DNA of 33,819 nucleotides, from IMG/VR virus record IMGVR_UViG_3300024265_000150, positions 1 through 33,819 of that record. One strand, written 5' to 3'. Positions 1-33,819 of the stretch are shown here, piece by piece. The stretch comes from a virus. How positions within the stretch are numbered: position 1 is the first letter of the stretch; the number at the start of each line of letters is the position of its first letter. A program made the translations under genes and the position numbers. Below the pieces are notes generated by a model. That model saw only the letters and a list, made by a program, of their open reading frames with translations, ran no database searches and was not told the DNA's origin.

Positions 1-2994
1 CGGAAGAAGATGGGCCTCAGCCGCGGCGAAACCCCAGACGAGGCCGCGCTACAGGGCGCCACGCTGGGTATCCTCGCAGGAGTCACCGCGAAGGGGCCCG
101 GCGGCCCCCGTTTGCGGGCGGAGCGCCCCGTGGAGCCGGGGGCGGTTCGCACGCGCCCGCCACGCAAAGAGGTCATCATAGCGCTTGACGGGGAGTCGCG
201 GTCGGTTCGCTCGACGCCCCCGAGGACGGAGGCCGAGCACCCCGGAGCCGCTCGTCTAAAAGAACAGGCCCCAGGTGAACTGCGTCCAGCATTTCGCGAC
301 CCCGAAACCGGGGAAGTGAGGGCTGGGGGGTTGGAGCACTTTGAGCTTTTTAGGGGGAAATCGGTCCCAGAAAACATCCCCGACTCGTCTCTCGGTTTTT
401 GGGATGTGGATGCTGCCCGCTTCCTTACGCCCACCGAAGCGTCCGCGCGCCTGTCTAAGCCAGCGAGGGCTACGAGAACAGGTGTAAAATCGCGCGTTGT
501 GCGGGCTGCCGGAGAGCCGCGGCCGGTTCGCCTACTCAAACCCGAAGACGGCAAGCCGGCAGAGATCAAGATGCCGGGCGAAGAGATCGTCGAAGTAACC
601 CTCAAGACCCCAGAGGCCGTCGCTGCCGAGCGCACGCTTGGCAAAGCCAACGAGTTCCTGGGCCGTGACTACTCCGATCTCGAACTGCCCAGCCACGCGA
701 TCAACCTGAACCTCAGCAAGATCACCGGGGAGGCCGACTTCAAGCGCGCCCTCGTCCAGTTGACGGAGGTTTACAAAAACGAGATCAACGAGGCCCGGCG
801 CAACGTCGTCACGCACGAGCAGACAGCGAAGTTGGCAGACGAGCTCGGTCTCACCGTGGAACAAATGCTTGCCGGGCAGAAGGGGCAGGCACTAAACGCC
901 CACGAACTACTCGCGACTAGAAGGCTGAACGTACAAATTCTCAAAGACTGGCACGCTGCCGGCGAGAAGATTCGCACCAAAAAGGCGACCGACGCCGACA
1001 AGGTTGAGTTCCTCCGCCTCACCGCGCTCGCAGAGGGGTCGCTCGCAAAAACCGAGGGGGCTACCGCAGAAGCGGGTCGCGCGCTCGACGCACTGAAAAT
1101 GACCGCCGGCCCGTCTACCAGAGAGATGCGCGAAATGGGCGAGGCGATCAGGGACTTCCGCGGCAAACCCGGGGAGTCCCTAGAGGCTTTCGCCGAGATG
1201 GTTGCAGAACTAGACACCCCGGAGGGGCTCGCCGGGTTCGCGCGCCACCACCGGAAGGCGAACTTTGGCGACAAGCTCATGGAGGTCTGGATCAACTTCC
1301 TCCTGTCCGGCCCGCAGACGCACATGGTCAACATCGCCAGCAACACCATCGTTGCGGTTTCCGCGTCGCCGGAGGCTTACATTGCGGGGATGTACGATGC
1401 CGTCCGTAGCGGCGCGTCTGTCGCCCGCGGGAAGGGGCCCGTCAAAGACCGTGTTTTTATCCGCGAGGGAACCGCGCGCCTGTTCGGTGTGGTGGAGGGC
1501 TCACGGGAGGGTTTGGTTCTAGCGGCCAAGACAATGGTTGGGAAAAACACCATGCTCGACCCAGCCACCAAACTCGAGCAGCAGCGGTATCGGTCGATAG
1601 GCGGGTTGAAGGGGTCGGCCATAAGGCTGCCGGGTCGCGCTCTGATGGCGGGTGACGAACTTTTCAAGTCGATAGCCAAGCGGCAAGAGATCAACGCGCT
1701 GGCGATGCGAACCGGGCTCCAGAAGGGGTTGAGCGGCCGAGCGCTGGCTAGGCACACCGTAGAGTTCAAAAAGAACCCGCCCGAGTGGGCGACCGAGAGC
1801 GCCCTCAAGGTTGCCCGCGAGCAGACGTTCACCTCGTCTCTTGGCGAGCAAGGCACGGGAGCGCAGAAACTCTTTTCGCGCCCCGCTGGCAAGATAATCG
1901 TCCCGTTTGTCCGCGTGACAACCAACATCCTCAAGCACTCTGCGCGCAGGACGCCATTGGGTCTTGGCATGGAGTCCGTGCGGAAGGATCTGAAAGCAGG
2001 CGGCGCGAAGCGATCTGCTGCGCTGGCGCGGATAGCTTACGGCTCGTCGATTGCCGCGTGGGTTGCCAGTGAGTCCATGAAGGGCAACGTCACTGGGTCC
2101 GGCCCGAGCGACCCCGACCTCCGAAAGATGTGGTTCGCCGCGGGCTACCGGCCGTATGCGTGGCGCGTCCCGCGCGAGATCGCGGATAGGCTCGGGATGG
2201 AGGGCGACCCCAACCAGGACGCCTTTATTTCGTATGCGCGCATGGAGCCGTGGGGAACCATCTTTGGCATCGCCGCCGACTACACGCAAATCGCAGGGCA
2301 CATCGAACAGAACGGCGCCGAAGACATCGCCACCGAAATCGCGTTTGCTATGGGTCGCAACATTACGTCCAAGACGTTTCTCATGGGCGTTGCAAACGCC
2401 GCGCTAGCAGCGTCCGATATGGATCGCTACGGAGAGCGCTTCTTCCAGCGCCTCGCGGGGACGGTTGTTCCAACGGGTGTCGCCCAGATAGCCCGAGTAG
2501 ACGATCCCGTTTTGCGCGAGGTTCGGACGACACTCGACCAGATCAAGTCTCGAATCCCGGGGTACTCAGATACGCTCGAGGCGCGTCGCAACTGGCGCGG
2601 TGAGGCGATTATGACCGACCCGGGCTACGGCCCCGACATCCTCTCCCCGCTCTATACCCACCGGGCCGAACCCGACGAGTCGTCTAAGGAAATGTTCCGG
2701 CTGGGAGTCGGCTTGCGGTTGCCCCAGCGCAAGGTTGGCGGAGTCGAGCTGACGCCGAGGGAATACACCCAGCTCCAGAAAGAAACCGGCGAGTTCGCGG
2801 GCAGGGCCATCGACGTGGTGGTCAACGCGCCACACTATCGCGCGCCGCAAGTCACAGACGGGATGCGGGTGAAGTGGATTAAAGATGCGTACACGCAGGC
2901 GAAGGAGGACGGTAGGGCGCTCGCGCTCGTTCGTATCAGCGTAGAAAGGCAGCTGGAATCCCAGCTAGACAAACTTGCTCCACTCTTGAGGTAA
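1..2994 (+). CDS. Large internal virion / DNA-ejection-type protein, probably 5' truncated
   Basis: The frame is open from the first base, and the first ATG (position 10) lacks a convincing Shine-Dalgarno site, so this is probably the C-terminal part (at least 994 residues) of a larger protein. The first visible residues (DEAALQGATLGILAG) look like an internal Ala/Gly-rich helix. Around residues 419-450 lies FGDKLMEVWINFLLSGPQTH followed by MVNIASN, a signature I know from very large phage proteins annotated as internal virion or large polyvalent proteins. Residues 190-420 are helical and charged; residues 675-690 are hydrophobic. The position just before the fibre genes fits a virion protein ejected with the DNA or lining the tail. 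The family link rests on motif recognition only, and no catalytic site was identified. Confidence 0.75.
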   Translation, partial: RKKMGLSRGETPDEAALQGATLGILAGVTAKGPGGPRLRAERPVEPGAVRTRPPRKEVIIALDGESRSVRSTPPRTEAEHPGAARLKEQAPGELRPAFRDPETGEVRAGGLEHFELFRGKSVPENIPDSSLGFWDVDAARFLTPTEASARLSKPARATRTGVKSRVVRAAGEPRPVRLLKPEDGKPAEIKMPGEEIVEVTLKTPEAVAAERTLGKANEFLGRDYSDLELPSHAINLNLSKITGEADFKRALVQLTEVYKNEINEARRNVVTHEQTAKLADELGLTVEQMLAGQKGQALNAHELLATRRLNVQILKDWHAAGEKIRTKKATDADKVEFLRLTALAEGSLAKTEGATAEAGRALDALKMTAGPSTREMREMGEAIRDFRGKPGESLEAFAEMVAELDTPEGLAGFARHHRKANFGDKLMEVWINFLLSGPQTHMVNIASNTIVAVSASPEAYIAGMYDAVRSGASVARGKGPVKDRVFIREGTARLFGVVEGSREGLVLAAKTMVGKNTMLDPATKLEQQRYRSIGGLKGSAIRLPGRALMAGDELFKSIAKRQEINALAMRTGLQKGLSGRALARHTVEFKKNPPEWATESALKVAREQTFTSSLGEQGTGAQKLFSRPAGKIIVPFVRVTTNILKHSARRTPLGLGMESVRKDLKAGGAKRSAALARIAYGSSIAAWVASESMKGNVTGSGPSDPDLRKMWFAAGYRPYAWRVPREIADRLGMEGDPNQDAFISYARMEPWGTIFGIAADYTQIAGHIEQNGAEDIATEIAFAMGRNITSKTFLMGVANAALAASDMDRYGERFFQRLAGTVVPTGVAQIARVDDPVLREVRTTLDQIKSRIPGYSDTLEARRNWRGEAIMTDPGYGPDILSPLYTHRAEPDESSKEMFRLGVGLRLPQRKVGGVELTPREYTQLQKETGEFAGRAIDVVVNAPHYRAPQVTDGMRVKWIKDAYTQAKEDGRALALVRISVERQLESQLDKLAPLLR

Positions 2995-2999
2995 ACACC

Positions 3000-3452
3000 A
3001 TGCGCAACAAAGAACTACTCACTCTGGTCGCCGCCCTCATCTGGATCGCGGCGCCCGCGGCGGCGGAGTCCGTCTGGGTCACGCAACCCGGGGGCACACA
3101 GCCTTGCAGTTTCGCAAGCTTCCTGTCGATGTGCTTTTCCGACTTCGATGCGGACGAAAACAGCCCGCTTCTCAATACCAGCATGTGCGAGAACTGGTCG
3201 GTGCGTTTCAATTCGGATGTTGAGGCGACCACCTACGACACGACGATCAATGTTCGCTGTAGCCTCGGCACGACCGTAAGCGCCAACACGTCGGAGATCG
3301 TGAACAACGCGACGCTGACCGGCGACCCGTCGACCGGGCTTGACGTGCTCGCGGGCTACGACTGCCCGCTGATCTACATAGACGTGGCGAGCTACTCCTC
3401 CGGCGACGACGCCCGCGTTTCCGTGCAGTGCTTCAAGCGCGCGGCCAAGTGA
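3000..3452 (+). CDS. Small secreted-type protein ahead of the fibre gene
   Basis: This 150-residue protein has a clear Sec-type signal: basic MRNK, a hydrophobic stretch (LLTLVAALIWIAAPAAA) and a likely AxA cleavage site near residue 22. The mature part is acidic with about six cysteines and predicted beta structure, and I do not recognise the family. The start is supported by TTGAGG eight bases upstream. Its N-terminus (MRNKELLTLVAAL) resembles that of the protein at 8159 (MKNKEVFALAALL), which suggests a shared leader. It overlaps the next gene by four bases. Possibilities are a virion-associated protein with an odd leader or a protein exported from the infected cell. Confidence 0.8.
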   Translation: MRNKELLTLVAALIWIAAPAAAESVWVTQPGGTQPCSFASFLSMCFSDFDADENSPLLNTSMCENWSVRFNSDVEATTYDTTINVRCSLGTTVSANTSEIVNNATLTGDPSTGLDVLAGYDCPLIYIDVASYSSGDDARVSVQCFKRAAK

Positions 3453-5308
3453 CACGCTGGTCCCACATCGCGCTGGTGCTCTTGCTTGCTTTCCCGCTGC
3501 TGGGTGTGGGGAGCAAGAAGGTGTGCGACGGTACATGGAGCCCGACGTTCTTCGGTACAACGACAGTCGACCACCTTCTTATCGGGGGTTCGTTGGGCCT
3601 TGGAACGTATGAGTTTTTTACCGTCAACGATACAACACCTAGCGTACTTGGTAGCGCTCTCTGGAAAACCGCGATAGGTCACGGTGCAGTAAACTCCATT
3701 ACAAACTTTGACGACGGCATACAGGGTCAGTGGATTTCTATCCTGGATCAGAGTACGGCCGACATCACTTTCATCTGTGGAGGGACACTGTCATGCGGCT
3801 CCGAGAATCTTATAACAGAGATTGGTGATACAACAACATGGCTCTTTAATGGTTTTACCTGGGATCTCAAACATGTCCAAGACATAAGTATCGACAACAA
3901 CCCCAGCTCTTTTCTCCCCCTGGCTGGCGGCACAATGACTGGCGACCTCATCTTCAACGATGACGTGAACGCCACCTTCGGGACCGGCTCCGACGCGACC
4001 ATCTCCTATGACGACACCAACCTTCTGATCGACCCCCAAGTTGTAGGCTCCGGCTACACCGACTTCACGGGTGCGATCTTCGTAGCCGAGGACGAAGATG
4101 GGTCTGCCTATAGCCGCTTCGGGGGGGCCCCGATAGAAACCAACCCTAGCGCTACGATCGATATGCTTGTTTCCCGCAAGGTGCAGACGGGGGATACCGG
4201 ATCACGTCGAGCGGGCTTGTTTGTCACTGACGTAGCAACCGATGATAATTCAACTACCAGCCAGAGCTTTGGCGTTAATGCCTTTGTATACACAGCAGAA
4301 GCAAACGATGGGGACCTTACGAGAACCAATAACAGGGTCGGCAGCGCCGCAGGGGTGAGGGCTGGACTCAGGCACCGAGGGGATGGGCTCATCAGTCTTG
4401 GTGGTGCGTTTGCTGGTCGAGTAGAAATTCAAGGCGGTACGGAAGACGGAGTTATAACCACCGCCTACGCATTTCTCGACGAAGGTTGCGACGGCGGGAA
4501 TGGCGCCCTGGGCGGGATTACCAACTGTAGTGGACTCTTGGTTAAAAATTCATCCGGGGGCGCTACAACTGTCGGCACCCAATATGGAGTCCAAATAGAA
4601 GACCTGTCCCACGCTGTTAACAGCTATGGTATCCGAGTCGGAGCCACCAACAGTGGGGCAATCTGGCTCTCAGGTACGGGTGGGACGGCGGTTGAGGGGA
4701 TTCAATTCGGTAGCCCGGACACCAACCTCTACCGGAGCGCAGCAAGCACCCTCAAAACAGACGACAATTTCATAGCTCTATCGCTCTCAACAGGGGAGTT
4801 CGAGGTAGAGGACGACGGCGACACCTTCTGGGTTGGCGACGGGACCGGCGTTCCCTACGGTGCGATGTACCAAACGGGTGGCTCGACCTTCACAACCACC
4901 CTAACAGATCAAAGCACTTGGTATGAACTCGACGCAGCAACGACTAACATGAATGCGGACGAGTTGAATATGGTTACATTCCCAGATGACCATTATATGG
5001 AAGTCGCGAAGGCGGGGCGGTACACAATCCTATACACAGCGTCGATTGAAATCAACAGCGTGGCGGGTGGGGCACAGCACATTGAGCTTGGCATCATGAT
5101 CAATGGAACCGAGGTAGTCCCCGGTCCCGGAGTGTCGCATTGGAGTTTTGCGGCAATCTCCACAGAAAGTGCGTACTCTGGGATCGCCCTACTCGACCTA
5201 AATGCCGATGACGAGATCAGCATAGGCGCGGTTAATGATTCTTCGGCCGGCAAGATATTGACGGTGGACCACTTAAATGTGATTACAACCATGGAAGGGG
5301 GCACCTAA
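3449..5308 (+). CDS. Tail-fibre-like protein with C-terminal jelly-roll-like domain
   Basis: This is a 619-residue protein. I chose the GTG at 3449 because GTGA overlaps the stop of the previous gene, the usual coupling arrangement; a GTG at 3428 is an in-frame alternative. A hydrophobic leader (IALVLLLAFPLLGVG followed by SKK) occupies the first 25 residues. The motif LPLAGGTMTGDL near residue 157 is characteristic of phage tail-fibre shaft regions. The middle is Gly/Ser/Thr-rich beta structure. The last roughly 150 residues (GRYTILYTASIEI, HIELGIMINGTEV, LDLNADDEISIGAVND) look like a C1q/TNF-type jelly-roll head, a common receptor-binding tip. The export-like leader is unusual for a fibre protein. 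Confidence 0.85.
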   Translation: MTRWSHIALVLLLAFPLLGVGSKKVCDGTWSPTFFGTTTVDHLLIGGSLGLGTYEFFTVNDTTPSVLGSALWKTAIGHGAVNSITNFDDGIQGQWISILDQSTADITFICGGTLSCGSENLITEIGDTTTWLFNGFTWDLKHVQDISIDNNPSSFLPLAGGTMTGDLIFNDDVNATFGTGSDATISYDDTNLLIDPQVVGSGYTDFTGAIFVAEDEDGSAYSRFGGAPIETNPSATIDMLVSRKVQTGDTGSRRAGLFVTDVATDDNSTTSQSFGVNAFVYTAEANDGDLTRTNNRVGSAAGVRAGLRHRGDGLISLGGAFAGRVEIQGGTEDGVITTAYAFLDEGCDGGNGALGGITNCSGLLVKNSSGGATTVGTQYGVQIEDLSHAVNSYGIRVGATNSGAIWLSGTGGTAVEGIQFGSPDTNLYRSAASTLKTDDNFIALSLSTGEFEVEDDGDTFWVGDGTGVPYGAMYQTGGSTFTTTLTDQSTWYELDAATTNMNADELNMVTFPDDHYMEVAKAGRYTILYTASIEINSVAGGAQHIELGIMINGTEVVPGPGVSHWSFAAISTESAYSGIALLDLNADDEISIGAVNDSSAGKILTVDHLNVITTMEGGT

Positions 5309-5309
5309 C

Positions 5310-5912
5310 ATGCACAAGCTACTCACCATCTTCCTTCTCCTCGGCCTAGCCTCCCCGGCCTTCGCCCAACCCGCCGACAAGGAGATCACCCTGACCATCC
5401 CCGGGCCCCGGGTGGCCCGGATCAAACAACTGTGCGAGAGAATCCGGCAGGGTATGGAGGAAGAAGTCCAACCCGCCACCCTCGCCCTGCGCCCTTGTCT
5501 GCGAATGATCCTGTTCCAAGAGATCCGGCAGATGAACAGGTCGGAAGTCAAGCGGGCGGCAATCGCAAGCACGACCACGGAGATCAACGCCTTCGACGAG
5601 GACATGGCTGGCGTGTCAGGCCTGCCGCCGGCACCTGCGCCGACTGTGGCATCCACGCCGACGGCGACATCGACGGCCACGTCCACACCAACCGCCACGT
5701 CCACACCGACCGCGACGGCGACCACGAGGCTGTTCGATCCGCCAGACCCCACGCCCACCGGGAGTAACTGCTGCTTCGATCACGGCGGTACGGGCTGCGA
5801 CGCCCCCGTCTGCAAGGCGACCGTGTGCGGCGAAGATGCGTTTTGTTGCGACGTTCGCTGGGACAGCGTGTGTGTCAGCGAGGCAACCGATTTCTGTTCG
5901 GTTTGTGATTGA
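5310..5912 (+). CDS. Secreted modular protein: helical domain, Pro/Thr linker, ten-cysteine module
   Basis: This 200-residue protein has a textbook Sec signal peptide (MHKLLTIFLLLGLASPAFA, cleavage after residue 19). Residues 22-100 form an amphipathic helical domain with two cysteines. Residues 107-150 are a Pro/Thr/Ala linker of PTAT-type repeats. Residues 154-199 carry ten cysteines (154, 155, 163, 168, 173, 179, 180, 188, 196, 199) with the core FCCDVRWDSVCV. I have seen CC-xxx-WD-xx-C modules of this kind in secreted proteins of Myxococcota- and Planctomycetota-like bacteria, so transfer from a host is plausible. The linker plus disulfide module suggests a surface adhesin. It starts two bases after the fibre gene and shares the A of its TGA with the next ATG. 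Confidence 0.82.
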   Translation: MHKLLTIFLLLGLASPAFAQPADKEITLTIPGPRVARIKQLCERIRQGMEEEVQPATLALRPCLRMILFQEIRQMNRSEVKRAAIASTTTEINAFDEDMAGVSGLPPAPAPTVASTPTATSTATSTPTATSTPTATATTRLFDPPDPTPTGSNCCFDHGGTGCDAPVCKATVCGEDAFCCDVRWDSVCVSEATDFCSVCD

Positions 5913-8134
5913 TGAAGAGGTTGGTCATGTGCCTGGTGTTGCTTGCTGGCCCTGCTTGGGGCGCTGGTGACGACAGCGAAGCGATCTGCGACACTCCCGG
6001 CGCTGGCTACATCTGCCTTTGTAGTGAGCCGCTGACTGGCGACAACGAAACCAAAACCGGCCGGTTCAACCCGGTTGGCGGATCGACAAAAGAGTGTGCC
6101 GGAGGCGAGGCCGTTTGGGGCCAGGCTCCGGCGAACTCCAGCGAGTTTATACAGTCGGTCCCCGCTTCGAGCCTAACTAACTCGATGACCGTAGGCGGTA
6201 GCGGCTATGTACTGGAGTTCACTGCGCGAGCGCGCTTTAACGTCGGCGACAACACGCGGACCTTTACCAACGGGACGTATTGCTCGCGGCACTATGCCTA
6301 TTACGACTGGGCCTACTCATGCCCCGGTAGCGGTTCGTGCTCTTTGAAGGCGAACCGTTACGACAATAACGGCGGAGGCAACACCGTCGGGCTGCAAATG
6401 TCCTCAGCCCGCAACCCGTGGCGCATCTATTGGGCCTATCGTAATTCGACCGCTATGGGCGGGTGTGGGAACTCGGGAGATCCTCAGCCCGGAAACGCTT
6501 CAAACGGCTGTGAAACAAACGCGTCGACCTTCCTGCAAACAAATCCCGATAGCGTAAGCCGAGACGATATGTTCGGGTATTGGTCGCGCTGGGAAATTTG
6601 CTTTGACCATAATCTCACAGAAGATCAAGTGCTGACCGACCTAAACGACGAGTACGGTTCAGTGCTGACCTACCCGGGGTCAAACCGCGTCTACGCTCGG
6701 GTGAAGATTACTATGGTGACGGGGCCTGACGCCGGGTCAGAGATACTCTTGGGGCCATCATACGGAGAGAACTCCGTCTCGACGATCAACACAGGAACCC
6801 GCACATGGTTCGGGACGTCGAGAACGGGAGGCCCACCCGTTCTCGGAACGCCCGGGCCGTATCGAACCGTCTACAACATGGCGATGCTAAAGACCGCCGC
6901 CGACCCGACCTACTGGATCGGCGCCGCAGACGAAGCCGGAGAGGGCGCGGTGCCGACCGCAACACCCTCTGCCACACCCACAGTATCACCAACCTCAACG
7001 CCGGGCGGGCCCACGCCAACATCCACCGCAACGCCAACGACCGCGCCGACATCGACGCCCGGCGGCCCCACCGCAACGGCCTCGTCAACAGCGACACCGA
7101 CGACCACGCCGACCTCGACGTCGCTCTCCTGTCTACCAGAAGGCTCTAGTTGCGCCGGCAACGCCACCTGTTGCTCCAATAGCTGTGTCCGTGTGGGCGC
7201 CGGGCACGGCCGCTGGGAATGTACGGCGCCGCCCGCCTCGCCGACGGCGACTCCATCCCCCACGCCTCGCGCGATCACCGTGCTGGCCGAAATGAACTTC
7301 GAGGGGGTCGGCTGTGTGGATCAACAGGGTGGTGTCGACGGCGACACCTGCACCACCACCGGGGCCTACAGCGCCGACTGCGCCAACGGAACCTCGGACT
7401 GCGACATCGGCGGCATCGGCAACGCGCTACTGAGCGGCTGGTCCGTCGGCGACGGCGACGCCTCTTCGATGAGCCTAGGCTTTGCTCCCACCGAAAAAGT
7501 CACGGCAGACTTCACAATACGCTTCCCGGCAGACACCAACAACGCCGTCGGCCCCGTGATTGCGGGCCTGAAGGATAGTGACGGGCTTGAAGTCTTTACC
7601 GTCATGTGGGCCCCGTCTCTCCAGAAGATACAATTTCGTTGTGGTAACACCGACGGCACCGTGGCTGTGTCGGGTTGGCAGCAAGGGGGAACGATACCTC
7701 CCGACTACAGATATTTGGGAGACGATATGAACCTGGACATCCGAATGAACTTTGACGGCTCTGGGTCGAATCCAGTCTGCACCTACTATGTTGACAGAAC
7801 AGACCTGGGCGGCACAGAACCTGAGATAGGCCCCGGGGTTGGAAATGTCCTGAGGAATGACGGGATCCCCACAGGCGTTCCAGTACCGCTAGAACACCCG
7901 AACGGGGAAGGCGTCAATGCAGCCAGCTTCTTCCACACCGAAAGCACGCCCCTGGAAGCCTTCGGTTCCATCATAGACGACATCGGGATTTGCAACGCCG
8001 CCGTGAGTTTCCCGTCGCCCGGCTCTTCATGCCAAAGCGGCCCGGAGCCCACCGCGACGCCATCTGCGACACCGACGACCACGCCGACCGCATCGCCGAC
8101 GACCGACCCGAATTGCCGGCGGGGCAGATGCTAA
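5912..8134 (+). CDS. Large secreted modular adhesin-like protein with two beta-sandwich domains and a knottin-like module
   Basis: This is a 740-residue protein. The ATG at 5912 overlaps the upstream TGA (TGATG); a TTG at 5909 would add one residue. The order is: Sec signal (MKRLVMCLVLLAGPAWG); a Cys-containing beta-rich domain to about residue 345, lectin/LamG-like in character; a Pro/Thr linker of about 55 residues; a cystine-knot-like module near 405-440 (CLPEGSSCAGNATCCSNSC and a later C); a short linker; a second beta-sandwich domain, residues 456-708; and a C-terminal Pro/Thr linker ending CRRGRC. Linkers joining carbohydrate-binding-like domains suggest polysaccharide or surface recognition. 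Domain identities come from pattern only. It lies between two fibre-like genes, so it could be a virion spike or an exported conversion protein. Confidence 0.82.
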   Translation: MKRLVMCLVLLAGPAWGAGDDSEAICDTPGAGYICLCSEPLTGDNETKTGRFNPVGGSTKECAGGEAVWGQAPANSSEFIQSVPASSLTNSMTVGGSGYVLEFTARARFNVGDNTRTFTNGTYCSRHYAYYDWAYSCPGSGSCSLKANRYDNNGGGNTVGLQMSSARNPWRIYWAYRNSTAMGGCGNSGDPQPGNASNGCETNASTFLQTNPDSVSRDDMFGYWSRWEICFDHNLTEDQVLTDLNDEYGSVLTYPGSNRVYARVKITMVTGPDAGSEILLGPSYGENSVSTINTGTRTWFGTSRTGGPPVLGTPGPYRTVYNMAMLKTAADPTYWIGAADEAGEGAVPTATPSATPTVSPTSTPGGPTPTSTATPTTAPTSTPGGPTATASSTATPTTTPTSTSLSCLPEGSSCAGNATCCSNSCVRVGAGHGRWECTAPPASPTATPSPTPRAITVLAEMNFEGVGCVDQQGGVDGDTCTTTGAYSADCANGTSDCDIGGIGNALLSGWSVGDGDASSMSLGFAPTEKVTADFTIRFPADTNNAVGPVIAGLKDSDGLEVFTVMWAPSLQKIQFRCGNTDGTVAVSGWQQGGTIPPDYRYLGDDMNLDIRMNFDGSGSNPVCTYYVDRTDLGGTEPEIGPGVGNVLRNDGIPTGVPVPLEHPNGEGVNAASFFHTESTPLEAFGSIIDDIGICNAAVSFPSPGSSCQSGPEPTATPSATPTTTPTASPTTDPNCRRGRC

Positions 8135-8158
8135 CAGCAACACAGTGAGGAGTCAAAC

Positions 8159-9265
8159 ATGAAAAACAAAGAAGTCTTTGCGCTGGCGGCACTCCTTCCC
8201 GCGCTTCTCGTCTGCTCCGTGTTGCTCATAGGCGCGGGCAGCAAGAAGATCGACGACTCAACCGTCTGGCGCGGCCAAGAAGGCGAAACCATCAGCAACG
8301 TCATTGCCGGCGAGTTTAGGTTCATATCGGACAACAACGTGGACATTGTTCTAAAGGCGATCGACTCGGCTGGGGTTACGAATATGAAGCTATCGACCTC
8401 TGGTGCCGGAACGATAACGCTTGGCGAAAGCGTGAACGCGGGTGAGATCGTATTCCAAGGGAGGGACGCCACCCTTATCCAAGATGCGACGGCCACCTTC
8501 GGGGCGCCTAACGAAATGACCGCCGACCGCACGGTCCTCAACCAATACGTTGGTATCCCTAAGTTGAACGTGACCCACACGGGGGCGCTAGCCAACGGGA
8601 CACTGGGGGTCGATGTGGCCAACCCGCTGTTGGCTAACTGTAGCGCGCCCGTCAACGGTTCTGAGGACGACGACACCACCAACTTCATCACGGGCGTCTC
8701 TAGTTATCAATACACCTTCGACGCCACGGCCGCCGAGAGTGACGGTATTGATTGCGACATCGGCTACCCAGAGGTCCAGGGGATGGATAGTGTGGGCTTC
8801 TGGTTCCGAACAGACACCGCTATCGCCTCTGGGGACATGGAGATCAGGCTCAAAGATACCGAGACAGACGAAGCCCAAGAGGACTTCCCGGCCGTCACTG
8901 TGGTGGACGAATGGCAGTGGATTGAGATAAGCGTCAACACTGACTGTGCGGCTGAGTGTGAAGGGGTAGACGGGTTCGAGCTTGTTGTGACATCCCAAGC
9001 CCCCACCAACCTCAATGACGTAGTTATCAACATTGACCAGATCGGTCTTTGGATCGCCACCAGCGAAACTCTGATCGGCGACATCCAGGTAGGCGGCCTG
9101 ATTGACTTCTCAACCGGCCTAATCACCCCCGCCGCTGCGGGCGCACAGACACAGGCTGTCGAGTGGACTCATTACTTCATCAATTACCAAGCGTCGGCTG
9201 ATGCGATCATCCCCATTACTGATCTCTCTGCGACTTACGGAACCACGCTAGAGGCGTTGAACTAG
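8159..9265 (+). CDS. Fibre-like / carbohydrate-binding-like structural protein with hydrophobic leader
   Basis: This 368-residue protein has a strong ribosome site (GAGGAG, six bases before the ATG). The N-terminus (MKNKEVFALAALL) resembles the protein at 3000, and LLIGAGSKK resembles LLGVGSKK of the fibre at 3449, so the three share a leader type. Residues 40-140 are Gly/Ala/Thr-rich fibre-like beta structure (TLGESVNAGEIVFQGRDAT). Residues 150-305 look like a carbohydrate-binding beta sandwich (MDSVGFWFRTDTAIASGDME, WQWIEISVN, INIDQIGLW). Likely a virion surface or baseplate-distal protein, though the leader would also allow membrane anchoring or export. Confidence 0.8.
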   Translation: MKNKEVFALAALLPALLVCSVLLIGAGSKKIDDSTVWRGQEGETISNVIAGEFRFISDNNVDIVLKAIDSAGVTNMKLSTSGAGTITLGESVNAGEIVFQGRDATLIQDATATFGAPNEMTADRTVLNQYVGIPKLNVTHTGALANGTLGVDVANPLLANCSAPVNGSEDDDTTNFITGVSSYQYTFDATAAESDGIDCDIGYPEVQGMDSVGFWFRTDTAIASGDMEIRLKDTETDEAQEDFPAVTVVDEWQWIEISVNTDCAAECEGVDGFELVVTSQAPTNLNDVVINIDQIGLWIATSETLIGDIQVGGLIDFSTGLITPAAAGAQTQAVEWTHYFINYQASADAIIPITDLSATYGTTLEALN

Positions 9266-9274
9266 GGGGCGGCC

Positions 9275-9571
9275 ATGTCGTACAAAAACTGGACCCAGGG
9301 CAGGCGCGGCGTCGCGGTTGGCGTTTCGATTGCGGTGATCGTCTTCGGCCTCAGGGCGCTACAAGGGCACTTCGCGCAAGCCGCCGACTCCCACGCCGCG
9401 ACTGACCAGAACACAGAGATGCTCGAGCAGGTCGTCCTGTTGGTCACAGAGCTCGGCGAGCGGGCCAAGGCTGAAGATGTCGCGACTGAGCAGGACAAGA
9501 AGCGATGTCTACAGGGCAAGATCGTCGACCTCGAAATCTGCGGTGCGGCCGGGGTGGAGCCCGCGCTATGA
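9275..9571 (+). CDS. Small membrane protein with periplasmic coiled coil, possible inner spanin or holin partner
   Basis: This is 98 residues with one transmembrane segment near 11-27 (RRGVAVGVSIAVIVFGL), positive residues before it and a mostly helical charged region after it (TEMLEQVVLLVTELGERAKAEDVATEQ), ending with two cysteines. The topology and position directly before the endolysin (ATGA overlap) fit an inner-membrane spanin subunit. A holin-like or unrelated lysis accessory role is also possible. Confidence 0.72.
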   Translation: MSYKNWTQGRRGVAVGVSIAVIVFGLRALQGHFAQAADSHAATDQNTEMLEQVVLLVTELGERAKAEDVATEQDKKRCLQGKIVDLEICGAAGVEPAL

Positions 9572-10086
9572 GCGAGGCGTTCAACGCCGCGCTGGAGTTC
9601 CTTCTCGACCGAGAGGGCGGCTACGTCAACCACCCGAACGACCCCGGTGGCGAGACGAACCTCGGGATCTCCAAGCGCAGCTACCCCAACGAGAACATCG
9701 CCGGGATGACGCGGGAGCGTGCCGCCCACCTCTACCACCGCGACTACTGGTTTCCGAACCGCTGCGGGGAGATGCCGCGCGAGGTCGCGCTGCCGCTGTT
9801 CGACTTCGCTGTGAACGCCCCGGCGCGGTCCGCTCGGATCTGCCTCCAGCGGGTCGTCGGCGCGAAGCCGGACGGCGTACTCGGACCGATGTCGATGGCC
9901 GCGATCCGCCGGGCGATCGACGCTGACGGCGCGCGATGGGTGGGCCTCCAGTTGATCGACAGGCGCCTCCAGCGTTACATCGGCCGCGTCCGCCAGGGCC
10001 GATCGTCGGCGGAGTTTCTGCTAGGGTGGACGCGCAGGCTTCATCATCTGATCGTTGAATTGTACGAGGAAGGGGGAACACAATGA
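9568..10086 (+). CDS. Endolysin, GH108-type N-acetylmuramidase
   Basis: This 172-residue lysin cleaves the glycan strands of peptidoglycan. DREGGYVNHPNDPGGETNLG at residues 14-33 is the Glyco_hydro_108 signature; Glu16 is the expected catalytic residue. The second half (ALPLFDFAVNAPARSARICL, GAKPDGVLGPMSMAAI) matches the PG_binding_3 helical domain that follows in this family. No signal peptide is seen, so release would depend on a holin. The ATG at 9568 overlaps the preceding stop (ATGA) and has GGTGGAG about nine bases upstream. The reading frame extends upstream to 9505, but those residues do not belong to the family. It overlaps the following lipoprotein gene by four bases. Confidence 0.93.
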   Translation: MSEAFNAALEFLLDREGGYVNHPNDPGGETNLGISKRSYPNENIAGMTRERAAHLYHRDYWFPNRCGEMPREVALPLFDFAVNAPARSARICLQRVVGAKPDGVLGPMSMAAIRRAIDADGARWVGLQLIDRRLQRYIGRVRQGRSSAEFLLGWTRRLHHLIVELYEEGGTQ

Positions 10087-10418
10087 GACACGGAATCATC
10101 TTGCTAGCGGCGCTGCTGGCGCTGGGCTGCAACACCGTGAGCGTCAAGACGCAGGGCGCGGCGGGAGAACCCATCACCGCCAAGGGGAGCGGCGCGGGGC
10201 GCGGGGCCATCGAGCTCACCGTGGCGCCAGACGGGACAACGAAGGCCCTCGGGTGCTTCGATGCCACGAGCGACTGGCTGTGGCTCCGCATCATCCCGAC
10301 GATGGTGGAGGGCGCGATCACCGCCTTTTTTGGGAAGGTCAACCCGAACCCCGGCGGCATCACCGGGCCCTCTGGGATTGGCGGCTGCGACAGCCTCTTC
10401 GAGCAGGGAGAGGAGTAA
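10083..10418 (+). CDS. Lysis-cassette lipoprotein, possible outer spanin
   Basis: This is 111 residues with a lipoprotein signal: MRHG, a hydrophobic stretch and lipobox LALGC, with Cys16 expected to be lipidated. The mature part is Gly-rich, with a hydrophobic patch (WLWLRIIPTMVEGAITAFFG, residues 64-83) and two further cysteines. It overlaps the endolysin stop by ATGA. A small lipoprotein immediately after an endolysin fits an outer-membrane spanin component, and with the hydrophobic patch a one-piece spanin is conceivable. The spanin role is inferred from position; the lipobox is seen. Confidence 0.78.
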   Translation: MRHGIILLAALLALGCNTVSVKTQGAAGEPITAKGSGAGRGAIELTVAPDGTTKALGCFDATSDWLWLRIIPTMVEGAITAFFGKVNPNPGGITGPSGIGGCDSLFEQGEE

Positions 10419-10419
10419 T

Positions 10420-10626
10420 ATGCGACCCCAAGACTGGCTCCAAGGCTACAAGACATACCTCTGGCTGATCGCCCTGTGCGTCTTTATCGTGACGACGGGG
10501 CAGGTGCCGGAGGGCACCGAGGGCGCCCTCGCCGGGCTAGACGAGGCATCCATCAAGGAGTTGCTCTCGGTGGGTGCCCTGAGCGCACTCAAGGCCAAGT
10601 GGAACCGGGTGACTGCGGGTAGCTGA
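10420..10626 (+). CDS. Single-pass small membrane protein, holin-like
   Basis: This is 68 residues starting at the ATG at 10420, preceded by a GGGAGAGGAG ribosome site four bases away. One hydrophobic segment lies near residues 11-28 (TYLWLIALCVFIVTTG), followed by a helical tail ending in basic residues. Its place at the end of the lysis cassette suggests a holin or holin-associated role, but one-segment phage membrane proteins are diverse. Confidence 0.7.
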   Translation: MRPQDWLQGYKTYLWLIALCVFIVTTGQVPEGTEGALAGLDEASIKELLSVGALSALKAKWNRVTAGS

Positions 10627-10645
10627 CTGGTCTGCCATTTTGCGA

Positions 10646-10661
10646 GGGGCCTTGCGGCCCC
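10646..10661 (+). terminator. GC-rich hairpin after the lysis cassette
   Basis: GGGGCC, loop TTGC, GGCCCC forms a perfect 6-bp stem 20 bases after the holin-like stop codon. There is no uridine tract after it, so it is a weak or factor-dependent terminator candidate, or an mRNA-stabilising stem. The gap to 10737 otherwise holds only the ribosome site of the next gene. Confidence 0.4.
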
Positions 10662-10737
10662 CGGTGCGTCTGGTATCACCCCCACACCCCCCAACACCGA
10701 GAAGGCTGAGCGGTAGAGCGGCCCGCAGGGGGTGTGC

Positions 10738-11481
10738 GTGAGCGATGACATTCTCGTCTGGGACATAGAAACCACGCCGAACATTGGCTTCTTCTGGGGC
10801 GCCGGTTTCAAGATCACCATTCTCCCGCAGGCCATCATCAAAGAGCGGCAGATTTGCGTCGTCGGGTACAAGTGGCTCGGACAGGGACCGGCTCGCTCGT
10901 TCACGTGGGGCAAGGACGCCGACGAAGAGACGATGGTCAAAAAGACAGTGGGTCTTTTGGACCGCGCACGCTATTCCGTGGCGCACTTCGGAGACTCATT
11001 CGACCACCCGTGGCTGCGCTCGCGAGCGATGTATTACGGCATCCCGATGGCCCCGCACTACGTCACGGTCGACACGAAGAAGCTGTTCTCCCGCTACACC
11101 TACATGAACTCGAACAAGCTCGACTACCTCGGGCAATACTTCGAGCTCGGGCGCAAGATTTCCACGAGTTACAAGCTGTGGGTTCGGATCACCACAGAGA
11201 ACCACCAGCCCTCGCTGCGGGAGATGGCGCGCTACTGCCGCCAAGACGTCAACATGCTCGGCGAATTGTGGGAGTACGCGCGCCCGTGGTTCCCCGCACC
11301 CGACAGCATCGCCCGCGACGTCGCGTGCTGCCCGCACTGCGCCGGCTCCAACACGATCATCAGCAAGCAACGCCGCACCGCCGCCGGCCACGACAAGATC
11401 CAGTTCCAGTGCCGCGACTGCGGGCAGTACCACACCGTCGCCAAGAGCCGCTTCGACAAGGCCAAGCGCGATGCCGGCTGA
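10738..11481 (+). CDS. RNase H-fold 3'-5' exonuclease-like protein with C-terminal zinc ribbon
   Basis: This is a 247-residue protein from GTG 10738, which lies five bases after an AGGGGG ribosome site; GTG 10732 is an alternative inside that site. Exo I motif is WDIETTP (Asp9, Glu11), Exo II is HFGDSFDHPWL, and Exo III is YCRQD, the DEDD/DnaQ-like arrangement of ribonuclease H-like phage proteins related to YprB. The C-terminus has two CxxC knuckles (CCPHC and CRDC), a zinc ribbon likely contacting nucleic acid. A role in replication or recombination is likely, but no polymerase domain is fused to it. It overlaps the next small gene by 11 bases. Confidence 0.85.
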   Translation: MSDDILVWDIETTPNIGFFWGAGFKITILPQAIIKERQICVVGYKWLGQGPARSFTWGKDADEETMVKKTVGLLDRARYSVAHFGDSFDHPWLRSRAMYYGIPMAPHYVTVDTKKLFSRYTYMNSNKLDYLGQYFELGRKISTSYKLWVRITTENHQPSLREMARYCRQDVNMLGELWEYARPWFPAPDSIARDVACCPHCAGSNTIISKQRRTAAGHDKIQFQCRDCGQYHTVAKSRFDKAKRDAG

Positions 11482-11668
11482 CCGCGACCCGACAAGCCTC
11501 GACGGCTGGACGTACTTCTCGATCTACCGCAACAAGGCCATCTATATCGGCAGCGAGACGACGAGCCACGCCTATGCCGCGGGCGACAGAGAGAAGGTCT
11601 GGGTGTACGACGTTTCGTTCGAGAAGCTACAGGATCAGCTCGACGAGATCCACGCGGCGGGGGGTTAG
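11471..11668 (+). CDS. Small hypothetical protein
   Basis: This is a 65-residue acidic protein with an aromatic beta-like N-terminal half (GWTYFSIYRNKAIYIGSE) and a helical C-terminal half. No known motif. It overlaps the exonuclease gene by 11 bases, implying cotranscription. Its TAG overlaps the converging stop of the next gene by four bases, marking the border between plus-strand and minus-strand blocks. Confidence 0.65.
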   Translation: MPADRDPTSLDGWTYFSIYRNKAIYIGSETTSHAYAAGDREKVWVYDVSFEKLQDQLDEIHAAGG

Positions 11669-11958
11669 GCGTCGGGGGAGTCCCGCCGGAGCCGGTCAAT
11701 CTCTGCCGCGATCAAGGCACCCGCACGAACGAGATTCTCAACCCTCGACTTCGGTTTGAAGTCACCTTGATCCCACGGCCACCCACGTGGAGCCGGGAGG
11801 TCAGCCGTCTGTTGAAGGTTGGCCGGGTCTAGGCTCAAGTAGCACCGCGCAGCATGCCACAACTCGCCCTCGAAATGATCATCGTCGTGATCTGCGTCCC
11901 ACCCGATACTGTCGGTTTGTCGTTTACGCTCAACAGCGATCAGCTCGGCTCCATCCAT
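11665..11958 (-). CDS. Conserved phage protein with DHDDxH motif
   Basis: This is 97 residues. ERKRQTDSIGWDADHDDDHF near the start and NLVRAGALIAAEIDRLRRD at the end, separated by GWPWDQGDFKPKSR, match a small protein type I have seen in many phages. The acidic/His cluster suggests metal binding and recalls helical NTP-pyrophosphohydrolases, but that is only a guess and I do not name a family. The GGGAGG ribosome site lies inside the end of the upstream gene. Last gene of the minus-strand early operon. Confidence 0.82.
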   Translation of the reverse strand: MDGAELIAVERKRQTDSIGWDADHDDDHFEGELWHAARCYLSLDPANLQQTADLPAPRGWPWDQGDFKPKSRVENLVRAGALIAAEIDRLRRDSPDA

Positions 11959-11961
11959 CTC

Positions 11962-12498
11962 TCACCTCCCCCTTGAACGTCGGCCCGGGCGCCCCCGCCC
12001 ACCCGGCGTTGATTTTTCGACAACAAGCTCGGCGTCAACCGCGTAGTATAGAATCGACAGCGGCGGGATCGGGGGAACCGGGCCCGCCAGATCATCGGGG
12101 GCAACGCCGTCGCCGTCCGTGATGTAGAGGGTGTACGCGCCCGGCTTGTTGGCCGTCAGCAGAAAGGTCATCAGGGGCATCCCGGCCGGGATGATGTCGC
12201 TGCGGCCAGTCGCGGAGGCGGTCCTGACGGTCCTGATCGCGTTGTTGATGTTCACCGTGAACATCCCCAAGACCCAACTCGACGCAGTGTCGACTTGGAT
12301 ACCGTTCCCATTCCAGCCGAACGTGATGTCGGTGGAGCCGAGCACGAGGTCTTCGTCGGCGGCGATGGTCACGACGATCCCGGTCTGCCCGGAGACGATC
12401 GGGCCCGGGGTGTTGATTTGGATTGCGAGGTTCAGGGCTGAGGCTGTGAGTGGCATGGCGAGCAGGGCGATGGTGTAGATTGATAGCCGTGGGTTCAT
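11962..12498 (-). CDS. Secreted cohesin-like beta-sandwich protein
   Basis: This is 178 residues with a Sec signal (MNPRLSIYTIALLAMPLTASA). The mature part follows the layout of cohesin-type domains: a opening strand with V.G..G.VVTI, LVLGSTDITFGWNGNGIQV, a middle strand with a turn, then MPLMTFLLTANKPGAYTLYI and a closing strand. Cohesins bind dockerin modules and also occur in surface proteins outside cellulosomes; no dockerin was seen here. The C-terminus is a basic Gly/Arg tail, partly dictated by the next gene's ribosome site. The ATG is seven bases after AAGGAG. A secreted binding protein in an early operon is unusual. Family call moderate. Confidence 0.75.
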   Translation of the reverse strand: MNPRLSIYTIALLAMPLTASALNLAIQINTPGPIVSGQTGIVVTIAADEDLVLGSTDITFGWNGNGIQVDTASSWVLGMFTVNINNAIRTVRTASATGRSDIIPAGMPLMTFLLTANKPGAYTLYITDGDGVAPDDLAGPVPPIPPLSILYYAVDAELVVEKSTPGGRGRPGRRSRGR

Positions 12499-12502
12499 GT
12501 GG

Positions 12503-12805
12503 TTACTCCTTTGGCTTCTCGTCTTTAGGGAGGGCAGCGCGGGCGATCTCGTGGATTGCTACATCGTATCCGCATCCTGTGGCAATCCGATCACGACACT
12601 CTTTCTCAATCTTCCCCAGCGCCTCTTTCAATTCTCGTATTTCTAGCGCAGCGGATACCGTTGTGGCGCAAAGCACATCGCCTTCACCCTCTAGGCGCTC
12701 AACCTCGTCGGCGAGCTGGATGGCAATCTCGCGCAAGCTTTGCAGCGCTTCTAGCTGCGCACAGTCTTCTATATCTTCCCTCGCCTTCTCCAGATCAACC
12801 GTCAT
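12503..12805 (-). CDS. Small helical hypothetical protein
   Basis: This is 100 residues from the ATG at 12805, chosen because AAGGA lies six bases upstream; the frame stays open to 12835. It is almost entirely helical and charged, likely a coiled coil (residues 1-75), and ends in IARAALPKDEKPKE. The tail resembles ARAALLPKQATP in the protein at 16327. Such ARAAL tails are common in small phage proteins. It overlaps the upstream gene by 11 bases. Function unknown. Confidence 0.72.
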   Translation of the reverse strand: MTVDLEKAREDIEDCAQLEALQSLREIAIQLADEVERLEGEGDVLCATTVSAALEIRELKEALGKIEKECRDRIATGCGYDVAIHEIARAALPKDEKPKE

Positions 12806-13484
12806 CGGGTTCCTTTCGGAGGGCGGCTCGGTCACTGGGAAACTCGTCTAAGCCGAGCACCTTGAGTCGACCATCCAGTAACGCTTGAAGACTCGCCCGC
12901 GCGGTAACGTATTCCTCATCCTCCGGCATCGCAGCCATCCTGCGTCGCAAAAGATCGTTGGATTGATGAGCTGAACCGTGGGTACGAACAAGCTCTTGCA
13001 ACGCCTCAAGTAGTCTGTCGCCTCTCCCCCTCTCGACGGCGACGGCGGCGCGGATCATATCAATAAAGTTCTTACGGACAGACTCCTTCTCATTTCTAAT
13101 AGCTGACTCAACCAAGGCTGAGTTCTGTTTACCCAAAGATGTAGTTACTACATCCCAAATAAGATCCTCGAACCATCCATCACCAAATTCAATCTCATCT
13201 GCTGTAAGTTCGCTCATCGAACAAGCCTCCCCGCGTCGCGCTTCCCCAGCGATGCCACGCAAAGTCTTGGCTGCCTTTCGATAACCGCGAGCGAATCCTT
13301 GACCGTGCTCATTATTGTCTACTTTAGCTTGAGCCTCGATCTCGTCTGCTTCGGCCTCCATCTCCTCACAGGCCCGGATAATCTTCCCACAGGGGTCGTC
13401 GTCGGGTACTCGCTCGCTTCTTGTTTGGCCGTACCCATGTTTCGACGCTGCACGCTGACTAGTAGAGGGGCAGTTGTCTCTCAT
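12795..13484 (-). CDS. Hypothetical helical protein, possible in-frame fusion of two genes
   Basis: This is 229 residues from the ATG at 13484, which has GGGGAGG seven to eight bases upstream. The protein is acidic and helical (IIRACEEMEAEADEIEAQAK) and has no domain I recognise. At 13217 an in-frame ATG (MSELTADEIEFGDG) has an almost identical upstream sequence (GGGGAGGCTTGTTCG against GGGGAGGCTGTTCG). The coding region may therefore be two former genes joined in frame, or one gene with two products of 229 and 140 residues. It overlaps the next gene by 11 bases. Confidence 0.72.
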   Translation of the reverse strand: MRDNCPSTSQRAASKHGYGQTRSERVPDDDPCGKIIRACEEMEAEADEIEAQAKVDNNEHGQGFARGYRKAAKTLRGIAGEARRGEACSMSELTADEIEFGDGWFEDLIWDVVTTSLGKQNSALVESAIRNEKESVRKNFIDMIRAAVAVERGRGDRLLEALQELVRTHGSAHQSNDLLRRRMAAMPEDEEYVTARASLQALLDGRLKVLGLDEFPSDRAALRKEPDDG

Positions 13485-13534
13485 CGAACAGCCTCCCCAC
13501 AAACGGTGACTCGGACGCAGCGGACGTTAATCAT
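13481..13534 (-). CDS. Possible 17-codon coupling leader peptide
   Basis: A mini-frame (MINVRCVRVTVCGEAVR) starts over the stop of the secreted protein at 13527 and stops within the ATGA that starts the next gene. It covers that gene's ribosome site. Its first residues resemble MPNVRCV of the upstream gene, because the DNA there is repeated. It could couple translation of its neighbours or be a duplication remnant. Confidence 0.35.
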   Translation of the reverse strand: MINVRCVRVTVCGEAVR

Positions 13535-13766
13535 CGGTGGGCTCCACGACTAGGCCGCATTCAACGGTTACTGTTTCATAGCCGTATGCAGGTGGCACCT
13601 TGATTACGATCCGTCCCCAGTCCTCGGGGCACTCGGGTTCTTCCCAGAACTTAATCTGGTAGTCTTCGGTGCCCACAAAATACAATTCCGGATCTGGCTC
13701 AGGCGACTGCGCACCGGCCACCCCAGCCACGAGCAAGACTGCCAGGACACAGCGGACGTTAGGCAT
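13527..13766 (-). CDS. Small secreted hypothetical protein
   Basis: This is 79 residues with a Sec signal (MPNVRCVLAVLLVAGVAGAQ, cleavage near residue 19). The mature part is short, acidic and beta-like with two cysteines (PECPEDWGRIVIKVPP, TVTVECGLVV), which could form one disulfide. I do not recognise it. The start overlaps the end of the exonuclease gene by eight bases. It is one of two secreted proteins in this otherwise replicative operon. Confidence 0.72.
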   Translation of the reverse strand: MPNVRCVLAVLLVAGVAGAQSPEPDPELYFVGTEDYQIKFWEEPECPEDWGRIVIKVPPAYGYETVTVECGLVVEPTDD

Positions 13767-14529
13767 CGAAGCTGACCCCCGTGGTCACTCTCCAGCACCA
13801 CGCATTGCGGTTGCAGTATTTACAGAACTTACAGAACTGCGAGGTGGCCGCGGCGGGCCGGTCGAGAAGCACGAGCGAGTCGACGATGGCCCCCGCCTTC
13901 TCGCGGAGTTCGTCGAAGCGGCCCTTGTCGAAACGGATTCTCTCGGCGTAGATCGAGTCTGGGGTCCAGCGTTCGTTCTCGAGCACGAAGTCGTTCTTGT
14001 TGAAGACCACGAACAGGCATGTATCCAGCCCGGTGTAGCCCATATACATCTGCACCTGATCGACGTACTCCGGCTTCCACGCCGCCACCCCGCACCCGCG
14101 CAGCACCGCGAACTGGCGAGCGTTGGCGCTCTTGATTTCGAGGAGCATATCGGGCTTCTCGCCGTCGGTGATCTCCCCGTCGGTGCGGCCCGATACCCGG
14201 TTATCAAAGTCGCTCACGCGGAATTGCTCGCCCGTTCGCCAGTCGGTTGTTCGCACAATGTAGCCACCAATACCGAGCAGGCGGGCGACATGCGCCTCGA
14301 TCGCGTTGCCGTGCTCAAAGATCCCCAGCACGTGCGGCGGGAGCGGCTCGTCTTCGGGTATCCGATTCACCGCGGCCCACAGGTTGCGCGCGCACTTTCC
14401 GATCTGCGAAAGCGCGAGCCGGTCGCCGTGTCGATCGGCGTCGCGCTTCTCGCGAAGGGCCACTAATCCCTTCTCGATCCGGCGCGCGACCTGGGGTTGA
14501 GGATCTCTGAGCAGCGGCAGCGTGGGCAT
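13759..14529 (-). CDS. Cas4/RecB-like PD-(D/E)XK exonuclease with probable Fe-S cluster
   Basis: This is a 256-residue nuclease. The active-site pattern is His73 (FEHGN), Asp117 (GRTDGE), Glu131-x-Lys133 (LEIKS) and the QVQMY motif at 158-162, as in the PDDEXK_1/Cas4-AddB group. One N-terminal cysteine (Cys46, GKCARNLW) plus Cys233, 236, 239 and 245 supply the ligands expected for a 4Fe-4S cluster (one extra). It probably resects DNA ends for the Sak4/DUF669 pair encoded directly upstream. The ATG shares its A with the upstream stop (TGATG), so translation is likely coupled. The surroundings are phage genes without cas1 or cas2, so a CRISPR role is unlikely. Confidence 0.87.
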   Translation of the reverse strand: MPTLPLLRDPQPQVARRIEKGLVALREKRDADRHGDRLALSQIGKCARNLWAAVNRIPEDEPLPPHVLGIFEHGNAIEAHVARLLGIGGYIVRTTDWRTGEQFRVSDFDNRVSGRTDGEITDGEKPDMLLEIKSANARQFAVLRGCGVAAWKPEYVDQVQMYMGYTGLDTCLFVVFNKNDFVLENERWTPDSIYAERIRFDKGRFDELREKAGAIVDSLVLLDRPAAATSQFCKFCKYCNRNAWCWRVTTGVSFDA

Positions 14530-15041
14530 CAGAACGGAACGTCGTCGTCTGACGGCCTGCTCGGGGGCGCGTCTGCCGGCGGTGTGGCGGCGGGAGTGCT
14601 GAACGGCTTGTACTCGGCGATCACGTTCTCGAACCCCTCTGAGTCGGCATACTGCACGCGGTCGGGCTTCGCCCTCCGCTTCACGACCCGCAGGATGTAC
14701 GGCTTGCCGTGGAGATCCTCGCTGCTCTCGATCCTGTCGGGTGTCGGGTGCCCGACGGCAAGCGCGAGTTGCTTGAGCCGGGCGAGTGAAATTTTCACCG
14801 CATCCTCACTCGGGTTCACGAGGTTGAGGTGGTCGAACAGCACACGCTTGCCAATGGCCGGGTCGAGGCACTGCTGCTGCAACCCGAGCACCCACCCGTT
14901 ATTCTTGTTGTTGGGCTTGTAGGTGGATTTCACCACGATGAACGGGTACTCGCCCGTCTCGATCGACATGTAGTCCCCGCCGCCCCCGCTCATGTCTTCC
15001 TCTGTGACGCTGGACGTGTCTGCGTTGATTTGCGGTGCCAT
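14529..15041 (-). CDS. DUF669-type single-stranded DNA-binding protein
   Basis: This is 170 residues. The sequence (YMSIETGEYPFIVVKSTYKP, GWVLGLQQQCLDPAIGKRV, FDHLNLVNPSEDAVKISLAR) fits the DUF669 phage family, usually found beside Sak4-like ATPases. The Pro-rich C-terminus ends in DDDVPF, the acidic tip typical of SSB proteins that recruits partner enzymes. This supports an ssDNA-binding role in recombination or replication. The ATG directly follows the stop of the ATPase gene, and its own stop overlaps the exonuclease start. Confidence 0.86.
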   Translation of the reverse strand: MAPQINADTSSVTEEDMSGGGGDYMSIETGEYPFIVVKSTYKPNNKNNGWVLGLQQQCLDPAIGKRVLFDHLNLVNPSEDAVKISLARLKQLALAVGHPTPDRIESSEDLHGKPYILRVVKRRAKPDRVQYADSEGFENVIAEYKPFSTPAATPPADAPPSRPSDDDVPF

Positions 15042-15848
15042 TTACGCTGCCCCCTTCTTGGCCTTCTTGGGTTTGATTCCCATTGCCGTCATCAGCGCGC
15101 CCCGGAGCGGCCCGAAGGGGTCGTCCTTGGGAACGTCGATTTCAATCGGGAGTCCGTAGCGGTTCTTCGCCTCGAACCCGCCCGTGTCTTCGAGGTGGAG
15201 CACCCGCGCCCCGCCCATCTTCGTGGTCGTTGTGACCTTGCGCCCCCGCGCACCTTCCTTTTCGAGCGCGGCCCGCTTGACTTCGAGAAACCCCACGACG
15301 TCGGCCCACTCGTAGAGCAGCGCGTTGGCGTGCTTGTGCAGTTTGGGTTGCACGGTGTCGTAGGGCGCGAGCACGGGGTCGGAGATGGTCTTGACCTCGT
15401 TGTGGCACAGCACACAGACGGTCATCCCCTGCCGCCGCAACTGATCGAGCGCGCGGAAAAAGCTGATCCAGTAGGGGTTGGCGAACGTGTACCCCTTGCC
15501 GTAGCCGAAATCCTCGATGTTCGTGTAGTTCTTCGTGCCCGCCTTCTCTTGGCAGGTGTGCGCCCAGACAAGCGGCTCCACATGGTCGATGGTGTCGACC
15601 ACGAGCGAGCGGTAGTCGTGCTTCTCGTTGGCGAGTTCCCCGATCGCGTTCATCACGTCGATGTAGGACTCGGGCCGCGGGAGCGCGGCGACCTTGAGCA
15701 CCCCGAGGCCCTCCTCGGCGGGGAGGAAGATGGGGTTGGTGAGCGACGCCCCTAGGGTCGACTTACCCGACCCGCCTTTGCCGTGAACGACGATGCGCGG
15801 CGGTAGCTGCGCGGGCGTGGCTGAAACCTGGCTCAAGAGTGCTCCCAT
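15042..15848 (-). CDS. Sak4-like RecA-fold ATPase (AAA_24)
   Basis: This is 268 residues. Walker A is GKGGSGKS (residues 23-30) and Walker B is SLVVDT (Asp85). The shape, with FLPAEEGLGVLKVAALPRPE after Walker A, VCVLCHNEVKTI and KLHKHANALLYEWADVVGFL, is typical of phage AAA_24 ATPases of the Sak4 annealing group. These promote strand annealing together with a phage SSB, which matches the DUF669 protein encoded next. The C-terminus is Lys-rich (KPKKAKKGAA). Ribosome site GAGGAG lies seven bases before the ATG. The 42-base gap upstream shows nothing notable. Confidence 0.9.
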   Translation of the reverse strand: MGALLSQVSATPAQLPPRIVVHGKGGSGKSTLGASLTNPIFLPAEEGLGVLKVAALPRPESYIDVMNAIGELANEKHDYRSLVVDTIDHVEPLVWAHTCQEKAGTKNYTNIEDFGYGKGYTFANPYWISFFRALDQLRRQGMTVCVLCHNEVKTISDPVLAPYDTVQPKLHKHANALLYEWADVVGFLEVKRAALEKEGARGRKVTTTTKMGGARVLHLEDTGGFEAKNRYGLPIEIDVPKDDPFGPLRGALMTAMGIKPKKAKKGAA

Positions 15849-15890
15849 GTGCTTCTCCTCTTATCAGTGTAGGGCGGCTCGCTGCAATCG

Positions 15891-16121
15891 CTAGGTTTGG
15901 TGGTGCGAGCCGCCCTGATTGTGCCGTTGGGAATCTCCCGCTGGCGTCATAGCTTTGATGTCAGTGAGCGCCCTATCAACATCGCTCTCCATCTCTACGG
16001 TGCGGCCGAGCAGCCCGCCATATTGATCCAATATATGCCTGCACCGACGGGCCATCCAGCACGCGCCGAGAACAAGGCCCACCAAGAGAACCACGAGCAA
16101 TTGGGGCCACGATCCGAACAT
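15891..16121 (-). CDS. Small single-pass membrane protein
   Basis: This is 76 residues from the ATG at 16121 (TGATG with the upstream gene; a GTG at 16124 adds one residue). One transmembrane segment (LLVVLLVGLVLGACW) is followed by basic residues and a polar, His-rich tail. The in-out topology resembles small phage membrane proteins of unknown role. Confidence 0.68.
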   Translation of the reverse strand: MFGSWPQLLVVLLVGLVLGACWMARRCRHILDQYGGLLGRTVEMESDVDRALTDIKAMTPAGDSQRHNQGGSHHQT

Positions 16122-16330
16122 CACTCCCCCATCACGGTTTGCACATACTTCCGTGTCATCTTCTCAGCACAGCCCAGCGCGGTCATCACCCACCGATGCC
16201 GGTGCTGGCACATCTTCACGATCTTCTTGGTGCGCTTGTCTCGCGTGATGCCGACGTAGCCGCCGGCTCGTAGCGGGAGTCGGGATTTGCATTCGGCGCT
16301 GTATCGCGGGCGGGGTTGGCGTTTTTTCAT
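16121..16330 (-). CDS. Small basic hypothetical protein
   Basis: This is 69 residues, strongly basic (MKKRQPRPRYSAECKSRLP), with Cys and His residues in KMCQHRHRWVMTALGCAEK that could bind zinc. It may bind nucleic acid. The ATGA start overlaps the upstream stop. Confidence 0.68.
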   Translation of the reverse strand: MKKRQPRPRYSAECKSRLPLRAGGYVGITRDKRTKKIVKMCQHRHRWVMTALGCAEKMTRKYVQTVMGE

Positions 16331-16776
16331 GGGGTCGCCTGCTTAGGGAGGAGAGCGGCTCGGGCGACCCCGGCGCGGTTCTGACAGTACGCTCGTATTT
16401 CGTAGTCGTGGGTTTTTTGGGAGTCCCCGGCGGCTTCTAGCGACGATGCAGCATCTTCCACCACCCCTTGTAGCCGGATGTTTTCTTTCGTCAGCCAGTG
16501 GATCTTGACAGCCGCCTCGCTGGCAAACTCTGCGGTCCAATCGAACCACTGGAAAGGGCGCCCCCCCTCGTTAGACTCACAGCCGTTACAGCACGTCCAA
16601 AGAGGACGTTCGACCTCCACCTCCACCTCTTCTCCGGGGATGCCGACGGTGATTTTTTCTCGCAGAGGCGAAACACTCACGATCAGGGTGCCGCACTTCG
16701 CGCACCCATGATCGGAGTTCGCCTCAATTGCTCGCAGCGTGGCCGCGTCGTTTTGTAGTCTCTCGATCTCGCTCAC
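16327..16776 (-). CDS. Zinc-knuckle hypothetical protein
   Basis: This is 149 residues. GCAKCG (residues 24-29) and CCNGC (residues 62-66) form two half-sites of a likely zinc-binding fold, separated by beta strands. The second half is helical and ends VARAALLPKQATP. The family is unknown to me. It starts within the stop of the gene upstream and overlaps the one downstream, both by ATGA. Confidence 0.72.
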   Translation of the reverse strand: MSEIERLQNDAATLRAIEANSDHGCAKCGTLIVSVSPLREKITVGIPGEEVEVEVERPLWTCCNGCESNEGGRPFQWFDWTAEFASEAAVKIHWLTKENIRLQGVVEDAASSLEAAGDSQKTHDYEIRAYCQNRAGVARAALLPKQATP

Positions 16777-17000
16777 AACGCTCCCTCGTTTTCCTTATTC
16801 CATGTGCATGGTTGGCAGAGGCCGTCGGCAATTATTTTTTCAGAGAAGCCGCACCCCGCGCACTGTTGCAGCACGGGCGCGTCGCTGTCGCGCAACTCGC
16901 AGACCGTCGGCCTGCGGTCGCCTCGATCGACGGCGGCTTGCTCGCAAACTTGGTGTGAGCATTCCGGGTACGCTGTCGGGTGCGGTGCTGGTTGCGCCAT
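16773..17000 (-). CDS. Small zinc-binding hypothetical protein
   Basis: This is 75 residues with several cysteine pairs (PECSHQVC, QQCAGCGFSE, GLCQPC). CxxC plus CxxC near the C-terminus suggests a zinc ribbon. The ribosome site GGAGGGG lies five bases before the ATG. The 82-base gap upstream holds only a short palindrome (CTCCTAAAGGAG, 17081-17092) that is not placed like a terminator. Confidence 0.7.
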   Translation of the reverse strand: MAQPAPHPTAYPECSHQVCEQAAVDRGDRRPTVCELRDSDAPVLQQCAGCGFSEKIIADGLCQPCTWNKENEGAL

Positions 17001-17082
17001 CTCGCCCCTCCGAATTAGACGAGAACCTAAGTCATCAAGGCGAGCGGCGCAAGGGGAGATGCCGCGAAATTAATTTTTTCTC

Positions 17083-17256
17083 CTAAAGGAGTGAAATTGG
17101 GGTGGAATCCCCATGATCGGCTCGGAGCAGCCGGTTGGCGCAATCCGCGCACGTCAGAACCCCCCCGATGATGACGTCGGCGAAATTCGTGCATCGCTGG
17201 TTGTTCCATCCTGATCGGTCGACTTCGCAAATCTCGAGCGGCGGGGCTTCGGGCAT
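17083..17256 (-). CDS. 57-residue zinc-knuckle protein
   Basis: This short gene begins MPEAPPLEICEVDRSGWNNQ and contains LTCADCANRLLRAD. It has AGGAGG six bases before the ATG, and that ATG overlaps the upstream stop as TGATG. Four cysteines (two of them as CADC) suggest one zinc site. A longer open frame on the same strand at 17027-17230 lacks these signals and is taken as a shadow. Confidence 0.68.
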   Translation of the reverse strand: MPEAPPLEICEVDRSGWNNQRCTNFADVIIGGVLTCADCANRLLRADHGDSTPISLL

Positions 17257-17354
17257 CACGCTCCTCCTATTAGAACGCCGACCGACAATCCGGCGAAGAA
17301 AATCGACACTGCGGCGAGCAACGCTGCAATCTGGAAATACGTCTGCGCTCTCAT
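17256..17354 (-). CDS. 32-residue membrane microprotein
   Basis: Almost the whole protein is one hydrophobic helix (IAALLAAVSIFFAGLSVGVL). A strong ribosome site (AAGGAGG) lies five bases before the ATG, and the TGA is coupled to the next gene. It is the first gene of the leftward early operon, facing the XRE regulator. Function unknown; toxin-like or regulatory single-span peptides are possible. Confidence 0.65.
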   Translation of the reverse strand: MRAQTYFQIAALLAAVSIFFAGLSVGVLIGGA

Positions 17355-17449
17355 TGCGTCCTCCTTGGCCCCCCTATCGGCGGCCGGCGCCAGAACTTGA
17401 GCAGCCCCCGGTTGCGCTTTTCGCCTTCCTGTATTAGATTCCGGGCTAA
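17355..17449. promoter_or_regulatory. Divergent early control region
   Basis: These 95 bases separate the leftward early operon from the rightward XRE regulator and are the expected site of divergent early promoters and operators. I see no well-spaced sigma-70 pair. TTGCGC at 17412 and TATTAG at 17432 are only 14 bases apart. The regulator ATG lies about 12 bases after TATTAG, so its transcript may have a very short leader. Confidence 0.45.
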
Positions 17450-17692
17450 ATGAGTCGATACGCCCGAAACGATGTCCTGAAAACCGTCCGCACCTACCTG
17501 AAATTCACGCAGCGCGAGCTCGCCGAAGAGGCCAAGATCAACTCCACCTACGTCTGCCAGATTGAGACGGGCGCGAGGAAGATCGGGCACCGGGTTGCGT
17601 ACCAAATCTGGACGGCGCTGCGGCCCGCGTTTGACGATCTCGGGCTGACGCAGGAGGATCTTTTGCGCGGGTATCGCGAGGTCGTCTGGTGA
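17450..17692 (+). CDS. XRE-family (Cro/CI-type) HTH regulator
   Basis: This is 80 residues, nearly all one helix-turn-helix domain: KFTQRELAEEAKINSTYVCQ (residues 18-37) is the HTH, followed by IETGARKIGHRVAYQIWTAL as the stabilising helices. It lacks the C-terminal cleavage domain of CI-type repressors, so it is closer to Cro. It sits at the divergence point of the two early operons and probably sets their balance. No clear ribosome site precedes the ATG. Confidence 0.85.
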   Translation: MSRYARNDVLKTVRTYLKFTQRELAEEAKINSTYVCQIETGARKIGHRVAYQIWTALRPAFDDLGLTQEDLLRGYREVVW

Positions 17693-17739
17693 GGCATTCC
17701 CACGTAGGCAAGTGATTGACGCATCGGGGGGTGTGAGGG

Positions 17740-18732
17740 GTGGCGAGGCGAAAATTCCCGAGCGATGGCCGTCCTTGGTTTCGATGCCTGACGGACATCT
17801 TGCATGACCCGAAACTCAACGGGGACTGCCCGGTCGAGGTGGCGTGGTTCTTCCTGCGCCTGCTCGCGATACTCGAGGGCGCGAAGTCACAGAGTGGGCA
17901 AATCGCGCTCGACCGGCGCGGGTTGAACTTCTGCGCAGCCCGTGAACAGCACCGGCACGCGCTGCGTGTGGCTCGCATAGGGGCTGCACGCGGGCTGTAC
18001 GCACTCTCCACAGACGGTGTGCACACGCTCATCACGGTCCCTAATTGGGCGGAAATACAGGGATACGCTTCCGAAAAACCCTCCCTAGAGGAGAGAGAGG
18101 AGAGAGAGGAGAAGAGAGAGAGTACCCCCGCGGCTTCGCCGCCCCTCGCGCCCAATCTCCCCCTCGGGGACGAAACCCCCAACCCCGCAGGGAAAGACAC
18201 CCCCCAGAAGCTCGAGGATCGCCCAGAATCAACGAACAGCGAAAGTGATGCCGGGGTCCAGCAGCGCGGCGATCATCCTCCCGCCGACGCTGACGGTCCT
18301 GTGACCTCGGCATCTCGCCGCAAGGCGGCCCCGAAGCGCAAGACCCAGTGCCCGGAGGCCCTCACCGCCGAGCAGTGGTCGCGCGTCCACCGGTGGCGAT
18401 CCGCGACGCACCCCGAGTTCAGCGACAAGGAGCTCGAGGCCCAATGGACGCGCCACTACCAGCACCACGCCGGCAAGGGCAACACCGGCCTCGACTGGGT
18501 GCTGAGCTTCTACAACTGGCTGACCGGGCCGTACTACACGCCGATCGTTGACGGCAGGCCAGGGCCGCCGCGCCCCACGCCGCCCGTCGTCAAGCGCGAA
18601 GAACCGCCGCCGCCGATGACGGAGGAAGAATCGGCCGCGATGAGCGAGCAGTACGAGAAGGACCGGATCAAATACGGCTTCCGGCCGAGGGGCTGGCATG
18701 ACGCCGACCCGCAACCACAAGAGGAGAATTGA
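17740..18732 (+). CDS. Replication initiator / replisome-organiser-like protein
   Basis: This is a 330-residue protein (GTG start). Residues 1-115 (RPWFRCLTDILHDPKLNGDC, then helices, then LITVPNWAEIQGYASEKP) look like the winged-helix N-terminus of phage O/DnaD-like initiators. Residues 117-205 are a disordered Glu/Arg then Pro-rich linker. Residues 205-265 (LTAEQWSRVHRWRSATHPEF, then GNTGLDWVLSFYNWLTG) form the helical C-terminal domain often seen in these proteins. The linker is encoded by a 36-base purine-only tract at 18087-18122. A helicase loader may be elsewhere. The initiator role is inferred from domain layout and position after the regulator. Confidence 0.75.
   Translation: MARRKFPSDGRPWFRCLTDILHDPKLNGDCPVEVAWFFLRLLAILEGAKSQSGQIALDRRGLNFCAAREQHRHALRVARIGAARGLYALSTDGVHTLITVPNWAEIQGYASEKPSLEEREEREEKRESTPAASPPLAPNLPLGDETPNPAGKDTPQKLEDRPESTNSESDAGVQQRGDHPPADADGPVTSASRRKAAPKRKTQCPEALTAEQWSRVHRWRSATHPEFSDKELEAQWTRHYQHHAGKGNTGLDWVLSFYNWLTGPYYTPIVDGRPGPPRPTPPVVKREEPPPPMTEEESAAMSEQYEKDRIKYGFRPRGWHDADPQPQEEN
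18087..18122 (+). repeat. 36-nt purine-only tract inside the initiator gene
   Basis: These bases are all A or G, with near-tandem GAGAGAGAGG units. They encode the Glu/Arg run in the linker, are followed by a C-rich stretch, and lie about one third into the gene. The placement is comparable to the origin inside lambda gene O. Confidence 0.6.
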
Positions 18733-18733
18733 A

Positions 18734-18958
18734 ATGAGCGACGCCCATTATGAGACCGATGAGTCACCCGAGCCGAAGGTAAGGCCGAGAAAAGTCACCC
18801 TGCATGACGCGGCGAAGGAGGGAACGGTTCTAATCCGGGTGAACGGCGCGACTGTCGCTGGGTTTTGTGTCGGGGACGACCACCTCGAACTCTTCAACGC
18901 GAACACGAATGTCACCGGCCTCGCTGCTTGTCCGCGGGGATTGCTGAAGACGAAATGA
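18734..18958 (+). CDS. Small hypothetical protein
   Basis: This is 74 residues from the ATG at 18734, seven bases after GAGGAG; the frame stays open further upstream. The N-terminus is polar; residues 25-60 look like small beta strands (KVTLHDAAKEGTVLIRVNGA, VAGFCVGDDHLELFN). No family recognised. Its stop overlaps the homing endonuclease start. Confidence 0.68.
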   Translation: MSDAHYETDESPEPKVRPRKVTLHDAAKEGTVLIRVNGATVAGFCVGDDHLELFNANTNVTGLAACPRGLLKTK

Positions 18959-19692
18959 ACAACCTGAAACCCAAACTCGCCGCCATGCTACGCCGCTGGG
19001 CGGCCCGACTCGCTCCCGCAGAGGTGCCGAAATTCAAACCGCGCGGGATCAAGAATAGAGACGAGCGCATTTGGCTCGCGGCGATCATCGACGGGGAGGG
19101 GTGCATCTTCATAAACAAGCGCAAGGCGGGGCAGCACAGCGGGAAGGGTTACGCCCGCCAGAGCGACCTGTTCGGAGCGGGGTTGCAGGTAGGAAACACC
19201 TGCCGGGCCATTGTTGAGCGGTGCAAAACCATTACCGGCAAGGGGTCGATTTCTCTGCGAAAGCCCGGCGATGATCTTAGGCGTAAACAGACTCTTTATT
19301 CTTGGGCTTGTACCGCGCGCTCGGCTCGTATCGTGCTCAGGGCGGTCTACCCCCACCTTGTAGCCAAGCAACATCAGGCGCGGCTCGCCATCGGATGCCC
19401 GAGCAGGGGTGAGGAGGCCGCGAGGGCACACGCGGGGCTTAAGGCGCTGCACGGCGGACACGACCCGCGCATTGACTTTTCTGAGCCGGTGCCAGGCTAC
19501 GTCGAATTCGAGCCGGGCAAGGGTGTCTGTCAGCGCGGCCACAACCTCGCGCTTCCTGACGCGAAGTGTAGCAATGGTAGTTGCCGGGAGTGCAAGCGCG
19601 TTTCCGACGCAAGACGATACACCGGAGCAGGGAACACCACGAAGGTTCGGCGCCGCATGGCTCGGGAGAGCCGGCGGAAGAATCGAAGATGA
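18955..19692 (+). CDS. LAGLIDADG-type homing endonuclease with C-terminal zinc motif
   Basis: This is 245 residues. WLAAIIDGEGC (residues 40-50) is a LAGLIDADG helix with the catalytic acidic residue in DGEG; only one such helix is evident, so it should act as a dimer. The middle (YSWACTARSARIVLRAVYPH, then KQHQARLAIG) matches the LAGLIDADG_3 style of phage enzymes. The C-terminus has CQRGHNLALPDAKC and CRECKR, a zinc module common in phage HNH-type enzymes. It is free-standing, not in an intron or intein. Unusually, it is joined to both neighbours by ATGA overlaps, as if long settled in the operon. Confidence 0.83.
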   Translation: MNNLKPKLAAMLRRWAARLAPAEVPKFKPRGIKNRDERIWLAAIIDGEGCIFINKRKAGQHSGKGYARQSDLFGAGLQVGNTCRAIVERCKTITGKGSISLRKPGDDLRRKQTLYSWACTARSARIVLRAVYPHLVAKQHQARLAIGCPSRGEEAARAHAGLKALHGGHDPRIDFSEPVPGYVEFEPGKGVCQRGHNLALPDAKCSNGSCRECKRVSDARRYTGAGNTTKVRRRMARESRRKNRR

Positions 19693-19859
19693 GGAAGCGC
19701 GAACTCCGCGCTATTGTGACTGCGATTCTCGTCGGCGAGGCAGACTTCTATGAGTGCGGAGAGGGGGCGCAAATGATTGCAGACGACCTGATAGAGAGGA
19801 CGCGCGACGAGCCGTGGCGGAGTCGTCTCCGTCGGTGGTGGAAGAATAGGGGGAAGTGA
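19689..19859 (+). CDS. 56-residue hypothetical protein
   Basis: This small protein begins MRKRELRAIVTAILVGEADF at an ATG overlapping the endonuclease stop and ends WRSRLRRWWKNRGK. It is helical with a basic, Trp-rich tail. No family recognised. It overlaps the next gene by TGATG. Confidence 0.62.
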   Translation: MRKRELRAIVTAILVGEADFYECGEGAQMIADDLIERTRDEPWRSRLRRWWKNRGK

Positions 19860-20146
19860 TGGATATTGAGCAATTGAAGTTGATTCTTGAGACGATCGGC
19901 GCGGCTGGAGAGGGCGCGCGGGATCTAGCCTACGTCTGGTTTGGCCTCCAGTTTCTCAGGGCCCTACTCGACCCCGCGGTTGTAATCGTCCTAATCCTCA
20001 CTGCGTACCACCTCATCAAAATGGTAGTACACAATGTCACCTTTCTCTCCCAACTCGGGAGACACCTGTCAGTTGATGCGTTCGAGCCGGCTGGGCGGAG
20101 AGTTATATTCGATGCGGTCAGGGCGGGTTTCGGTGGGCAGCGATGA
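19859..20146 (+). CDS. Small membrane protein
   Basis: This is 95 residues from the ATG at 19859 (TGATG; GTG 19856 is an alternative). A hydrophobic segment near residues 33-58 (LRALLDPAVVIVLILTAYHL) predicts one membrane span, with helices on each side. Unknown role. Confidence 0.66.
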   Translation: MDIEQLKLILETIGAAGEGARDLAYVWFGLQFLRALLDPAVVIVLILTAYHLIKMVVHNVTFLSQLGRHLSVDAFEPAGRRVIFDAVRAGFGGQR

Positions 20147-20616
20147 CCCGCGTAGCCATCGAGCGCCTCAGCCCTGAACATCAGGAATACTTGGCCCACG
20201 CCGCCGAGCGGGTCGACCACTTCAAGAAGCCGAAGGCCGACAAGCTCAAACTGATGGCCTACGGCGAGACGTTCAAGACGCAGCTCGAACTGGACTACGC
20301 CAACTACCTCGAAACGTGGCGCAAGGCGAACAAGATCGACTCGTGGCTCTACGAACCGCTGCGCTTCTCGCTCGGGCTTAACGTCAGCTACACGCCGGAC
20401 TTCCTGACGGTCCAAGGTGACGACGCCTACGACTCGATGCGGAACATCTATGAGGTCAAGGGGTCGTGGCTCAGCCGCAACGCACGGGACTCGCGCACCC
20501 GGCTGAAGATTGCCGCGACGATGTATCAGTGGTTTAATTGGTACGCCGTGACGCGCGAGAAGGGCGTGTGGAAATTCGAGACGATCCGCGAGAATCATAT
20601 GGAGGACCAACCATGA
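20143..20616 (+). CDS. DUF1064-family PD-(D/E)XK nuclease-like protein
   Basis: This is 157 residues. LEYANYLE-like LELDYANYLETWRKANKI, WLYEPLRFSL, SYTPDFLTV and NIYEVKGSWL follow the DUF1064 pattern, with the active-site PD...E-x-K formed by Asp in TPDF and Glu-Val-Lys. Family members are proposed phage endonucleases or junction-processing enzymes of the restriction-endonuclease fold. Placed among replication-stage genes and joined to both neighbours by ATGA overlaps. Confidence 0.85.
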   Translation: MTRVAIERLSPEHQEYLAHAAERVDHFKKPKADKLKLMAYGETFKTQLELDYANYLETWRKANKIDSWLYEPLRFSLGLNVSYTPDFLTVQGDDAYDSMRNIYEVKGSWLSRNARDSRTRLKIAATMYQWFNWYAVTREKGVWKFETIRENHMEDQP

Positions 20617-21233
20617 GCACCGAGCTACTCTGTAAGCTGACCGACCAGAAGATGCAGACGTACGGCGGCTACCAGTGGACGTTAGGCGAGTGGTCCGAAG
20701 CGGACGGGGTGTTCGAGTTGTGCGGCTCTGGTTGGCTGCACGCCTACACGCACCCGCTACTCGCGGTGCTGCTCAACCCGATCCACGCCGACGTATCTAG
20801 TCCGCGCCTATTTGTGATCGAGACGGATGGCGAGCGCAAGGACGACCGTGGCCTCAAGGTGGGCTTCACGCGGATGCGGCTGGTTCGAGAGATGCCGCTG
20901 CCGACGATGACGCCAGTGCAAATCGCCGCGTTTGGGGTTCTGTGCGCACTAGAGGTCTACGGCGGGCCAAACTTCGCCCATTGGGCTAGGGGGTGGTTGA
21001 GCGGCGAAGACCGATCGCCAGGCTCAGCGCGCTTGGCATCGGGCTCAGTGCGCCCAGTATCTCCGATATACTCGATATACTCGTTAAGCGCGGCGAAGCG
21101 TGCGGCAGATCACACAGCGGGCCAAGGGGACTCGGCGAGCGTGGCGCACTGGGCTGTACGCTCGGCAGCGTATTCGGTTGATTTGATTGCGCTAGCCAAG
21201 CGGTCGCTGACGGCTGCGAAGGAGATCACATGA
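20613..21233 (+). CDS. Conserved phage protein (LCGSGWLHAY type) with Ala/Ser-rich tail
   Basis: This is 206 residues. YGGYQWTLGEWSEADGVFEL, WLHAYTHPLLAVLLNPIHAD, RLFVIETDG and VLCALEVYG, then WARGWLSGEDRS, match a widely distributed phage protein whose function I do not know. After residue 135 the sequence becomes an Ala/Ser-rich region (SVRPVSPIYSIYSLSAAKRA), like the repetitive tails often seen in this type. The ATG at 20613 overlaps the previous stop; the frame stays open upstream to 20538. Confidence 0.78.
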   Translation: MSTELLCKLTDQKMQTYGGYQWTLGEWSEADGVFELCGSGWLHAYTHPLLAVLLNPIHADVSSPRLFVIETDGERKDDRGLKVGFTRMRLVREMPLPTMTPVQIAAFGVLCALEVYGGPNFAHWARGWLSGEDRSPGSARLASGSVRPVSPIYSIYSLSAAKRAADHTAGQGDSASVAHWAVRSAAYSVDLIALAKRSLTAAKEIT

Positions 21234-21442
21234 CACTTCGACGACAACTCGCCTGGGCGAGACTCGAAAAGAATCGGGTAGAGAGGGGCCAAATCCAAGC
21301 GGAGACGGCGCGCATCCGTATGGACACATGTAGGATCGAGGCCGAGATGCACCGGGCCTCGATTGCGTGGGACGCCACGATTGAAATGTTGTGTAGGCGG
21401 CGCGAGGCCGAGGCGCGCGACGACACCAAGGAGGGAACATGA
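21230..21442 (+). CDS. Small coiled-coil protein
   Basis: This is 70 residues, very rich in Arg and Glu (RLEKNRVERGQIQAETARIR), predicted as one long helix or coiled coil. It overlaps both neighbours by ATGA. Unknown role. Confidence 0.65.
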   Translation: MTLRRQLAWARLEKNRVERGQIQAETARIRMDTCRIEAEMHRASIAWDATIEMLCRRREAEARDDTKEGT

Positions 21443-21603
21443 TCTCCGACGAGCAGATCAAGGAGGCGGTCGATGTGAGCCGCCGAGTGGTGCAGGAGAG
21501 CGCCAAAGAAGCGCCGTTTGCAGCCATCGACGCGGTGACGCTAGGGTTGCTCATCGCCGAGGCGTTGCGCGAGGGCGTGATCGACGTTGAGGTGATAAAC
21601 TAA
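21439..21603 (+). CDS. 54-residue helical protein
   Basis: MISDEQIKEAVDVSRRVVQE and ALREGVIDVEVIN mark a short, acidic, helical protein. The ATG overlaps the previous stop (ATGA) and the TAA overlaps the next ATG (TAATG), which supports it as a real gene despite its length. Confidence 0.65.
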   Translation: MISDEQIKEAVDVSRRVVQESAKEAPFAAIDAVTLGLLIAEALREGVIDVEVIN

Positions 21604-21878
21604 TGGCGGCTGACGCCAAGCGCGAGCGGAGCCACGACGCGAAATTCGATGCGCGCCCGCACATTCAGCCATGCCCGATCAAGGGCTGCTCGTCGCAGAT
21701 TTTATGGCGGGAGGTGACGGAAACCGAGAGGGGCCGTAAGCCCGCGCGCCCGCTGCGGACGATCAAGCACCGCTTCAGGAGGTGCTGCGTGTGTACCGCC
21801 AAGGTCCACTTCGAGAACCAGATACTCAGCAGGAGGCGGCCGTGTCTGACGGTGAGGGGCGCGACGAAGATGCACTGA
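21603..21878 (+). CDS. Zinc-knuckle protein
   Basis: This is 91 residues, basic. CPIKGC and CCVC about 35 residues apart form a likely zinc site, followed by a basic tail. Probably binds nucleic acid. Coupled to the previous gene by TAATG and overlapping the next by 37 bases. Confidence 0.66.
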   Translation: MAADAKRERSHDAKFDARPHIQPCPIKGCSSQILWREVTETERGRKPARPLRTIKHRFRRCCVCTAKVHFENQILSRRRPCLTVRGATKMH

Positions 21879-22069
21879 TCGAGAAGCGCGTCGAATACAG
21901 GCGCCCCCCGCCGCGCGTCTGCCCGTTCTGCGGGCTGGAATTTGAGGTGGCGTGCAACCGACGCGGACGTCGACCAAAATACTGTAGCGTCGCGTGTAGG
22001 GTGGCCTATTATCGAAGGGGCGGGGCGCTCCAACCCCAACCGGGAGCCTATTACAATGCAACCAAATAA
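21842..22069 (+). CDS. Zinc-finger protein (CPFCGLEFEV)
   Basis: This is 75 residues from the GTG at 21842, five bases after a perfect AGGAGG that lies inside the previous gene. VCPFCGLEFEVACNRRGRRP followed by KYCSVACRVAYYRR is a four-cysteine finger of the kind common in small phage proteins. Likely nucleic-acid binding. Confidence 0.72.
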   Translation: MSDGEGRDEDALIEKRVEYRRPPPRVCPFCGLEFEVACNRRGRRPKYCSVACRVAYYRRGGALQPQPGAYYNATK

Positions 22070-22244
22070 AGATAAAGAAACTGCGCTGATGAGCGCTAGG
22101 GCCATGTACTCCGCGTCAATCATGTGTATGCTCTTGGCTGTGGCTCCCGATATTCAGGGCACAGGCAACATGGTCTCATTTACATGCGCAATCGGCCTGT
22201 TCTTGCTTGCAATTTTCGAGGAGCGCGCCAATGCCCGAGAATGA
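22056..22244 (+). CDS. Small two-span membrane protein
   Basis: This is 62 residues with two hydrophobic segments (YSASIMCMLLAVAPDI and VSFTCAIGLFLLAIF) joined by a short loop, a helical-hairpin topology. It starts at the ATG at 22056 inside the end of the previous gene and overlaps the next. Unknown role. Confidence 0.62.
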   Translation: MQPNKDKETALMSARAMYSASIMCMLLAVAPDIQGTGNMVSFTCAIGLFLLAIFEERANARE

Positions 22245-22773
22245 AGAAACCGCGCTGATCGTCCCTGAGGCCGAAGAGGGTTGGGCCAAGGTCCAAGCCT
22301 CGGCGCTGGGCGACCGCATGAAGCGTGCGCTGTATCGCGTGGCGTGCGGGGACGAGTTCCGGGTTGCGTCGAAGTCAGTGGGCTACACCGGGCACCAAGA
22401 TGTCTACCGCTACGCTATTCGGTTTGGGCTCGTGGACATCAGGACCACCGCGATCATCAACAAGGACCGGCGCATCGCCGACCTGGCGGGCGCTGAGATC
22501 GAGGTGCGGCTGCTCGACGAGAAGCAGCTCAAGGAAATCTCGATTCAGCAACTCGGGGTCATCAAGGGCATCTCAACCGACAAGATCCTCGCCCACGACA
22601 AGGCCAGCACGGACGACGGCGGCGACTACATCTCGGCGCTCGAGGCGATGGCCGCGCGTGTCGTCGAGAGCGGCGTGGAGATGGAACTCAAGGTTTCGAT
22701 CAAGCCGGCGGCACCGCAGGCTGCGGTGATCGAGGCGGAGACGATTGACGTGACGCCCCCAAAAGGGGCGTGA
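22231..22773 (+). CDS. HTH DNA-binding protein, possible terminase small subunit
   Basis: This is 180 residues from the ATG at 22231, with GAGGAG nine bases upstream. RVACGDEFRVASKSVGYTGH (residues 39-58) resembles the N-terminal HTH of small terminases. Then come a helical oligomerisation-like region (QLGVIKGISTDKILAHDKAS) and a C-terminal part (DYISALEAMAARVVESGVEM) ending AETIDVTPPKGA. The large subunit lies about 7.6 kb away and no better small subunit is next to it, so this is the best candidate in the window. It could instead be a plain HTH regulator. Its tail resembles that of the next gene product. Confidence 0.8.
   Translation: MPENEETALIVPEAEEGWAKVQASALGDRMKRALYRVACGDEFRVASKSVGYTGHQDVYRYAIRFGLVDIRTTAIINKDRRIADLAGAEIEVRLLDEKQLKEISIQQLGVIKGISTDKILAHDKASTDDGGDYISALEAMAARVVESGVEMELKVSIKPAAPQAAVIEAETIDVTPPKGA
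22731..22757 (+). repeat. Copy 1 of a 27-bp repeat encoding a shared C-terminal tail
   Basis: It differs at two of 27 positions from 23305-23331. Both copies are read in frame and encode EAETIDVTP or EAETVDVTP near the C-termini of adjacent genes. Confidence 0.75.
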
Positions 22774-22780
22774 GGAAGAA

Positions 22781-23356
22781 GTGCGCAAATTTAAGCTGAC
22801 GTCAGATGATGTCCGATTCACGGGCGACACCCACTTCGGGCATGCCAATATTATCAAGTTTTGCAACCGTCCATACAGGGACGCAGCCCACATGGATGAG
22901 CAACTGGTAGCCAACTGGAATGCGAAAGTGTCACCCGACCAACTCGTGTTCCACGTCGGGGATTTCGCGTTCAGGAGCGCACGGCGCTCAGTGCCCTATT
23001 ATCTCGAACGCCTCAACGGAACCATCATCCTCATTCAGGGCAACCACGATCGACCGGCAGACCTGAAACACTTTTCCGAGGTTCACGATATAGTGGAGGT
23101 GACGGTCGACGGCCAGATGATCGTGCTGTGCCACTACGCCCTAATGGTATGGAATCGGGGCCACTATGGGTCTTGGCATCTTCACGGCCACAGTCACGGC
23201 ACGCTACCGACGAGATTCAATCAGAAGGTGGAGGACATCGGGGTGGATTCATGGGCCTACGCTCCCGTCACCTTTAAACAGGTGTCGGCGATTATGCTCA
23301 TGCACGAGGCGGAGACGGTGGACGTGACGCCGGAGGGGGTGGACGATGAGGGTTAG
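22781..23356 (+). CDS. Calcineurin-like metallophosphoesterase
   Basis: This is 191 residues. Metal-binding motifs are all present: GDTHFGH (Asp16, His18), VGDF (Asp61), GNHD (Asn88, His89), CHY (His118) and HGHSH (135-139). Phage proteins of this type are predicted phosphodiesterases or nucleases; the substrate is unknown. The GTG start has GAGGAAG just upstream, overlapping the previous stop region. The C-terminus ends EAETVDVTPEGVDDEG, echoing the upstream gene product, and overlaps the next gene by 11 bases. Confidence 0.9.
   Translation: MRKFKLTSDDVRFTGDTHFGHANIIKFCNRPYRDAAHMDEQLVANWNAKVSPDQLVFHVGDFAFRSARRSVPYYLERLNGTIILIQGNHDRPADLKHFSEVHDIVEVTVDGQMIVLCHYALMVWNRGHYGSWHLHGHSHGTLPTRFNQKVEDIGVDSWAYAPVTFKQVSAIMLMHEAETVDVTPEGVDDEG
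23305..23331 (+). repeat. Copy 2 of the 27-bp C-terminal repeat
   Basis: Matches 22731-22757 at 25 of 27 positions, in the same reading frame of the metallophosphoesterase gene. Confidence 0.75.
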
Positions 23357-23627
23357 AAAGAGGCCGATCGAGGTCGAGGCGTGGCACTACAACCCCCGGG
23401 CCGACACGGTTCGCTCGGTGCGGCCTCCCGCGCCCCACTATCTTTTGCGATGGAATCGCTGGAGGCATTGCTGGCAAATCAAGACGCTCGAAGGGTGGTT
23501 GTCGATTAGCTTGGGCGATTGGATCATACGCGGCGTCCACGGCGAGTGGTATCCCTGTAAGCCAGACATTTTCAAGGCGACCTACGAAGAGGCGTGGGTA
23601 GGCGCGCGGGAGGAGAGCGATGGCTGA
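23346..23627 (+). CDS. Conserved phage protein (GDWIIRGVHGEWYPCKP type)
   Basis: This is 93 residues. KRPIEVEAWHYNPRAD at the N-terminus and WLSISLGDWIIRGVHGEWYP followed by CKPDIFKATYE are the signature of a very common small phage protein of unknown function. It starts 11 bases inside the metallophosphoesterase gene. Confidence 0.83.
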   Translation: MRVRKRPIEVEAWHYNPRADTVRSVRPPAPHYLLRWNRWRHCWQIKTLEGWLSISLGDWIIRGVHGEWYPCKPDIFKATYEEAWVGAREESDG

Positions 23628-23850
23628 CGTCCACTGGAACGTGAAGTTCGGCGAACCGCACCGCGTCACCGCCAAGCCGGAGGCTGGGGTCGAGTTGATC
23701 GTGGAGAGTCTGCCGCCGTCGAAACGGTGGGTGGGCAGGCTCATCGTCAACGGCAAGGCGGCGTGGAACGGCTTCGGCTTCAAGTTGTCGTCTGAGGCGA
23801 AGAACATCACCGAGGGGAGGTATCGAGGGTGGCGAAAGAGACAACTGTGA
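23620..23850 (+). CDS. Small basic hypothetical protein
   Basis: This is 76 residues, basic and probably beta-rich (ELIVESLPPSKRWVGRLIVN). It overlaps the previous gene by eight bases. No family recognised. Confidence 0.66.
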   Translation: MADVHWNVKFGEPHRVTAKPEAGVELIVESLPPSKRWVGRLIVNGKAAWNGFGFKLSSEAKNITEGRYRGWRKRQL

Positions 23851-24113
23851 GCCAGCACACACCGGGGCCGTGGAAGTGGGAAAGCCTGGTCGACACACAC
23901 AGCTTGGAGCCAGACGTCCTGAGCATCTACGAGTCACACGGCGGCGGGATGGCACCAGGAGAGGCCGACGCTCGGCTGATCGAGGCTGCGCCGGACCTGT
24001 TGGCGGCGCTCAAGAAGATCCGAGACGAGCCGATTTCAAATCTGTCGATCTGTTTTTTGATGAGGGAGATCGCCCACGACGCCATCGCCAAGGCCACCGA
24101 GGTGAAGCCGTGA
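23829..24113 (+). CDS. Conserved phage protein (HTPGPW type)
   Basis: This is 94 residues. HTPGPWKWES at the N-terminus and EADARLIEAAPDLLAALKKI later are the hallmark of a widespread small phage protein of unknown function. The GTG at 23829 follows GGGGAGG by eight bases; GTG 23847 overlaps the previous stop as GTGA and would remove six residues. Confidence 0.82.
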   Translation: MAKETTVSQHTPGPWKWESLVDTHSLEPDVLSIYESHGGGMAPGEADARLIEAAPDLLAALKKIRDEPISNLSICFLMREIAHDAIAKATEVKP

Positions 24114-24151
24114 CCCGCCAAGGCTGGCAGTGCCCGCTGTGCGAGGTCTAG
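24110..24151 (+). pseudogene. Remnant of a CPxC zinc-ribbon gene (13 codons)
   Basis: A GTG overlapping the previous stop (GTGA) begins MTRQGWQCPLCEV and then meets TAG. Common small phage zinc ribbons start this way (GWQCP-x-C) and continue to a second CPxC pair, which is missing here. The break lies exactly where the converging ribbon-helix-helix gene ends, so it looks cut by a rearrangement. Confidence 0.5.
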
Positions 24152-24342
24152 CCGTGGTAGGCTCGCACCGCGCTGAGGACCGCCTCGCGCATCCACTGTG
24201 AGCGGCTCTGCCCCGCAGCCTGCGCCACCCTGTCGATACTGTCGCGCGTCTTCTCGCGCACGTTGATCGGAACAACCACGTAACCACCGTCCGCGTGCGG
24301 CGGCGGCCCAGGCTTGCGTCGAGTTTTCGTCACGGTCCCCAT
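24148..24342 (-). CDS. Ribbon-helix-helix (CopG/Arc-type) regulator
   Basis: This is 64 residues. GYVVVPINVREKTRDSIDRV gives the beta strand and first helix, and QAAGQSRSQWMREAVLSAVR the second, which is the ribbon-helix-helix pattern. The N-terminus is basic (TKTRRKPGPPPH). It is transcribed away from the operator-rich region 24343-24729 and probably represses itself and the divergent operon at 24730. Resemblance to antitoxin regulators is noted, but no toxin partner is adjacent. Confidence 0.82.
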   Translation of the reverse strand: MGTVTKTRRKPGPPPHADGGYVVVPINVREKTRDSIDRVAQAAGQSRSQWMREAVLSAVRAYHG

Positions 24343-24729
24343 GCTGCCTCCAAAAAGGATTTGCCCCTTGCTTATTTATACTGATTCCCGCGCGGAAGTC
24401 AAAAAGGATTCACCCCCTCGCATATAATACCGCTCCGGTCCCCATGCTGGAGCAGAGCTCGAGATTCTGGAATCGACTTCCATAATCACCCCGCAGGGAT
24501 ATTGAAAGCGATATTCAATATCGCCGAGCTCGCGGTTCTCAGACTTCTACGCGGACCGATAGCCGATCGCGCTCGAGCGCGCAAGGGGTGTTTCGGCCGG
24601 AGCGCCAGAAACCTTGAGCGCCCCGAGGGGCAATTTATTTTGCGTCCGATGCGAGATAATCGTAAAGACCCCTTGCCAGATACCGAAACGTGTGACAAGA
24701 TCAGATTGTCAATCACAAAGGGGCACATA
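24343..24729. promoter_or_regulatory. Operator-rich divergent control region
   Basis: This gene-free stretch holds: two direct copies of CAAAAAGGATT (24351-24361, 24400-24410), each followed by CCCC and an AT-rich segment, the second containing TATAAT at 24423; two copies of CGGTCCCCATGCTG (24333-24346, spanning the regulator start codon, and 24436-24449); palindrome GATTC-TG-GAATC (24463-24474); GATATTGAA/TTCAATATC (24498-24522); the perfect palindrome GCGCTCGAGCGC (24569-24580); a small hairpin GCCCCGAGGGGC followed by AATTTATTTT (24620-24641); and TGACAA/TTGTCA (24693-24711) just before the next ribosome site. Probably targets of the ribbon-helix-helix protein and other regulators. Confidence 0.55.
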
Positions 24730-24888
24730 ATGCCGAATAGAGCTCAAGACTGGTTTCTGGCAACCGTCGCGGCCGTCGTCATGGCCGCGGTGGTGTTGGC
24801 TATCGCTTCGGGCTGTGCGCCCGTGGCGGTTTCACAGTGTACCACCGACATGGAGTGCGAGGCTTCGTGGCGGTTTCACCACAACTAG
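24730..24888 (+). CDS. 52-residue lipoprotein-like or anchored peptide
   Basis: The ATG at 24730 follows AAAGGGGCAC by three bases. A hydrophobic helix (WFLATVAAVVMAAVVLAIAS) leads to SGCAP, a possible lipobox, then a Cys-containing tail (SQCTTDMECEASW). The frame stays open upstream, but only this part has signals. Unknown role. Confidence 0.62.
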   Translation: MPNRAQDWFLATVAAVVMAAVVLAIASGCAPVAVSQCTTDMECEASWRFHHN

Positions 24889-24900
24889 AAAGGGGCACCG

Positions 24901-25449
24901 ATGGCCTACCACTACACCGACCAATCGAGGGAAACGGAGCCGAACGCGCTGCCGGACGTCGAGGTTTTTGAGGCTTGTGCGGATTGCGCGCCTAACCTAA
25001 TCCATTCCGATGATCCAAGTTACCGCGCGGAGGGGTGTAACGCGCGGAGGCTCCGATGGTACTACGCCCACGGCTCCCCCGGCTGCCTCTGGGATTCCGA
25101 CCCCATCGGCCCCTTCGATACGGAAGCCGAGGCACTCACGGCAGCACGCGAGGCGGCAGGATTCTGCGCGCATGGCATTCCAGACGAGGTGATCTGTGAA
25201 GAGTGCCCTGCGCCTGAGCTTTGGGTTCTCAGGGAGACCGGACCCTACGGAGTCGAGAATCCCCGATATTACGCGCACGGAGATAACCCGGCGGATCCTT
25301 TGGACACTGCTGTATGGGCGTCGGAAGAGGGCGCGAGGCTGGCCCTAGCCCAAATTAGAATAGCAGACCGACCGGGGTTTATTCGTGGGTTTACGGTTGT
25401 CCGCCTCCCCGATGTTGACGCTCGGCGCTGGGGCCAATCAGAAGACTGA
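24901..25449 (+). CDS. Hypothetical protein with CAHG/CEEC motifs
   Basis: This is 182 residues, acidic. WYYAHGSPGCLWDSDPIGPF, DTEAEALTAAREAAGF, then FCAHGIPDEVICEECP and a second YYAHGDNPADPLDTAVWAS. The two YYAHG segments suggest an internal duplication of a small aromatic unit of the kind seen in phage proteins that end DTEAEALAAA. Cysteines may bind zinc. It uses the same ribosome-site sequence (AAAGGGGCAC) as the gene upstream. Confidence 0.75.
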   Translation: MAYHYTDQSRETEPNALPDVEVFEACADCAPNLIHSDDPSYRAEGCNARRLRWYYAHGSPGCLWDSDPIGPFDTEAEALTAAREAAGFCAHGIPDEVICEECPAPELWVLRETGPYGVENPRYYAHGDNPADPLDTAVWASEEGARLALAQIRIADRPGFIRGFTVVRLPDVDARRWGQSED

Positions 25450-25525
25450 TCGCCGCAACCTATCCCGGTGGGCTTGCGGGTCCATCGGGATTGTTGGCGG
25501 GGATTATCCCGAGTGAGGTGGCACG

Positions 25526-26032
25526 ATGTCAGCTTTCATGGTAGGACGCGAGCACATCTGGGCGATCGTAGACGCGTGGCGCAAGAGTCAAGAGCGAGGC
25601 TGGAACAGCGCCCCCGAGTGGGAGACGCTCGCCAAGCTGGGCCAGATGCTCTGGGATGAGAACCGCGCAAGCGTTGAGCACCGCTACCCCGACTGCGAGG
25701 GTAATGACCTACCGGGTCCGGTCGGATGCAATTTCACCTATGGAACCCACGAAATCGCAATGGGCAAGCCCAGCTACTCCCCGGTGGAGATCCTCAAGGC
25801 TTGCCATTGCCTCGAGTATCAGAGCTGCGAGCATCCTGGGTGGACGGAGTCAGAGGCGCGAGGAGTGCTGGCGGATGTTCGCGAGGCGCAAGAGCGGCTT
25901 GTGCCGGGCTACGAGGAAGCCGAGTGGGGGATTCGCGACATCCCGAAGCCCGCTGGCCCGTGTCTGCACAAGGTTCGGTCAATCAGCCAAGGCATGGCTT
26001 GCGTTGAGTGCGGCGAGACCGCATCGGTCTAA
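25526..26032 (+). CDS. Conserved phage protein (MSAFMVGREHI type)
   Basis: This is 168 residues. MSAFMVGREHIWAIVDAW, LGQMLWDENRASVEHRYPD, ILKACHCLEYQSCEHPGW and LVPGYEEAEWGI match a protein common in phages and mobile elements. The C-terminus adds CLHKVRSISQGMACVECGE, a likely zinc ribbon. Function unknown. GAGGTG lies five bases before the ATG. Last gene of the rightward block. Confidence 0.82.
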   Translation: MSAFMVGREHIWAIVDAWRKSQERGWNSAPEWETLAKLGQMLWDENRASVEHRYPDCEGNDLPGPVGCNFTYGTHEIAMGKPSYSPVEILKACHCLEYQSCEHPGWTESEARGVLADVREAQERLVPGYEEAEWGIRDIPKPAGPCLHKVRSISQGMACVECGETASV

Positions 26033-26199
26033 CCCACCACCACCGGCGCGCCGACGTGTATCTGGCGCTCGAGGATGGCTTGAGAGCGGCGATCGGGAGC
26101 AGGTCCGCACCGCAGGCACCCTTAATTCAAGGAATTTGCGCGGGCTGGGGCGCTATTCAAGAGGGGCGCGTTTCTTTAACTAGCCGGGACGCTGGGTGG

Positions 26200-26217
26200 G
26201 TGTTCCATGTGGAACAC
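26200..26217. promoter_or_regulatory. parS-like palindrome
   Basis: The core TGTTCCATGTGGAACA (26201-26216) differs at one central base from the idealised ParB site TGTTCCACGTGGAACA, and the arms extend one more base each side. It lies directly upstream of a sigma-70-like promoter, so it could instead be an operator. No parA or parB is visible in the window. Confidence 0.5.
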
Positions 26218-26245
26218 TTGACGTCGGTGGCCCCTTCGCTACACT
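26218..26245 (+). promoter_or_regulatory. Sigma-70-like promoter
   Basis: TTGACG and TACACT are separated by 16 bases, starting one base after the palindrome. No coding gene follows on this strand, so it may drive an untranslated RNA. Confidence 0.45.
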
Positions 26246-26471
26246 GCGGTCGTTGATGGGTGCCTGGATACTAGCCGGGCGTGAAGCGCTCGAATTGACG
26301 AGGCAGCACCCATGGCGGGCTAGGGACAGCCGGGCGGGAGGTCCAGCGCAAACAGAACAAGCCACCCTGCGGCCGTTGCTCCGTGTCCGCTGTAGGCTTG
26401 AGACTGGACCGACGGAGCTTATCCAACCCTGACCCTGTCATATCCAACCCCAAGGTTGGTCTGGGCAACCG

Positions 26472-26663
26472 TCAACCACGCTCCCGCATCAGCAAATCTG
26501 GGCCGCGATCAGTCGGCCCAAACCTTTCACGGATCGCTGTTGGCTCGGGAGCCGCCGGCCTCCACTTGTCGTGGCACTCTTTACAGCGGGGAGCTTCGGG
26601 TGTTTCCGGATCGACAATCCGCCCCCCGCAACCCCAACACTTGCTCAGGTGCTTTTCTCTCAT
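26472..26663 (-). CDS. Small zinc-ribbon protein
   Basis: This is 63 residues from the ATG at 26663; a GTG at 26681 would add six. CWGCGG and CKECH, 18 residues apart, form a classic four-cysteine zinc ribbon. The rest is polar and basic. Probably nucleic-acid or protein binding; function unknown. Confidence 0.7.
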   Translation of the reverse strand: MREKHLSKCWGCGGRIVDPETPEAPRCKECHDKWRPAAPEPTAIRERFGPTDRGPDLLMRERG

Positions 26664-26734
26664 GTAAGGATGATAGCACACGTGTCAAGCGGAGCGCCGG
26701 GCCGCTACATGTGGCTCCGGAACTGGGCTGACCA

Positions 26735-26953
26735 CTACATGTGGTGGTCGAGTGGGGATCGCCCCGCCAGGCTCCATATGGGCGGGTTGTGCCGTGCGCA
26801 CTCTACCGCCACAGCGGCCTTGATCTGGTCTGCGACCAGCTTGCAATGACCACAGCGCGCAGTGTGGCTTCGAGGCAACCCCTTGCCCACCGCCTTGGCG
26901 ATCACGCAGATGCTCACCGCTCTCTGTTCGGGTGTTGGCGCCGTTTCGCTCAT
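26735..26953 (-). CDS. Small hypothetical protein
   Basis: This is 72 residues. The start is strong (GGGGAGGAGCG before the ATG). RCGHCKLVADQIKAAVAVEC suggests a CxxC site in a helical protein. The family is not recognised. A longer overlapping frame (26685-27008) lacks these signals. Confidence 0.66.
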   Translation of the reverse strand: MSETAPTPEQRAVSICVIAKAVGKGLPRSHTARCGHCKLVADQIKAAVAVECARHNPPIWSLAGRSPLDHHM

Positions 26954-27369
26954 CGCTCCTCCCCTTCATCGCTTCATTCGGATGGGCGCATGCAACCGTC
27001 AACCGCACGCCCTACCCCGCCCTGAAAACTCCGCCGCCAGCCCATCACCTGGGCCCATACCACCACACCACGAGAGGCGAAAGTCCTGCATCGTACCCAC
27101 CCTCTCGCCGAGTGTTATTCCACACGTTCAGCGAGTAGGTGAGCAACTACGCGGGGTTACAGCGAAGGCTCTACTTTACAGAATACCCGTTATCGGACAT
27201 TAATCCGCACGGGGGCGAGCTCGAGGCTGCGAAGGGGGGCCGGGGGGCCTCCCGCCTGCTCCTGCCATAGACAGTCACCAGAACGCGCCGTTGTCTAATA
27301 AAAGCCTTAGATTTTGGTGATTTGCATAAAAAAGCAGGTATGCTATGGAGTATCCACAGGAGGTGCGAG
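26954..27369. other. Intergenic stretch with hairpins and probable promoter
   Basis: No gene seen. It contains an inverted repeat CGAGAGG/CCTCTCG near 27071-27106, a G-rich hairpin (GGGGGCC...GGCCTCCC, about 27234-27252), and an AT-rich stretch just before the next gene with TTGGTG and TATGCT about 19 bases apart, a weak promoter candidate. Confidence 0.45.
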
Positions 27370-27597
27370 ATGAATCCCACATCTGGGGAGTTTGTAGGCG
27401 ACGAACTGGCCGAGACTTGGATGCAACGCATCGCGGTCGGCGAGACTGTCAAGATCAAGGGCGAAGAGTTGGAGGTTGTGTCGATCGGCCCGCGCGAAAT
27501 TACTCTGAAGTTGCTCAGCCAGGGGGATCGGGATGCGAAGGCAATGAGGGCGGCGCTTGACGACAGGCTGTCCTCGCTCATCCCCCCCGACGCCTAG
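27370..27597 (+). CDS. Small beta-rich protein, faintly CsrA-like
   Basis: This is 75 residues with a perfect AGGAGGT five bases before the ATG. IAVGETVKIKGEELEVVSIG followed by REITLKLLS has the strand rhythm of small RNA-binding barrels, with a local VGET match to the CsrA N-terminus. The key Arg and C-terminal helix of CsrA are not clear, so this is only a hint. It stands alone between converging genes. Confidence 0.7.
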   Translation: MNPTSGEFVGDELAETWMQRIAVGETVKIKGEELEVVSIGPREITLKLLSQGDRDAKAMRAALDDRLSSLIPPDA

Positions 27598-27635
27598 GGG
27601 GTGCGGTAGTAGACAGTCCCACCCACTCGCAATAT

Positions 27636-27670
27636 CGCCTAAAAAATGGTAGTTTTTTGGTAAAAAGGCG
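27636..27670. terminator. Possible bidirectional terminator between convergent genes
   Basis: CGCCT-AAAAAA, loop TGGTAG, TTTTTT, then AGGCG gives nested complementary arms with T and A runs, midway between two converging genes. The stem is AT-rich and therefore weak. AAAAAGGCGAGCGC at its right edge recurs near 27987, ahead of the next gene. Confidence 0.4.
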
Positions 27671-27693
27671 AGCGCTGCTGGTAGTTTGGAGCG

Positions 27694-27969
27694 CTATGAG
27701 GGGTCTTCGCGGATAGCGGCAGCGATCCGGTTACTACACTGGGCCCATGCTGACTTGATGTGCTTCTGGTAGAACTTCTCTCGCTGAATGGTGGGGCTTG
27801 GAAGCTTGTGCCAGGAACGCCCCTCCTCCGCCACCCCCGCACACCGCTCGCGTTCGGCGAGGACGGCCTCGAGGTGATCGTCGTACGTGACCCACGAGCC
27901 GCCCGCCTCCTCATCCATCCCCTCGGGGCACAGTTCATGGCGAGTAATGCCGGTCTTCGGATCGCTCAT
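27694..27969 (-). CDS. Small hypothetical phage protein
   Basis: This is 91 residues from the ATG at 27969, four bases after a perfect AAGGAGG. VTYDDHLEAVLAERERCAGV and RIAAAIREDPS resemble the helical ERERCA...AA.IR pattern of common small phage proteins. The frame remains open upstream to 28134 but lacks signals there. Unknown role. Confidence 0.76.
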   Translation of the reverse strand: MSDPKTGITRHELCPEGMDEEAGGSWVTYDDHLEAVLAERERCAGVAEEGRSWHKLPSPTIQREKFYQKHIKSAWAQCSNRIAAAIREDPS

Positions 27970-28375
27970 CGTTCCTCCTTCCGCCAAAAAGGCGAGCGCA
28001 ATCGCTGATGTTGGATAGGTAACGAAGCCCCCGCCCCGCAGGCGCTCTATACGGGTTCGCCTTCTGGGGGCTCCGCTGGCCTCCCCGGCATTGCTGCGGC
28101 TCACAGCGCCCGGGGTTGTGCTCTCTCTGACCAAGAAGCGCCCCCTGGGTGAGCTACTCCCAGGGGGTCTTTAAGCCGGTCGCGCACCAGCTCTTTGCGC
28201 GGCGTGAGCGGGAGCAGGCTCCGGTGCAGCGTGACGGTTGCACCACGGCAGGGCCGCGCTGAGGGCTCTCTGTCGGCTGCGGGGCTTGCTCAAGGTGCAA
28301 CTTTCCCTACGATTCGGTTGTAGTAGCGCACACTTGAGTGTTCCGCAAGGGGTTTTGGAAGACGCCGACCTGTTT
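27970..28375. other. Gene-free, strongly structured region
   Basis: No gene seen in about 400 bases. Hairpin arms in order: AGCCCCC/GGGGGCT (28026, 28066); CCCCGG/CCGGGG (28083, 28110) with an inner GCTG/CAGC; the 9-bp terminator stem at 28141; CGCGCA/TGCGCG (about 28185); GGAGC/GCTCC (about 28211); and GTTGCACC/GGTGCAAC (28237, 28294). The density suggests a structured RNA or a stack of terminators. Confidence 0.5.
28141..28172 (+). terminator. Rho-independent terminator-like hairpin
   Basis: CCCCCTGGG and CCCAGGGGG form a perfect 9-bp stem around a 9-base loop, followed by TCTTT on the plus strand. No plus-strand gene precedes it closely, so it may end an untranslated transcript; on the minus strand it lacks a U tract. 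Confidence 0.6.
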
Positions 28376-28462
28376 TTAGCCGCAGCGCACAGCCAGATAG
28401 GTGAGCATGATGAGGGCCCCGATGGCGGCGCCTACCAAGGCGACTGCGAAATAGTGGCTCAC
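28376..28462 (-). CDS. 28-residue membrane microprotein
   Basis: A GTG overlapping the previous stop (GTGA) opens a 28-residue frame that is nearly all one membrane helix (VALVGAAIGALIMLTYLAV). Coupling and hydrophobicity support it. Last gene of the exported-protein cassette. Confidence 0.58.
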   Translation of the reverse strand: MSHYFAVALVGAAIGALIMLTYLAVRCG

Positions 28463-28557
28463 TTGCGCGCCCTTCTCTGGCGGTCCTCGCGCTCGAGCAG
28501 CCAGATCATCCAGCAAACCCAGACGCCCCAGAGAAAGCCGGCCCAGAATTCGCTCAC
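28459..28557 (-). CDS. 32-residue Trp-rich membrane microprotein
   Basis: Starting at a GTG five bases after GAGG, this reads MSEFWAGFLWGVWVCWMIWL and then a charged tail (EREDRQRRARK). It is a single membrane span with five tryptophans and a cytoplasmic-type basic end. It overlaps the next microprotein by GTGA. Confidence 0.6.
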   Translation of the reverse strand: MSEFWAGFLWGVWVCWMIWLLEREDRQRRARK

Positions 28558-28567
28558 TTGCGCCTCA

Positions 28568-28921
28568 TCAATCCAACTCGCCCATCCGCGCGTACCGGAG
28601 CATGTCTGCGGCGAGATCATCCATCCGCTCCTTGCGTGGCGCGTGCCAGCAGGGCCAGGCCGCATGACAGGTGCCGCATGTGCGGTTCTGTTGTTCTCGG
28701 TGGCCATCGCGGCGTGAATAGGAAACCTTCTGCCCCGCCACGATTTGGACCGGGGGGTCGAAATCCACCCGGACGTCGCCGGCCTCGTAGGAGTGCAGCA
28801 ACCCCCCGAACCGCCCCTGCCGGCCCAGGCGGACATCACCGCCGCCCTTGGCCGCGGCCATCCCGCCCACGGCAGCGATCAGCGCGGGGCCCAGGAACTT
28901 CAGGAAATCACGGCGCTTCAT
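28568..28921 (-). CDS. Tat-signal exported protein with CxxCH motif
   Basis: This is 117 residues from the ATG at 28921, which lies inside the end of the upstream gene (14-base overlap). The N-terminus KRRDFLKFLGPALIAAVGGM is a twin-arginine (Tat) signal. The mature part includes beta-like VRVDFDPPVQIVAGQKVSYS and CGTCHAAWPCW, a CxxCH motif as in c-type haem sites, plus a third Cys. One motif cannot distinguish haem from zinc or a thiol site. The C-terminus (MDDLAADMLRYARM) is helical. Tat signals are rare in phage genes. It is cotranscribed with a second Tat protein. Confidence 0.72.
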   Translation of the reverse strand: MKRRDFLKFLGPALIAAVGGMAAAKGGGDVRLGRQGRFGGLLHSYEAGDVRVDFDPPVQIVAGQKVSYSRRDGHREQQNRTCGTCHAAWPCWHAPRKERMDDLAADMLRYARMGELD

Positions 28922-29168
28922 AGAACGGCATCCATATCCAGCTCGGCTCCACTTCGCCACCCTTGACTATTTCGCTCAGCCACGTGGTGCCCGGCTCCGG
29001 CGTTGAGCAGTATACGTAGCCGGCGTCGTCGACGACCCCTACGTCCCATCCGCTGATTCTGGTCCACACCGGCTTACTGCGGGTCGCCGCCTTTATCCCC
29101 AACGCCCCCGCCACCGCCGCAATCGGCGCCATCCCGAGGAGCTTCAAGAAGCCGCGGCGTTCGATCAC
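28908..29168 (-). CDS. Small Tat-signal exported protein
   Basis: This is 86 residues (GTG start after GAGGG). ERRGFLKLLGMAPIAAVAGA is a Tat signal very like that of the downstream gene product (ERRGFLKLLG against KRRDFLKFLG), so the leaders are probably paralogous. The mature part is only about 60 residues, with Trp-rich beta-like segments (PVWTRISGWDVGVVDDAGYV). Unknown function. It follows the cysteine-rich gene by seven bases. Confidence 0.72.
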   Translation of the reverse strand: MIERRGFLKLLGMAPIAAVAGALGIKAATRSKPVWTRISGWDVGVVDDAGYVYCSTPEPGTTWLSEIVKGGEVEPSWIWMPFYEAP

Positions 29169-29175
29169 GGCGCCC

Positions 29176-29373
29176 TCAATCGAAACTCACGCATTGTCCC
29201 CGCGGCCCCGGATTCATGCAGATGCAGGCCGAGTTGGAGCACGCGGCGGTGCTGTAGCAGACGGTGGGCAGGCAACTTGTGACCCCCTCGCAGTGCGCGG
29301 GTGACGTGCTGGCGGCGAAGTGGATAGCTGCGAAGGCGATGAACGCCAACGTGCCGATGATCGTGGTTCTCAT
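29176..29373 (-). CDS. Secreted cysteine-rich peptide, knottin/EGF-like spacing
   Basis: This is 65 residues with a Sec signal (TTIIGTLAFIAFAAIHFAAS). The mature 40 residues hold seven cysteines (28, 34, 39, 45, 50, 52, 61). The last six are spaced C-x4-C-x5-C-x4-C-x-C-x8-C, compatible with an inhibitor cystine knot or the C-x-C-x8-C end of an EGF module. Three disulfides are plausible in the periplasm. AGGAGG lies seven bases before the ATG. First gene of the leftward cassette, so nearest its promoter. Confidence 0.72.
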   Translation of the reverse strand: MRTTIIGTLAFIAFAAIHFAASTSPAHCEGVTSCLPTVCYSTAACSNSACICMNPGPRGQCVSFD

Positions 29374-29388
29374 GGGGTTTCCTCCTAG

Positions 29389-29406
29389 CGGGATGTTGGA
29401 GGTCGC
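29389..29406 (+). repeat. Left arm of long-range inverted repeat
   Basis: Complementary at 17 of 18 positions to 29546-29563; the perfect core is TGTTGGAGGTCGC. It directly precedes the cassette's first ribosome site, so it may be an operator. Confidence 0.6.
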
Positions 29407-29545
29407 CGGGGTATCCCCCTTAGCGTGATTCCGGCGGCGCGCCCGCGCTTATCTGGGACTGTTCGCGGATTACGCCTAGACACAGAATAGACCGTACCCA
29501 GCGGCCCCGTGTCTTCCATTCGGCTACTGTTCCGCCCCGCACGCC

Positions 29546-29563
29546 GCGACCTCCAACACCCCG
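29546..29563 (-). repeat. Right arm of long-range inverted repeat
   Basis: Partner of 29389-29406. It lies just downstream of the leftward -10 element, near the expected transcription start, so both arms flank the start of the cassette transcript. Confidence 0.6.
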
Positions 29564-29591
29564 TCCATAGCACGCTCACCGCGGCTGTCAA
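29564..29591 (-). promoter_or_regulatory. Leftward sigma-70-like promoter for the exported cassette
   Basis: On the minus strand TTGACA (29591-29586) is followed after 16 bases by TATGGA (29569-29564) with a TGC extended -10. The -35 lies within the palindrome. Confidence 0.5.
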
Positions 29592-29605
29592 TACGTGTAT
29601 TGACA
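29586..29605. promoter_or_regulatory. 20-bp operator-like palindrome
   Basis: TGTCAATAC-GT-GTATTGACA: perfect 9-bp arms around two bases. Each arm ends in TTGACA on its own strand, so one bound dimer could cover both -35 elements. The rightward -10 is poor (AATCTT or TAAATC). Confidence 0.62.
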
Positions 29606-29680
29606 CGCCGACAGAGTGGGTAAATCTTTTCCCACCTTGGATCCGATTACCCAAAAGAGACAATTATTTTCCCACAGGGG

Positions 29681-29708
29681 TTGACGACCCCACACAGCAC
29701 GGTATCTA
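29681..29708 (+). promoter_or_regulatory. Sigma-70-like promoter of the packaging operon
   Basis: TTGACG and TATCTA with 16 bases between, about 40 bases before the first packaging-region ATG. The predicted leader contains the TGCCTA/TAGGCA hairpin. Confidence 0.5.
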
Positions 29709-29750
29709 CTCAGGAACCTGCCTATTTTTTAGGCACAGGGGGACAATCTC

Positions 29751-30011
29751 ATGGCGATCCGCCTTCTCGAGAAGTCCAGACAAGCACACGCAGATGCCAT
29801 CGAGGCGCCGGAGGTCTTCTGGCAGCACACCTCGGGGGGTAACGACTCGCTCGACTTCGCGGAGCAGACCATCCGTGACGGGAACCTTTCCCCGAAAGAG
29901 CTTCACCGCGCCCGGCTGCGGCTGCCACCCGTCGGCCCCGGAACCACTGGCCAGCGGGTCAAGATGATCGACAGACTTCTAAAGAGCCTCGAGCGAGAGG
30001 CCGGACACTAA
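29751..30011 (+). CDS. Small protein at the head of the packaging operon
   Basis: This is 86 residues, helical and basic (SPKELHRARLRLPPVGPGTT, VKMIDRLLKSLERE). The ribosome site (AGGGGGA) is about eight bases before the ATG. It occupies the place often held by a small terminase, but no HTH is evident. Unknown role. Confidence 0.72.
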   Translation: MAIRLLEKSRQAHADAIEAPEVFWQHTSGGNDSLDFAEQTIRDGNLSPKELHRARLRLPPVGPGTTGQRVKMIDRLLKSLEREAGH

Positions 30012-30024
30012 GGGAGGGCCTGAT

Positions 30025-30414
30025 TTGGCCGCCAGGATTACCACCACAACGGACGACCAGTACATCCAGCCGCGCGGGTACGTTCTTTCCAATGCCGGGC
30101 CGACCACGGGCCCATTTGTATCGACGGACACCGTGCAGGCCGGGCCCGCAGGCGCCGGCAAGGTCGTGCTTCCCACGGCGAACCTGACCCTCACGATGAT
30201 TCCGGTCAACGCAATCACTTCGGGAGACACGCTCGTAACCCGCCTTCCCAGCCTGGTAGCGGTGGCGTGGCAGTCGGACGACGTGTCGCATGACGAGGCG
30301 TCAGTCTGGGTGAGCGACATCGCCACCGGGACCGTGGAGTTCGTCAACGGCCAAGCGGCTGCCGAAGGCACCCTCTGGTGCCTACACGGGTCTGGACACA
30401 CAGAAGGCCCCTAG
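30025..30414 (+). CDS. Small beta-rich protein, possibly structural
   Basis: This is 129 residues with a TTG start, six bases after GGGAGGG. Ala/Thr/Gly-rich beta segments (VVLPTANLTLTMIPVNAITS, VSDIATGTVEFVNG) resemble head-decoration or fibre-type phage proteins. No family is assigned. It lies just before the large terminase. Confidence 0.72.
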   Translation: MAARITTTTDDQYIQPRGYVLSNAGPTTGPFVSTDTVQAGPAGAGKVVLPTANLTLTMIPVNAITSGDTLVTRLPSLVAVAWQSDDVSHDEASVWVSDIATGTVEFVNGQAAAEGTLWCLHGSGHTEGP

Positions 30415-30417
30415 CCG

Positions 30418-31920
30418 TTGCCCATCCTCGGTGAAATCCCCGCAACCCCCATCCTCCCGAAGCCCGCGGTCTTCGAGGCGATGGGGTACGAGATGTTCGC
30501 CGACGAGGTGAAGGCGTTTCACGAGTCCGAGGCGCACACCCGGATCGTCGCGGCGCCCGCGCGCTCAGGCAAGAGCTACTCGGCGGCCCCTGAGGTCGTC
30601 CACCGCGCGATGCCGCACCGCCCGCTGGTGAGTTCGCTGCAATGGCTGATCGGGACCACCTTCGAGACGAACAAGGAGTGGTCCTACGTCTGGGAGAAAC
30701 TCATCGACGAGCGCGAGCGGTGGACGATGGGGGGTAAGACCCTCAACATCGAGAAGGCCCAGAACAACCCGCAGAACGGCAACATGCTCATCGTGATCGA
30801 CTGGGGCAGAGGCCCATACGGCCGCGCGAAGGCGATCATTGAGGGCAAGTCGTCCACGAATGAGAAGGCCCTACAGGGCGAGCACGTCACCCAGTGGGTG
30901 CAGTCTGAGGCCGCAGACCACGACCGCCGGGTCTGGGAGAAGTACGGCGCCCAGCGCTCGACGTGGGCCATCTTCCCGACCACCCCGAAGCCGGGCGCCG
31001 AGTGGCTGCGCGATCTGGTCGAGATGGGGGAGAAAGACCCCAGCCTGTCAATCGACTCGTTCACCTACCCGCCGCACGCCAACCCGCTCTACGACCACGC
31101 GCTGTTCGTGCGCGAGAAGAAAAAGGCCGCCAACCGCAGCCCCACGGGTCGCGCCGAAGACGACCCCTACTTCGCCGAGCAGTTCTTGGGCCACTGGGTC
31201 TACTACACCGGCATGGTGCTCCCGTTTGGCGCGCAAAACCGCGTCCAGATGGACGACGCTTGGCTCGAAAGCTGCCAAATCTACATCTCGTGCGACTACG
31301 GCTACTCCGACGCCTGCGTGGCGCTGTTCTGGGCGCTCATGCCGTCGGGCGCCTTTCTCCTCTACGATGAAATCTACAGCCGCAAGATGCTGACCCACGA
31401 GTTCGTCGAGCAGATCGCGAAGAAGCTCGAGGGCCACGAGAGCCAACTTGTCTACGCCACAGGCGACCCGAAACAGCCGCAGGTAGCCGACTACATGAAC
31501 CGCTACGGCTTGAACGTCATCGACGTCGACAAGAAGGCGCAGGCCGACCGCGCTGTGGGCCACCGCCGGCTCGTGGACCTGATGAGCGTCGATCCCGGCA
31601 CCAACCACCCGATGCTCTTTGTCGCCGAGGACCGCTGCCCCAAGACCGTCACCGAGTGGAAGCACCTACGCTACCGCGAGAAGATGTCCGACGAGTACGG
31701 CGCGTCGGCGTTTGACGCGAAGTGCGACGACCACGCCTACGACGCGGCGCGGTACTTCGCGATGACGCGCCCGACGACCGCCCGTGAGGCTCCCGGGCGC
31801 GACTGGCTCGCCGAGGCGCAACGCACCAAGCGGGCCGAGCGCGGCGTCACCTACGCCGGCACGCGCGGCATGGGCCGCTGGCACCGCTCCCGGCCATCGA
31901 CCATCGCGAGGGCCATGTGA
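30418..31920 (+). CDS. terL: Terminase large subunit
   Basis: This is a 500-residue packaging motor. ATPase: Walker A APARSGKSYSA (residues 46-56), with QWVQSEAAD as the likely Walker B acidic segment. Nuclease: SCDYGYSDACVALFWA around residue 293 (first Asp), YATGDPKQPQVADYMNRYG (second) and CDDHAYDAARYF (third) give the RNase H-like triad. The TTG start at 30418 lacks a good ribosome site; the ATG at 30481 would trim 21 residues. It drives DNA into the prohead through the portal encoded next. The C-terminus is a basic tail. Confidence 0.93.
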   Translation: MPILGEIPATPILPKPAVFEAMGYEMFADEVKAFHESEAHTRIVAAPARSGKSYSAAPEVVHRAMPHRPLVSSLQWLIGTTFETNKEWSYVWEKLIDERERWTMGGKTLNIEKAQNNPQNGNMLIVIDWGRGPYGRAKAIIEGKSSTNEKALQGEHVTQWVQSEAADHDRRVWEKYGAQRSTWAIFPTTPKPGAEWLRDLVEMGEKDPSLSIDSFTYPPHANPLYDHALFVREKKKAANRSPTGRAEDDPYFAEQFLGHWVYYTGMVLPFGAQNRVQMDDAWLESCQIYISCDYGYSDACVALFWALMPSGAFLLYDEIYSRKMLTHEFVEQIAKKLEGHESQLVYATGDPKQPQVADYMNRYGLNVIDVDKKAQADRAVGHRRLVDLMSVDPGTNHPMLFVAEDRCPKTVTEWKHLRYREKMSDEYGASAFDAKCDDHAYDAARYFAMTRPTTAREAPGRDWLAEAQRTKRAERGVTYAGTRGMGRWHRSRPSTIARAM

Positions 31921-31948
31921 CGTTCTCTGGCTTCAAGGGTGTCTGCCT

Positions 31949-33763
31949 GTGACGCTCTCCAAAGCCCAATACAAGCTCTGGCAAGACCGCCTCCGCTTCG
32001 CCAAGGGCGTGTGGACGGACAAGGGTTTGATCGGCGATGGCGAGTCGACCATGCGCCTGCTGATCGAGTTGAACCGCGGCGACCAGTGGAGGCGCGCGGG
32101 GAAGGTGTTTGGCCCCGCATTGCGGGAAGAGTTCTACGCCACCGCAAACCGGGTCTTTCCGATCGCCAACTCGATCAAGGGCGACGTCGCCGCGCGCAAC
32201 CCGCGCGTGCAGATGTTCCCGAACCAGCCCGAAGCCACAAGGATGGCCGCGCCGGTCGAGCACCTCATCAACTACGACATTCGAGAGCTGAACTTCAAGC
32301 GACAGACCAACCGCGCGCTCGACCACCACCTCTTCGGGCCGTTTGGCATCGTCCGGCACGGGTTCACGCCATCAGCAGAGTTTGAGACAGAGGGCAGCGA
32401 AAAGACCCGCCCGCGCAGGATGCAGACCTATCGGCCCGCGAAGCCTGACCGGCCGTGGATCAAGGCCGTGGAGCCGTGGAACGTGCTGATAGACCCGACG
32501 CAAAGTTCGTTCCACGTTGACGACGGCATGTGGTGGGTGGCCTTCCGCGACATCATGTGGCTGGAAGACATCAAAGACAATCCGAACATGATTACGCGGG
32601 AAAACCTCGGCGAGTACGCGGGCAACGTCAAGCCCGACTGGGTGCCAAAGACCGAGGAGTTCGACAACAACGTCGACCCCGACAAGGAGAACTACGTCGA
32701 GGTCTACACGGTCTTCGAGTCGCGCGAGCGAACGTGGTTTCAGATCACGCTGGACGGGCTCGATAAGACATTGCGCGAACAGGACGACTGGCCGATCGAC
32801 TGGGAGACGCTGCCGGTTTCCATCTTCCAAGCCAACGAGCAGATGGACACGCCGTTTTCAATGGCGATCATGGATGAGATCGCGCCGCTTCAACTTGAGA
32901 TGAACCGGCTGCGGACGATGATGGGGCAGTTGGTGTTCCGGCTGATCCAGACGGTTGGCGTCAACAAGAACAAGATCGACGCGAACGAACTGACCAAACT
33001 CGAAACCGCAGAGATCCACGAACTGATCCAATTCAACGTCGACCCTAAGGACGCCCTCGCGATTGTGAGTTCCGGCACCTTCCCGGGCCAAGAACTGCTC
33101 CAATTCCACGCGCTGCTCGACGAAGACATGCGCCAAGTCTCCGGCCAGGGCAAGATGGGTCGCGCCGAGCGGATCAACGTTGAGTCGGCAACCGAGGCTG
33201 CCAACGTGCAGCGCGGCCAAGACGTGAACACCGCCCGGATCGCCGACGCCTACGAGGACTTCAGCGGGGACGTCATCCGGCTCTACATGCAGGGCCGGCG
33301 CGCGACGATGGAAGAGACGGGCGACGAGTTGGTCCGCATCGTGGGCGCGATTGACGCCGACGGGATGCAGCAGTGGGGCAGGGTGACTCCGGGGGATCTC
33401 CACGGCGACTACGAGCTCCAGGTGGTTCACGGCAGCACGCGCAAGCGCGACAAGGCCGCTGAGGCGCAGGCCGCCGCAGCGCACCTTCAGGTAGCAGCCT
33501 CGATGCCCCAGCAGTTCAAGGTCGACGTGGCCGCGCGGGACTACCTCTTGGCGCTTGGCAAGTCGCCCGAGCAGCACTTGACCAAGCAGTCGCTTGTCGC
33601 TGCCGCGGTGATGACGCTCGACGCGATTCGCCGCGACGCCGCGAGTGGCGAGGCCGGCGAAGAGGGCGCGGCCAACCAGGGCTTCGATGCCAACGCCGCC
33701 ACGCTGGTCGGCGCAACGCCAGATCAAGCACCCACGGGCACCAACGGCGCGGGAGGCGCGTAA
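31949..33763 (+). CDS. Portal protein
   Basis: This is a 604-residue protein from the GTG at 31949, nine bases after AAGGGTG; the frame is open further upstream inside the terminase gene. FYATANRVFPIANSIKGDVA, ARNPRVQMFPNQPEA, FGPFGIVRHGFTP, AVEPWNVLIDPTQSSFHVDD and a helical wing/stem region (QLEMNRLRTMMGQLVFRLIQ) fit large phage portal proteins. An Ala/Gln-rich C-terminus follows. It forms the dodecameric ring at the capsid vertex, docking the terminase. The position right after terL confirms it. Confidence 0.9.
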   Translation: MTLSKAQYKLWQDRLRFAKGVWTDKGLIGDGESTMRLLIELNRGDQWRRAGKVFGPALREEFYATANRVFPIANSIKGDVAARNPRVQMFPNQPEATRMAAPVEHLINYDIRELNFKRQTNRALDHHLFGPFGIVRHGFTPSAEFETEGSEKTRPRRMQTYRPAKPDRPWIKAVEPWNVLIDPTQSSFHVDDGMWWVAFRDIMWLEDIKDNPNMITRENLGEYAGNVKPDWVPKTEEFDNNVDPDKENYVEVYTVFESRERTWFQITLDGLDKTLREQDDWPIDWETLPVSIFQANEQMDTPFSMAIMDEIAPLQLEMNRLRTMMGQLVFRLIQTVGVNKNKIDANELTKLETAEIHELIQFNVDPKDALAIVSSGTFPGQELLQFHALLDEDMRQVSGQGKMGRAERINVESATEAANVQRGQDVNTARIADAYEDFSGDVIRLYMQGRRATMEETGDELVRIVGAIDADGMQQWGRVTPGDLHGDYELQVVHGSTRKRDKAAEAQAAAAHLQVAASMPQQFKVDVAARDYLLALGKSPEQHLTKQSLVAAAVMTLDAIRRDAASGEAGEEGAANQGFDANAATLVGATPDQAPTGTNGAGGA

Positions 33764-33819
33764 TGGCCCACCAAATCCGAGACCTCTACTGCGTCGACTG
33801 CGACGAGCCGGTCTTCGGC
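33763..33819 (+). CDS. Start of a zinc-knuckle protein, cut by the window end
   Basis: An ATG overlapping the portal stop (TAATG) opens MAHQIRDLYCVDCDEPVFG and runs off the window. The CVDC pair suggests a zinc-binding protein. Only 19 residues are visible. Confidence 0.55.
   Translation, partial: MAHQIRDLYCVDCDEPVFG

Follow-up and report, generated by a model that had tools for sequence, protein, structure and literature searches.

A leftward five-gene cassette of predicted envelope-directed proteins in a divergent podovirus-like phage, and a candidate class of small phage Tat genes

On balance, the cassette described here is probably a moron-like, envelope-directed accessory unit and an elaborate example of a recurrent, apparently undescribed class of small phage Tat genes. 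The same degree of belief covers the anatomy of the unit and the class jointly, the latter comprising Tat genes that lie next to terminase or head genes, are frequently accompanied by membrane microproteins on the same strand and sometimes carry passengers resembling virion or packaging proteins of the same phage. This reading is built on the observed anatomy of the unit, its HMM and motif signals, the similarity of one product to the terminase, the proximity of the class to TerL and its microprotein neighbours.

Layout, coding support and flanking signals

The window, that is, the whole stretch of DNA analysed, comprises positions 1-33,819 of IMG/VR virus record IMGVR_UViG_3300024265_000150 and belongs to a divergent podovirus-like virus. 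It encodes an internal virion protein (10-2994), a lysis cassette consisting of a TM protein, a GH108 endolysin, a lipoprotein and a TM protein (9275-10626), Cas4-type exonuclease, SSB and Sak4 genes (13759-15848), a small HTH regulator (17450-17692), TerL of the packaging operon (30418-31920, + strand) and the portal (31949-33763). The portal reaches 21% to a Manatee Spring podovirus and the internal virion protein less than 28% to Autographiviridae and others, and no close phage relative was found by TerL or portal. A sister contig of 47 kb shares an identical stretch of at least 9.4 kb that includes the cassette. The record IMGVR_UViG_3300028610_001120 ends near 47363 in bases that form an inverted repeat of the adjacent stretch within the capsid gene, a feature suggestive of an assembly artefact.

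Five tightly packed ORFs run leftward on the minus strand from 29373 to 28376, namely P1 (29373-29176, 65 aa), P2 (29168-28908, 86 aa, GTG start), P3 (28921-28568, 117 aa), P4 (28557-28459, 32 aa, GTG start) and P5 (28462-28376, 28 aa, GTG start, with a GTGA overlap with P4). The junctions from P1 to P5 measure 7, -14, 10 and -4 bases (gaps positive, overlaps negative), exactly the spacing claimed in an earlier note on this DNA, which was also right that the orientation opposes that of the packaging operon. Coding support, scored against stop-free off-frame stretches, is good for P2 and P3, which exceed every such stretch, fair for P4 and P5 (top 1.1% and top 0.9%, respectively, by codon usage) and weak for P1 (only top 5.6%, with a competing weak shadow ORF on the + strand), which may be non-coding. 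Tat-like ORFs are expected 0.15 times per dinucleotide-shuffled window, compared with two adjacent ones in the real window.

Upstream of P1 lies a 20-bp operator-like palindrome, TGTCAATAC-N2-GTATTGACA (29586..29605), a pattern with 0 occurrences expected by chance, though picked after the fact. Its leftward half is TTGACA, resembling a sigma-70 -35 element, and TATGGA follows 16 nt on, directly before the leader; a promoter consensus scan did not call this site, and with TATGGA the putative promoter would be weak and is only suggestive. The leader, a structured 5' region of 175 nt that the earlier note had not described (29389..29563, minus strand), adopts a predicted multibranch fold closed by arms at 29563-29546 and 29406-29389 that are complementary at 17/18 positions. 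No other inverted repeat in the window reaches 16 nt within a span of 400 nt, and the fold, which stops 1-2 nt short of the P1 Shine-Dalgarno sequence, has a z of -3.4, compared with a mean of -0.2 (sd 1.4) in sampled windows; no match to Rfam was found. Downstream of P5 stands a terminator-like GC hairpin, CCCCCTGGG...CCCAGGGGG (28139..28168), whose T-run is better on the + strand. A moron would have its own promoter and terminator and an orientation independent of the neighbouring operons; the unit shows opposite orientation and putative flanking signals, and it is probably transcribed as a single unit. Elsewhere in the window, a strong RNA fold was noted at 16567-16766 (minus strand; z about -4.9, 0/200 shuffles equally stable) inside the ORF 16327-16776, and an AT-rich region with three TTTTCCCAC-like repeats at 29600-29750, before the terminase operon, is a possible origin, operator or packaging site.

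A unit that stands alone and has a palindrome and a promoter-like site of its own, in a phage with a small HTH regulator, could also be a lysogenic-conversion cassette that is expressed from the prophage and alters the host surface. Nevertheless, neither an integrase nor a partition gene was found among the genes searched, many phage genes having no match at all, and this reading is considered very unlikely. The earlier suggestion of an envelope-acting unit is partly supported: a real, separate, envelope-directed unit distinct from the lysis cassette stands, while lysogenic conversion gained no independent support.

The cassette proteins and the terminase-like passenger of P2

Motif, HMM and hydropathy evidence suggests that the products of the cassette are exported and may act at the envelope. 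P2 carries a Tat signal that passes the curated cut-off of TIGR01409 (22.8 bits, compared with 16.7), and P3 has the canonical motif RRDFLKFLG but falls just below that cut-off (14.0-15.9 bits), so that of the tandem Tat pair proposed earlier one member is predicted by the model and the other is borderline. P1 combines a Sec-type signal with a regular 7-Cys peptide (C-x5-C-x4-C-x5-C-x4-C-x-C-x8-C) and has the best Shine-Dalgarno sequence of the five genes, AGGAGG; its similarity to the phage's own Cys-rich exported protein at 5927-8134 is marginal (P=0.01). P4, which is Trp-rich, and P5 are predicted membrane microproteins, each with a single helix, and the 18-residue hydropathy maxima of P1, P4 and P5 are 2.0, 1.71 and 2.26, respectively.

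The description of the cassette as wholly exported needs qualification in one respect, in that export signals also occur elsewhere in the window. Five consecutive genes with Sec-type signals follow the internal virion protein (3000-9265, + strand) and resemble host-secreted proteins, with PTATPT linkers, a cysteine module of the form CC..H...GC..WDxxC, a knottin-like module and a domain resembling BclA_C (E 0.0019); a host search with the cysteine module returned two weak taxa only, Planctomycetota and Acidobacteria. A 178-aa Sec-signal protein with a cohesin-like look is encoded on the opposite strand at 11962-12498 (minus). In addition, tiny exported-looking ORFs were seen at 17256-17354 (minus; a 32-aa single-helix protein) and 24781-24888 (+; a lipoprotein-like peptide ending SQCTTDMECEASWRFHHN).

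Besides its signal, P2 bears a passenger that was not recognised in the earlier note. The mature part (residues about 27-86) can be aligned over essentially its full length with TerL residues 166-220 of the same phage, encoded at 30913..31077 (+ strand). The Smith-Waterman score is 72, compared with proteome maxima for shuffled P2 of mean 40.2, sd 4.2 and max 57 (300 trials against all 49 own proteins). BLAST of P2 against the six-frame genome gives the TerL match at E 2e-4, and the two genes also align as DNA over 53 columns (score 35, compared with 21.4 for shuffled sequence, sd 2.3). The motifs STPE.G..W and W..MP of the wider TerL family fit P2 as well. Matches to other individual TerLs are weak, with z about 2 (for G009 z is 4.2, in another part of TerL), and the simplest reading is therefore that the passenger derives from the phage's own TerL gene. 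The region copied includes the TP motif after Walker B and excludes Walker A, and P2 thus cannot be a motor. Measured against a large terminase, P2 covers about 55 TerL residues and has no Walker A, Walker B or nuclease, and no terminase match was obtained in Pfam or PHROG. An Asp-box or propeller reading of P2 was abandoned once the TerL alignment was found.

Because the passenger resembles the region of its own TerL after Walker B and the class described below clusters by TerL, P2 might instead be a packaging regulator. Its Tat-like N-terminus would keep it on the cytoplasmic side of the membrane, and its terminase segment would there compete with TerL for the portal, for TerS or for partners of TerL, so that packaging is delayed or that of competitors or satellites is spoiled. 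We regard this as unlikely, since P2 lacks Walker motifs or any known portal-binding region, passengers elsewhere in the class are pieces of capsid or tail, and the retention of export signals would go unexplained.

For P3, no match of the passenger to the phage's own proteome was found. Its C-terminus carries CGTCHAAWPCWH, a possible metal site. A c-type cytochrome reading of its CGTCH was rejected as unlikely because haem attachment comes after Sec export of the unfolded protein and the P3 signal is of Tat type. Single-sequence AlphaFold models of P3 and P2 have pLDDT of 42 and 49, too low for use.

The small TM proteins and the Cys-rich Sec peptide would also suit a lysis-timing accessory, in which P4 and P5 are holin- or antiholin-like and P1 is a periplasmic antiholin resembling RI; T4 RI, a periplasmic antiholin according to PMC8385771, provides the precedent. 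This explanation appears improbable, as a complete-looking lysis cassette is already present at 9275-10626 and the five genes, in opposite orientation, include no muralytic enzyme and no spanin.

Searches with P1, P2, P3 and P4+P5 (P4 alone being too short a query) against 2.9 M viral contigs recovered only the identical sister contig. The search for co-occurring homologues that the earlier note had called for thus found the set in one identical contig and nowhere else. P3 had no match in 85k genomes, and P2 and P3 had none, or chance-level ones, in named phages. No significant match was obtained for P1-P5 in Pfam, PHROG or PADLOC or for P1 and P3 in the PDB, in agreement with the earlier view that no known phage family explains the cassette, and the Tat signal was the sole match in NCBIfam. 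Pfam, PHROG, PADLOC and NCBIfam yielded no sequence relative of a known superinfection-exclusion protein, and PADLOC and NCBIfam no known defence or toxin-antitoxin model.

Small Tat-signal genes in other phages

As orthologues of the cassette were absent, the Tat N-terminus itself was searched for in the 2.9 M viral contigs using RRxFLKxLG patterns; the survey relies on a single motif and on a single codon pattern with a bias towards GC-rich genomes, and genes outside the window were called with a simple ORF chooser. RR[GDE]FLK[LF]LG occurred in 20 stretches, with two in the same contig only for this phage, and MxRRxFLKxLG with ATG occurred in 55. Most matches are small ORFs (54-190 aa) whose passengers are unrelated, and many have Shine-Dalgarno sequences.

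In this survey the ORFs cluster near TerL, which was located with phrog_2, PF03237, phrog_38 and phrog_9. A Tat ORF lies within 2 kb of TerL in 16/27 records (6.3 expected, P 1e-5), a count in which the related G022, G028 and G037 enter three times among the near records and which includes G008 (Tat-TerL gap 10.9 kb). With this phage left out and contigs of at least 25 kb considered, the figure is 9/15 (1.4 expected, P 2.5e-6). The phrog_38 and phrog_9 searches were picked after their matches had been seen beside some Tat ORFs, and the count by phrog_2 and PF03237 only, 11/19 (3.5 expected, P 3e-5), is therefore the cleaner one; G008 lies outside it, and the unplaced G032 is in neither this count nor that of 27 records. 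Control small ORFs on nine of these contigs showed no such bias (14/117 near TerL, 15.3 expected).

Two other phages, L063 and L045, also have Tat genes in tandem. In L063 the pair is flanked by TerL and a portal-like gene, and another Tat-like ORF, the third, precedes TerS; the second Tat gene of L045 encodes Cys/His pairs. Same-strand small signal or TM ORFs within 300 bp of Tat ORFs number eight, compared with 1.25 expected (P 5e-5), second Tat genes accounting for two of them; the 600-bp version gives P 0.004. In addition, in five podovirus-like contigs (L024, L042, L038, L029 and L026) one small Tat ORF lies in antisense within the head-adaptor module, and the genes adjoining it likewise have Sec-type signals. 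A common Tat-like family of 187-252 aa (M[SG]RR[DA]FLKLLG...) was seen in the AT-rich contigs L027, L030, L033, L035, L036, L051, L054, L057, L076 and L081.

Passengers match their own contig at E 0.002 in six of about 31 cases, compared with 3/180 control ORFs, the similarities being short (25-75 residues). With targets named by PHROG, P2 matches TerL, L024 and L039/G009 match capsid and G028 matches tail fibre. The tail match also finds support in named tail proteins of Rhizobium phages. G022, which belongs to the Tat family of G028, matches another of its own ORFs, and L044 a small neighbouring ORF. What recurs across phages is architecture, namely small Tat genes by terminase, tandem pairs and membrane microproteins, and not sequence. 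No description of such a class by terminase was found in the open-access literature searched.

The DNA-level similarity between P2 and its own TerL gene, together with the shortness and low sequence conservation of the passengers, could alternatively indicate debris of gene birth, in which partial duplications of structural genes near a packaging recombination hotspot landed behind Tat-like N-termini and have little or no function. However, the Tat N-termini recur independently, many of the genes have Shine-Dalgarno sequences, some stand in tandem or next to microproteins, and small non-Tat ORFs do not cluster by TerL. Such an origin is accordingly given little credence.

Possible function and comparison with known systems

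Under the favoured reading of a moron-like accessory unit, the separately transcribed genes would send P1 via Sec and P2 and P3 via Tat to the host envelope, where P4 and P5 would sit as single-helix membrane microproteins. The Cys/His motif of P3 would be loaded before export, and the Tat route would suit a passenger such as this one that needs prior folding or metal uptake. The leading, though unproven and tentative, proposal for function is superinfection exclusion or interference with competitors through envelope proteins and virion-protein-like peptides. Against interference, a fragment of terminase or capsid, once it has left the cytoplasm, would have no obvious target in an incoming phage. 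A broader and rather doubtful version holds that the class is widespread and self-mimicking, each gene joining a Tat signal to part of a terminase, capsid or tail protein of the same phage and lying next to the packaging genes with membrane microproteins. It would export virion-protein decoys to the envelope and thereby block competitors or blunt the sensing of virion proteins.

Known morons and superinfection-exclusion proteins, including P22 SieA, T4 Imm and Sp, T5 Llp, Cor and Ltp, resemble the cassette in being small and envelope-directed, often with their own transcription unit, and several carry signal peptides, as the cassette is predicted to do (partly after PMC11436027). The cassette has no sequence match to them. 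No moron or exclusion protein is known to us to use the Tat pathway, to form a five-gene unit or to carry a terminase-derived passenger.

Compared with bacterial Tat substrates (TIGR01409), P2 and P3 share the n-region RRGFLKLLG or RRDFLKFLG followed by a weakly hydrophobic h-region, whereas they are phage-encoded, only 86-117 aa long and without a known enzyme domain, their passengers being terminase-like (P2) or orphan (P3). The likeness of P2 to the TerL ATPase domain lies in the TP motif region and, within the TerL family, in W..MP..NP; with a Tat signal added and the Walker motifs and nuclease missing, it is not a terminase. The small Tat ORFs of the IMG/VR phages L063, L045, L032, L039, L024, L066 and others share with the cassette the Tat N-terminus, size, terminase or head neighbourhood, tandem pairs and nearby TM microproteins; they differ in having unrelated passengers, and none has the five-gene set or a known relative of P1, P4 or P5. 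Little attention has so far been paid to phage genes that make use of the host's Tat route for exporting folded proteins. Should small Tat genes indeed be tied non-randomly to the packaging module in unrelated phages, with some passengers resembling virion proteins of the same phage, this would suggest an unrecognised envelope function, for which the class offers a simple and testable gene set.
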